Made by a program: the position numbers and the translations under genes. Shown here piece by piece: positions 1 to 64,000 of a DNA stretch of 64,000 nucleotides. The stretch lies in contig NC_087078.1 of assembly GCF_026151205.1 (NCBI RefSeq), positions 19,890,265 through 19,954,264 of the forward strand, in the 5' to 3' direction. Under the pieces are notes generated by a model. That model did not search any database and was not told the origin of the DNA. It saw nothing but the letters and a program-made list of their open reading frames with translations. The number at the start of each line of letters is the position of its first letter. The first letter of the stretch is position 1. The stretch is from Bolinopsis microptera (Eukaryota; Ctenophora; Tentaculata; Lobata; Bolinopsidae).

Positions 1-6
1 AATATA

Positions 7-106
7 NNNNNNNNNNNNNNNNNNNNNNNNNNNNNNNNNNNNNNNNNNNNNNNNNNNNNNNNNNNNNNNNNNNNNNNNNNNNNNNNNNNNNNNNNNNNNN
101 NNNNNN
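7..106. other. Assembly gap (100 N)
   Basis: Exactly 100 N, the usual placeholder for a scaffold gap of unknown size. The minus-strand receptor-like gene described at 167-659 runs towards it, so its seventh membrane segment may lie in or beyond the gap. Confidence 0.95.
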
Positions 107-166
107 AATTTATCAATAAAATTGTCCCATTTAAACATTTCACTGATACCAAAAAACAATTTCTAC

Positions 167-313
167 CTCTGATCCGCCCACTTGAGGTTGGGCAGTATTT
201 GCAGTCGGTAGAGGAGCTGGAGCATGTGGATGAAGTCTGAGGGCAGGTAGGTGCAGATGATGAGGAGGCACACGCTTGAGATGCAGGTTCTGCTGTAGAT
301 CGGGGTCCGGTCA
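167..313 (-). CDS. Receptor-like exon, predicted TM6 region
   Basis: Minus-strand exon candidate. It has an acceptor (CTTACAG) just above 313 and a donor (GTAGAA) just below 167. The frame reads DRTPIYSRTCISS, then a hydrophobic run with CTYLPSDFIHML, and ends NLKWADQ. A hydrophobic helix after basic residues with Cys and Pro in a CxxLP setting resembles TM6 of rhodopsin-like GPCRs (classically CWxP). It starts with one base completing a codon, which fits the two-base end of the exon at 543-659; it ends in phase 2 again. The next exon would lie in the N gap. The family assignment is inference; it could be another multi-pass membrane protein. Confidence 0.5.
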
Positions 314-542
314 CTGTAAGTTTGTTATATTGTAAATTATCTGGTTAGGTTATTTAAAAAAATAAATTAGAGCTTATTTAACTTTTAGGGCAGCACTACT
401 TGACGAGTACTAGAGAAATACAGATACCAACATATTTCCTCGTTCAGTGTAATATTTTTAACAGAACAAATATTAGTCTAGAATTAACAGTAATTTTGTT
501 TCAGTACGCATTATTAACATGAATTACCAAAATGAGGGTTAC

Positions 543-659
543 CTATTAGAGTTGACCTGACGACGCCATCTCATCAGGAACTTCCAGACAATGAGGGATA
601 TTGGAGCGACAGTACAGAGGTTGCAATACAGTGAGACAAGCACCAACTCTGACTGGGAA
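543..659 (-). CDS. Receptor-like exon, predicted TM5 and start of loop 3
   Basis: Minus-strand exon candidate bounded by acceptor TTTTTCAG (above 659) and donor GTAACC (below 543). The frame reads SQSELVLVSLYCNLC, TVAPISLIVWKFL, then MRWRRQVNSN. A long hydrophobic helix containing Pro, followed at once by a basic stretch, is what TM5 and intracellular loop 3 of a rhodopsin-like GPCR look like. It ends in phase 2 and its last two bases plus the first base of the 313-167 exon restore a Ser codon. It also accepts the phase-2 end of the candidate exon at 3635-3535. The matching phases are the main reason to believe these pieces are linked. Confidence 0.5.
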
Positions 660-964
660 CTGAAAAATGCGTTAATTAAGTTTTCATATTTAGTTAAATA
701 ACTAAAGATTATGACATCGATTTTGCATGAACGATATTTGTATGTGCCTAGGGCTCGTTCATATCAATACTAATATTCTCAAGATGTGTGAGTGTGTACT
801 GTGTGTGTGTTCGTTCGTTTGCGTGTGATTTCCGAGCGGCCTAATCAAGAAAACAATAAGAGTTACGGGGCTGGTGTTTTCGATATAGTGCCGACAGAAC
901 TCTGAAGGAGCCGAATCATTAAGTTTTTTAAAATCGGCTGATCGGAAGTGGTTTTATTAATGGT

Positions 965-1080
<116 letters not shown>

Positions 1081-1639
1081 TGTACACTTTTGCCTTTTTT
1101 ATGTATGGTGTAAAAAAGTGTAGTGTACCCCCCCCCCCCCCACGCACACGTTTCAAGCTTTTAAATTTCTTTTAACAAAATACTTTTAATAAAACATAAA
1201 ATTGACCTCTCTGTTCGCTGTGATTTCTTAGGTACGTGGCTTATATAATACTTTAGTTATATCCATAGGTTTTTGTGACCATGAAGCCCCAAACTTTCCC
1301 AGCCGGCGCAAAAGGGATATGCATCATGCAACATGTAACAAAATTTGATTTTGTATGCATTTATTTTTGAAATTGTTAAACACTAAATACCATGCTAAAT
1401 TGAGCGACATGACTTATTACCATATTAATGCGTCAATAAACTTTTACTGCACATTTCTATTAGTAAAACAACGTTATTTTACAACTTAACTACTACTAGC
1501 CTGTGGTAAAAGAGACGCTACAGCTTCGACCAGTTACTCTGCATCTAATAGCCCTTAAAAACCTCCTGGACGACACGGGGGCGTTCACCATTGACGTTAT
1601 TCCTAGACTTTAATTCTAGTAGTAGTATAACTAGCAGCT

Positions 1640-2235
1640 TATTAAGCTGGTGCGTAGAGCTACCATTGGTTATCAGGTTAGCTCGCACAACATGCCACAG
1701 TTATGAACATGTTGAACGCCATTTCACAGTCACCACTCCTGGAGCTGACAACATTGAATATAGAGATTCACTTCAAAACACCATCGACAACATCTCCATT
1801 GAGACGATCACCTGCTATAAGTATACAGACGGGTCACGCACATACTCAGGTAGCGGGGCTGGCTATATCATCACCACTGACAACAACAACACTACATTTA
1901 TAGAGGAAAGATCATTCAAGCTTCCTGATTATTGCACTGTTTATCAAACAGAGCTCACCGCCATCTTCGAAGATTGCGAATATCTCTCAACTTATGCCAA
2001 CACACACATCATCATATGATCTGACAGTCTCTCCTCTATACAAGCTATATCCTCGCTCTCAAAGAGGAGTAGAACTACTAGAGACTGTTATGACACCCTC
2101 AATGCACTCGAATCCACCAACAATCTAGAGATCCGATGGATAGCTGCACACATCAGATTGTGGGGTTATGAAAAAGCAGATGAGCTGGCCAAGACTTTGA
2201 AGTGCCCATCACTTCCCATCAACGTAGGGCACTAG
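1640..2235 (+). pseudogene. LINE RNase H domain fossil
   Basis: The plus-strand translation has the four acidic landmarks of an RNase H domain: YTDGSR, then a GAGY strand, QTELTAI, SDSLSSI, and finally a WIAAH ... YEKADELAKT block. This layout is typical of the RNase H that follows the reverse transcriptase in LINEs of the I/R1 type. The frame is open from 1591 to 2019, is broken by a TGA at 2017-2019 (where LINE relatives usually have Trp before SDS), and then continues to about 2230. No reverse transcriptase or endonuclease remains upstream. The 12-bp minisatellite starts directly at its 3' side. An old, dead fragment. Confidence 0.7.
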
Positions 2236-2267
2236 GACCGTCAGGCCACTTCATATATCCAAACCTC

Positions 2268-2799
2268 AACTAATGTCTACCCTAATTTCTTTCCTAATGT
2301 CTACCCTAATGTCTACCCTAATGTCTACCTTTATGTATACTATAATGTCTACCCTAATGTCTACCCTAATGTCTACCCTAATGTCTACTCTAATGTCTTC
2401 CCTAATGTCTACCCTAATTTCTACCCTAAAGTCTACCCTAATGTCGACCATAATGTCTACCCTAATTTCTACCCTAATGTTTACTCTAATGTCTACCCTA
2501 ATTTCTACCTTAATGTTTACCCTAATGTCTACCCTAATGTTTACTCTAATGTCTTCCCTAATGTATACCCTAATGTTTACTCTAATGTCTTCCCTAATGT
2601 CTAACCTATTGTCTACTCTAATGTCTACCCTAATGTTTACTCTAATGTCTTCCCTAATGTCTACCCTAATGTCTACTCTAATGTCTACCCTAATGTCTAC
2701 CCTAATGTCTACTCTAATGTCTACCCTAATGTGTACCCTAATGTCTTCCCTAATGTCTACCCTAATGTCTACCCTAATGTCTACCATAATGTCTACCCT
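2268..2799. repeat. 12-bp minisatellite (CCTAATGTCTAC)
   Basis: About 44 head-to-tail copies with frequent single-base variants (TTT for TGT, TCT for CCC). The unit is a multiple of three, so both strands have long frames (Met-Ser-Thr-Leu plus; Val-Asp-Ile-Arg minus). No start context, splice site or non-repeat extension supports a gene. Confidence 0.95.
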
Positions 2800-3534
2800 T
2801 AGTAGTCAGGCTTCTTGGTAAATGGTGCCATTAAAGGTAGTTCTCCCTTGTATACGTTGAGAGAAAGTAAATGGTTCCATTATTCTCTTAGAAACAATAT
2901 GTTTGTGCACCTGTATAATTGTCGTTAATGCTTTTAAGTTTTACGTCAGTATAATAACTTTATCGCCAAAATATTCCCAGTACAGCATCGCAAATAGTAT
3001 ACCCGGTTTATTGCATAATAATGTGGTGCTCGTGAGAGTGCCTGAGTTGCGGACTACGGTGTCATCCTATTCTTAAGAGCAGCCTTGACCTTGTAGTAGA
3101 CCCAGTATACCATTATTGAAACTGTATTATCCATTTTATAGGATAAATAATGGCGAGCGGTTATAAATAAAAGGTAGAACAAACCAAGAATGTCTGTTTG
3201 TTATAATGAACACTTAAATCTAAGACAGAATATTCTGAGAAATATATAGAATATCGTTTTGAAATAGTTGGGCAATGAACCATAGTCAAATTCATTGAGT
3301 ATGTATTAGTTACCAGTTTAACAACATAATATAGGTACTGGTAGTGGGTGAGTATTGAAATGACGAATTCTTCCTAAGCCTTATATCACTACCATACCTT
3401 TATTAATATTACTATTATTAGACTTGTCTGGTTCAAGATTGCTTTAGGAAGTTCCGTGATTATAACATATTAAAGTTTGGCATGGGCAATAATGTATCAG
3501 AAAGGAAAATTCCACGGTGCCATAAATAACTAAC
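2800..3534. other. No recognised gene
   Basis: AT-rich sequence, probably intron of the receptor-like gene on the minus strand if its exons are real. No conserved frame or repeat family was seen here. Confidence 0.5.
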
Positions 3535-3635
3535 CCAGGAGACGTGTTGACGATTCCAATAGAAAGACAGAAGGTGACGCTAAATGAGAGTGACATCTGA
3601 AGAAGGACAATCTTGTAACTCAATCGCTTTACGTT
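3535..3635 (-). CDS. Receptor-like exon, predicted TM4
   Basis: Minus-strand candidate between acceptor TTCGACACAG (above 3635) and donor GTTAGT (below 3535). The frame starts NVKRLSYK and continues through a hydrophobic helix (LQMSLSFSVTFCLSIGIV) to NTSP, as expected for loop 2, TM4 and the start of extracellular loop 2. It is 33 codons plus two bases; the two bases pair with the first base of the 659-543 exon to give Gly. The upstream candidate exon at 4771-4673 ends in a phase that does not fit, so an exon may be missed or the gene is decayed. Confidence 0.4.
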
Positions 3636-3662
3636 CTGTGTCGAACAGTATATCATCCACGG

Positions 3663-4231
3663 TAGCACACCCAATATCTAGAAATGGTGGTGTTAGCACA
3701 CCCAATATCTAGAAAATGGTGGTGTTAGCACACCCAATATCTAGAAAATGGTGGTGTTAGCACACCCAATATCTAGAAAATGGTGGTGTTAGCACACCCA
3801 ATATCTAGAAATGGTGGTGTTAGCACACCCAATATCTAGAAAATGGTGGTGTTAGCACACCCAATATCTAGAAAATGGTGGTGTTAGCACACCCAATATC
3901 TAGAAAATGGTGGTGTTAGCACACCCAATATCTAGAAAATGGTGGTGTTAGCACACCCAATATCTAGAAAATGGTGGTGTTAGCACACCCAATATCTAGA
4001 AAATGGTGGTGTTAGCACACCCAATATCTAGAAAATGGTGGTGTTAGCACACCCAATATCTAGAAAATGGTGGTGTTAGCACACCCAATATCTAGAAAAT
4101 GGTGGTGTTAGCACACCCAATATCTAGAAAATGGTGGTGTTAGCACACCCAATATCTGAGAAATGGTGGTGTTAGCACACCCAATATCTGAGAAATGGTG
4201 GTATTAGCACACCCAATATCTAGAAAATGGA
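3663..4231. repeat. 32-bp minisatellite (TTAGCACACCCAATATCTAG...)
   Basis: About 18 nearly identical copies; some lack one A in the GAAAATGG tract (31 bp), and two near the end read CTGAG for CTAG. Very low divergence suggests recent expansion or homogenisation. It begins 28 bp from the candidate TM4 exon. Confidence 0.95.
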
Positions 4232-4405
4232 GGTTTTCGGACTATTTTTGAGTTTTATTCAGTCACTGGATTTAACAAGGTTACGTTACTCAAGTCAATT
4301 TATACGTTTTGATATAATAAAAATCTCGTTGAACAAACAAACAATTATCATTTTTACCTTACAAATTTATATTTATAAACAATTTAGAATTATTTCCAGT
4401 GAATC

Positions 4406-4499
4406 TGAGCACCTAATAATTTATATTTATCCTACTTACTATGTACTTGAGAGCACCTAATAGTTTATATTTATCCTACTTACTATGTACTTGAGAGCA
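4406..4499. repeat. Tandem duplication of about 45 bp
   Basis: Two adjacent copies starting GAGCACCTAATA and ending with TACTTACTATGTACTTGA, differing by a single base or so. A third partial start (GAGCACCGAGG) follows. Confidence 0.85.
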
Positions 4500-4672
4500 C
4501 CGAGGACCTGGAAAATCAGATACCGGTTAACTGTGCTGTCATCTCTAAACGTCAAAACATCGCCTGAAAAAGTAAAACGTTTTACCATTTGGTTGAGATA
4601 AGTTGAGATAGGATTGTTCAGCGAATATCATCAATGAGATTATGTTTTTATCTAATATGGAACACTACATAC

Positions 4673-4771
4673 CAGCTTTTCTTTCAGAAGAAAGTTCCAA
4701 TAAAGTGGCAGGAAGACACACAGTAACCACAGCAACACATCCTCTTTTAACCGTCCAAATAAACAAATTAC
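4673..4771 (-). CDS. Receptor-like exon, possible TM3
   Basis: Minus-strand candidate with acceptor CATTTACAG and donor GTATGT. The frame reads NLFIWTVKRGC, then a hydrophobic stretch, then LLELSSERKA. A Trp-to-Cys spacing before a helix that ends in Glu-Arg-Lys resembles the loop-1 Trp, the TM3 Cys and a variant of the Asp/Glu-Arg-Tyr motif. It takes one base from the 5128-4942 candidate (giving Cys) and ends in phase 1, which does not match the TM4 candidate. Weak on its own. Confidence 0.3.
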
Positions 4772-4941
4772 CTGTAAATGTCAAGTTTAAGGATTGTAAG
4801 ATCACAAATCACGTGACCACCTTTAAGTGGAGTTACGTGGTTTATTATAATCTTAAGTTAAACAATCAAGTCAAGTTTCGCTGTGACGTGAGTTTTCGTA
4901 GTTATGTCATCTGACAACCCTAATAGGAAATTCTTTGACAC

Positions 4942-5128
4942 AAAAACTAGAAAACAAATCGAATGTTCCCACAAAATATAAGTACACGTGACTTGGTCTG
5001 TTGAGTTTGGAGACATTCCGACTGAGTAGCCAGGTGAAGTAGTTGGGCACAACTGAAAATCCCAACAGGCAGAGACAGAAGTGAAACAGGTTGTCGAGGG
5101 ACCACCATATTTGCAAGTTGCTATTCAT
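4942..5128 (-). CDS. Receptor-like first exon, possible TM1-TM2
   Basis: Starts with ATG at 5128 (minus strand) and reads MNSNLQIWWSLDNL, then a hydrophobic helix (HFCLCLLGFSVVPNYF), basic residues, and a second helix with YLYFVGTFDLF. An Asn late in helix 1 and an Asp in helix 2 match TM1/TM2 of rhodopsin-like receptors. A donor reading GTGTCA would end it after 62 codons plus one base, in phase with the exon at 4771. The open frame continues past this donor to a stop at 4907, so the exon end is uncertain. Confidence 0.35.
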
Positions 5129-5340
5129 CAATTGTTCATGTGGGCTCCTGGAGTAGGTGGATAGTTAGGATGTTATTGTGAAGTGGTACAGTAGCAATAA
5201 TATCTACAAAGCTGCCATATAGCCTGACTGACAATTTTCTCGACTGACTGACAATGTTTCTTCTTTTTCCCCATTTAGAATACAAAGATTAGTACATTTT
5301 AGCTTATGATTAATATTATATTTTTACCTATAGTTTACCT

Positions 5341-7100
5341 AGATCAGTAGCAATAATATCAGTATAAATAAAATCAGTAGCAATAATATCAGTAGCGATA
5401 ATATCAGTAGCAATAATATCAGTAGCAATAATATCAGTAGCAATAATATCAGTATCAATAATATCAGTAGCAATAATATCAGTATCAATAATATCAGTAG
5501 CGATAATATCAGTATCAATAATATCAGTATCAATAATATCAGTAGCGATAATATCAGTAGCAAAAATATCAGTAGCGATAATATCAGTAGCAATAATATC
5601 AGTAGCAATAATATCAGTATCAATAATATCAGTATCAATAATATCAGTAGCGATAATATCAGTATCAATAATATCAGTAGCAATTATATCAGTAGCAATA
5701 ATATCAGTATCAATAATATCAGTAGCAATAATATCAGTATCGATAATATCAGTAGCGATAATATCAGTATCAATAATATCAGTAGCGATAATATCAGTAT
5801 CAATAATATCAGTAGCAATAATATCAGTAGCGATAATATCAGTATCAAAAATATCAGTAGCAATAATATCAGTATCAAAAATATCAGTAGCAATAATATC
5901 AGTAGCAATAATATCAGTAGCAATAATATCAGTATCAATAATATCAGTAGCAATAATATCAGTAGCGATAATATCAGTATCAATAATATCAGTAGCGATA
6001 ATATCAGTATCAATAATATCAGTAGCAATAATATCAGTAGCGATAATATCAGTATCAATAATATCAGTAGCGATAATATCAGTAGCAATAATATCAGTAG
6101 CGATAATATCAGTATCAATAATATCAGTAGCAATAATATCAATATCAATAATATCAGTAGCAATAATATCAGTAGCAATAATATCAGTAGCAATAATATC
6201 AGTAGCGATAATATCAGTATCAATAATATCAGTAGCGATAATATCAGTATCAATAATATCAGTAGCAATAATATCAGTAGCGATAATATCAGCATCAATA
6301 ATATCAGTAGCAAAAATATCAGTAGCGATAATATCAGTAGCAATAATATCAGTAGCAATAATATCAGTAGCGATAATATCAGTAGCAATAATATCAGAAG
6401 CAATATTATCAGTATCACTAATATCAGTAGCAATAATATCAGTAGCAAGAATATCAGTAGCGATAATATCAGTTGCAATAATATCAGTAGCGATAATATC
6501 AGTAGCGATAATATCAGTATCAATAATATCAGTAGCGATAATATCAGTATCAATAATATCAGTAGCGATAATATCAGTATCAATAATATCAGTAGCAATA
6601 ATATCAGTAGCGATAATATCAGCATCAATAATATCAGTAGCAATAATATCAGTAGCGATAATATCAGTATCAATAATATCAGTATCAATAATATCAGTAG
6701 CAATAATATCAGTAGCGATAATATCAGTATCAATAATATCAGTAGCAATAATATTAGTATTAATAATATCAGTAGCGATAATATCAGTATCAATAATATC
6801 AGTAGCAATAATATCAGTATCAATAATATCAGTAGCAATAATATCAGTATCAATAATATCAGTAGCAATAATATCAGTAGCAATAATATCAGTATCAATA
6901 ATATCAGTAGCAATAATATCAGTATCAATAATATCAGTATCAATAATATCAGTAGCAATAATATCAGTAGCAATAATATCAGTATCAATAATATCAGTAG
7001 CGATAATATCAGTATCAATAATATCAGTAGCAATAATATCAGTATCAATAATATCAGTATTAATAATATCAGTATCAATAATATCAGTATCAATAATATC
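5341..7100. repeat. 15-bp minisatellite (ATATCAGTAGCAATA)
   Basis: About 117 copies. Two main variants (AGTAGC and AGTATC, with AATA or GATA) are interspersed. The 15-bp unit keeps frames open: minus strand as an Asp-Ile-Ile-Ala-Thr pentapeptide for 611 codons, plus others. The non-repeat ends of that frame (about 20 residues each) show no domain, no signal peptide and no splice sites, so I treat it as non-coding. Confidence 0.95.
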
Positions 7101-7233
7101 AGAGTTGAAGCGTGTGAAACTGGGTGCACGAACAGACAAGCTCCGGTTTACTGATTTACCCAATACCCCATCAGTTAAAGACGATTAACACAAGTTTTAA
7201 GATTTTTAAAGCTCCTTCTAATAAGACTTTCGA

Positions 7234-7914
7234 ATCACTTATATGTTTCCAGCCCCCGGCAGTGTCCATATCACTTATATGTTTCCAGCCCCCGGCAGTG
7301 TCCATATCACTTATATGTTTCCAGCCCCCGGCAGTGTCCATATCACTTATATGTTTCCAGCCCCCGGCAGTGTCCATATCACTTATATGTTTCCAGCCCC
7401 CGGCAGTGTCCTTATCACTTATATGTTTCCAGCCCCCGGCAGTGTCCATATCACTTATATGTTTCCAGCCCCCGGCAGTGTCCATATCACTTATATGTTT
7501 CCAGCCCCCGGCAGTGTCCATATCACTTATATGTTTCCAGCCCCCGGCAGTGTCCTTATCACTTATATGTTTCCAGCCCCCGGCAGTGTCCTTATCACTT
7601 ATATGTTTCCAGCCCCCGGCAGTGTCCATATCACTTATATGTTTCCAGCCCCCGGCAGTGTCCATATCACTTATATGTTTCCAGCCCCCGGCAGTGTCCT
7701 TATCACTTATATGTTTCCAGCCCCCGGCAGTGTCCATATCACTTATATGTTTCCAGCCCCCGGCAGTGTCCATATCACTTATATGTTTCCAGCCCCCGGC
7801 AGTGTCCATATCACTTATATGTTTCCAGCCCCCGGCAGTGTCCATATCACTTATATGTTTCCAGCCCCCGGCAGTGTCCATATCACTTATATGTTTCCAG
7901 CCCCCGGCAGTGTC
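7234..7914. repeat. 36-bp satellite, left block
   Basis: About 19 copies of a 36-bp unit containing TTATATGTTTCCAGCCCCCG. Copies are almost identical; the main variant is CCTTATC for CCATATC. The same unit in the same orientation resumes at 14271 on the far side of the LINE, so the two blocks probably were one array. Long frames on both strands are by-products of a unit divisible by three. Confidence 0.95.
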
Positions 7915-8280
7915 TTTGTTGGGGACTGGCCCGTGGTACCAGCCAATGTTTACTCAAAAAAGTATATATAATATCAATGGTAATAAGAAATTCATCCCCG
8001 TGGGGCACATGCATAAATATAAAATGTAAAGGAAATCTCAAACTATTCAATTTAGACTCTACCGGTAAAGTATGCAATGAAGGTTTATAGCTTAAAGTTT
8101 TATTTTCCAATGGTTAATAGGTAAAGATAAGAAAAGTAAAACAAGACTGAGCACTTCAAATTTGTAGAATTTTTAACTTGATTTGAAATCGCGGCGATAA
8201 AAAAGAATGTCCTATGTTGGCAGTGTAATTGATGAGATATGCGACGTTTATTGAGTGATGCATAAGTGTGTGCATATAAT

Positions 8281-11200
8281 CTAAGATGTAGAGACAAGGT
8301 TATTATCGGCATTTTGGTTTATGTTACGCTTTGATTTTCTTAGTCCTGTTATACAATATAACATGAAATTAGGCCAATCGTCTTCGATGTTTTCATTTTG
8401 CTGATCGATGAGCATAGTTTTTATACAAGTTTTGTAAATGTTCAGGTTAAATAGACTAGGCGGGGAAGTTGCTGCAACATTATATCGGTTTATTGCTAAT
8501 AATGGACCTTTAAAAAATACTGAGTTGTTGTAAGGGTGTTGACCATACTTTTCTGACTATTGTGTAGTGAGAATAGAATCCAGGTTAGTATTAAATAATG
8601 GTGCGCTTTTGGGAATTGTTTTCTTGAGAGACAATGGTACTAGATGAGGAAAGTTTTTCAATTTATGCATTAAAATGAGTGCGTTCTTTACAATGATACT
8701 GTGTACTGTCAATATTTTATGTGAATAAAAGCCAGACTTGGTACTTGCTGGGGGGATACCGTCCTTGTACCAGTAATTGACGAAACCAGGTAATACTGCT
8801 CGAAGGCCCATTTTCTGTTTTACAAAAAGCGATTCAATATGAGACTTGGCAGCAAAACCCCATACAAGGCTGCAATAATTAAGGTGTGACTGCACAAAAC
8901 TTTGATAAATTTGAAGACGTGCTTCGAGAGGCAGATATTTTTTAAGTTTGTACATGACTCCTATGTATCTGGACATTTTCATTTTCATGGCAGAAATATG
9001 ATGGGACCAGTTTAGTTTATCATCTATTATAACTCCTAAAAACGGGCTTCTGTTTTTCTCTCAATTGTGACACCAGAAATTGCCACATCACGATAATTAA
9101 GATTTCTTTGTCGAGAGAAGATCATATAATTTGTTTTCTTAAGGTTGAGAGCTAAACCATTATTATCTACCCATTTAACTAAAGCATCGCTAAGAGTTAT
9201 TAGTTTATCGTAAACTTCATTAAGATTTTCTCCTATCAGGAAGATGTTGGCATCATCTGCGTACATAATGAAATTGGCTATATCTGATATTTGAGGCAGG
9301 TCGTTTATGTAGATTATAAAAAGTAAAGGTCCTAATATTGACCCTTGAGGCACGCCGTATAAAATTTGGTTGGTTGAAGATTTTGACGAGCCAATTGATA
9401 CAAACTGTTTCCTGTTAGTGAGATATGACTTAAACCAGTTTAAGGCTTGACCCCTTATGCCGTAATGGTCCAGCTTGCGCAAGAGTATGGAATGATCCAC
9501 AAGGTCGAAAGCTTTGCTGAAATCGATTAAAAGAAGTAAAGTTACCTGCTTTTTAGACATTGAATTAAGAATGGTGTCTTTTGCGTTGAGAAGAGCATGT
9601 TCACAAGACCTACCCGGGCGAAAACCGTATTGGTTTTCACATAGTATGCTGTATTTATCTAAAAAACTTATAACTCGGTTATGCATTAGCTTTTCAAATA
9701 CTTTAGAGAAAGAAGCAAGAAGAGATATTGGTCTGTAATTTTTTATGTCAGATTTAGATCCACCTTTGTGAATTGGGACCACCTTCGCTTCTTTCAAAGC
9801 CTGTGGAAAGATCCCCTGTTCAAAAGAACTGTTGACAACGTGGGCTAGTACACTAGTAAAACTGGGACAGCTGTTAGCGATTTTTAGAGGTTCAATTTTA
9901 GTGTCTAGTGTGGCTTTATTCTTAAGCAGGTTTATGACGTCCTGAATTTCTGTGGCAGTGACTGGCTTTAAGTAAATACTACTTGGAGTGGCGTTGCGAA
10001 GTGTGCTATGGGTTCCACCAGGATCAAAAGTGGTCCTACTACTAATTTCAGACTTAATTTTAGGAGCGATGTTTGAGAAGTAATCGTTAAATTTTTCTGC
10101 TACAGCTGCCGGAGTGCTGATTGAGCCGTCTTCGTCAGTCAGTTTAATTGAAGTAGGTTTAGATTTTTTCCTATTAAGAAGACTGTTTATCATTTGCCAC
10201 TGCTTCTTAGAATTTTCTTTGTTTTGCTCAAAAAATTTTTTGAAGTGCTTGTTTTTAGCTTTATCGATGTGTTTATTACAAAACTTCTTCAGACGGTCAT
10301 ATTTACTGCGGTTACTATCAGATGGTTCCTTAACAAAATCATAATATGACTCATTTTTACGTTCTATAGCTTCTTCGAGCCAGGGCAGCATCCATGGTTT
10401 CGGATTAACACGTTCATTTTGTCTTCGTGATTGTCTTTTTGTGGGATAGGCGGACTCGTAAATCTTATTATAAGCCGTATTTAAATTATTGAACTGTTCG
10501 TTGGCATCATTGGTATTGTTAAAAATTTCTGACCAACTTTCATCTGTAATTAAGTCTCTGAATTTTTGATTGTTGGTGTCGTTAAATCTACGTGTTTCAG
10601 TTTGAGATACATTTTGTGAGTTAGACGCAGAGCGGTAGCTGCTGGTTGGCGTGTTATCAAGATTTATTGTAGTGACTATTGCTAAGTGATCAGACATATC
10701 TGTCGTTAAGACGTTACAGCTTATTGTATCCTCAAGATTGTTTGTGTAGATGTGGTCAATAAGCGTGGCACTATGGTCCGTTAGGCGAGTTGGGCGTGAT
10801 ACAATTTGAATAAAACCGTAAGAGGACGCAATATCTATAATGTTCTGACATGCTTGGTCGCTGCTGTGCTTCAGTAAATCAAGGTTGAAATCTCCATGAA
10901 GCGTCATATGTTTACGGGTGTGTCTCCCTAGGTTGTGCAGCGTATTTTTGAAAATTTCTAGAAACGCTTCAGGTCTCCTAGCGGGAGAACGGTAAACATT
11001 GCCAATTATTTTCGTTCTGTTGTATCCTTTGCACTGATGGAGCTTGATAAATTGAAATTCGCCACTAGTATTAGTTGGTTCAGGGTTTGGAGTGAAAATA
11101 TCAATTTTATCATAATCGACTACACGTTTGTGTACATAAGTGGCTAGCCCCCCACCTTTTCCAGATGGGCGAATTGGATCCTGGATAAATGGTTCATGAA

Positions 11201-11753
11201 ATCCATCTAAGGTAACGTCGTTTATTCCGTTCGGTAATTTCCCTAAAGTGCAATTAGTTTCGTTAAAACACAATATATCATACTTATCATAAGTCTCAAT
11301 ATCATCACGTAGTTGATCTATATTCTTAATAAGGGATCTTATGTTCATAGAAAATGTTTTAAGTTGAGAGCAGGTAGATTTTTTCACGTTACGTTGTTGT
11401 TTATACTGACAACTAGTTAGGAAAGATGAAATATTGCTCCAAGTTGAATCTTGATGCTCTTCGTTGGTCATGGCGTCGCCAATAAGATTAAATCGACTAT
11501 TCTGATCGTACGGATTAAATATGTCACTATTAAGTTTACTGTAGTCGTCATAGATTTCATAGTAGGTTGCGTGAAATCCAGGAATGATACTTTCACAGCA
11601 ACTCGTACAGCCTAAATTATCCTTAAAACATTTGACATGGACATTACTTTGACACCATGAGCATGTGCGAATATTTCTAATAGAGTAACACCAGCCGCTG
11701 CAGCTTGAACATTTGATCTTGACTTTATTTTCAGATGTAACAGTGGGTTCCAT
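8281..11753 (-). pseudogene. LINE ORF2: zinc finger, APE endonuclease, reverse transcriptase
   Basis: Starts at ATG 11753. Residues 1-55: Cys-rich PHD/RING-like finger (CSSCSGWC, CSWC, CTSCC). About 130-370: exonuclease-endonuclease-phosphatase domain with FNETN, NVYRSP, LHGDFN and a terminal DMSDHLAI block, which nicks target DNA. About 630-880: reverse transcriptase with NYRPISLL, FRPGRS, LLIDFSKAFD, GVPQGSILGP and the catalytic MYADD. The frame stops at 9036-9038; a +1 shift there restores FLGVIIDDKLNWSHH and the thumb region, and an in-frame TAG at 8557-8559 follows. Downstream of it the frame continues to a natural stop at 8281. Expected full length is about 1150 residues. The enzyme copies element RNA at the nicked target. 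Confidence 0.85.
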
Positions 11754-11759
11754 TTATAA

Positions 11760-12395
11760 CTAAATATTATGATTATGATACTGATAGTATATAAAACTAT
11801 AGTTCAAATCAGATTCTTTCACGAGAACCGGAGGTCCTGTATGCTCCAGAATCGTGATATGATTTAAAAGTAAATTATATTATTTTAAGCTAAAATCGGA
11901 TAATTAAGTGAAATAAAGTGTCCTTATCTAGGGCCTTATCAGTATGATTTAAATAACTGATTTGGCTAAAAAATAGAAATCGAATAAAGTGGTTGCTTTT
12001 GTGTTGTGTAGTTTTGTGAGGTGTTATTTGTATTTGATTTGTTTGTAGCGTTTACGTAATAAGGGACTATCGCACTGAACTTGAGTAATACTGAAGAGAA
12101 CGCACTTGATTATTTATAGATTTGTATGTGAATTTTGAATGTTGTATAGAGTTATGAAATCTCATTGATTTAGGATGATACAGATTTGTAGAGTAAGATG
12201 TTTTGTGTGCGATCGGGTGATAAGAGATACTGATAATGAATGAGCTTATCAGATAATGAGAAAAATTCCACCAATCAGATCATTTCATTATAATATGATC
12301 TATCTTGGTAACGATCTGTTAAAGGTGGACTGGAAGTTGAGAAAAAAGTGAATCGCATTTTTTAATCAGAATGGTATCAATGATTTGTAAAGCGC
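11760..12395. other. LINE inter-ORF spacer
   Basis: About 640 bp between ORF1 and ORF2 of the LINE with no open frame of note on either strand. Long for such a spacer; it may hold an internal promoter or initiation signal for ORF2, but I see no specific motif. Confidence 0.6.
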
Positions 12396-14165
12396 TCAGC
12401 TTCGGTTATATCTGGAGAGACTGTTAGGCTTGTGGTGATAGAGCCACTCACAGTTCCTGTGACGTCTCTGTTCAGATCCACATAACTTGCCAACGCAGTT
12501 AACAAGTTCATGTGCCACTACCCTTTGCACCTCGTGATATAAGTGGATGCCATGTCTGTCGTTGCGGTCCCATACGTAGTATGAGTTAGCACGCTTGATC
12601 ACGGCATGGGCATCGAAAAAACTCAGATTTGGAATATCCTTAGCCAGGTTCAACATTATGATATTAAAAGCGTCAATCTCTGCATTCAACCAGTTAAATT
12701 TAGTCATAGATAAAGCACAAAACATAAACTCGGTATTCTTGTTATTGTTACAAGAGTCTATAAAACGGGGACAGAAATTGTCCGCAAGACTCCTGGCCGA
12801 CTGCCCATACCTAGCTAGGTCATTAATGCCGCAGGAAAGTACGACTGCTTTAGAATGTTTGAACTCATGTTGATGTTCCAGTGAGTTCACTAGTTGATAG
12901 TTAAGGCGCTTTTGACATCGGTGGCCAGGTATCTGGTCGAACAGCCATTCTGGCGTTTCTCGGTGTATTGAGTCGTGAATTAAGAGGACTCTGGAGTGAC
13001 GGGACGCTGGTGACTGTATCTGTGTAGGTGGTGCAACAGGCGGGACCCGAGTAGGGGCTGCAGGTGCTGGTAAGGCCGTGGGATCAGGCTGTTTCAACTT
13101 GCGAAGAGTGAGCGAGATTCGTGGCTGCCTTAACATAGGATCACGTTCAATGCCGTGCTGCCAGTGGTTCTGATCAGATCGAGACATTGCAAAGACAGAG
13201 CCGTGCTCAAGCGGGATGTTATGCTCAACGAAAGGGCCTGTCGACGTTGACATTCTCATAATTCTGGTAGAGCCAAATGATGCAGTGTAAATCAGACTAT
13301 CTTCAACAATGCTGGATTCGCTGTCACTATGCAATGGAATACCAACTGACCCGTCCTTATAGTAAGTACAGAGGCAGGTATAGTTCGTGGGAGTAAAGTC
13401 AGGATCGGATTCATGCAAACAATCAAAAATGCGCTTTAGGACAGGTGGCAAGGGCTTATCATGGGTTGCACGGTGGTTGGTTCTGCCATAACTGTAAGGT
13501 ACCGAGCCAAAATATGACGTTGAACGCCCCCCCGGGTGTTTCATGTTAAAGTCAAGCTCGCGGTAGATTTCATCAAAAGAAAGATCACCAAAGTCACAGT
13601 CCAAAAATCTTACCGGAGGTGGTGGGTTAGGTATGCTTTCTACTTCACCGGAAGGGGAGAGAGTCTGTGGAGAACTACTGCTAGCTGCTTCAACGATGAG
13701 AGAGGTCTGCTTCCTGGACTCTTCAGAGACTTCCTGGATCGCAGTGCAGGCTCGTTCCGTGATGCTGTTGACCGCCTTCTCAACCTCTTCATTAACGGTA
13801 CATGAAATGAGTTTTAGACTCGCAGTTAATTTGTTCATTGTCTCGTCAGCGTCTAGGGCACATTGGCCTAATAAATGTTTCCTTAAAAAAGAAATTTTGT
13901 TGTCCGTTGTGCTTGCTTTAGTAGCACTTTTCGAAAGGAGGCGGAGTCTTTCGAACTCAAAATCTAAATCGGGAGCAGGCAGTAAGCTTAACAAGTGAAG
14001 GCATGTTGTTGCTGCAAACGTGTAATTCCCTGACACCCCAAGCCCCAACATACCGGTAGAAGGTGCTTCTGAGTCAGCGATTGACTCAGAAGCAGCTTTA
14101 GAAGCTAGTTTCTTCCTCTGGGATGATGTAGGTGTAGAGGTATTAGGTGTAGAATTTCGTCGCAT
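12396..14165 (-). CDS. LINE ORF1 with AlkB-like oxygenase and SGNH hydrolase domains
   Basis: 589 codons, intact, ATG at 14165. Residues 1-180: Ser/Thr-rich with helical, possibly coiled segments. About 185-356: an AlkB-type 2-oxoglutarate/Fe(II) oxygenase fold: NYTCLCTYYKDG, the metal motif PLHSDSE (His279, Asp281), FGSTRIM, a distal HWQHGIE (His334/His337), and RISLTLRK (Arg349, Arg355), which in AlkB proteins binds 2-oxoglutarate. About 360-385: Pro-rich linker. About 390-555: an SGNH/GDSL-like hydrolase with IHDSIH (Ser399), CGINDLA (Asn448) and DRHGIHLYHE. SGNH-type esterase domains are known in ORF1 of CR1-type LINEs; the AlkB domain is the unusual part. All predicted catalytic residues are present, so both domains look functional. 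Role in transposition is unknown; RNA or DNA demethylation is an inference. Confidence 0.85.
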   Translation of the reverse strand: MRRNSTPNTSTPTSSQRKKLASKAASESIADSEAPSTGMLGLGVSGNYTFAATTCLHLLSLLPAPDLDFEFERLRLLSKSATKASTTDNKISFLRKHLLGQCALDADETMNKLTASLKLISCTVNEEVEKAVNSITERACTAIQEVSEESRKQTSLIVEAASSSSPQTLSPSGEVESIPNPPPPVRFLDCDFGDLSFDEIYRELDFNMKHPGGRSTSYFGSVPYSYGRTNHRATHDKPLPPVLKRIFDCLHESDPDFTPTNYTCLCTYYKDGSVGIPLHSDSESSIVEDSLIYTASFGSTRIMRMSTSTGPFVEHNIPLEHGSVFAMSRSDQNHWQHGIERDPMLRQPRISLTLRKLKQPDPTALPAPAAPTRVPPVAPPTQIQSPASRHSRVLLIHDSIHRETPEWLFDQIPGHRCQKRLNYQLVNSLEHQHEFKHSKAVVLSCGINDLARYGQSARSLADNFCPRFIDSCNNNKNTEFMFCALSMTKFNWLNAEIDAFNIIMLNLAKDIPNLSFFDAHAVIKRANSYYVWDRNDRHGIHLYHEVQRVVAHELVNCVGKLCGSEQRRHRNCEWLYHHKPNSLSRYNRS

Positions 14166-14270
14166 GATCAGTATAAATCACAAGCTCAGTGCGATAAGAA
14201 AAGGTAGATTACAGAGGAAAAATATTGATGCGTAATGAAAGTAGTAAAATGATTATGTGAGTAGTAAAAT

Positions 14271-14734
14271 GTCCATATCACTTATATGTTTCCAGCCCCC
14301 GGCAGTGTCCATATCACTTATATGTTTCCAGCCCCCGGCAGTGTCCATATCACTTATATGTTTCCAGCCCCCGGCAGTGTCCATATCACTTATATGTTTC
14401 CAGCCCCCGGCAGTGTCCATATCACTTATATGTTTCCAGCCCCCGGCAGTGTCCATATCACTTATATGTTTCCAGCCCCCGGCAGTGTCCATATCACTTA
14501 TATGTTTCCAGCCCCCGGCAGTGTCCATATCACTTATATGTTTCCAGCCCCCGGCAGTGTCCTTATCACTTATATGTTTCCAGCCCCCGGCAGTGTCCAT
14601 ATCACTTATATGTTTCCAGCCCCCGGCAGTGTCCATATCACTTATATGTTTCCAGCCCCCGGCAGTGTCCTTATCACTTATATGTTTCCAGCCCCCGGCA
14701 GTGTCCATATCACTTATATGTTTCCAGCCCCCGG
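14271..14734. repeat. 36-bp satellite, right block
   Basis: About 13 copies of the same 36-bp unit, same orientation as the block at 7234-7914. It starts at the phase (TGTCC) at which the left block stops (TGTC), which fits insertion of the LINE into one array. The last copy ends after CCCCCGG. Confidence 0.95.
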
Positions 14735-15120
14735 TCCATATCTTTGTTCATTTTTGATGTGCCAGGAAATTGTGCCTCAATTTGGACTCCATAAGAAAAG
14801 ACGAAATTACACGATAAACAGAATATTTAACAAAGCAATCCACGACACACTGACACAGTTCAATCGGCATGCTTTTGAGCAGTGAGCTTCATCTTGCCAG
14901 AAACTGCCAGATCAGACACGCATAATATAATTGTGCTGCGAAATAGATGAGGTCGCAACAACATTATTTATAACTAGCAGGAACCCGTCTTAAGTGGTGT
15001 CAAGACTCAAGAGACTAAAATAATTATTACCTATTTAATTCTCGTTTTTGACACCACTTGGGGGTCCACATTTTGGGCACTAAAATTATTATTCCTTGGT
15101 AAATTTTTTATTTTTTCATG

Positions 15121-15275
15121 CTGATTTGAAGACCATTAGAGCATTTGAACCAGTCAAAAAAGTTTAAGTTGTATATCTTTTACGGTTTTTGCGGAAAGTC
15201 GTGTTAAAGTTGATGTCGTGGTGTCAGTAAAATGGTACGGATATATATATATCGTCTCGCTTTATATATAGTAAG
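15121..15275 (+). repeat. Dispersed repeat, copy 1
   Basis: About 155 bp matching, in inverted orientation, the sequence at 24811-24968. Shared landmarks are CATTTGAACCAGTCAAAAAA, GTCGTGTTAAAGTTGATG, CAGTAAAATGGTACGGATAT and the end TCTCGCTTTATATATAGTAAG. Probably a SINE or short DNA-element remnant; class unknown. Confidence 0.8.
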
Positions 15276-17249
15276 ATGATATTTGTTTGAAAATTTGACA
15301 GCGCCGTTATCTCATTAATTTAAAAAATGTCTCAAGAATATGCTAAATTCTAAATTTACCCGATTACTGCTAGTGCTAATATTGTTGATAGCCTTACCAT
15401 CGATAGCATAAGCGCACATTCCAATTCACAAAGAATTAAGACTAAGAGGGTACTTACATATTGGCGAATCAGTATCATGTACCAATCACCGATATCAGCG
15501 AATCTTATATTACTTGGATATGGTCTGATTAAGACTTCAAATCATAGTGCCAGTATTTTTGTTAAGATGGGTATGTGCTAGCAAAGTGTGAGAACTCAAA
15601 AACTGTGTAATATCCAGACAAGTCTCCTTTGCCGCCTACATGAAGTGTGTACTCTATGTTATGAAGTACAGTTCGTTATAGTGTAGTGTTGTTTGCTTTG
15701 TCTACTTCTGCTGCTGGCTTAATTTAAAGATTTCGCTGTTGTTCAAGGACAATTAACATTTCTGCAATTAAATATGTTAAATTGTCATTGGTTTATCAAA
15801 CTTTAAGTTTCCTGTCCTTTTTGGGCTGACATAATACAGCATTAAGGAATTGATCTGGAAGTGGAAATTAAAAACTAAGAAGTGCGCATAATTCGGAATT
15901 TTTATTCTTTCATTTATATTAATGCTTTTCAAACAATGTTACAATGAATTCTTCATGTAGTGCATCCTGGGTTTGGACAGGATATGCTCGTTATGTTAAA
16001 CCTGTATTTTTGAAATGCTTTAGAAACAAAATAAACATCAATTCAATCAAAGTTACACACAACAACAACAACGTAACTCAAATCAAAATAATGTGACGTA
16101 AATATGACGTAAATCAAAGGAAACAATCTAGATCATGCTGACCATGATTTGTAAGTTTGGTGGAAATATAAAAGACAATAATTGTAAAACCATTTTGAAT
16201 AAAACCATAAAGTAGTTTTTGGACGCTCAATGATCATGAACGAACATTAATGATAATATGAAACGCGTGTACAAGTGACAATCTTGGAGCGCAGTTGATT
16301 GATATTTTGAATGTCTCCTGTTGTTGAATGAGGTCGTTGTTGACATTATATGCTAACTTGAACACGTACGTTATATTCTAAATTATTAAATTCGTAGCGG
16401 AATGCCGACTCAAAGGTGTACTGAGCTACGTGACGTTTATTCAAATGGAAATGTTTTAGTTCTTATACATATTAATGGATGGTTTCCTTAGATCACAAAT
16501 CATCAAATTCAACGTAATACAGACACAGCCTACAGTTTCATGTTTTGGTAAGCTTCTGTCAAGTTTCAACGCATGAGCAACGTCAATTAAATGAGTGGTG
16601 ATTCAATAGAATTCACACAGTTTTTCGGCAAAAAATTTCATAAATTTTTCGCACTATTTTTCTCAAATGTCTGTAGATGAAAATGGTTTTTGAGAGAATA
16701 ATCACTGATGCAATGCGAATTGGATAATTTGACATTTAAAGAGTGCCTATCAGCAATCAAACGAGATGGAGGATTTTTGATTTATGCACAATTCATAATA
16801 GATCACAAATTTTTAACAATCTGTTGAAAAATAAGAGAACCATACATTGCATGGTAGTGTGTACCATCGTCATGACGGTACAAAAAATGTTGCTCTTGTC
16901 AGAAGAAAAAACAAGCATATTTCTGCAAATCAGAGAAACTTTATAGTCGCTGATTAAATTCACTTTGAAAGAACGCTGTTTCTCCCGACTAATCATAAAG
17001 ATTGGACGCCTTTCATAGGACGGAATGAACCATCCCCATAAATACGGCCGCATATAAGCAAATGAGATATCGTCAGCAGAACTACTCGGTACCATAAGCA
17101 CTCATACAGGCATAATAATGAAACCTTTTGGTTGAAAAGCATGTCCCCTTGATTGATATGAGACGCATAACAACGCGGTGTTTTTTATTAAACCCCAAAA
17201 CGCGCAACTGCTATCACAAATAATGAGGCACGCGACGGTACAGTGACTC

Positions 17250-17432
<183 letters not shown>

Positions 17433-18683
17433 CTGAGATGGACCAGGTAACCTGTATCATTTCAGCCAATCGACGTCGACTTATTTGTACAGGATATCGA
17501 GCTAAGTGGGAGGTTTGGGGAGCAGGTTGTAACGTTACCAGACTATAATAACGCAACGCGCCCAGCTCCATTAAGTTAGTTTGCTGGTTCAAAACTTGAA
17601 ACATGGACGATTCCTAGTTTGTGGTACCTGAGATTCGGAGCCGAGAGCAATCTACCGTATATTGTGCTGGGTAACTGCCAAACTAGCACAATTAATGTTT
17701 CCGTGATGATTTCTTTAAAATGGAGCTTTTATAATAGGATCGGTATTTAGAGGCTGTATAGACTTAGAGAGGATTAGATCACTACATTACTCCCGGTTCC
17801 AAATATAAGAGTCCCGAGACGGTTCACCATATAGAAACCAAGGTGCATGCTGGACCAGATATAATTATAACTTGCGACGAGCGCAGCAATATACATTTTA
17901 CCGATAACACATGTTTTGAAGAAACAAAAAGACAATATCATTTTCAGTTGACATGACGCTCGTAGTCTAGATCTACTAAGCTTAATTAAAAACTATCTGG
18001 TGAGACATCAGAAAACTTGCGAAATATCTAGCTAATATTTAAAGCTTGGCATGCATTTTGACAATAGTGAATAGGGTACAAATTTTAACCAGAAATTTAC
18101 CTAAAGTATAAGTTTTTCTACCCTCACCAGTGCATTCTTACATTCTACATCCGGAAATTTCATGGTTCCTCAAGTAACTATATAAATTTACTGTGGCTCG
18201 AGGCACCTAATAAGACGTGATGTTAGACTTAGAGACAGGGTCTTAGAGACAAGCTGTGTCATTACTCATTTCAAGATACTTTCATGATTAAGGAGACAAA
18301 TTTTCAAAACTTAGGATGACATAAAAAATAACAGTGTTCACTGCAACATTCTCATATCGCTGTGAATCATGTGAATATGTGTCCGCTATCAGATAATTCG
18401 CAAGGTTAACTCATTTGAAAATGCACTTTCAGCGTGGACAACATTTTCTGACGCAGTCTTTATATCTTGTCAACTATTGTTCATAACCTAGGTAATCATG
18501 CGAAAATGGATTGATTTATTTCATTTGGCTGAGTCTCAGAAATGATGGCCATTTAAAATCCCAAAATTATTTTTGCATAAAACCCTGCATATCATCTTGA
18601 ATTCTTTAAACCGGTGAGGATTGATGAATTTACCCGGTATTAATGCATTAACTTTTTACATAGTTTGACAACTTTGACTGAAC

Positions 18684-18796
18684 ATGTGGCGTGAGTTTCT
18701 GATTTGCACTATTGTTGGGGAGCTACTGCTTATTGGACTGGTGTCTTGTGGAGACGATGACTGTGAACTTAATAAATTATTCACCACTAAAAGCAT
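18684..18796 (+). CDS. Unknown secreted protein, exon 1 (signal peptide)
   Basis: ATG at 18684 opens MWREFLICTIVGELLLIGLV followed by SCGDDDCELNKLFTTKS: a clear signal peptide with a hydrophobic core and a Ser-Cys-Gly cleavage region, then an acidic Cys-containing start of the mature chain. Donor GTAAGT follows at 18797. The exon is 37 codons plus two bases. The next exon (18915) begins with the single base needed to complete Met. I do not recognise the family. Confidence 0.55.
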
Positions 18797-18914
18797 GTAA
18801 GTTATTGTAAGACTAGACATTCATTGAATCACACCAAACAAATCGCATTAAACTAAAGGTCAATATATTTGTTTCTATCAAACTTTGTAATGATGCAACT
18901 TTTCTTCATTTCAG

Positions 18915-18970
18915 GTTCTCGAAATTGAACTTGAAAATTGAGACAGAAGCAACTTATACCGAAAAGGATG
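18915..18970 (+). CDS. Unknown secreted protein, exon 2
   Basis: Acceptor ATTTCAG, donor GTAAGT. In phase with exon 1 it reads FSKLNLKIETEATYTEKD and leaves one base (phase 1). The rest of the gene is not found; the assembly gap at 19726 may hide it. Two strong splice sites in matching phase are the support. Confidence 0.55.
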
Positions 18971-19725
18971 GTAAGTACAAGAATTTTAACTATTTCAGTT
19001 TCTTTTTTCACTAAATCATGCTGTTCGAGCAAATCTAACTCATCCAACTTTTAAATATCTGAGTAAGAATGGTGGTCTCCAGAAGCTACTAATCATTACT
19101 TTCCAGTGCAATGACATCAATTCTCAAATATATAAACATGTATGACTATGTATATTGTATAATATGATGCGTTTGAAACAGTCATCAAATTAAGATGCAA
19201 CGACTTCTTTAATCAAACGAGGTAACAACTGAAAGTAACGATAATTTATCACCACCTTCCGAGAAACGTACGATCGCGCATTGCGGAGGTGTTTTCGAAG
19301 AATGAACCGGTTAAATCATAATTTGTGAAACATTCTTACTCTTTAGACATAAAACTGTTAAGATACAGTTTAATATGTTTCAATTTTTAACTGTCCCCAT
19401 GACTAGATTTGCTTTCATTAGTCATTTCAGATCAAAGACTTTAAAGAATTTGCGCATTTTCTGGATAGTGTAAATTTTTCAGGTTTTGCAAGTTTAATTT
19501 AAGGGGTTTAGCAAATTGGGGGTGGGTTAATCCATGATGACAGATTTTTACAAATAGTTTATAATTGGGGGATTTTATAAAACGATTCATCAGGAATGGC
19601 CAGATCTTACCGGTACCTTAATTCTGTATTATATTGAGAACTAATCTACGGCGATTCATTCAACACTTAGAGCTACAAATAATCACATTTATTGAGTACA
19701 CTATGAAGTAGACTTAGTATAGTCA

Positions 19726-19825
19726 NNNNNNNNNNNNNNNNNNNNNNNNNNNNNNNNNNNNNNNNNNNNNNNNNNNNNNNNNNNNNNNNNNNNNNNNNNN
19801 NNNNNNNNNNNNNNNNNNNNNNNNN
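19726..19825. other. Assembly gap (100 N)
   Basis: Exactly 100 N. It lies between the two-exon secreted-protein start and the 24-bp minisatellite. Confidence 0.95.
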
Positions 19826-20065
19826 TAATTTTTAATGTTCTGTTTTCTACCGAGTTTGGATACTACTATACTAGTTAGTAGTAAGTAATATATATATAAT
19901 AAGTTGGATAACCTACAAAATAGTATGGTAGTATGACAACTGGCTCTAATTTAAATATAGCGATTAGGTTGGGATTCTGGCTGTAATTGCGCTCAAAAGT
20001 CAAATCTAATCGTGTAACGAGAGTAAATATAAAGTGGTGACGTCAGAGAAAAATAGTCATATTAT

Positions 20066-20812
20066 GATCTGAGTAAACTGAGTCATTATGATCTGAGTAA
20101 ACTGAGTCATTGTGTTCTTGGTGAACTGAGTCATTCAGATCTTGTTGAACTGAGTCATTCTGATCTGAGTAAACTGAGTCATTCTGATCTGAGTAAACTG
20201 AGTCATTCTGATCTGAGTAAATTGAGTCATTCTGATCTTGTTGAACTGAGTCATTCTGATCTGAGTAAACTGAGTCATTATGATCTGAGTAAACTGAGTC
20301 ATTCTGATCTTGTTGAACTGAGTCATTCTGATCTTGTTGAACTGAGTCATTCTGATCTTGGTAAACTGAGTCATTCTGATCTTGTTGAACTGAGTCATTC
20401 TGATCTGAGTAAACTGAGTCATTGTGATCTTGTTGAACTGAGTCATTCTGATCTTGTTGAACTGAGTCATTGTGATCTTGTTGAACTGAGTCATTCTGAT
20501 CTTGTTGAACTGAATCATTCTGATCTTTTTGAACTGAGTCATTCTGATCTGAGTTAACTGAGTCATTCTGATCTTGTTGAACTGAATCATTCTGATCTTG
20601 TTGAACTGAATCATCCTGATCTTGTTGAACTGAGTCATTCTGATCTTGTTGAACTGAGTCATTCTGATCTGAGTAAACTGAGTCATTCTGATCTGAGTAA
20701 ACTGAGTCATTCTGATCTCGGTAAACTGAGTCATTCTGATCTTGTTGAACTGATTCATTCTGATCTGAGTGAACTGAGTCATTCTGATCTTGGTAAACTA
20801 AGTCATTCAATT
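20066..20812. repeat. 24-bp minisatellite (CTGAGTCATTCTGATCTTGT...)
   Basis: About 31 copies of two interspersed subtypes (TCTTGTTGAA and TCTGAGTAAA in the variable half). On the minus strand the unit encodes an octapeptide (Gln-Asn-Asp-Ser-Val plus Gln-Gln-Asp or Tyr-Ser-Asp). That frame is preceded by a non-repeat segment of about 40 residues containing a hydrophobic stretch (PLLTFCSFSIVLLYCALNAF), which would give a membrane-anchored acidic repeat protein. However, it starts with GTG, not ATG, and no acceptor was found, so a real gene is only a possibility. Confidence 0.9.
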
Positions 20813-21301
20813 CAGTGTTATGCCGATCGCTGAAGGCGTTCAAAGCACAATACAAGAGAACAATACTGAAACTGCAGAAGGTGAGAAGGGGGTTAATAAT
20901 GTAAATAAGTGGTCCACGAGTAAATTTCTCATCCACGAAATCAGCGGCCTCCGTAGGTCCAATAGAAATAAAAATTCGTAATTTTTTTTGCTGCTAATTT
21001 GGGCTAAATCCAACATCCAGAATTGAGTTTCTAATTAATTTTTCAATTCCTATCACTTTATTACCAAACCAAATCAATGCTATGTTTATAATCTGTAATT
21101 TTAAAATAATCTGTTTTTCATACAGTGAAATAAATTTGAAACTTAAACCCATTGTAAATGTGATTTGCGAAGTTCAAAAATTTTTCTTGACTTTTATTAC
21201 ATTTTTTGTAATTTGCTGCTTGCCATTAAATAACGAATTCAAAATTTATATTTCATTAATTGCAGTTTGCTGCGATTTATTGCATTTGACCTCACTTTTC
21301 T

Positions 21302-21309
21302 ATTTAGTT
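21302..21309. repeat. Target site duplication, left (ATTTAGTT)
   Basis: Eight bases identical to 22059-22066, immediately outside the inverted termini of the foldback element. Eight-base duplications are typical of hAT-superfamily and some related transposases. Confidence 0.75.
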
Positions 21310-22058
21310 GGCAACTTGGTCGTTTAGCTCCGGACAGTCTATGCAACGTCTATGCAACGTCCATGCAACAACAAAAGAACCGTCTATGCAACGTCTATGC
21401 AACGTCCCTGCACAATGAACACTCTATGCACACTCCCTGCACGGTCAGTCTATGCAACTTTTCAAGTGCCGGCTAGTAGCCGGTTTAGAACCGGCTACTA
21501 ATAGGTCTGCTTTAGAGCCGGCTAGTGACCGGTTAGTAGCCGGTTAGTAGCCACTTGGTGGTTACTAGCCGGTTAGTAGCCGGTTAGTAGCCGGCTAGTG
21601 ACCGCTTTTCAAGTGCCGGCTAGTAGCCGGTTTAGAACCGGCTACTAATAGGTCTGCTTTAGAGCTCGGCTAATAGCCGGCTAGTGACCGCTTAGTAGCC
21701 GGTTAGTAGCCACTTTGTGGTCACTAGCCGGCTAGTAGCCGGTTAGTAGCCGGCTAGTGACCACTTTTCAAGTGCCGGTTAGTAGCCGGTTGTTAATGTG
21801 AAGTTGAGGAGCTGTTATTACAAAAGTGGCTACTAGCCGGCTAGTAGCCGGCTAGTAGCCGGTGTTCATATGGTACTGTGCAGGGACGTTGCATAGACGT
21901 TGCATAGACGTTGCATAGACTGACCGTGCAGGGAGTGTGCATAGAGTGTTCATTGTGCAGGGACGTTGCATAGACGTTGCATAGACGGTTCTTTTGTTGT
22001 TGCACGGACGTTGCATAGACGTTGCATAGACTGTCCGGAGCTAAACGACCAACTTCCC
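21310..22058. mobile_element. Foldback (inverted-repeat) DNA transposon, non-autonomous
   Basis: 749 bp flanked by an 8-bp direct repeat. Termini are GGCAACTTGGTCGTTTAGCT and the inverse of GGGAAGTTGGTCGTTTAGCT, continuing as nearly perfect inverted arms of about 150 bp. The arms are themselves built of short direct repeats (GTCTATGCAAC). The middle (about 21465-21860) is made of direct and inverted copies of CCGGTTAGTAGCCGGCTAGT, so almost the whole element can fold on itself. It has no coding capacity and must borrow a transposase, by the TSD length perhaps a hAT-like one. Confidence 0.85.
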
Positions 22059-22066
22059 ATTTAGTT
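22059..22066. repeat. Target site duplication, right (ATTTAGTT)
   Basis: Matches 21302-21309 exactly; see the foldback element. Confidence 0.75.
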
Positions 22067-24754
22067 TTATATTTACTTTTCCCTTAGTTTTGATATACAT
22101 ATTATTTTCTAGTAGTTATGTTTTCAGAAGTGGCCATTGAATTGGGGTTTTTATTTTTAACTGATTATGTAAACAATAAATTAGTTCATTAGAGGTAATA
22201 CCCTTACGACGGGCTTTCAATCAATTCAATGAAAACTTATTACAGTGGAATTCTACCCTACCCCGTAATATGTTTGGGTGGAATCCTACCGTGAAATTCC
22301 ACAGGGCTGTGTCAGGCTTCTCGTATAGTTTCCTGGTCAGTGCTGGATAGTACACTCTGGGCACTAACTTAGTACTGTACACTGTGCAAACTCTGGGCAC
22401 TAACTACTAGTACTACTCACTTAGAGCTCTATATCAAAGACTAGTAATTACACTCATCAATATCTAGTTGGTGCTCACTTTGGTTCAGATAAATATGTTT
22501 AGTAACTCTTTAATAACTCTTTAGCAACTTTGTTAGAGTTTAAGTAACCAATACTCTGGCTGTACCAGTGAAGTTGTTAAGCCTTGTCCGCTATAACAGT
22601 ATAATTGATAAAGTGAGCCAGATGCACTTTACTTCCACATAACATACACCTACCTACCTACATGCTACAGATTTGATACAGATATGATAAGGACATGTCC
22701 TGACCAATTACAACGTATCAACGTTGCAGGCAAGGTTGCATTTAGTGAAACATTGTGTTTTGCAGAAAGGGAGAATTTGACAGAATGATTGATAACTTTA
22801 ACTGTTCCATATACTCATATAGCTGAACTTTAATGAGGACATATTATATTCTAATAAACTACCCTAATCAGCATTAACTCTTTGTAACGGTTTTAACTGA
22901 TGTCTCTAAATTTAGAGGTTTGCCCATTTGAACATGTCACGTGATCACTTAACCTGTTCTCTTCCTGTGTGGGCGTATCACTTAAAATCATTTAGCTCAA
23001 CCTGGGCATATCCCATTACCCAAAACCTGCGTACATTTCAGTATCCTCGATATATTATATAATATAATATAATACGCCCTGGCACTAAATTTTAAAATCT
23101 GCAATTTGCGTCGATTTTTTTTCAAACTCACGAAATACGGTCATAAAACTTCCTCTACAAAAATCTTAAATATGACTACTAAATAACGAAGCTTTTATAA
23201 AATCACGTTGTCTATTTCACGTCACGTCAAAATGGTACTCAATTTACGGCGCTGTGAAAGAACTGTCACTGCCCCCCTGCACTTAGCATGTTGTCTTTGA
23301 AATGTCTGACCAACAACCCCTCCTCTCACCTCTGAGATATAGGTCTCCAGGGGAATATTCCTGGTATACTGACACCTGCCAATATCCTCTATTAATTTAA
23401 GGCTCGAGAGGGTGGGGCTGCTATGTGCGCAACTTACTCTCTCTGTTGCTTGGAGTATTGCTAATAAAGATCTTATTCGGCCTGGGGCGTTAAGTTAAGA
23501 TCTGAGCAGTATTATGATATTATTTAATATTGTCAATATTATTGAATATCAGAGGGGTGTGGAGTTATTATTTTCTGATGAAAATGAAATGAACCGTTTA
23601 TATGACGTCTTATGTATATTGTGACGAAATCAACAATCCTTTCAATCCAAGCTAAAAGTATTAGCTTATATTATGGTGATTTCCCCATTAACTTCTTGGG
23701 GAGATGAAGGTGGGACCTGAGTCTTCATGGACCTTTACAGTTTACAGGCCTGTCGGTGGAGTGATGACTGACGTCGGGATAATAATACTACTAATATATA
23801 AATACTATAGAACAAGAAGATATTAACGATAGACATTAAACCATGAAGATACTGCAGTTTGTTATGCAGTATAGACAGTTCATTACGGGCGGTTTGTAGG
23901 CTACTACCCTCATTCTCACACTGCTTGCAACATAGACCTGCACTCTGCAGTGCAATACCGAAAACCTGCATGTTCACTGTTGAGCCATGTTCAGGCTGAA
24001 GAAATGGAACTGGAAGTTCTCCATGATTTCGGCTCTCAATCCGAATCAATCTATGACGTCTTGTCAGTATCATTATAACATAGACAACATGACAGATGGT
24101 ATAGGTATTGCAACTAATTCGTGCAAATTTTGAATGTAAAGGGGGCCGGGGGAAACAATATTGTGAATCATGGAAATTGATTTAAAGTTGTAGTAATGAC
24201 AGGATACAGTAGGATACCGCTCGATAGATTGCAAAAATCTTTTTTCCAATTAGGCATAGGCCCCATTCCAAAGTGTATTTTGATGCTGTCTGTGATGTAT
24301 ATAATGAAATATAATGTTTAAAATATGTCTGGATCGGGATTGGTTGCATTTTCTTATGAATAACAAAGTCATATCCTCATCATAAATACAGAATTAAATA
24401 TTTAGTAGATTGGGTTAAATGAGAATTATATCCACAGTATCCTGTAATTGGCTAAAAGATAAGAACATGACGTTGTTTGAACAGGCCGGGAAAATGCAGA
24501 TCTATTTTTAACCCCCCAATTTCTCGGTTCCAATTAAGTTATTTGATTGGTTGTTGAGTATTAAAGTGGCGTACCAGTGCGTGGGCATGTCTGGTATGTG
24601 TTGTGAGACAATTATTATTTATACGACCACCCACAAATATACTGCTTGTCAGTCTTAAGTCAATTATATTACATTGGAAAATTAGAGGTTTCATTATATT
24701 CTATAAACTAAATATTCTATAGACTAAATAAGTCATTATTAAAGTTTCACTACT

Positions 24755-24811
24755 CAATAAAATGACTGACATATCTTGCGATCGACTATCATATCATTCT
24801 TTTTTATCTAT
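24755..24811 (+). repeat. 57-bp direct repeat, copy 1
   Basis: CAATAAAATGAC followed by ATATCTTGCGATCGACTATC and CATTCTTTTTTATCTAT. Repeated with two or three changes at 25538-25594. The two copies bracket about 730 bp holding the inverted dispersed repeat and a small inverted-repeat element. Confidence 0.85.
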
Positions 24812-24968
24812 CTTACTATATATAAAGCGAGACGATACATATTATATATCCGTACCATTTTACTGACACCACGGCATCAACTTTAACACGACTCTTTGCA
24901 AAAACCGTAAAAGATAAACAACTTAAACTTTTTTGATTGGTTCAAATGCTTTAATGGCCTTCAAATCA
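24811..24968 (-). repeat. Dispersed repeat, copy 2 (inverted)
   Basis: Reverse complement of 15121-15275 with a few differences. It begins directly at the end of the 57-bp direct repeat, suggesting insertion at that point. Confidence 0.8.
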
Positions 24969-25342
24969 ATAGTTCTCTGCAGACTGTTGTATAGATTAAC
25001 AACTTTTACCGATGCTTCGCCTCCCCAACTTACAGACATTTAACTTGTTAAATACTAAGGGTTTACGACGAGACGGATAAACCGTTAACTTATGTTAAAT
25101 AATGGTAAAACTATTGACTATACAGTATTATACGACTTAACAACTCCAAGGGCGAGCCAAGAAGGGAACCCGGAGGCTACAGTATTAAAGTGTCAAGACA
25201 TTACAAATTCAAAAGAAACTAACTGAATCTGAGTTTCAATGTCTAGGCATAATAGAAAAAAAGGATTTCTATTGCACTGTCAGTTACTTCAAAAACAACT
25301 GTCCGCAAGTAAGACGCAAATTAATATAACTACTAAAACTAT

Positions 25343-25532
25343 CTTACGAGACATATTCATATTTATGTTCGACATAATTCCAGTGACCTAAATGATTTGG
25401 GAACGAAAATATGGGAATTTTCACCTAAAACTGCCACGATGATGGTGATCTAAATTTTGGTAGTCCGAAAATATGGTGTTTTTTTTTCGAAAAACCACCG
25501 ACTTTTTGTACCATTTAAATATGTCTCGTAAG
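25343..25532. mobile_element. MITE, CTTACGAGACATAT family
   Basis: About 190 bp with terminal inverted repeats CTTACGAGACATAT. The interior has a TTTGGTAGTCCGAAAATATGG stretch related to the interior of the larger relative at 59059-59564. No coding capacity; superfamily unknown. Confidence 0.65.
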
Positions 25533-25537
25533 GCATT

Positions 25538-25594
25538 CAATAAAATGACAAACATATCTTGCGATCGACTATCATATCATTCTTTTTTATCTAT
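25538..25594 (+). repeat. 57-bp direct repeat, copy 2
   Basis: See 24755-24811. Confidence 0.85.
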
Positions 25595-26171
25595 TTATTT
25601 AAATCAAAGTCATATTCCTCAATTATAATCGCGTTGATGCGGGACAGGTTGGAAATTAAATAGCAAAAAGGTTGTTCTAGATCTTATGATTCTTGTAGAT
25701 TATTAAGACTCTTCAGTTTTGACGAACCCCACCCTGAGAAGTAAAAGGCTCAGTCACATTAACATGATTACTTCCTTATCATATATCTCAGCTTCTTGGA
25801 CACCACATTTTGAAGATTCAAGCCTGCCATATTTTAGAGATTGACCCACGAAACCCCGCTCTAAATTCCTCTTTATAAGACATAACCCTTCCATGTGCCC
25901 ACCATTTATAGTTTATACTAAATGATTTTGAGACTCTTCTTTAACACCTGACATCATATTTTTTCCCGGGAAATTTGAGTTATATTAATCCATCTCAAAG
26001 GTTGCATTTTAGAATTTGTCATTATCAATCCTTCTCTGACAACCTCTTGACAGAACCGGTTAAGTTTCAATCGATCTGGTTCGGTTATAAAAATTGCGTT
26101 CTTAAAATTAAAATTACATTTTTGGAACCATTTTATTTAAAGAACACCACACAATATACTCAGAACTATTA

Positions 26172-27548
26172 ATGTCACTCTTTTTAATACAGGGATTAGA
26201 TAGTGATAATCTCAAGAATTACAGACCAATATCTAACCTTAGTTTTGTGGGCAAGTTGATAGAAAGAGTAGTGCTCAGGCGTCTAAATGAACATCTAGAA
26301 AACAACAACCTGAACATCCCACAGCAGTCTGGATACAAATCAAAACACAGCACCGAGACTCTGCTTGTGAGAGTTGTTAACGATCTACTCATTGCATCTA
26401 CAGAAAGCAAGGCAACTGTTGTTCTTCTCCTAGATCTCAGCGCAGCTTTTGATACAGTTGACCACTGCAAACTACTGAACATCCTCAGAAATGAGTTGGG
26501 AATAACAGGGACAGCTTGGAAATGGTTCAGCAGCTTCCTCACAGGTAGATGTCAAACGATTAAAGTTGGAAATGAGGAATCTTATGAGATAGTGATTAAG
26601 TTTGGAGTCCCACAGGGCTCTGTGCTGGGTCCGGTCCTGTTCAACATCTACATTCGCTCTTTGTACTCAGCAGCACATGATTTGAACTTCTCCATCCAGG
26701 GTTACGCCGACGATCATCAGCTGTATAAAAGTTTCAAGCCAAACGAGGAGCCCACCGTCCTTATCAACGATGTTCCCAAATGTTTCCAAGAAATTAATGA
26801 CTGGATGAAAAAACATTATCTACAGCTCAATGCAGGAAAAACTGAGATTCTTGTCTTTGGGACACCGCTTGTTCTCCAGCAGCTGTCTATAGGGGGCGTG
26901 TTTGTTAACTCTGAGACGTGTGTCAGGCTGTCACCTGTTGCAAAGAACCTCGGATTTCGTCTCGACTCTCAACTAAACTTTGGTGAGCAAATCAAGCAAC
27001 TTAAAACATCGTGTTTTCTGAAACTAAGAGACCTTGCTAAGATGAAAACATTCCTCACAACCAAACAGATGGGAACACTGACTCAAGCAATTGTAATCTC
27101 ATCGCTTGACTACTGCAATGCACTTTACTATGGTTGTAGTCAAGCCTCAATTACGCAGCTGCAGAACATTCAGAACCGAGCATGCCGTCTGGTTTTTGGA
27201 TTAAAGAAGAGAGACTCAGTCGAGGAGAAGCTCAAATCCCTTCATTGGCTCAAGGTGAAGGAGAGGATTGAGTTTAAGTTATGCTTACTGATTTTCAAAG
27301 CAGTCAATGGTGTTGCTCCTGCATATCTGTGTGATCTAGTAACATTTGTTAGTTCGAGTAGCAGAAGAACTTCCTCCTTACACCTACCCGTCGGATCTAC
27401 AAGATCACACCCAAGAGCGTTTCAGACTGTTGCTCCGAAAATCTGGAACCAACTACCAATTGAAATTAAGACTTGTTCCGATGTTGATCTGTTCAAAACA
27501 TTATTAAAAACTCACCTGTTTAAGAAAAGTTATGGCATGAGCGATTAA
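26172..27548 (+). pseudogene. 5'-truncated LINE reverse transcriptase (CR1/L2-like)
   Basis: An open frame of 458 codons. It starts within the fingers of a reverse transcriptase (LDSDNLKNYRPISNLSFVGK) and runs through KHSTETLL, LLLDLSAAFDTVDH, FGVPQGSVLGPVLF, the catalytic GYADDHQLY, and a conserved C-terminal block (NIQNRACRLVFGL, LHWLKVKERIEFKL, FKAVNGVAPAYL) to a stop. The endonuclease and the start of the reverse transcriptase are gone, the usual 5' truncation of LINEs. There is no internal stop or frameshift, so the insertion is recent. It differs clearly from the LINE at 7.9-14.3 kb. Confidence 0.85.
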
Positions 27549-27824
27549 TTGACAATATAATAACTTTATGTTATTTGCTTAAACTGTTTAGGATGCAACC
27601 TAATGTCATGATCTTTTTGAACTTATTAGCAATTAGACTGTTAGCTCGCTTCACAAGCATGTCATCTTCGTTCCAAAACTTTTTATGTCCTATGCATACA
27701 CTCCTTGATAGTTATCTTGATCTAGTATCTTTGTTTCACACAATAGAGCATAAGTTTTGTGGTTTATCCACTGGGCTTAGAGTTTGTGTTTAAGCTACCA
27801 AATTTTATTATTATTATTTATTAC
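27549..27824 (+). mobile_element. 3' end of the truncated LINE, ending in ATT repeats
   Basis: About 275 bp of 3' untranslated sequence after the LINE stop, ending in TTTTATTATTATTATTTATT, the short-repeat tail often left by CR1/L2-type elements. The insertion as a whole is about 26190-27824. Confidence 0.6.
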
Positions 27825-29575
27825 ATCTTAAATAGACGAAAATAGAATATGAGTTGACGATCTTTTGTTAGATATGTCACAAGATGTTTACGGTACACTT
27901 CTGTGTAAAAGTACATTACTTTTGTAGTCAACTCGTAGCTCAAATCTGGTACAATAAGGTAAAATCCCATTATTATTGCATCTCCTGATTTATAAGTTCT
28001 ACAACTCAGGAGACTGGCTGTTAGCTGGTTAGTTAATATTACATTTATTTTACCAGGTACCCAGGTCAGTGGTGTAATGTTGCCTGTTGCAGGTAATGGT
28101 AATTTTACCAACTCCCCTAGCTGCATTTAATTTTGTGCCTATCCACAAAGCGGTATTAATCTTAGTTTCCTGCACTCTGTACAATTTCAGAGTTTCAATA
28201 ATGTCAATATTATATATATTCAAGCCACAGCGATTCATCCAAGAAACTATAGACATCGTTTATTTTTAGAGTGCATTAACATATCCCAGAGCACTGTGTC
28301 ATATTTCATTGTAGTCCCAGTAATAGTAACTTTAAAATAACAGACAGCCTCCAAGAAAGCAATTACTTTCATGCAAGAAATATCTCATTTCTCAACTATT
28401 ACAGAAGAGCCTGATATGTCCAATTGTTATCCCAATCTGATGTGTACACTCCGTACCAATGACCATCTTTATATTATTGTGTACATCTTTTCTCGCTCAT
28501 GACTATAATTAGATATCTTAAATTAGCTGCAGTTAAGTGTGGTGGTATTATATCGGACGTCTTTCTGATGTATGGATGATTAGCTAATTGGATAATTGAC
28601 TGAAAATTAGCTGGAATCATGGTGAAATATTTCGGGGAATTAGGAAGTAAGAACTGGTGGTAAATATATCGTATTTTGACTTGAAACTAAGGTTTACTAT
28701 TGATTCCGTCATGTAAGCCTCAAATTATTTTTTCTAAAGAAGTGTTGAAAGTTTTAAAAGAGTATTACCAATGGTAAATAATGAGAATTTTTTTTAGCCG
28801 ATTGAAAAGCCGGTTAATAGTGAGTAACAGAAGAAATGTAACTTTTATTTGACACTTCAGTGAGTGCTACTACTACTACTAGTGTTCAGTGAGTGTAGTA
28901 GTAGTAGTAGTTCAGTGAATGTAGTAGTAGTAGTAGTTCAGTGAGTGTAGTAGTAGTAGTAGTTCAGTGAGTGTAGTAGTAGTAGTAGTTCAGTGAGTGT
29001 AGTAGTAGTAGTTCAGTGAGTGTAGTAGTAGTAGTTCAGTGAGTGTAGTAGTAGTTCAGTGAGTGTAGTAGTATTAGAAGTTCAGTGAGTGTAGTAGTAG
29101 TAGACAGTAGTAGTAGTTCAGTGAGTGTTTATATATTATATTTATATAATATATATCCTAAAAAAGTATTCTGGCACATAAAACAAGGCTTCACCTATCG
29201 TAACCTCGGAAACATAATCCAACAATAAATGTTACAATTTACTTTCGACAAAGAAGATCATTCGGAATATTTTTAACAGTTGAGATACATCCAGATGCCA
29301 CTCATTAATTACTATAACTGTCACATGGACATTTCAATCACTCACTATGCAGTATGTTCCGCTGTAAATTTCTGATGTAACTTGAGTTTTGTATTGGGGG
29401 AGGCGAATCAATATTAATTTCAAGAACTCAACTTAACCGTACCCTGTGTATTGAAACGCAGGGTTGGATCTAATCATCTTTAGTGAACCGCCTAACCAGC
29501 ACCGGCTCGACTTAAATATTAATAATCATGTTCTGTCCTGACACCACTCTTTACTGACACAGATATTAATTTCAG
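27825..29575. other. Non-coding stretch, probable kinase intron
   Basis: No exon recognised. It contains the TAG-rich minisatellite at 28857-29128. Confidence 0.5.
28857..29128. repeat. TAG-rich minisatellite (TTCAGTGAGTGTAGTAGTAG)
   Basis: About 10 copies of GTTCAGTGAGTGTAG plus 1-4 TAG triplets, so the unit varies between about 18 and 27 bp by whole triplets: a microsatellite nested in a minisatellite. Confidence 0.9.
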
Positions 29576-29636
29576 GTTTAGCTCGGGCAAAGTCAGTCCC
29601 AACACATTCCTACTCCAACGAAGTCGTCACTTTGTG
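29576..29636 (+). CDS. CDK14: CDK14/15-family kinase, exon with activation segment
   Basis: Acceptor TAATTTCAG and donor GTCAGT bound a 61-bp exon. It reads (G)LARAKSVPTHSYSNEVVTLW, the activation segment that follows the DFG motif. The wording is nearly that of vertebrate CDK14/CDK15 (PFTAIRE) kinases, including the NEVVTLW just before the YRPP block. The first two bases complete the Gly of DFG and the last two begin Trp, finished by the exon at 32484. Upstream exons (ATP-binding loop, PFTAIRE helix, HRD loop) were not found in the window and may be in the gap, further away, or too diverged in short exons. These kinases act with cyclin Y at the plasma membrane. Confidence 0.85.
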
Positions 29637-30957
29637 GTCAGTACAATGATATCTTTTTGAATGTTCAATGAAAATTGTTCATTGATTTTTAAAATGTATT
29701 ATATGGACACGTTCATTGAAGTTTGAGGATATTGGTAAATCTAAAAAATAGCGTTTTCGACGATAGTGGCTTAATTTTGACATCTTTTAATCTAGCATGT
29801 TCAGAAGTTTTGAACATTAGCCACGTGACCCATACTCTCATATACACTGCCCAGAAAGAAAATATATTGCTGTCAGACACTATAATGGTTAAAATGTCAC
29901 ATTTTTGTGACTTTGTTAAAACTATATAGTATTTCATCTGCGATAGTGAAGTCCCAGCCGTAGGCACGGGTTACACTAGTATGTACACTAGTATGTTAAT
30001 AATTCAAGTAATGTATCACAATCTGCAATTGATTGGTTCACACATGTCTACGATCGTATATTTCTTTTAAAGGTATAATGAATGATGGTTTTGTGTAACC
30101 GATTGCATAACTTAGGGCTCCTAATTTTATCAGAGTGCGGAAGTCGTTAATCATCGCAAAGTTTGAACAAATTATGTAGGCATTATTATTTCTGAATAAA
30201 TATCGTAGTTCGCACGTCTCAACTGCTTAGCCATGAAAATTTCAGGTCGGTAAAAATTTGGATTTATACTTATTTGGTATTGTGTATCAGCAGACCACCC
30301 AATTTGTTGGTTTTCCTTGATTGGCTAAAACATATCACATATCTGTTTAACCGAAAGTGGATTTGTCATGGCTCCCCTGCCGATTGCCGAAGAAATTCTA
30401 ACTGCTTTATCGGATCTCTAGTGCGAGTTAAAGAAATATTGTATATATATATATTGATCAATAGAACTGGACGACGTACAAATATTTGCAATATTTGTCT
30501 CACCTGTACTATAAATAGTTTTGTCTGACAATGAATCCCTTTTTTATTATAATTAGACATACACAGCTCAATATTTGAGACAGGGAAACAACAGTTTTTC
30601 GTGGTATGCGATGGTTACCACTTCAGACTTCTCTGTAGCTAACAATACAGACCCTGAATCCACCATTCATTACTGTAATATTTCGCTTCCAACGGTGGAC
30701 GAGCCCAGCTACGCTGGAACACATTATATCGAGCGCCTTTTCTTGCACCTTTGTTCATATTGTTCAGCTGTCAACAATGCCATTATGCCAATACTACCTT
30801 GATAGCGTGACAAGTACAAATACCTTGTATATAAGACCTGTATGTTTGAGGTCCAGACTCCAGCTGGTGCTGCTAACCAGTGGGGTTTGACACACTATCA
30901 TAATATCGTAATCCTGGATTACAGTACTCTCATTATATAATAGCGTCATCCAGCCCA

Positions 30958-30995
<38 letters not shown>

Positions 30996-31243
30996 TTCTC
31001 TATCTCCCACGCATTTCATTAATGGTGCTTTGAGTTTCACGACAATGTCCCGTATTTTTGGATAGATAATCATTAAACTTATATACGAATAAATTTAATC
31101 ATTCCAAGACTAGTTGATTATTAAAATGTTCCATCATGTGAACTGAATCACTTACAACTCCGAAGACAATTTTCTCTGTTTTCTGAAACTTTCGTTTAAA
31201 ATTCACTTCAATTTATATCATAGAAAGGCATTAATGCGTTAAT

Positions 31244-31310
31244 AGTAATTTTACTATTAATATGTATATAACTGTAATTATTACAGTTATATACTAATAG
31301 TAAAATTACT
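31244..31310. repeat. Long imperfect palindrome (AT-rich)
   Basis: Two nested arm pairs: AGTAATTTTACTATTA with TAATAGTAAAATTACT, and GTATATAACTGTAAT with ATTACAGTTATATAC, almost without a loop. It could extrude as a cruciform or form a hairpin in RNA. Confidence 0.85.
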
Positions 31311-31370
31311 GCAAACCAGGAGCCTATTTAAAAACGATCTTTCCTTTACTCTTATTTTAATGTGGGCAGT

Positions 31371-31430
31371 ATCCAAGAAGCTCGACTTAATCCGCGGGCT
31401 GGTCCGCGTACTAGGTCGAGCTTCTTGGAT
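31371..31430. repeat. 16-bp perfect inverted repeat with GC-rich loop
   Basis: ATCCAAGAAGCTCGAC and its exact complement, separated by 28 bases that contain CCGCGGGCTGGTCCGCG, itself able to pair. A stable hairpin in either strand's RNA. Confidence 0.85.
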
Positions 31431-31699
31431 TCTTGTTTCAATGCGAAGATTCACCGATCAGAAGTCTGGAATCTAGAACATTCTATCATTTTAAGCTCTC
31501 TATTTGCCGTTAAAGGATGCTACGTCCTGTCCTGTAAATCTTTCAAGTTAAACGATATTTTAACTTACATACCTTTCAATGACATCATACCATGAAGTCG
31601 ATGTGAATTCTCTATTTGGGCGGTTAATGATCCACCACCATAAGTTAGATAATCGGCTGTGCAGAAGCGGGAGGTTGCCGAATCTCGTATAATGGTTGT

Positions 31700-31782
31700 T
31701 CTAATCCCAGAGAGATTTGTTCCAATCCCAGAGAGATTTGTTCCAATCCCAGAGAGATTTGTTCCAATCCCAGAGAGATTTT
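31700..31782. repeat. 21-bp direct repeats, four copies
   Basis: Four copies of TTCCAATCCCAGAGAGATTT (first one slightly changed), back to back. Confidence 0.9.
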
Positions 31783-32016
31783 ATCTGTGGATAAAATGTA
31801 CGGTTTAAAAAGTATTGATGGCATTGGTTCCTTGATCCCTATGGCTACAGGCTGAACATTCTTAAGGGGGGTTCACCCTGATTTTTTTGCGAAATTTGAT
31901 TTGGAGATAGCATTGACTAACAAACTAGGGCCTGTGACCGAACTTTTGAGGGGGTTCAGGACTCCGAGTGCCCACCGGTGCCCGCGGGACCTAATGAGTT
32001 AGGCCTTTAAAAAATT

Positions 32017-32069
32017 TTGGCGGCCAAATTCTGAAAAATGCCCGGCAAATTTCAGAATTTGGCCGCCAA
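32017..32069. repeat. 20-bp perfect inverted repeat
   Basis: TTGGCGGCCAAATTCTGAAA and its exact complement with a 13-base loop. Related TTTGGCGG/CCGCCAAA words occur in the inverted-repeat element near 59.1-59.5 kb, so this may be the core of an old element. Confidence 0.8.
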
Positions 32070-32483
32070 ATTGTTTTCCAAAACCTAAGGTCATCAGGCG
32101 ATTCTACGTTGATTCTGGAAATTTAATAAAAAAATATTGAAACCCTATTGAGTTCTATTATTTTGAACGAAATCAGTTTCGCGAATATCGCGAACTGAGA
32201 TATGGGCGATTTTGTTCATTTTTTGCGATTATTTGAATACAGAATCCACAGTTAGGTAGATATTGAGCTGATAATCATAGAGAATGTGTAGTTTAGGCTT
32301 ACCTTTTGCGTTAAGTTAGTTTCATTCAAAAATATTGATATCTGATCAATTTATGGGCCAAAATCGATCAAATTTGGTGCTAATAACTCAAAATGTGCCT
32401 CAAATCAACAATCTCAACAAACGTAATAATATAACTCCAATAATTACATAATTATAATAATTAACTGTAATTATCTGATCCAG

Positions 32484-32637
32484 GTACCGGCCCCCAGACG
32501 TGCTCCTCGGGTCCACTGACTACAGCACATCCCTGGATATGTGGGGTGTGGGGTGTATCTTCGCTGAGATGATATCTGGTATCCCTCTCTTCCCGGGGAT
32601 GAAGGACGTTAAGGATCAGCTCGCTAAGATATGGCAG
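32484..32637 (+). CDS. CDK14: CDK14/15-family kinase, YRPP/DMWGVGC exon
   Basis: Acceptor GATCCAG; the first base completes Trp, then 51 codons: [51 protein letters not shown]. This covers the P+1 loop, helix F (DMWGVGC with the structural Asp) and the start of the insert region, very close to vertebrate CDK14. The first donor is CAG|GTTCGT at 32638. The last 30 nt of this exon plus 11 nt of intron form the unit of the 41-bp array that follows. If splicing failed here, translation would add [18 protein letters not shown] and stop at 32692. Confidence 0.9.
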
Positions 32638-35600
32638 GTTCGTTCTATGTTAAGGATCAGCTCGCTAAGATATGGCAGGTTCGTTCTATGTTAAGGATCA
32701 GCTCGCTAAGATATGGCAGGTTAGTTCTATGTTAAGGATCAGCTCGCTAAGATATGGCAGGTTAGTTCTATGTTAAGGATCAGCTCGCTAAGATATGGCA
32801 GGTTCGTTCTATGTTAAGGATCAGCTCGCTAAGATATGGCAGGTTCGTTCTATGTTAAGGATCAGCTCGCTAAGATATGGCAGGTTAGTTCTATGTTAAG
32901 GATCAGCTCGCTAAGATATGGCAGGTTAGTTCTATGTTAAGGATCAGCTCGCTAAGATATGGCAGGTTAGTTCTATGTTAAGGATCAGCTCGCTAAGATA
33001 TGGCAGGTTAGTTCTATGTTAAGGATCAGCTCGCTAAGATATGGCAGGTTAGTTCTATGTTAAGGATCAGCTCGCTAAGATATGGCAGGTTAGTTCTATG
33101 TTAAGGATCAGCTCGCTAAGATATGGCAGGTTAGTTCTATGTTAAGGATCAGCTCGCTAAGATATGGCAGGTTAGTTCTATGTTAAGGATCAGCTCGCTA
33201 AGATATGGCAGGTTCGTTCTATGTTAAGGATCAGCTCGCTAAGATATGGCAGGTTCGTTCTATGTTAAGGATCAGCTCGCTAAGATATGGCAGGTTAGTT
33301 CTATGTTAAGGATCAGCTCGCTAAGATATGGCAGGTTAGTTCTATGTTAAGGATCAGCTCGCTAAGATATGGCAGGTTAGTTCTATGTTAAGGATCAGCT
33401 CGCTAAGATATGGCAGGTTCGTTCTATGTTAAGGATCAGCTCGCTAAGATATGGCAGGTTCGTTCTATGTTAAGGATCAGCTCGCTAAGATATGGCAGGT
33501 TAGTTCTATGTTAAGGATCAGCTCGCTAAGATATGGCAGGTTAGTTCTATGTTAAGGATCAGCTCGCTAAGATATGGCAGGTTCGTTCTATGTTAAGGAT
33601 CAGCTCGCTAAGATATGGCAGGTTCGTTCTATGTTAAGGATCAGCTCGCTAAGATATGGCAGGTTCGTTCTATGTTAAGGATCAGCTCGCTAAGATATGG
33701 CAGGTTAGTTCTATGTTAAGGATCAGCTCGCTAAGATATGGCAGGTTAGTTCTATGTTAAGGATCAGCTCGCTAAGATATGGCAGGTTAGTTCTATGTTA
33801 AGGATCAGCTCGCTAAGATATGGCAGGTTCGTTCTATGTTAAGGATCAGCTCGCTAAGATATGGCAGGTTCGTTCTATGTTAAGGATCAGCTCGCTAAGA
33901 TATGGCAGGTTCGTTCTATGTTAAGGATCAGCTCGCTAAGATATGGCAGGTTCGTTCTATGTTAAGGATCAGCTCGCTAAGATATCGCAGGTTAGTTCTA
34001 TGTTAAGGATCAGCTCGCTAAGATATCGCAGGTTAGTTCTATGTTAAGGATCAGCTCGCTAAGATATGGCAGGTTCGTTCTATGTTAAGGATCAGCTCGC
34101 TAAGATATGGCAGGTTAGTTCTATGTTAAGGATCAGCTCGCTAAGATATGGCAGGTTAGTTCTATGTTAAGGATCAGCTCGCTAAGATATGGCAGGTTAG
34201 TTCTATGTTAAGGATCAGCTCGCTAAGATATGGCAGGTTAGTTCTATGTTAAGGATCAGCTCGCTAAGATATGGCAGGTTCGTTCTATGTTAAGGATCAG
34301 CTCGCTAAGATATGGCAGGTTAGTTCTATGTTAAGGATCAGCTCGCTAAGATATGGCAGGTTAGTTCTATGTTAAGGATCAGCTCGCTAAGATATGCCAG
34401 GTTAGTTCTATGTTAAGGATCAGCTCGCTAAGATATGCCAGGTTAGTTCTATGTTAAGGATCAGCTCGCTAAGATATGGCAGGTTAGTTCTATGTTAAGG
34501 ATCAGCTCGCTAAGATATGGCAGGTTAGTTCTATGTTAAGGATCAGCTCGCTAAGATATGGCAGGTTAGTTCTATGTTAAGGATCAGCTCGCTAAGATAT
34601 GGCAGGTTCGTTCTATGTTAAGGATCAGCTCGCTAAGATATGGCAGGTTCGTTCTATGTTAAGGATCAGCTCGCTAAGATATGGCAGGTTAGTTCTATGT
34701 TAAGGATCAGCTCGCTAAGATATGGCAGGTTTGTTCTATGTTAAGGATCAGCTCGCTAAGATATGGCAGGTTCGTTCTATGTTAAGGATCAGCTTGCTAA
34801 GATATGGCAGGTTAGTTCTATGTTAAGGATCAGCTCGCTAAGATATGGCAGGTTAGTTCTATGTTAAGGATCAGCTCGCTAAGATATGGCAGGTTCGTTC
34901 TATGTTAAGGATCAGCTCGCTAAGATATGGCAGGTTCGTTCTATGTTAAGGATCAGCTCGCTAAGATATGGCAGGTTCGTTCTATGTTAAGGATCAGCTC
35001 GCTAAGATATGGCAGGTTCGTTATATGTTAAGGATCAGCTCGCTAAGATATGGCAGGTTCGTTCTATGTTAAGGATCAGCTCGCTAAGATATGGCAGGTT
35101 AGTTCTATGTTAAGGATCAGCTCGCTAAGATATGGCAGGTTCGTTCTATGTTAAGGATCAGCTCGCTAAGATATGGCAGGTTAGTTCTATGTTAAGGATC
35201 AGCTCGCTAAGATATGGCAGGTTCGTTCTATGTTAAGGATCAGCTCGCTAAGATATGGCAGGTTCGTTCTATGTTAAGGATCAGCTCGCTAAGATATGGC
35301 AGGTTAGTTCTATGTTAAGGATCAGCTCGCTAAGATATGGCAGGTTAGTTCTATGTTAAGGATCAGCTTGCTAAGATATGGCAGGTTCGTTCTATGTTAA
35401 GGATCAGCTCGCTAAGATATGGCAGGTTAGTTCTATGTTAACGATCAGCTCGCTAAGATATGGCAGGTTCGTTCTATGTTAAGGATCAGCTCGCTAAGAT
35501 ATGGCAGGTTAGTTCTATGTTAAGGATCAGCTCGCTAAGATATGGCAGGTTAGTTCTATGTTAAGGATCAGCTCGCTAAGATATGGCAGGTTAGTTCTAT

Positions 35601-37569
35601 GTTAAGGATCAGCTCGCTAAGATATGGCAGGTTAGTTATATGTTAAGGATCAGCTCGCTAAGATATGGCAGGTTCGTTCTATGTTAAGGATCAGCTCGCT
35701 AAGATATGGCAGGTTAGTTCTATGTTAAGGATCAGCTTGCTAAGATAAGGCAGGTTAGTTCTATGTTAAGGATCAGCTTGCTAAGATATGGCAGGTTAGT
35801 TCTATGTTAAGGATCAGCTTGCTAAGATATGGCAGGTTCGTTCTATGTTAAGGATCAGCTCGCTAAGATATGGCAGGTTAGTTCTATGTTAACGATCAGC
35901 TCGCTAAGATATGGCAGGTTAGTTCTATGTTAAGGATCAGCTCGCTAAGATATGGCAGGTTAGTTCTATGTTAAGGATCAGATCGCTAAGATATGGCAGG
36001 TTAGTTCTATGTTAAGGATCAGCTCGCTAAGATATGGCAGGTTAGTTCTATGTTAAGGATCAGCTCGCTAAGATATGGCAGGTTCGTTCTATGTTAAGGA
36101 TCAGCTCGCTAAGATATGGCAGGTTAGTTCTATGTTAAGGATCAGCTCGCTAAGATATGGCAGGTTCGTTCTATGTTAAGGATCAGCTCGCTAAGATATG
36201 GCAGGTTCGTTCTATGTTAAGGATCAGCTCGCTAAGATATGGCAGGTTAGTTCTATGTTAAGGATCAGCTCGCTAAGATATGGCAGGTTCGTTCTATGTT
36301 AAGGATCAGCTCGCTAAGATATGGCAGGTTAGTTCTATGTTAAGGATCAGCTCGCTAAGATATGGCAGGTTAGTTCTATGTTAAGGATCAGCTCGCTAAG
36401 ATATGGCAGGTTAGTTCTATGTTAAGGATCAGCTCGCTAAGATATGGCAGGTTAGTTCTATGTTAAGGATCAGCTCGCTAAGATATGGCAGGTTCGTTCT
36501 ATGTTAAGGATCAGCTCGCTAAGATATGGCAGGTTCGTTCTATGTTAAGGATCAGCTCGCTAAGATATGGCAGGTTAGTTCTATGTTAAGGATCAGCTCG
36601 CTAAGATATGGCAGGTTAGTTCTATGTTAAGGATCAGCTCGCTAAGATATGGCAGGTTCGTTCTATGTTAAGGATCAGCTCGCTAAGATATGGCAGGTTC
36701 GTTCTATGTTAAGGATCAGCTCGCTAAGATATGGCAGGTTAGTTCTATGTTAAGGATCAGCTCGCTAAGATATGGCAGGTTCGTTCTATGTTAAGGATCA
36801 GCTCGCTAAGATATGGCAGGTTCGTTCTATGTTAAGGATCAGCTCGCTAAGATATCGCAGGTTAGTTCTATGTTAAGGATCAGCTCGCTAAGATATGGCA
36901 GGTTCGTTCTATGTTAAGGATCAGCTCGCTAAGATATGGCAGGTTAGTTCTATGTTAAGGATCAGCTCGCTAAGATATGGCAGGTTAGTTCTATGTTAAG
37001 GATCAGCTCGCTAAGATATGGCAGGTTAGTTCTATGTTAAGGATCAGCTCGCTAAGATATGGCAGGTTCGTTCTATGTTAAGGATCAGCTCGCTAAGATA
37101 TGGCAGGTTCGTTCTATGTTAAGGATCAGCTCGCTAAGATATGGCAGGTTAGTTCTATGTTAAGGATCAGCTCGCTAAGATATGGCAGGTTAGTTCTATG
37201 TTAAGGATCAGCTCGCTAAGATATGCCAGGTTAGTTCTATGTTAAGGATCAGCTCGCTAAGATATGGCAGGTTCGTTCTATGTTAAGGATCAGCTCGCTA
37301 AGATATGGCAGGTTAGTTCTATGTTAAGGATCAGCTCGCTAAGATATGGCAGGTTAGTTCTATGTTAAGGATCAGCTCGCTAAGATATGGCAGGTTCGTT
37401 CTATGTTAAGGATCAGCTCGCTAAGATATGGCAGGTTCGTTCTATGTTAAGGATCAGCTCGCTAAGATATGGCAGGTTAGTTCTATGTTAAGGATCAGCT
37501 CGCTAAGATATGGCAGGTTAGTTCTATGTTAAGGATCAGCTCGCTAAGATATGGCAGGTTCGTTCTATG
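32608..37569 (+). repeat. 41-bp minisatellite made of an exon end and its 5' splice site
   Basis: 4962 bp, about 121 copies. The first copy (32608-32648) is the real exon-intron boundary: GTTAAGGATCAGCTCGCTAA, GATATGGCAG, then intron GTTCGTTCTAT. Every later copy repeats the last 30 coding bases and the donor. Two donor versions alternate irregularly, CAG|GTTCGT and CAG|GTTAGT; the second is closer to consensus. Rare variants change the sequence next to the donor (ATATCGCAG, ATATGCCAG). No length variant was noticed. The last copy is followed by GGCTTTCTCTATGGCTTTCT, presumably the original intron. Because 41 is not a multiple of 3, use of a later donor usually changes frame. Confidence 0.97.
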
Positions 37570-39656
37570 GCTTTCTCTATGGCTTTCTCTTAAATTTGTC
37601 AAGATGTGCGGTAAGAATTCCCTGTCAGTTCTGATTTTATCATATTTTTTACTCTTGATCCTAATTTCTCATCAACCGTATCAATCTACTGCCCACTCGT
37701 CTCACTCGAGTGAGACCTTTAAAGGTCTTATATCCTAATATTAAACCTTTGTTCACGTATTTTGATTATAACTATTTTATTCACGAGAGAAATAGATCTT
37801 ATATTAAGCATTCCATTCCATTGGTTTCGCCAGAAAATACTTAAGATATTCAAGATATATTCTGTTTTCCAAAACTAAGATACGTTCGGATTAATTTCCT
37901 CGCTTATCAGGTTGGCGTTACGTTATTTGGAAATTTTCGGTATTGAATCATGATTCGATTTGAATGATATCAATGCTGCGGTGTATTTGGCGGGAATTGA
38001 TTTCATAATGATAAATCAAGTTAGACGAAGGCTGTTCACCATTGACACAAGGATTTTGTTGGGAAATGTGGAAAAAATGTCCCCCTTAATCGAGTTTAAC
38101 CTTTGTTTTTAAGCCTTGCACAACTAGATATATTATATATACAAGGCCCAGACCCTTTGGCGTATCTGTTGTAAATCTTGTGGCGATGTAATATCTATGA
38201 CACCACTAAAAATTGAGGAATAGGGAAGTGTTCACAATATCCAACTTAGCATGGTAAACTTATGCTATCTCTGGCTGAAGATTAACAACTCTAACAGTAT
38301 TTATTTTAATCAACTGAGAAACATTTGGTCTTGTTACCTTATCAATTTTATCGAAATCGAACGATGCAGTACAAAGATATTCCGTTTTAAAATTCATGGT
38401 AATATTGAAGTAGAGAAAAGTTCGTCACTTGCTATTAAAACATGTGCTCCTTCATAAATAGTATCATTATCGTGATCAAACCCCTTATTTATGGGCCTGC
38501 CAGTCTCTTCTGAAGCACGAATGAACCTAATTTCTACTGTCCGAGAAAAGTTCAGAATTTTCTCTAAACACCCATTTTTGAATTTTGTAAATCGGTGGTC
38601 CGGAAGCGGAGTTATGGTTCAATGAAAATTGTTAGTTTAACGCTGTTTGTATTGTCATTATCAGAAGTGACGAAAACATATGTCACCCCACTGTATATAG
38701 TGGGCGGAACAATATTTATATATCGCACGCGCCCGCACGTGCGATATATATTATATATTATAGAAACATGTCATTTGCTCGCGGGCTGAGAAATATCGGG
38801 CCCTTTTACTAGCGGGCTGCGCGGGCCCGCTGTAGATCTACTTACTAATCTTTTAAGACCTTTTGTCATTTGTGTACTGTACGTCACTACGACCACAGAA
38901 TAATGGCTTAGTACCGTTTTTGCTGTTTCGTCACACACCTTTCTTTTTATCTTAGAATAACATCTCTCAGCCATAACATCTCTCAGCTATAGTTTGTACT
39001 ATAAAAAGATTATATTCATTGCAGCTAACTTCACGTTAAATGGCCTCAGATCGACAGATCCAGGTCTCAATTTAGAATAGTCCGATGGATCTCATATTTA
39101 TGTAACGCGCGGTCTTATTTTCTTTATGAAAATATTACATCTGACCCGTTTACTGTATCAGAAAGTATTGCTTCGATCGCGCGTGATTTAGGAAACAAAT
39201 AAATGTGAAACTTTTACCCGAGCCCTGTCCATTTGAAGCTTAATTAGATAAATGAATTTCGTGTGATATTACATTCAAAATCCTCATATGAAATGGTCCG
39301 GGATTTCCAGGTCCTTCCGTCTAAATTGTCACTGTTTCCGGGGCTCGTTTCTAGAACGCGCATTCAAGTATCTCTGATTCTCTAGCTTATGTACCCACTT
39401 AACAATTAATCAACTTTGATTTGCTTGTGCTTCAAATAACTGTCTTTATGTTGTCACAGTAGCACTACTGTGAAAACATAAAGACAGATTGTCTTCATTC
39501 ATGCTTTAACGATATCTTTCTCTACTGCCATTTTCAACCCTGGCATCAGTGGAACGAAAAACTCAATTTAGGTTTAGTGTTTATTTGGTCACCATGAAAT
39601 TATTGCTGAGCAAGTGACTGTATCAAATTGACTGACAACTAATCCTGCTATTTCAG
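37570..39656. other. Remainder of the kinase intron
   Basis: About 2.1 kb after the array with no exon recognised. It includes hairpin-forming repeats at 38720-38752 (ATATATCGCACG arms) and 39440-39487. Confidence 0.55.
39440..39487. repeat. 22-bp inverted repeat with four-base loop
   Basis: CTGTCTTTATGTTGTCACAG plus TA, loop GCAC, then the complement with a single mismatch. A compact hairpin in the kinase intron; too short for a typical pre-miRNA, possibly the remains of a small inverted-repeat element. Confidence 0.8.
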
Positions 39657-39720
39657 ATAATGGGGACACCTACTCCACAAACCTGGCCCAATTGTACCAA
39701 GTATTCTGACTGGGGTAAAC
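39657..39720 (+). CDS. CDK14: CDK14/15-family kinase, LGTP-equivalent exon
   Basis: Acceptor CTATTTCAG, donor GTAAGT. In phase 0 after KIWQ it reads IMGTPTPQTWPNCTKYSDWG K plus one base. In vertebrate CDK14 the matching stretch reads LGTPNEDTWPGV, so the junction to exon 32484-32637 is well supported and skips the whole array. Confidence 0.85.
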
Positions 39721-39829
39721 GTAAGTCAACTTTATTATCTTAAAATGTGTAGTGACTCGACTCAAGAGCGATATTGAATTTAAAGTGGTAACCGAGGTAA
39801 CCATATTAAATTACCCACAATTTTTGCAG

Positions 39830-39878
39830 GAAAGTACGAGAAATATCCTAAGCAGCGATTTATAGATGTTATCGCCAA
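39830..39878 (+). CDS. CDK14: CDK14/15-family kinase, short exon
   Basis: Acceptor TTTTTGCAG, donor GTAAGT. Two bases complete Arg, then KYEKYPKQRFIDVIA and two bases of Asn. Only 49 bp. It replaces the variable helix-G region of the kinase; the phases at both ends fit its neighbours. Confidence 0.8.
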
Positions 39879-40144
39879 GTAAGTACTGAATGATGTTTGA
39901 ATTGGCTTCATAATAATCGAGTTAACTAAGTGAACTATACAAATGTTTGGCAAATAACAACAATTTATTAAACTGGTTTGACCTTAATTTTTTGAATTAC
40001 AAACGATACTACCAGATGGAGTTGGCGCTCAAGATCACTTCATGTGATCTTCAAGATCACTGATCTTGATTATGTTATTTAGATAATAGAAAGTCAAGGT
40101 AGCTTAAAAGCATTATTTCAACCCTAAACCATTTCACTTTTCAG

Positions 40145-40284
40145 TCTCTCAGACGATCTTGATGGTGAAGATTTGTTGTCCCAGATGTTAGTGTTTGAAC
40201 CCAGTGAGCGTATAGCCGCGTCTGTGTCTCTAAAACACCGTTATTTCGGAGTTCTGCCTGAAGCTGTGCATCACCTACTGCCGA
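40145..40284 (+). CDS. CDK14: CDK14/15-family kinase, C-lobe end
   Basis: Acceptor CACTTTTCAG, donor GTGAGT. It reads (N)LSDDLDGEDLLSQMLVFEPS, ERIAASVSLKHRYFGVLPEA, VHHLLP plus one base. The DLLSQML ... P.ER.AA ... H.YF pattern is subdomain XI of CDKs, with the invariant Arg (ERIAA) that bonds to helix F. Confidence 0.85.
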
Positions 40285-41484
40285 GTGAGTCCTAGTCGAT
40301 ATTGGTATCTTGCGGTTTAGTTGAATTATCTGCCTGAATCCCTTAACGTACGTTACCAGTTACGATTGGTTCAGGGAAATTTTTTTAAATTGTTATTTTT
40401 TATTTTCTGAAAATCTAACAATACATATTTTTAGTTGAGTCGATATATCTCAACGATCTTGTTGAGTTTCCTGGATAGTAGACCGCCCGACTAGGATCAT
40501 AGATTCAGACGTTACTACCGACCAATGGGACCCCCCACCTCTGTCCCCACAGGATAGAAACCGGACTGATGAATGAACGCTGTGACGACGATTTTAACTG
40601 CATTCACTGGACTGTGCTCATCGTGTAGGAAAATATTTAAATTGAAACTCTATGTCAGTGTTTGGCTGGTTGTTGTGATGTCGTATTTTTCAATAGGTAG
40701 GTATAGTTTTGATGTTTAGGATCTAGTACTATCGACTTATTGAATTAACCGGAATTTGTGTAAATACATTGAATATTTTATTGATTTGACAGTACTATTT
40801 ATTATGAATCAAAATTCCGGGTGAGATTGGTAGCTTCCGTGGTTTTTTATGTAAAAAGTGATAATAATGACAATAACTTTATTGTTATCTTAACAAATCC
40901 GGATTTTAGATGAAGGTCATTGTAGACCAGAAAGATTTCTGGAGGCCTGATTTTAGACTAGATGTATTTGTTTGTTTATTTTTTCTTTTAGCAGAACGTT
41001 TGCTTATTAATGCATAATGGGTGTCTTTTAGGTCGTCATTTTACTATTTTACGAGAGGAAGTGTTTGTGTTGTAAGCCTGTGTTAGGTTAACTGTTACTT
41101 AACTTTACTTTAAATAGTTTAATGGTGTCGTGCTGCTAGATGTTTTGTTTTTATTATATTATTAAAAATCTCATATCTTGTGAAGCGCTTTGAATAATTC
41201 GGAGAGAATTTCCTAGTAAAACTATTGTGTATACCCAGAAAATTTGTATTGAACGATCTAGATAGTCATCCACCTTGTGTAAATATTAATTCTAGAAAAT
41301 AATAATGTCGTTAATTTTTATAACAGTTTTTAAAGTAGTCATAAATAGTAAATATCATCATTACGATTGTTGTTGTTACAGTTAAGCACTCAATCATTGT
41401 ATTTAAGGAAATTAAATTGCCATGTAAAAGAGAAATAAATTTCAATCGTGTGAAACACCTTATCGGTGTTAATTTTTCCGGCCC

Positions 41485-41607
41485 TTAGGGGTCGTTCACA
41501 TATTGCGTAATCAGCCGAGGGGGAGGGGGGTTTCCAAATGATTACGCTAGTGTAATTTTGACTCAATAGCTATTTGTAAAACTGATTAATATGTGAACGA
41601 CCCCCTA
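41485..41607. mobile_element. MITE, GGGGTCGTTCACATATT family, copy 1
   Basis: 123 bp with inverted ends GGGGTCGTTCACATATT(G)CG and its complement, and an internal G-rich tract. Relatives lie at 60.56-60.74 kb and 62176-62345. No duplication of the target is visible at this copy. Confidence 0.7.
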
Positions 41608-42262
41608 CATTTCAATTTTGAGAGGTTAGGGCCTGAATGCTTTGTTTGTTACTATTGTTCAATGGCCATGTTTCATCTGTTAGCCGTTCATTGAAGTTCA
41701 GAATTCAAATGTCTCCGTTCTAAACTGGCTACGAAACATTGATGAGGTATTATAAACACTTCAATTAGGTTGAAAGAAGTCTGCAAAATTAGGTTCATAA
41801 TTTAGTATATTAACACCTTGCCGTTGACAGACCCAATGTTTCAATATGCGAAATTATTCGATAATAATATTCAATGTTATTTGTATTTTTCCTGTGAATA
41901 ATGTGATTAAGAATGAAATAAGAATTTCTGATTTCTTTAATTCGAAGTCTAACGTAATTGTTATTAATAATTGCAAAGCGGCTGTGGGAACTGTTAATGT
42001 TATTTCATATCTAAGACTAAACGCTAAAGGAATTGCCTTATCCATACTTGACCCGGACGTCAAGCATATATTATGATACTAGTGTAATTATGTAATTATA
42101 TAATTAATATATAATTATATAATAACTGGTATAACCCGGCCTTCGGCCGGGATTTCACTGCCGCAGTTTAAAAAGGTAGGAGTATTCACCCGTTGTGTCA
42201 AAACCCGCATTAGGTGAGCAATTCTATTCGGAGTGCCCTCACGTATCCAATGGTTTCTTAAA

Positions 42263-42563
42263 CAATAGTGGATGATGATTAATCACTCGACTGTCACGTG
42301 ACTTTTTCAACCCGTTCTCAAGCTGGCCCTAGCTGAAAGACTATTCGCAATTCGAAACGACAAATCACAAAACCCTCTAATCTGATCCCAACCCTAACCC
42401 TAACCCAATCACTAACAAAAGCATATGCTCAAACCCTAACCGTAACAAGAAATTCGACCAACTTCCTTCAGCTTCTCCGATCATATCACGTGATTAAAAC
42501 AGTTTTTCGCCAGGGGAGCATTTTAACCCTATGTCATGAGGGTGATTCTGAATCAGCCGCGCA
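42263..42563 (+). repeat. Dispersed repeat with telomere-like CCCTAA words, copy 1
   Basis: About 300 bp matching 61317-61607 in the same orientation. Shared words include GATGATGATTAATCACTC, GTCACGTGACTTTTTCAACC, several CCCTAACCCTAACCC, CATATCACGTGAT and GCATTTTAACCCTATGTCAT. The CCCTAA runs are short and internal to a repeat, so they are not a telomere. Confidence 0.8.
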
Positions 42564-42894
42564 CTCGTGCCCGGTTGGTCATACAACGTATGACAATATA
42601 AATCCAAAACACCTTGTTTTAGGGGGTGCACGATAAAATTAAACTAGCTCGGATTTAAAAAAATTTTCTATCATTGTTTTCTGAGACTGTAAGAATTTTC
42701 ACAGTACAAAATTTGTCATACCTTTTTTGAATAGTTAATGAATTTCGCCTCGATGCCAAATTTGATGGCGCGCGGCTTTTGGAGCAAAAGCAGTTGTATG
42801 TAAAAGTTGCGTATTTTGCCGTAATTCGTTAATTTTTGTCGTATTATTCTGTCATATCTTCGGTTCCTTGAATGAGATCATTCTGAAAATTGGT

Positions 42895-42975
42895 TACCTG
42901 AGGACCCCAGGCTATTATGTTCATTAACATAAAGATTTGGCGGAATGACAGGCTGAGCGCGGCCCAGTAAAAAAT
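42895..42975 (+). repeat. Dispersed repeat ending GCGCGGCCCAGTA, copy 1
   Basis: ACCTGAGGACCCCAGGCTAT ... TTGGCGGAATGACAGGCTGA, GCGCGGCCCAGTA. Similar copies lie at about 43634-43712 and 60855-60946, and an inverted one at 44007-44048. The inverted pair suggests TACTGGGCCGCGCTCAGCCT is a transposon terminus. Confidence 0.7.
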
Positions 42976-43003
42976 TGGTGAAGACCTTCCAATAGGGCTT
43001 TCA

Positions 43004-43203
43004 TTGTATCACGTTGCGACCCCCACGGTCGTTTCACTATGTCATACAACGTATGACAAGGCTTTCACAACTGTTCAAAAAATTTGGTGGATATCGGAGT
43101 TGATATTGTCATACGTTGTATAACCCGCCGCGCCGCGCAGGAAGTGCGCAGCTGATCCCCCTGTATCGTCAGAAACGACCGTGGGGGTCGCAACGTGATA
43201 CAA
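43004..43203. mobile_element. MITE with perfect 32-bp inverted termini
   Basis: 200 bp. The ends TTGTATCACGTTGCGACCCC, CACGGTCGTTTC are exactly complementary. Inside are two further near-palindromes of GTCATACAACGTATGAC. A decayed second end (GTAGAAACGCTGATGAGGGT) is seen at about 43586-43628. Perfect arms indicate a young insertion or arm conversion. Confidence 0.8.
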
Positions 43204-44006
43204 AGTTGATATAGTAATGAAAATGGGGCAAAATACGCCCCATCACTAATGTTCAATGTTTGATTGTGGGATAAGCTTTAAATTTTTCGGACACTTTCCT
43301 TGTAAGTCTATGAGTAAGCTAATCAATTTTTGTTAAAATTTGATCAAGGGAAAGTTACTCAAAACGCATTTGTTTCAAGAATTTTGTGCTGGCCGAAATT
43401 AGCGCTAAAAACCATCCTACAGCCGGCACGCGCGGCTCACTGTCGATGGCGCACTTATATTATACCTACTTGTTCATTGCATATTTAATGAACCCGGCGC
43501 GCGCTACTATAAGACGTTGTGCCTTGACCTTGTCATACGTTGTATGTTGTATGACCCGCCGCGCATGAGTGCGCGGCTACCGTACCCCTGTATCGTAGAA
43601 ACGCTGATGAGGGTCACGACGTGATACAACCTTTACCTGGGGACCCCAGGCTATCATGTTCATAAACATAAAACATAGAATATAGATTCAGCGGAGTGAC
43701 AGGCTGACTGCCGCTTTAACGGGTGATACTTGTAAAATATTTGTTTCAAGACTGGTATGGCAACGTGTCCAAATCCAAACTCGGCGCGCGTCTTGGTAGG
43801 TTATAAATTTACAAAGCGCCGCCCGGCGCCCAGTAATATGCCTCGGCCCTCGGGCCATATTTCGAGAAGAAAGCGGCGCGCGCTACTTCGAAGAAATTTA
43901 GACGAGTAACATCCGTCAATTCATTTAGCCGATCTAGCGAGAAGCATTATTGGATGCGCGGTGTGGTTCAATAGTGCATCGTGCTACGATGGGCACGCTT
44001 GTTTTT

Positions 44007-44048
44007 ACTGGGCCGCGCTCAGCCTGTCATTCCGCCAAATCTTTATTC
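44007..44048 (-). repeat. Dispersed repeat ending GCGCGGCCCAGTA, inverted copy
   Basis: TACTGGGCCGCGCTCAGCCT, GTCATTCCGCCAAATCTTTAT is the reverse complement of 42930-42975. Confidence 0.7.
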
Positions 44049-45158
44049 GGGCTGAGTGATTTACGACCTCCATCGCCTCAGAAAAAATGGCAGTACGCTC
44101 AATGGAAGTTGATGTGCGCGTGACCAGCATTCACGTGATCATTTAGAACCAATTGGGGCCTCAGAAAAGACACGTGCACGCAAACTGCCAATTGGAGAAA
44201 AGTAACGTATTAGCTAGAGGAGCCGCGCGCTGAGTTAGATTGTAAAATTTGATTATTGGATTGTAAAATCGAGCGATATGAGTGTCATCAGTGATGTGCT
44301 GCTCACTGCACCTCGTGATATCACACTGCACAGTAACATCGGTTCCTCCTTCATGTTTATGTTGTTCCTGTAGTTAAGATATATTTTGATGACCTTTTCG
44401 ATTGCTCGTACGACATTTTTTAAAAATCGTCCAGTTGTCTACACTTGTTTATATTTAGCTACCCGACATTTACTTCGTTTAAGGACTCTAGCCTAGCGAA
44501 AGATGTTAGCTTTACTTAATATCAAAGTAACATGGTCCTGTCATGACTACCACTCTGATGAGGGATGGTTTAGTTTGTCAATCAGTTTGCAGTTATCTGA
44601 AGATTTTCTTTTATATACTCATGCTATGCATTTGAATTAAATTTCCGAACTAAGATCGTGTTACTTAAATCCAAATCAAGAGGTTCAGGGTACTAGAAGG
44701 AACAAAATATGTCAGATTGATGTTGACCATTATACTGTCTGTTTGTAGTTTTTATTTCTTTCGGACTGCCTGTTCGGGCCCGGCTCCTTTTTGTCGTTTT
44801 CAAAGAAGGCCTGTGATCGAAAGAAATCTCTTAAATGTGATCTATAGATAAGTTCTGCCCTGCACCTTTTTCCTTTGCAGTTAGTGTCAAAATTCTGAAT
44901 TGGATCGTAGAAAAACACTTAAATGGTCTGATATTCATACTGTACAATCTTTGATGATGGATTAAGATATTTAATCCTAGTTATTACTTATTTAAAAAAG
45001 GGTGTATATTAATATTGTTGATTTGACAGTTTATGAAGATGTAAACTTGTCATAAACCTAAATAAGGAATAGTTAAGATAAGATAAACCAGTTTAAGTCA
45101 CATCGTTATGATTAATTCCTCAGTCTACATTATATTTTTCACTACTTCCCCATTACAG

Positions 45159-45220
45159 CAGAGCTTCAGCGACAGCAGCTGAATCAACGAACGACAACAA
45201 TTCTACAAAGAGCTATATAA
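45159..45220 (+). CDS. CDK14: Candidate terminal exon of the CDK14/15-family kinase
   Basis: Acceptor CCCATTACAG; the phase-1 base left by the exon ending at 40284 is completed to Thr, then ELQRQQLNQRTTTILQRAI and TAA at 45218-45220. The phase fits and the acceptor is good, but the sequence has no recognisable CDK14 tail (vertebrate tails are longer). The same DNA also reads as plausible, Pro/Gln-rich sequence in another frame, so the true end may differ. Confidence 0.45.
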
Positions 45221-46745
45221 AAGTAAAACACGGTGGAGTGATCAACTTCCCGCCACCCCCAACCGCGAGATGATACAGGAAGTGCGACGAGCTCAACCCT
45301 CCACTACAGGCCCCACACCACCTCAACACGCCCTGTACCCCCTCTGGGCCGACTCCTCATCCTGGTGCTTCCTCCTACTGGGCCCCCTACCTACTCCTCC
45401 TCAGCACCCGTATCAGCCTAATACACAGTATTAACGGTAATATAATCCTGATTACTTATTTCATAACTTGAAACGGTTTTCTTTTCGAGATTTTGTGGCC
45501 TGATATGTAAGAAGCTGTAGGCGTTTCATAGGTATTGTTAGAATAGTGGTTCAGGTTGTATACATACTTACTCACTTTATGTAATTATTTATACAAATGA
45601 TATCCCCCGGCGTAAACACGGAAGACTAAAATAACGCTATGCTATTTGAGAGTGTCCAGGAAGGCCCACAACACCCTCCGCCTCACACATGGGGCCCAAC
45701 AGAACCACCTGGACCCCCCATCCACCCACCCTCCCCCCTCCATCTCCACCCTCTCACCCTAACTTCTCACCCTCCTCAACTCAGCCTCCTCAATCTCATC
45801 CTCCCCCTCAGGGACCTCCAGCGTTCCCTCAACATTGGTCATCCTAGTGGGGCCTCGTCCTGGCACTCCTCCTTTGTATCCAATCAGGGACATATGCATC
45901 CTTCTTCCATGGGACCATAGCAGGTTAGCAAGGCCATGGGAACAGTCGAAACCGCGAAGCGAGTTAAACTTTTTGTATCAAACTGTACAAGGTACAATAT
46001 TTGGTACCAAGGCTAAACATCTCAAGTTCAGAATTATAAGAATTTTCGTCTAAACTTTTTGTTGGAGAGTTGAGGCTGTTGACCTGTATCGTGTGTAAAT
46101 ATCTATTTGAGGGTAAGAAATATCGTGTAATTCGTATGGATCAATTTTACTAGAATTAATCTGGAAAGGGTCTTTGTAGAATTCATTCATAATCAAATGT
46201 CAAATCGCCATCGGTAAAATTTATGCAGTGGCATGTGGTTTCGTATTTGTGTTAGAAATGGTGCGACCAAACTGCCACAGATTTCCGCTTATAACTACAT
46301 CTGGAATAAAATGATGTTCAGATCTGGAGAAATCGTTATTATTCTATGTTATTTACTAAAACACTTGAGTCTTTGGGTTTTGACCCTCAATTTGGACAGT
46401 TTCGACGAAAGTCCTTCTGACGTCGCAGTTTCTTTGTGATTTTATGTAACGGCGCCTTGCAATTTGCCTATACAGATATCTCCTCAACCTTTAGGGTTTC
46501 GCGCCGATTTCCCCCTAATTTGGACCATATAAGGATGCGTGTAATTTCCTACTTAAGTTCCTTATAACCGCTCAAAAAAGGGAATCTACATCTGATTAAC
46601 TTCAGTCAGACCTAATGCCGCCATATTCCGGACAGGGAATGATGCGGAGGACCCCCTTATAACAGAAGCGGGGGCGGCCCTCCACCACCGCAAGAACAAC
46701 AGGTTCCTGCGACCCCGTCAAAAGCGAAGGGGATAGATCTACAGA
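45221..46745 (+). other. Proline-rich coding-like remnants
   Basis: Several plus-strand stretches are Pro/Gln/Ser-rich in changing frames: NREMIQEVRRAQPSTTGPTP at about 45265-45325, a Pro/Ser/His-rich frame at 45639-45920 (PPGPPIHPPSPLHLHP), and GPPPPQEQQVPATPSK followed by AKGIDLQKL and a stop near 46677-46751. They read like pieces of one low-complexity protein tail broken by indels, or UTR that resembles it. No domain is recognisable and no consistent splice plan emerges. Confidence 0.3.
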
Positions 46746-46751
46746 AGTTAT

Positions 46752-47849
46752 GACTTGGAGTTTGATATTAATTTACAAACGTTTTTACATTTCAATATTA
46801 GTTACCCAATACTATATTTTATGATATCAAAGTAACCCTCAAGATCACCGAACTTATCGATCGTTAACTTTTCTATCGATAATCGATTTTTGGACAACCT
46901 ACAATTTAACACAAGGATATTTGTAGCTATTTATCGTTAGTTTTATGATAGATTATCCGCTTTTTATTAATCGAAAAGCTTGGATTGATACTGTTACAAG
47001 TTCCACCACATTTTTTCCAGGAAGAATTAATGAAATAATCTTGGACGTCGATGAGCAATGTCGTGTTTTGTCTCTATGCGACTAGTTACGAAGTATTCGC
47101 CGACCTTGAAGTGATTTTGCAATTAGTATTTTTTGTGAGAACTAGGGGGAACTAAGGAGTCTATATGAATATACTTATGATCTGAATGAATGCAGGTCAT
47201 TCCTTACTTAATTACTCAATATATGTAAGTTCATAAGTGAGGGATCTGATTTTGGTTTGGGGGAGACAAATTGAGAGGTATTATTGACAATTGTGAAGGT
47301 ATTCCAAAGAACATAAGAAGTAGACTTGGGTTGCAAATCTGACGGTAAATTGTTCTACAATTATTGTAATTCTATATTTTCATAACATATACATGCTAAT
47401 AGTGCGTGTTATTAATTTGTTTAAAATAACGTCGCTAGATCATAAAATTGATATTTTTTTTAGTGAATCATGATACCCATATTATGCTGGTTGAATAATT
47501 TTTAATAATGGTTATGTTTGACAGAAATTTTTTTTCGTATTAAATAATGAGATAGATCCACAATAAGTATATCCAGTGATTAGTACACCGTCAGTGTACA
47601 GACTGTACGTAGTGTAAAGGGAACTTAAAATGTGATACACAGTTAATTCTTTTTAACACGTGGTCTTTGATTTAAAACTGTGTCTGAATTTGCGGTTGCT
47701 ATTATTCTCACTTGCGGTTGACGTTGTTTGGAGTGCCTCCTATTTTCTCTGTTCAGTCTCAATAACCCTCTGATGAATTCTCATCAGCAACAGGCATCTC
47801 CAAAAGTATAGATTGGTGGCTTCGGTTCCACTGCTATGAGTACAGTAAT
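46752..47849. other. No recognised gene
   Basis: AT-rich sequence; nothing recognised on either strand. Confidence 0.5.
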
Positions 47850-48645
47850 CATGGCTTCTGGTAGACAACTGGTATCATACTGGTACAAATTATAGAACCA
47901 CTCCATCCGAGCAGTGGTATGGCGTATCTAAGAAAGATATATGTAAAGACAAGGGGAACATTGCAACACTCCATACAAAAGAGCAAACATTAAATCGTTA
48001 CTTGTCGCCCTGTTTCGGATTTTTGCACTCAGGCCCTGTGCTAAATTATTTTCTTCTTGTTAGCAACACAGCTGATATGATACAGCTTGTTGCAACTACG
48101 AACCACTGAGCTATGACAAATAAGCTACTTATGATCTCGCAGGATAATGAATCACAGTCCCATCTGAATGCATCAAAGGTACAGCGTGGACAACCAAGGA
48201 AATGTAATTCTCCCCGTCCTTGATATGGTTCCAATGTCAAAAGCCAATATAGAAACAATACGATACTATAGCTATGAGCAATATTCTATATATTCTGTTG
48301 TTGGTATGGTCTCATCAGTGACACTGTCCGAGTTATAACAAGCATAGCACTAAGAAATACTATATAAAACTGCTATAGTCCTTATTAATACCAGCTTTAC
48401 ACTCAGGCGCGACCGGAAGACGATCCTGGACGTCTACCTGACAAAAACGAAATCCTCCGGGGACTACTACACACGACGACTATATCAAATTGCCGTTAGC
48501 CATATAGATGACGCTGAGATGTCTCTTCTTAGCCTTAAATAAAAGCAAGCTCACAATCTTTCCCATCGTCCCGAGAGGAACCCAGAACAACACATAGTCC
48601 CGAGTCATATCAGCTGCGTGGTTGAAGTTTTCCACATTATATGTC
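47850..48645 (-). pseudogene. Decayed rhodopsin-like GPCR gene
   Basis: Minus-strand fragments in several frames follow the order of a seven-helix receptor. TM1/loop 1: YVLFWVPLGTMGKIVSLLLF then KAKKRHLSVIYMANGNL (about 48600-48500). End of TM3/loop 2: FLSAMLVITRTVSLMRPYQQ (about 48360-48290). TM4 to TM5: SIVLFLYWLLTLEPYQ, Cys-containing loop, FVIAQWFVVATSCIISAVLL (48258-48046). TM6/TM7: VCSFVWSVAMFPLSLHIFLR and STMIPVVY-like SMIPVVYQKP at the place of NPxxY. At least three frame changes or stops separate them, so this is a pseudogene or a very poorly sequenced gene. No introns are needed to explain it. The ligand class cannot be told. Confidence 0.55.
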
Positions 48646-48856
48646 TTTTGATGTTCCCATGTAGTGGTTTTCCATCCTTTATAATGTACAAAAAATTAAC
48701 GGTACACTTATAAGTAGGGGGAAATCTCTACGATTAGTGTGGTAGTTTCCGCGACCCGATTATCATAGAGGGCTAAAACTGAGTAAAACACAATATCGAA
48801 AATGAGTCGATTGTTCCTTATCGAAAGAACGGGCATATCCAAAAGCCCGACAAGTG

Positions 48857-50743
48857 TTCCCCCGGTTCTCCCTCTCCTGGTGGTCCTGTTCTCCCGCTCC
48901 TGGTGGTCGCTGGTTCGCTTCTCCCCCCGGTGTCCAGGTTTCTCCCCCTCCTGGTGCTCCTGTTTTATCCCTCTCCTGGTGGTCCCGTTCTCCCTCTCGG
49001 GGACCGGTTCTCCCCCTCCGGTGGTCCCGGTTTCTCCCCCTCCTGGTGTCCTGTTCTCCCCCTCTCTGGTGGTCCCCCGGTTCGCCCCCGCCTGGGTCTG
49101 GTTCTCCACCCCCTCCTTGTGGTCCTGTTTCTCCCCCTCCTGGTGTCGGGTTCTCCCCCTTCCTGTGGTCCCGTTCCCCCCCTCCTGGTGTCCTGTTCTC
49201 CCTCTCCTGTGTCCGCAGGTTCTCCCGCACCTGGGGGTCCCCTGGTTCTACCCCCGGTTGGTTCCTGTGTCTTCCCCTCTCCGGGGGTCCTGGTTCTCCC
49301 ACTCCTTGTCCGGGTCTCCCCCTCCTGTGGTCCTGGTCCCCCCTCCTGGGGCCTGGTTCTCCCCCTCCTGGTGGTCCCTGGTTCTCCCCTCCTGGTGTCC
49401 TGTTCTCCCCCTCCTGTGTCCCGGCGCCCCCCGACTGGTGGTCCTGGTTCTCCCCCTCCTGGTGGTCCTGTCTCCCCTCCGAGGTGTCCTTCTTCCCCCC
49501 TCCCTTGGGTCCTGTTCTCCCCCTCCTGGTGTCCTGGTTCTCCCCTCTGTGGACCTGGTTTCTCCCCTCCTGGTGTCCCTGTTCCCCCCCTCCTGGTGTC
49601 CGGGTTCTCCCTTCCGTCCTGGTGTCCCGTCTCCCTCTTCCTGGTGGGTCCGAATCTCCCCTCTCCTGTGGTCCTGGTTCTCCCCCTCCTGGTGGTCCCG
49701 TTCACTTCGCCCCCCGCCTGGTGGTCACTGGTTCTCCCCCTCCTGGTGACCCTGTGCTCCCCGCCTGGTGGTCCCGTTCTCTCCCTCTCCTGGTGGTCCC
49801 TGGTCTCCCCCCCCTGTGGTCCTGGTTCTCCCCCTCCTGGTGGCCCGGTTCCCCCTCCTGGTGGTCCCCGGTTCTTCCCCTCCTGGTGTCCGGGTACTCC
49901 CCCTCCTGTGGTCCTGTTCTCCCCCTCGGTTTCCTGGTTCTCTTCTCCCCCTCCTGGTGGGGCCGGGTCTCCCCCTTGGAGGTCCTGGTTCCCCCCCCTC
50001 CTGTGGTCCCGTTCTCACCCCTCCTGGTGTCCCTGGTGCGCCCCCTCCTGGGGTCCTGGTTTCTCGCCTCATCCAGGTGGTCGGTTCTCCCACTCCTGTG
50101 GTCCTCGTCTCCTCTCCCGGGTTCCCTTTCTCCCTCTCCGGTGGGCCTGGTTCTCCCACGCCTGTGGTCCTGGTTCTCCCCCTCCTGGTGGTCCTGGTTC
50201 CTCCGCCCTCCTGGTGTCCCTGGTTCTCCCCTCCTGGTGGTCCTGTCTTTTTTTCGCCCCCCCGGTGGTCCCAGGTTCTCCCCTCCTGTGACCTGTTCTC
50301 CCCCTCCCTGGTGCCTGGGTCTCCTCCCCCTCCTTGTGTCCCGGTTCTCCCCCTCCTGGTGGTGCCTGGTTCTCCCCCTCCTGGTGGTCCTGGTTCCCCT
50401 CCTGGTGGGGTCCTGTTCTCCCCCTCCTGTGGTCCCGGTGCCCCCCCTCCTGGGGGTCCTGTTCTTCCCTCTCCTGTGGTCCTGGTTCTCCCCGCCTGGT
50501 GGTCCTGGTTCTCCTCCCTCCTGTGGTCCCCGTTCTCCCCCTCCTGGTTCCTGGTTCTTCCCCCTCCTGGTGTCCTGGTTCTCCCCTCCTGGGTCCCTGG
50601 TTCTCCTCCCCCTCCTGGTGTCCCGTTCTCCCCCTCCTGTGGTCCCGTTCTCCCTCTCATGGTGGTCCTGTTCTCCCCTCCTGGTGGTCGCTGTTCTTCC
50701 CCCTCCTGGTGTCCCGGTTGTCTCCCCCTCCAGTGGGTCCTGT
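48857..50743. repeat. C/T-rich minisatellite, unit about 24 bp (CTGGTTCTCCCCCTCCTGGT)
   Basis: About 1.9 kb, roughly 75-80 units with frequent 1-3 base indels, so frames drift. Plus strand is pyrimidine-rich; the minus strand is G-rich with many GGGGG and GGAGG runs. Plus-strand frames are Gly/Ser/Pro-rich (collagen-like look), minus-strand frames Gly/Glu/Arg/Thr-rich; neither keeps one frame, has start context, or has flanking exons. Treated as non-coding. Confidence 0.95.
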
Positions 50744-51903
50744 CTGATTTGGTATTTCAACATAATAACTTGTTTCAATGAAATCTTTATTTTATATATT
50801 CTACATGTATCAAACGGTTTATTTTTTTATTGATGATCATTTCATTAAATGTATTTGATGTTTAGTGTTTAATTGTGAACACAGCACTAATTGCACTTAA
50901 ACTATTGACTCATTTCACAGAGACCTACCTGATTGCCTTAGAAGATAGATAAGAAAAGTAGCTACCTGTGTTGTGTACCAAAAATCGTACAAAGACACGA
51001 CTTGGTATCACTCCATGGGCTGCAGCGTGCTATGCACAAGGAATACTTAGCTGCTAACACACTCAGTCTATTCTGTTTCTCTAGAGAACTCCGACGGAAC
51101 ATTGGAAAAGGAATTGCCAGTACCTTGGATCATAGTACCAACCTGAATTGAGGCTATGAATGCCAGAGCACTAGCGTCATAAACCACCCACCTTCAAAGA
51201 AAAACTGTCAGATTTGTAGCTTTTAATGAAGAACAGAGCAGAATCCCCAAGGATCCCACAAGAGTGGAAGACATTGGAAAGACATTCTGAGCAATATGAG
51301 GAGTAGCCTGAGGGGGACGGGTCACCTCACGACATACTCTCCACAAAGGACTCAACTTCTTTAAAAACCCCCTTCCTGGACCCCAAACAGGCCTGCTGAA
51401 GTTGGACCTCCCATATGTGACTGCAGATGAATCCTCTTCTAAAATCCGCCCTGTAAGTGCCAAACAAACTATACATGATTAAGTAGGAAGCTTATCACCT
51501 TCTAGTACACTTGTGCTACTGGCAAAACGACTGTTAGGTGCCAGTGCTTACCAAAGCGGCCATCCTTTCTATCTCAATACATAGCCACTCTGCAGGTGGA
51601 ACTTAGCTTTCATCTTACTCCCAGAGTGATGACTAAGCTCAGACAAACATGCGGACTCTACACTGAGATCATAATATGCGACCCTTTAATTGTCTATATG
51701 AACAATCTGTAATCTGTTTATCTGTATGAAGTTGTTGTTTTATAGATAAATAGTTTAAATAGTTAATAAGAATTTACGTATTGTTATATGATAAATTGTT
51801 CAAAGATATAATGTAAAGTACGTATACAGCAATTGTAACACCATTCAACAATATCTTAATTTAATCATAACTAAGATATTTTTTTAGTGAGTTGACCGTG
51901 GCT
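50744..51903. other. No recognised gene
   Basis: A minus-strand frame at 51463-51194 (89 codons) has mixed composition (YGRSNFSRPVWGPGRGFLKK) but no domain I recognise, no signal peptide and no clear splice sites. Confidence 0.45.
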
Positions 51904-52082
51904 TCGGGAGACTCTGGTTCTGGGGTTTCTGTTCTGGTCGGTTCTGGTTCTGGTTCTTCTGGTTCCGGGGTCTGTTCTGGTTCTGGTCTGGTTCTGGTTC
52001 TGGTCTGGTTCTGGTTCTGATCCTGGTTCGTTCTGGTTCTGTTCTGGTCTTGGTTCTGGGTTCTGGTTTCGGTGCTGGTTCT

Positions 52083-52131
<49 letters not shown>

Positions 52132-52150
52132 TGGTTCTGGTTCCTGGTCT
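51904..52150. repeat. 6-bp repeat (GGTTCT)n
   Basis: About 40 copies with scattered changes. The minus strand encodes Glu-Pro repeats inside a 113-codon frame that ends within it; interpreted as by-product. Confidence 0.93.
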
Positions 52151-52224
52151 TTAGCGGCAAGCTAACCGGTTCAGAGGCAATTTTTCGGTGTCTTTTTTTC
52201 AAATCCTAGAGTTTGTATGCCGAA

Positions 52225-52480
52225 AAGTTTGCGACAGTTACTCCAAGCTCTGTTTTGCCAGAGGCTCTAACAGTTTCGTGATATCGGCGGGTAAGTGACC
52301 GTGCAGCCCGATGTATTTTCCTATGTGTCTCTAGACTGCTAAGTGCATAAGGCTTCTGTCCAAGATGTTTGGGTCCCGTTGAAACTTAAAAAGAAGACTT
52401 GCTGTTCTTGTCTGTGGTATTGGGTAGCAGACAACTCCATTCCTCGCGTGCTATAGGTTACATCTGTAACTAATGTTGTT
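52225..52480 (-). pseudogene. Possible SOCS-box fragment
   Basis: A minus-strand frame reads NGVVCYPIPQTRTASLLFKF, then RSLMHLAV, a TAG stop at about 52332-52334, RHIGKYIGLHGHLPADITKL, LEPLA and a stop. The spacing of Ser-Leu, the Ile-Gly helix, and the Leu-Pro ... Leu-Leu-x-x-Leu end resembles a SOCS box, the adaptor that binds elongin B/C, usually at the C-terminus of ankyrin or SPRY proteins. The in-frame stop and lack of an upstream partner domain suggest a broken remnant. Low confidence. Confidence 0.3.
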
Positions 52481-54191
52481 TTTCAGCCTCGACGTTGCCT
52501 GAAATAGTTGTCTTCGTGAACAATCATTGGCTTTCCCCCGGGATGTGGTTTAAAACTTCTAGAAGGTTCGTGCAGTTAAGAGGATTCGCCAAGTTGATAT
52601 AAGCTTCAAGGGAAGGTTCGATCTAGAAGGGTTTATTGGGGATAGACTAGGTAGGGAAATGTGAATAGATTGAAATTTCGTAGTATTTCCATTGCTAACG
52701 TTGTGTGAATTTGAGAATGGTCGAATTATGATGTCTCCTGTCGTCTGTTGAACGTAGAAGTATCGATAACGAGTTACTCTACAGTACGTATGACATGCAA
52801 CATTTGAGATCATGTCAAAGTTATGGTAGCTCTTGTTGTAGACCCCCAGCAGCCGGGACAGAATCAGAGGATGAGAGCCACATCCTCATGGACAGTAGCC
52901 GATCAAATAGAATAGTCAAAGATAGTGAACTCTAACTAAGCACTGTAAAATACATTTTTTTTTGGCGCGAATTCGCCGCGATTTTCGATGTTTTTGCCGC
53001 GAATTATGCCGCGATATTTCAAAATTTCCCGCCGCGAATAGCCGCTAATTAGCCTAGTTTGGCATGTCGTGGCCCGCGATGTTGGCCAAAATAAACGCGA
53101 AATCCTTTTGTCCCTGTGGTACTTTAACCCATAGAAAACATCACCTCGCCCTATTTGACACAGCTTGCGTATTGCAACGAGGAATCGCTAGCTACAGCTA
53201 TTCTTAAGAAAACCTCTAATGCTGGAGTCATCGCATCAGAGAAGCCAGGAGCCCCACAATAGACCATCAACCTTGCCGACTTTGTTGGGAGACAAGATTC
53301 ACGACGTTCTAAACGACTGGTTTGTGTCTCGACGGACTTTTCGAAAGGAGACAGGTTGCCTCTGAAAGCCGACTATAATAAATTAAAATTGCTTAAACAT
53401 TATATCGTCAACAAAATGATTCACAAACGGGCAATCGCCCGATGACTGATTACAATTCTATGATCACTATAACTGAATCATCCTTTAAAGAACTTGTTCA
53501 AATCGTTGAGGACCATAGTCCTAAATTTTTTCGTCACTTGTTCTAGAAAAAGGTTTAAGGAACGTCCATAAATTACCAGTATTTCGTACCTTTAAAAGTT
53601 GCTGTACCGTACGTACTTTAAGCCCAGTACCGTACGTACTTCTCATTATAGAACTTATCCAATTGTTTGTTATTCTCATTTATTTTGGTATTTCCCATCA
53701 AACAGCTTTGAGCTTTATATCAATTGTCTCAAAATCACTAATTTAACTACTTTGGAGCAAAATTAAGTGTTTCTACCCCCACTAATATGCACTTGCTACC
53801 CCAAATTGACGGTTCACGCGAGTCTCCATGAGCAATGGTTGGGACGCGACCGCGCCTCAAAATGGAGGCGCGGAGACATGTTGATGCTAAGGTCGTAGAG
53901 ACATGAGACCTTGACTAAAGTTAACCTTTTTATCACATTTATATTACACTCCATTGCTTTCAGGGCCCTATCTAGACATTTAAAGGTCAAAAACGGCAAT
54001 TTTAAGAATTTTACCTGTATAAGGGCCTCGAAAAATAAGGGCGTGGCCTGTGGAGGCACAATCCGATGGAGTTGAGCCACGAAATTTGTCAAGGCAGTTT
54101 TTTAGCCAAGGCATCTACTAATAAGCTTTGGTAGGGAGCGATTGGAGCAACTTTGGGTTTTTTGAACCGACCTAACTAGCTAGGAACCTGC
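52481..54191. other. No recognised gene
   Basis: Includes a short region around 52960-53100 rich in CCGCGAA/TTCGCGG words that could be a decayed inverted-repeat element. Nothing coding is recognised. Confidence 0.45.
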
Positions 54192-54461
54192 ACCGACCCT
54201 ACCCCACCCCACTAGGAATCTGCACAGACCCTACCCCACCCCACTAGGAATCTGCACAGACCCCACCCCACCCCACTAGGAATCTGCACAGACCCCACCC
54301 CACCCCACTAGGAATCTGCACAGACCCTACCCCACCCCACTAGGAATCTGCACAGACCCCACCCCACCCCACTAGGAATCTGCACAGACCCCACCCCACC
54401 CCACTAGGAATCTGCACTGACCCCACCCCACCCCACTAGGAATCTGCACAGACCCCACCAC
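54192..54461. repeat. 32-bp minisatellite (CCCCACTAGGAATCTGCACA...)
   Basis: About 8.5 nearly identical copies; variants are CCCTACC or CCCCACC at the start of the unit. Confidence 0.93.
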
Positions 54462-54903
54462 ATTCCACGACGGAGTTTACACTGATGAGAACAGAAAGTG
54501 AACCCTGCAATATTCAGCACTGTCCAGGTAAACATCATGTTGCACAAACGTGTCACCCTTTTAGTTTTGATAGGGAAATAAGACATACCGCGCTGTGATC
54601 TTGATTCAATGGTCATTATTTGGCATTCACCTAGGACAAGGCCAGTTACTTACTTGGGTTACTTGTAAGTTAATTTCATATTTTAGATAAGGAATTTTCG
54701 AAATAAAGTTTTTGACTATACACTGACAGTTTACTGTTTTTATGAAATGAAATGAAATGAAATAATGTGCTTATATCCCGCCCATATGGTTAGCAGCCGG
54801 CACAAGTGCCAGCTACTAACCATCTCAGAGCGGCTCTAAAGGGTGAGTGAAAAAGACTAGCATGAAAATGAATATGACAATGTCGTAAAAAATTTAAATT
54901 AGT

Positions 54904-55783
54904 CTAGGATCTTGTCCTCACAACAAATAAAATAATACCACTTCTGATATAATAGCGTCTATTCAAATCGTCTTTTGCCTTCTGTTTCATTTCCAATACC
55001 AGCAGACGGTGTTTGGTTTGCTCCTCAGTTGACCGATCTGGAGAAATGAAGACTGTTTTGTGGTGCTGACTCAGTTTCAGTTTCTTTGATTTCAATAATA
55101 TCTCGTGAACATTGTTGGTGTTTGTGACCGATATTTTGACAGGTCTGGTCTTGTCGGCTAATCTCCTTCCAATCCTGACAGCTTCATAGCGTGGTTTTAC
55201 TTCGATTTGTTCAAACAGTTCGTCTACTTTATCGAATAGTTTTTCATCATCTGTCTCCATTAAACCAAACACGACAAAATTTCTACTGCGGTCCTTTTTC
55301 GATACAGCACTTTGAACTACCTTTTTCAAGCTCCGTTATGTCAGTACAGTTTCCGGCGGGACCTTCGAAACAGCTTTACTGATGACCTGATCTCAGCTTG
55401 TACACTTTCCTGGACGGCAGATTTTACGGTGGTCTGAACAGATTCCAACTGCTTTGATTTGCCCTCAAGAAGTTCACTCTGCAGTTTAATCACCGAAGTT
55501 TGTGACCGAATAAGAGAGCTCTTCAACTCCTCCACATCTTCTTTCATTTTGACAGCTTCTCTGACAAATTGTTTCATATCTCTGTACACACTGTACTTGA
55601 TAACTTTGACATAACTTTCTTAGTCGGTTTCCCTGGTTTTTCAAATTGTTCTGCCGAGAACTCTGATTCATCACAGTTAGAGGCTTCTTCAAGTTCTGTA
55701 ATCCAAAGATGGAACTCCTGATGCGTTTCAGTCACATACACAGAGCGAGCTGACAAACGTTCTAATAATTCCATATCGTCCAT
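54904..55783 (-). pseudogene. Broken retroelement ORF1-like gene
   Basis: Minus-strand pieces in about three frames. N-terminal part: acidic, starting MDDMELLERLSARSVY. Middle: a coiled-coil-like stretch (VREAVKMKEDVEELKSSLIR). C-terminal part: RSRNFVVFGLMETDDEKL, RYEAVRIGRRLADKTRPVKI, HHKTVFISPDRSTEEQTKHR, the RNA-binding fold plus C-terminal domain seen in ORF1 proteins of invertebrate LINEs and related retroelements. No endonuclease or reverse transcriptase accompanies it. Broken in a few places; a fossil. Confidence 0.6.
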
Positions 55784-56745
55784 GATGTACTTAACTTGTA
55801 TTCAAATTATTTGTTATATAATAGTGTTGAAAGTATTAAAACAAGAAATTAACCAAGAAAAAAAAACAGATCGTGGTATTTCTCAATGCGAGCTACATTA
55901 AGATAATATTAGAATATTTTAGTATTATGCGGATATAAGACAGAGTTGTCTGGAGATGTTTGTAGTAGTATATCTTCTGTCATTGTAATATTGCTCCACA
56001 ATCGTCTGGGTACCCTGCTTATCTCCCCATAAAACCTACAATCTACCTCCTCTTACAAGCTATTCACTGTAACTTCTCCTGTCTGTGACTCTCTCTGCAT
56101 CCATAAAGTACCTTCTTTACCGTCGTGTTACTCCTGTCTGATTGTTATCAGGGTTGAGCAACTCTTACAAGGACAATACTATTAGAATATTGTAGTATTA
56201 TGCGAATATAAGACGGAGTTGTATGGAGATATTTGTAGTATGTCTTCTGTCACACTTACTGGAGCCGCCCGTCAGTATTTAATTTAATTACAGCCTCATA
56301 TTATAAGTTGGCAGTTATATTGAGTGGTTTGTTTTTGACCGTTCTTTCAAAGACTCTACGTTACTTATTTACGTTATTTCTCAGTTCTCCAATGCAGACT
56401 TTTAGCTTCTTTTTATCCTTACAATCTTTTTGCGTCTTTTTAATTTTTAACTATTTTATTATTATCAAATTCAGGCTGAGCTTATTAAATAGCTCGTACA
56501 TCAACATTTTTTTATTTTATTAATCTAAGTTTACAGTTAAACTAAAATGCTTTTATGACATCATACTTTGAGCGGTGTAATGGTGGTTTAATGGTAAACT
56601 TTATTTAATGGAGCCGAAAACAAAGTTTTAAAAAATAGGATGTGCGCAATTTTCACAGTGATAAGTTAATAAATCATAAATGATATATCATGTTCCTTTA
56701 TATAATTGTTAATAATTGGAGCTATCGCTAAGCAGTCAAGAAAGG
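55784..56745. other. Upstream region of the pentraxin gene
   Basis: AT-rich. It holds two diverged copies of a segment with TATTAGAATATTTTAGTATTATGCGG at about 55905-55990 and about 56178-56265. No gene recognised. Confidence 0.5.
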
Positions 56746-56746
56746 C

Positions 56747-56753
56747 TATAAAA
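56747..56753 (+). promoter_or_regulatory. TATA box candidate for pentraxin gene A
   Basis: TATAAAA in GGCTATAAAAACTGAG, 181 bases before the ATG at 56934; a start site near 56775-56785 would give a leader of about 150 bases. The paralogue at 62973 has a TATAAAT at a similar distance. Confidence 0.5.
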
Positions 56754-56933
56754 ACTGAGCAACAAGGGGCCCTGTTTAAGATAACAACGCTCTCAAATCA
56801 CTGAGCAACTCAGACATCACACAATCAAATTTTACCTGACAGAAATTACACAAGAAAGAATTAACAAAAGTAAATTTTAAAGGAAACAAGTCTGAAGTCT
56901 TCCAGACCACTACGAACAACCTCCACCTACAAC

Positions 56934-57755
56934 ATGACTGCGTACAGAACCTCGCTTCTAATACTCCTCTTTGTGACAGCTGTGATCTCGGACAAACCCC
57001 ACGTTGCTCTAAAATTTGGTAATGATCTCTCAAGTTATATAATGATTGCCCCGGACATGTCCCCACTGGAGGAACAGGTGTCCATATGTGCCTGGATAAA
57101 GAAACTGAGTCCCACTTCTCTTAATTATGGAACGTGGCTTCACTACTGGACTATGACTCATAGTGATGTTATCGTTATCTCTGATAACCTTTCCTGGGCT
57201 TATCTCACATCTGGCAACACTATACCAAAGAGTCAGACTCCGGCACATTCAGAGTGGTACCATGTTTGCATTACTTGGTCTTACAGCAGCGGGAAGAAGA
57301 TCCTCTTCTACAATGGCGTGCAGATTGGGACTGCTTCGTCGTCTGGACGGAAGTTCTCTGTCACAACCGGCTCTCTCGTTATCGGACAATATCATAACAC
57401 CTACAAGATGGAGGCTTCGTTCAGGTCGAATGGTTACTCATTCGGAGGTGAAATCACAAAGTTGAACATCCTGAAACGAGAACTGACCGAACAAGAGGTA
57501 GCCAAAATGTACAAGTCAGGCATCTGTTCCAGCTTTGAAGAAACGCTTGAAACTGACACCCATCTTTCGTGGGAGACGCTACTTTCTGATGATACCGAAA
57601 AACATGGAAACATTGTGAAGTCAAACTTGACCTGTCCGGATCACACACACGAGCCAACCACTGGGATACCTACAACAGCTGCGCCAACAGAAGAATCTGA
57701 GGGGGGCTGCAACAACCGTTGGGCAATCCTCCGACTGTCTGAGTTCTATAATAAG
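56934..57755 (+). CDS. Pentraxin-domain secreted protein A, exon 1
   Basis: ATG at 56934; 274 codons to a GTGAAG donor at 57756. Signal peptide: MTAYRTSLLILLFVTAVISD. Residues about 20-215 form a pentraxin/LamG-like sandwich: HVALKFGNDLSSYIMI, SICAWIKKLS, WYHVCITWSYSSGKKILFYN (the pentraxin HxCxTW core), FGGEITKLNIL, and a closing KMYKSGIC. Then an acidic Thr/Pro linker (THEPTTGIPTTAAPTEESEG) and CNNRWAILRLSEFYNK, the first half of C-terminal module 1. Pentraxins are secreted Ca-dependent recognition proteins, often in innate immunity; a similar role here is inference. The ORF runs five codons past the donor if unspliced. Confidence 0.85.
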
Positions 57756-57939
57756 GTGAAGATAATTTTATGAGTTGTAGTAATTACTAAATAATTAATC
57801 GGGGGTTTATTTATTTCATCTTGTTATACCAACAAAATGAATATATGAGGTGTGGTTTGTGATGAAGGTTGTAGGGTTGGATATTATATAAGTATATAAA
57901 CCTTATTAGCTTATTATAAATAGTCACATATAATTTCAG

Positions 57940-58167
57940 GTAATCGAAACTGACCTACTCCAAAACTTGAGGGATATATGGGAGCTGCTGGCAGAGTTCA
58001 ACGGTCACCAGATAGACGAGGCCCTTTTAGCTCACCTCATTAAACATCACTGTGGCACAGAAGAACCATCAACCGCTGAGGGACCTGATGAGACTGATGT
58101 GACCGATGAGACTGATGGTTGTCATAAACGCTGGGCTATCCTTCGTGTTTCTGATTTCTTTAATAAT
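57940..58167 (+). CDS. Pentraxin-domain secreted protein A, exon 2
   Basis: Acceptor TAATTTCAG; donor GTAAGA; 76 codons, phase 0 at both ends. It reads VIETDLLQNLRDIWELLAEF, NGHQIDEALLAHLIKHHC (second half of module 1), an acidic linker (EEPSTAEGPDETDVTDETDG), then CHKRWAILRVSDFFNN, the first half of module 2. A 0-0 exon spanning from mid-module to mid-module is what tandem duplication of one exon produces. Confidence 0.85.
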
Positions 58168-58337
58168 GTAAGAAAGGTTACGTTTAGCAGTTCAAGTTGT
58201 TATATTTAAAATGAACTTTTTAATGTAAGGTTCTTACATAATTGTAAACTGGCATTTACAATGAAATCTAAATATATATCAATTTCTGATCTTCCGATAA
58301 GCGAAATTACAAATTATCTTTAATGAGATTTTTTCAG

Positions 58338-58469
58338 GAAGTGACTGCCACCATGATGCAAGATTTGAGGGAAAGATGGGGACTTCTAGCTGAGTTTGAA
58401 GGGCATGCCATAGATGATAGCTTAATATCTCACCTGAAGAAACATCACTGTACCAACGAACAACAATAA
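58338..58469 (+). CDS. Pentraxin-domain secreted protein A, last exon
   Basis: Acceptor TTTTTTCAG; 43 codons plus TAA at 58467-58469. It reads EVTATMMQDLRERWGLLAEF, EGHAIDDSLISHLKKHHCTN, EQQ: the second half of module 2. The full protein is 393 residues: signal peptide, pentraxin domain, linker, two modules of about 55 residues. Each module has one Cys at each end. Confidence 0.85.
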   Translation, partial: EVTATMMQDLRERWGLLAEFEGHAIDDSLISHLKKHHCTNEQQ

Positions 58470-58509
58470 CTCTCGCGGTACCTTGTCATTTTTAGGTTTT
58501 GGGCGTTAA

Positions 58510-58515
58510 AATAAA
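58510..58515 (+). terminator. Poly(A) signal candidate (AATAAA)
   Basis: AATAAA 41 bases after the stop codon of pentraxin gene A; a second one follows at about 58560. Confidence 0.5.
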
Positions 58516-59058
58516 AACGATCAAGTTTTTAATGGCATTGTAAACCTTAACACTAGAAAAATAAAAACGCTATCTTTTTATTTACCACCTGATAAAACCC
58601 AAATATTCACCACTTCTTAAAGTGATATGTTTGTCACCTTAACATATTATTCTCTCCCTGCAGATTTACGAAACCGGGAAAATACACAATAATACGCTGC
58701 TCAAGATGAGGATTATTAAGCTAGTGACATTTCTGACTTCACTGGTGACATCATGTGAACATTCTATGAACGATATACATTTTTATAATGAACTCAACGA
58801 AACAGCGTTAAGAATCTATTAGATTAATTTCTGGTTTTAATTACTTTAACTTAATCATTACGGTTCGATGAACTCTTATTGATGATATGAGGTCAACTAT
58901 AATACACTGCTTCGTATAGTGTTATAAGAGTAAACAATTAAAAAAACAAGATAAAACTTATTTAGCCAGTGGAAACTTGCCCTTCACTGGTGACATAATG
59001 CGAACTTTCTCTAAATAATATCTTAGTATTAACGGCTTATGATTTTTGTAATGAACTA

Positions 59059-59564
59059 CCTTACAAGACATATTTATAACGTACGAAATGTGGCGGTTTT
59101 CCGAAAATTTCGCCATATTTTCGGACCGCCAAAATTTCGGTCGTCGTAATAGAATCCGTCGCATTATCTTTTAGCTTATTTCAATGACTGTGCCTTCACT
59201 GCTTTATTTTGTTTCTAAAAAGTAATATCAAGTAAAATAAATAAATAAATTCTGGCATCTTGGGACAAATTATCACCACACCAATGACGAATTGAATGTC
59301 AAGCAATACAGTTTAAATTTGCATTAAAATACATGTATGTGCTAACATGAAAGTCTTAAAGTCTTAATACAGACTAAGTTTGAACATGATTTTACCGAAT
59401 TTCAGAAATTTCCTTACTGCTTACTGTCACAAAAAATGATGAAAAATACCCTTATTTTCTGTGACGTCCGAAATTTGACGGTTTTTGTTCAATTTCGCCA
59501 TATTTTCGGACCGCCAAAATTTCGGTCGTCGCAAATTAGGCCGCCATAAATATGTCTTGTAAGG
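59059..59564. mobile_element. MITE, CTTACRAGACATAT family, larger copy
   Basis: 506 bp with perfect 19-bp inverted ends CCTTACAAGACATATTTAT. Sub-terminal blocks TTTCGCCATATTTTCGGACC, GCCAAAATTTCGGTCGTCG occur twice in direct orientation, near each end. No coding capacity. Related to 25343-25532. Confidence 0.75.
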
Positions 59565-60560
59565 TAAGGATATATTTTGCTTCACGTGAGTCATGACGTT
59601 AAATTAAATAATTTTTGTTTTGGAATGTGAATGAATCGATTAATATCACTATCAGTTGGAAATATTTCTCCTAAATTTCGTATCTTCATTTTGATACTTT
59701 AAACCCTTACCAGGAACAAAAGACCAACTTCCTAAATCAGTCCAATAACGTTTTAAGTATAATAAACGGCAGTAATGTGTAATAATAGTTCATAAATTAC
59801 GGACCTGATTTTATACAATCAAAAAGTAACCATATGCATATTGAGTCTCAGTGCACACCCACCAAACCTTACTGGCTGCCCAGTGACCGTGTTACTAGAA
59901 TTTGACTAATTATAAACAGATGCATGGCGTGAATGAATGGGAAAAGCGAGCGACCGATTTCATTCTCGGTATCATTTTGCATTTGCAGACGATCATTCAA
60001 ATTAATATCATTTACTTCTGTTTGGGAAAGAAAGACACTGGCTGCGGTCCACTCTACCCAATTATGGGTTTTGGTCAAATATAATATGTTAATATATATA
60101 TATATATAATACAATTTTCAACTAAGTGGCCAAACAGCACCTGTGTGGGTGAGAATAGTATTATTTATATTTAATATTTATATTTAAACCATAGACTCTG
60201 AGTTAGATTAACATAGCGTAATAGTTGGGCACCTGGGAGAGTGAGAAATGTATCACCCGAGGGGGGGTTTCAAATGCTTACGGTTAATTACGGGGGGGGG
60301 GGGGGGGGGGGGGGGAGGGGGGTTTTGATCGTTGATTTCGTAATCAAAATTTTAATTTTTTACCGATTTTCGAAATACCAATTGGACAATTTTCGTTAAT
60401 TATGTAATCAAAATTTTCGTTTAGTAAGTGCTTTGCGATAATTTCATTCATTGAAAGGGAGGGGGGTCAAACCTTGATTACGTAATATAGGGGGGGGGGG
60501 GTTCGGTCTTGATTACGGTTGATTACAGAGGGGGGGGGGGGTAAAAATTGCCAAAATATT

Positions 60561-60738
60561 GATTACGTAATATGTGAACGACCCCTAATCACTTTTTGAA
60601 CAAATTTTGCCCCCCGCCCCCCTTCCGTAATCAGTTTTACACATAGCTATTGTGTCAAAATTACACCAGCGTAATCATTTGGGAACCCCCTTCCCCCCTC
60701 GACTGATAGCGTAATACTAATATGTGAACGACCCCTAA
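60561..60738. mobile_element. MITE, GGGGTCGTTCACATATT family, copy 2 and nested ends
   Basis: Two ends of the family in direct orientation (GATTACGTAATATGTGAACG ACCCCTAAT at about 60562-60590; ACTAATATGTGAACGACCCC at about 60716-60735), with the TTACACATAGCTATTGTGTC core between them. The G-rich, TACGTAAT-containing sequence from about 60258 upstream looks like the rest of an older copy into which or next to which this one inserted. Confidence 0.6.
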
Positions 60739-60854
60739 TTCCGCTTTCTTCCACGTGACAACAACACGTGATGGTCGCCTCTTCTATAATTTTGTTAATG
60801 CTTGCTTTTATGAGCATTGATATTATGCACTTTTTACATCATATTACTCCTTAC

Positions 60855-60946
60855 CTGGGGACCTCAGGCTATTATGTTCATAAACATATAGAATAGAGAT
60901 TAGGCGGAATGACAGGCTGAGCGCGGCCCAGTAAATTACTCCACAC
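60855..60946 (+). repeat. Dispersed repeat ending GCGCGGCCCAGTA, copy at 60.9 kb
   Basis: ACCTGGGGACCTCAGGCTAT ... TAGGCGGAATGACAGGCTGA, GCGCGGCCCAGTA; same family as 42895-42975. Confidence 0.75.
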
Positions 60947-61316
60947 CACTATTCATATTTTCACTGTTTTTAATTCAGAGGAATAAATGTTACGAAGGGC
61001 ATTTATTTCTATACAATTTTACGGTCAATCCCAGCTTTTAGTTTTCTCATGGCAAATGACACCAAGCTCAGTAAGTATATCGATTCATCATGACGATACT
61101 GGAAACTTGTGCAGGGTTACAAGTTGTCGTTGTACCATTTAAGCATTTAATTATATAAGCATGAAGACCTTATAGTTATAGTCTTTAAGTCTTCCGTAAG
61201 GGCTGCGATCACTTTTGGATTGCAGGTTGCTGGTTGCATGTCTAGGTTTTTTAATATTATATGGGGGGGGGGGGGGGGGGGGGGGGGGAAGGTGCAGGAG
61301 ACCACCTACTCCACTG

Positions 61317-61607
61317 TCCACGATGGATGATGATTAATCACTCTACACTCGACTGTCACGTGACTTTTTCAACCCGTTCTCTAGCTGGTCCTGAACGACA
61401 ATTCGAAACCCTAACCCTCTAATCTGATATTCCCAACCCTAACCCAATCCTTATCAAAAACATATGCTGAAACCCTAACCCTAACGAGAAATTAGACTAA
61501 CTTCCTTATACGGTCATATCACGTGATCGAGACAGTTTTTCGCCAATACCTCGTCAGTGGAGCATTTTAACCCTATGTCATGGGGGGTGATTCGGAATCA
61601 GCGTCCG
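61317..61607 (+). repeat. Dispersed repeat with telomere-like CCCTAA words, copy 2
   Basis: Second copy of the 42263-42563 repeat, about 290 bp, preceded by a 26-base G tract. Differences are small indels and substitutions. Confidence 0.8.
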
Positions 61608-62175
61608 AAAATACATTGAAGTTGGTTTCAACTGTGTCTGTCGGGAGCCCTTTTACTTTTAGAACAATCTCGAAGATCGACTGTAGAGTGATTTAGCACG
61701 CTCGCTCCACGATGGCATCTGATACAATTAATACAAATTTCTATTTTACTGAACAACTTAAATTATTCATTTTATTATCGTCCCCTCTCCTACGATGATC
61801 TTTCACGTGCCTGCATCACCTTATTAAACACGTGGGGCCACCACATGTTTTCCCTTTTTGAACCAACATAAGTACTCATTGTAGTTCTTCTTTTTAAGGG
61901 GCCATCTACTAGTACTTAGGACGTCCGCCAAAATCGCAGATTTTCAGACCATCCCCCTCTCCCTGTCCGGGTGTGTCCGAATTTTGAAAACCACCCCGCC
62001 TCCCCCGGACGTACGGATTTCCAACTACTTTTAAGAGTACAAATAAAACTAACTCAAGTTGTACTTAAAATAGACAATAATACATTTAGTGTCGAACAAG
62101 TTAAGCACAGTTACATTTAACTTTAAGTACTCATTCAAAATACAGGGATCTAAACTTACTGAGTAATTACTATTA

Positions 62176-62345
62176 GGGGTCGTTCACATATTACGTAATC
62201 ATTTTTTGGAACATTTTTACCCCCCCCCCCCCCCCCCCTCCGTAATCAGTTTTACACATAGCTATTGTGTCAAAATTACACTAGCGCAATCATTCGGAAC
62301 CCCCCCCCCCCCCTCAGCTGATTACGTAATATGTGAACGACCCCC
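62176..62345. mobile_element. MITE, GGGGTCGTTCACATATT family, copy 3 with target duplication
   Basis: 170 bp. Inverted ends GGGGTCGTTCACATATTACG, TAATC. Flanked by TACTATTA on both sides (62168-62175 and 62346-62353), an 8-bp target duplication. GG-starting termini with an 8-9 bp duplication would fit Merlin-like or hAT-like transposases; this is only a suggestion. The middle holds long C runs. Confidence 0.8.
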
Positions 62346-62768
62346 TACTATTAGTGTCAAAGAGTTTTTCAGAAACCACCCCCTCCCCCTGTCCGGATTT
62401 GTCAGGAATTCCAAAACCACCACCCTCCCTATTTTGTATTTGCCGGACGTCCTAAGATGGCCCCTGAGAAACCAGGCAATTAATTTTACTTTCCTAAAAT
62501 TAATTATTTTAAATATGGTATATATATATATTTTTCAAACATTCCACTACATTGTGCAGAAAGTTGGAGATTTAAATTTTGGAAGCACGGTAGGGATAGA
62601 GATCTGATAGTGATATCGATCGTAAATACTAAAAATACTCTAGAACACAATTGTAACTGCAGTTTTACAGAACTCTAAATGCTTAATAAACACACTTGCA
62701 GGTACCACCCGTATTCACACTCAGAACTGAGTTTAGTCATTTTCCGATGCGAGATTGGGGACGGGTTC

Positions 62769-62775
62769 TATAAAT
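62769..62775 (+). promoter_or_regulatory. TATA box candidate for pentraxin gene B
   Basis: TATAAAT in GGTTCTATAAATAAAG, 204 bases before the ATG at 62973, matching the arrangement of gene A. Confidence 0.45.
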
Positions 62776-62972
62776 AAAGTTAAACAAACAAGGAATTAAA
62801 AGGAGACCTGACACACACTATAATTACATGAAGTCATTAACTGTAAAATTATGCCAGTGTCTGAGGATACAATTACATGCTGGCTGACTATTAATAAATA
62901 AATGATATATATATATATATATATATTATGTGTAATAACATTAGCTTCAATACCCGCTCGCAAACCGCAGTT

Positions 62973-64000
62973 ATGTTTTTCTTGTTGATCGTCATCATCG
63001 TCTTGCCTGCTGTTGCCTCTGATGATAAGCACTCAAAACAGTACACTGCTCTTCATTTTGGTACCTCCAGTAATGACTACATTGGATTTAATTTTAATAT
63101 GGCCCCGTTCCAAGACTCCTTCTCCATCTGTACTTGGATGAAACGTGTAGACACCTCTGCCCCTTACCCGCAAGTGTTGAACTACCATGTAAATGGAGGC
63201 AATGAAATCATGATAACTTCTAACGGGCATCACAACCATGTAGGAGGTGATCGAAATTTGAATAGTAAGGAAAGTGAGTTCACAACACCTGTCGGGAGCT
63301 GGTTTCACTACTGTATTACTTGGTCACTTGGCTCGACGAGCACCAAGCTGTATCTGGATGGTAACTTGATAGGCACAGGTACGACGCCATCTGGAAGAAC
63401 ACTGAAAATGGGAGGAAATCTGTTCTTCAATAGACTTTCTTACAGTACAGATTCTCGTTTCATTTTCGGAGGGCAGATTTACCAGTTTAATATTTTCTCT
63501 GATGTACTCAGCTCGGTCGAGGTAAAGAAAATAGCAGAAGGTGGGCTGTGTATGGACCTTAATGAATTCTCTGGAACTAGGGCTCTGCGATGGGAACACA
63601 TTTTGTCCCAATCGAGGAGTGGATCTGTAAGCGAGTTTATGATGTGTGAGTGGAAGAATAAATTAGAAGCTCGGCTGAGAGCGGCAGAAGAGAAGTTGAC
63701 AAATGTAACTGGACAACTTAGCAGGACTGAGGAGAAACTGAATACAACCCTAGAAGAGCTAGGAGCCGTGAGAGGTGAGCTCGAAAGGACGGAGCGCGAG
63801 CTGCAGACCGAGTCAGCTCAGCACAACAAGACAGGGGAGCAGCTGGATACTTGCTCAACTTCCCTAACAAGCGCACTGACCCAGCTGGAGGGCGACAGAA
63901 CATTCCACAACTTGACCAGGTGGGAAGTCCTATACACATCACCCTATTTCAATAAGGTGCTCCCGGAGGAACTATTCCAGAAACTGTCTTCCAGTTGGGG
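62973..64000 (+). CDS. Pentraxin-domain secreted protein B (runs off the window)
   Basis: ATG at 62973; the frame stays open to the window end (342 codons seen). Signal peptide: MFFLLIVIIIVLPAVASDD. Residues about 25-215: pentraxin/LamG-like domain (YTALHFGTSSNDYIGF, SFSICTWMKRVD, WFHYCITWSLGSTSTKLYLD, FGGQIYQFNIFSDVLSS, GGLCMDL). About 228-300: heptad-rich coiled coil (LEARLRAAEEKLTNVTGQLS and onwards) that should form oligomers. About 315 on: TRWEVLYTSPYFNKVLPEEL, FQKLSSSWG, the start of the same C-terminal module as gene A, but here without the intron that splits it in A. Same strand as gene A, 4.5 kb away, so likely tandem paralogues that have diverged by gain or loss of the coiled coil. 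Confidence 0.85.
   Translation, partial: MFFLLIVIIVLPAVASDDKHSKQYTALHFGTSSNDYIGFNFNMAPFQDSFSICTWMKRVDTSAPYPQVLNYHVNGGNEIMITSNGHHNHVGGDRNLNSKESEFTTPVGSWFHYCITWSLGSTSTKLYLDGNLIGTGTTPSGRTLKMGGNLFFNRLSYSTDSRFIFGGQIYQFNIFSDVLSSVEVKKIAEGGLCMDLNEFSGTRALRWEHILSQSRSGSVSEFMMCEWKNKLEARLRAAEEKLTNVTGQLSRTEEKLNTTLEELGAVRGELERTERELQTESAQHNKTGEQLDTCSTSLTSALTQLEGDRTFHNLTRWEVLYTSPYFNKVLPEELFQKLSSSW

Follow-up and report, generated by a model that had tools for sequence, protein, structure and literature searches.

Tandem minisatellites lying over exon-intron boundaries, termed mirages, have been described in amphioxus Adh3 (PMC3087553, PMC3902484), globin and troponin C genes, and similar duplications in amphioxus PGBD5. 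BflGb6 has 6 and 3 units on two haplotypes, and regular splicing is reported to be undisturbed by the amphioxus arrays; exclusion of the edge units from homogenisation is reported for BflGb6 only. Somatic instability was reported for Adh3 (as described in PMC3087553 and PMC3902484).

The locus studied here lies in a 64,000-nt stretch of Bolinopsis microptera DNA (the window), in which a 41-bp unit covers the 5' exon-intron boundary of a kinase gene 121 times. Like the mirages, it is a boundary-spanning minisatellite, and BflGb9 carries its repeat on the donor side of exon 2, as this kinase does. AG/GT is kept in many of the amphioxus units, and CAG/GT in all 121 + 14 units of the kinase (the slash marks the splice junction). 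The kinase array differs in its 121 and 14 units, its 98% uniformity and its ctenophore host, and its 41-bp unit differs from those of 10-72 bp given for Adh3 and 150-160 bp for globins. Human genes in segmental duplications contain variable internal tandem repeats which, like the kinase array, are boundary minisatellites varying in number between near-identical copies; these repeats have a mean unit of 30 bp, present 4 times, and their novel introns are RNA-supported, whereas no new intron was seen in the kinase. In intron gain by tandem genomic duplication, the duplicated segment also holds AG/GT, but the process creates introns, whereas the kinase array lengthens an existing one and no new one was seen.

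The initial annotation knew of no described gene with this arrangement, a statement overtaken by the amphioxus mirages and the human segmental-duplication boundary repeats. Our literature search found no paper combining minisatellite, splice donor, exon-intron boundary and tandem repeat. A close relative's spliced sequence shows a normal junction (see below), and on that ground the array seems to be an extreme form of the lancelet-type exon-boundary repeats and not a new splicing device. Boundary-spanning minisatellites would then not be peculiar to lancelets, and would probably extend to one of the animal lineages that diverged first.

The array and the kinase gene around it

The following features were located in the window.

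19826..43495, + strand: block with a second, inverted occurrence at C7:19318811-19339718 of this assembly, from which it differs by large indels (blastn, collinear pieces of 89-99% identity)
29576..29636, + strand: kinase exon GLARAKSVPTHSYSNEVVTLW, donor TG/GTCAGT (tblastn match 29575-29637, frame reading)
32484..32637, + strand: kinase exon ending at the genuine donor CAG/GTTCGT (translation, CDK16 match, P0001 junction)
32608..37569, + strand: array, a 41-bp unit in 121 copies plus one base (TRF, 41-mer cutting)
32638..39656, + strand: intron, 7,019 nt, its second-copy counterpart measuring 2,096 nt (exon coordinates)
37564..37590, + strand: 12-bp repeat TCTATGGCTTTC, 2.2 copies, at the array's 3' edge; the second copy shows none there (TRF, sequence)
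39657..39720, + strand: next kinase exon IMGTPTPQTWPNCTKYSDWGK, donor AAC/GTAAGT
39830..39878, + strand: kinase exon KYEKYPKQRFIDVIA
40145..40284, + strand: kinase exon NLSDDLDGEDLLSQ...HHLLP (end placed so that the frame enters the last exon as in P0001; the stop counts given below are independent of this placement)
40435..40478, + strand: last coding exon IESIYLNDLVEFPG and stop (P0001)

TRF reported a 41-bp period with 121.0 copies, 98% matches and 0% indels, and cutting into 41-mers gave 121 full units (32608-37568) and one further base; the copy number rests on the assembly. Each unit consists of the final 30 nt of exon 32484-32637 and the initial 11 nt of its intron, as the initial annotation had proposed for a boundary amplified about 121-fold. 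Coding exon is present in unit 1 alone, and unit 1 is the true exon-intron boundary, as also proposed: its exon ends in frame, the CDK16 alignment was gapless at the junction when exon 32484-32637 was joined to exon 39657, and the P0001 junction agreed. Sequence comparison supported the gene as a CDK14-type (PFTAIRE) kinase. The motif EGTPFTAIRE lies in the second-copy exon C7:19349119-19349196, its counterpart in the window copy lying outside the window, and CDK14 was a frequent name among the named matches, with 120 matches listed. We take the PFTAIRE motif to mark CDK14/15 kinases, and its literal presence bore out the earlier CDK14-like assignment. A donor GAAG/GTTAGT was also present elsewhere in the same kinase gene.

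CAG/GTT was intact in 121/121 units of the window, and CAG/GT in 14/14 units of the second copy. All later donors had been described as CAG/GTTCGT or CAG/GTTAGT, which held except for one: the letter at +4 was A in 71 units, C in 49 and T in 1, and the donor with the single T reads GTTTGT. By type, 59 units matched the A consensus, 45 the C consensus and 1 the T variant, and 16 differed elsewhere (17 changed cells). Columns 28-33 and 35-36 of the unit never varied; selection for the donor letters is nevertheless unproven, the invariant donor columns being poor evidence for it because 33 of the 41 columns are invariant anyway and the 17 changed cells stem from fewer events. The +4 letters were not clustered along the array (56 runs vs 60.5 expected, P 0.22), and higher-order block structure gave no clear signal, the absolute z value slightly exceeding 2 at lags 2, 4 and 16 among 39 lags tested. 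A search of the 264.65-Mb assembly found the unit in two places only. A chance repeat was rejected as the origin of the array.

An assembly artefact, in which the consensus overstated a locus of few units, would fit the methods given in the B. microptera assembly description (wtdbg, gap closing and short-read polishing), which could misjudge arrays, and a scaffold gap does lie 12.8 kb upstream of the array. The second place, however, has 14 units with a variant pattern of its own, and the variants in the window are scattered across the array, the longest recurring block of unit types being 9 units. We consider such an artefact highly improbable; the 14-unit copy makes a purely artefactual array unlikely, the exact copy number aside.

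A second copy of the gene region and spliced relatives

The second copy of the gene region is inverted, lies about 0.6 Mb away and has exactly 14 array units. Both arrays have the A/C dimorphism at +4 and a T at unit position 15; an array therefore probably predates the split of the two copies. The first donor is GTTAGT in the second copy vs GTTCGT in the window. Unit 1 is of a common type in both copies, yet differs between them at +4, a pattern that does not look like edge exclusion from homogenisation and that one mutation could explain. Since 121 and 14 units stand in two separately placed stretches, the array is length-variable.

Coding differences between the copies, compared over 135 codons in four exons with one window exon left out, were 9 synonymous and 0 non-synonymous (dN 0, dS 0.108). 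One extra synonymous difference, uncounted, lies outside the 135 codons. The substitution pattern, with 9 synonymous against 0 non-synonymous differences, indicates that the 121-unit copy has evolved under selection at the protein level.

The two copies may be alleles (a haplotig) or a segmental duplication. The block starts at 19826, directly behind a scaffold gap of 100 N (19726-19825), and homology stops at 43495 within unbroken sequence of both copies, with no resumption in the fetched stretches, including two further 10-kb stretches. Flank searches returned, besides the query itself, repeat families only (best 40 of 763 to 4,725 candidates each). In the searches made, the 5' (N-lobe) exons were located only beside the second copy, whose ten exons span about 35 kb. 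As assembled, the window copy has no N-lobe exons and so might not encode a complete kinase. The window copy may be a decaying pseudogene left by an incomplete segmental duplication, with an array irrelevant to any working gene, a reading to which the placement of the 5' exons and the end of homology at 43495 both lend weight. Against it stand the 9 synonymous and 0 non-synonymous differences, and on its 5' side the block begins right at the scaffold gap, so the missing exons may be merely unplaced. We regard a pseudogene as unlikely.

Two related sequences bear on the junction. P0001 (396 aa; a 1,221-base contig with 8 member sequences) was 99% identical over 100% of the query, which was the exons joined in this analysis, and its junction is normal (KIWQ/IMGTP). 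P0001 is a full-length coding sequence of a very close relative and by all signs spliced. We took it as spliced because the ten second-copy exons span about 35 kb, though it could conceivably be an intronless retrocopy. P0121, a Mnemiopsis gene model with a chimaeric N-terminus, has the same junction as P0001. P0001 differed from the window at 4/170 residues and P0121 at 12/170, one of them at its foreign N-terminus. The initial annotation had allowed that the exon at 32484 is not expressed at all; for the close relative, P0001 contradicts this.

Splice-site choice along the array

We consider it likely that the array is a mirage minisatellite, mostly a neutral passenger, with the first donor in use. 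A tandem duplication of 41 bp over the 5' exon-intron boundary of the CDK14-type (PFTAIRE) gene would have started the minisatellite, and slippage or unequal exchange would then have expanded it. The spliceosome would take the first, genuine donor, leaving the other 120 units as ordinary intron. Transcripts from later donors would run into a stop codon after 14 or 18 additional codons, ahead of several junctions, and their decay would be expected. This would make the array a nearly neutral, length-variable passenger (121 units here, 14 in the other copy). For the 121-unit copy we infer use of the first donor, as we do the decay of other transcripts and neutrality. If this reading is true, arrays can exceed a hundred donors without evident protein loss.

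With every alternative donor (120/120), the reading frame closed after 14 or 18 additional codons. The frame-keeping ones also ran into a stop, and the earlier statement that the products are mostly out of frame holds in effect. An isoform ladder in 41-nt steps, which had also been suggested, gained no evidence: no protein with array read-through was found, the read-through query giving 2 matches of 4 candidates, both normal (P0001 and P0121), which is a weak negative. Polyadenylation suppression was tried as a role and gave no basis for function: AATAAA and ATTAAA are absent from the array and few in the remaining intron (one AATAAA, two ATTAAA).

Predicted U1 pairing was -8.1 kcal/mol for A-type donors vs -6.5 kcal/mol for the window's first donor. 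The 71 A-type donors are all downstream of the first donor, and 72/120 later donors have better predicted U1 pairing. On this prediction, leakage to later donors is plausible. The same prediction could favour a length-dependent splicing brake, in which downstream donors capture U1 and divert transcripts to decaying stop isoforms, with the unit number tuning CDK14 dosage. The stops from 120/120 alternative donors would suit such a brake, and GAAG/GTTAGT elsewhere in the gene suggests that GTTAGT is usable. However, no isoform protein was found, though isoforms that decay would easily escape notice; the 121-unit copy keeps its coding constraint; and comparable amphioxus arrays are reported without disturbance of splicing. 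On balance a brake appears improbable. We find it slightly more doubtful still that the unit number is a heritable rheostat, in which the 14- and 121-unit copies would set CDK14 output through length-dependent stop isoforms with the protein untouched. If true, no earlier boundary minisatellite would be known, as far as the literature found shows, to act on splicing in a graded way.

The tandem AGGT of the array also recalls the dual-specific sites of polyubiquitin UBC. If each CAG/GT acted as both acceptor and donor, units could be spliced out of and into each other as in UBC; AGGT is present in every unit, such sites are in use in UBC and other human repeat genes, and the acceptor score of the unit is about that of the best 10% of 3,218 AGs in the window. 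In UBC, however, the units are coding sequence and splicing runs from one to another, whereas the kinase units are 41 nt, frame-breaking and poor in acceptor context. They have no TTTCAG, and their pyrimidine share is 0.41 vs 0.47-0.71 in 11 acceptors of the gene. The unit scored 4.0 vs 3.3-18.5 for these acceptors, on a matrix built from the same 11 (leave-one-out range -8.5 to 15.3). Nor does the unit length of 41 divide evenly into the 7,019 nt of the real intron. There is, in our estimate, very little chance that the array works in this way.

The 14 and 121 near-identical neighbouring donors form a natural pair and a good test of how the spliceosome chooses among equal 5' splice sites.

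No window sequence matched Rfam at gathering score. Minisatellites made up 20.2% of the window vs 26.1% of the fetched second-copy region, and 0.8% of a minisatellite-poor sample of 12.8 kb, indicating that the high density is not uniform.

The kinase gene and its boundary array

In the window, the kinase gene is represented by the following exons:

Exons starting at 29576, 32484, 39657, 39830, 40145 and 40435: coding for a CDK C-lobe

An alignment to CDK16 crosses the junction between exons 32484 and 39657 and is gap-free there. An upstream exon, located beside a second genomic copy of this region, encodes EGTPFTAIRE, the PFTAIRE motif, and many of the named matches (among 120 listed, with 8,000 candidates scored) were CDK14, indicating from sequence similarity that the gene is of the CDK14/15 type.

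The assembly examined comprised 264.65 Mb in 232 contigs, of which the window covers C7:19890265-19954264. TRF detected 121.0 copies of a 41-bp unit at 32608-37569, and cutting the array into 41-mers yielded 121 full units plus one base. Each unit joins GTTAAGGATCAGCTCGCTAAGATATGGCAG, the 3' end of exon 32484-32637, to GTT(A/C)GTTCTAT, the start of the intron. CAG|GTT was unbroken in 121 of 121 units, and donor position +4 held A 71 times, C 49 times and T once. The initial annotation had described this combination of exon end, intron start and CAG|GTT in some 121 units, and our count agreed with it, except that the single GTTTGT unit had been missed. A genome search, whose counts are lower bounds, did not find the unit at a third place. 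The array is real and large, and it is probably polymorphic.

The second copy of the kinase region

The second copy lies inverted at C7:19318811-19339718, on the same contig as the window; its collinear pieces are 89-99% identical to the window, with large indels between them. Its own array has exactly 14 units, with CAG|GTT in 14/14. The first donor is GTTCGT in the window and GTTAGT in the second copy; by exon coordinates, the array-bearing intron spans 7,019 nt and 2,096 nt, respectively. The A/C dimorphism and a T at unit position 15 are common to both arrays, suggesting that an array was probably already present in the common ancestor of the two copies.

We then considered whether the copies are alleles or duplicates. 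Kinase exons 5' of the homologous block lie beside the second copy, between C7:19358485 and 19341863. They were not found in the window or the 20 kb upstream of it, and genome-wide searches (best 150 of 253 and best 40 of 1,198 candidates) found no second genomic copy of them. The block starts at window position 19826, the first base past a 100-N gap; therefore, the assembly lacks the 5' half of the window copy, which is no proof that the genome lacks it. At the other end, homology stops at 43495, within unbroken sequence on both copies, and did not resume on the window side to 84 kb, in C7:19282001-19318811 or in 3 kb from 19272001. Such an end speaks against a simple alternative haplotype. 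On balance, alleles are slightly likelier than a duplication. The Bolinopsis microptera genome was reportedly put together using wtdbg, HiRise, gap closing, haplotig purging and polishing, and its size by k-mers was 254 Mb (PMC10232365); the published assembly is given as 265 Mb in 13 chromosomes (PMC11797021).

A comparison of the copies across 135 codons from four exons gave nine synonymous differences and none that were non-synonymous (dN 0, dS 0.108); thus the window copy, allele or duplicate, does not appear to be drifting.

An insertion at ~26140-27820 within the window copy's kinase region carries an RVT_1 reverse transcriptase ORF of 458 aa; the second copy is collinear across this site and lacks the insertion. 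A dispersed satellite-like element (L020:5071-5658) lies inside the second copy's kinase gene; among the candidates scored, it recurs on 12 of 13 large, chromosome-like contigs, often in tandem with ~317-bp steps.

Predicted donor use and spliced sequences

For all 120 later donors, translation of the joined transcript would add 14 or 18 codons and then end at a stop >50 nt before the last junction. Predicted U1 pairing energies were -6.5 kcal/mol (C type), -8.1 (A type) and -7.4 (T type), and ranged from -4.7 to -9.1 kcal/mol for 10 other donors of the kinase gene, suggesting that by this measure the later donors are not weaker than the first. Use of the first donor would have to depend on donor order, the exon context or destruction of the other transcripts. 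Scored as acceptors, the array units were poor yet not impossible.

A full-length kinase protein of 396 aa from a very close relative (P0001) matched with 99% identity over the whole query. Its entire coding sequence fits on a 1,221-base contig (8 member sequences), whereas the ten second-copy exons cover ~35 kb, which indicates that it is by all signs a spliced sequence; an intronless retrocopy is the less likely alternative. At the junction, KIWQ is joined exactly to IMGTP. Since 4 of 170 residues differ from the window, P0001 probably stems from a close relative or a different population, and need not be the sequenced animal's own. The Mnemiopsis leidyi CDK14 model (P0121) differs at 12 of 170. 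A search for array read-through peptides gave two matches among four candidates, P0001 and P0121, both with the normal junction; isoforms that decay or lie outside the length limits would escape it. P0121 carries an N-terminal stretch foreign to the kinase, which suggests that assembling or annotating the 5' half of CDK14 may be difficult in M. leidyi too.

Minisatellite surroundings and known mirages

Minisatellites (units of 10-100 bp, at least 3 copies) occupied 20.2% of the window, 26.1% of the second-copy region and 16.7% of the window's flanks; in a small sample, 12.8 kb surrounding four other kinase exons, their share was 0.8%. An array hitting a boundary amid such array-rich surroundings needs no special cause. 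One 36-bp unit occurs in two arrays ~6 kb apart (7234-7914 and 14270-14734); this minisatellite is therefore dispersed, unlike the 41-bp unit. A long degenerate, CTCCTGGTG-like repeat at 48864-50742 is open in several frames on both strands.

In amphioxus globin genes, minisatellite-like duplications that span intron-exon boundaries have been termed mirages; two haplotypes of BflGb6 carry 6 and 3 units, the units of Adh3 measure 10-72 bp and show somatic instability, and amphioxus mirages are described there as leaving regular splicing undisturbed (PMC3087553). Further reported cases are troponin C and PGBD5 (PMC3902484). Human genes within segmental duplications are reported to have variable boundary repeats (PMC2812944), and UBC to have tandem dual-specific sites (PMC10809524). 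As the amphioxus sources describe them, mirages are alike in anatomy to the present array, but it is far longer than the cases in the cited literature. A literature search pairing ctenophores with minisatellites listed two papers, neither of them on boundary arrays judging by title. The array is best interpreted as a mirage, one which splicing would tolerate. A bolder candidate reading, that array length controls CDK14 output, appears unlikely; if true, unit number would set that output.

Other ORFs in the window were:

9036-11753, minus strand: 905-aa ORF of a LINE-like element, with endonuclease and reverse transcriptase domains
12396-14165, minus strand: 589-aa ORF with a 2OG-Fe(II) oxygenase domain
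56934-57773, plus strand: 279-aa ORF with a LamG/pentraxin-like domain

Stretches related to those around the last ORF recur in clusters on another large contig, C4.
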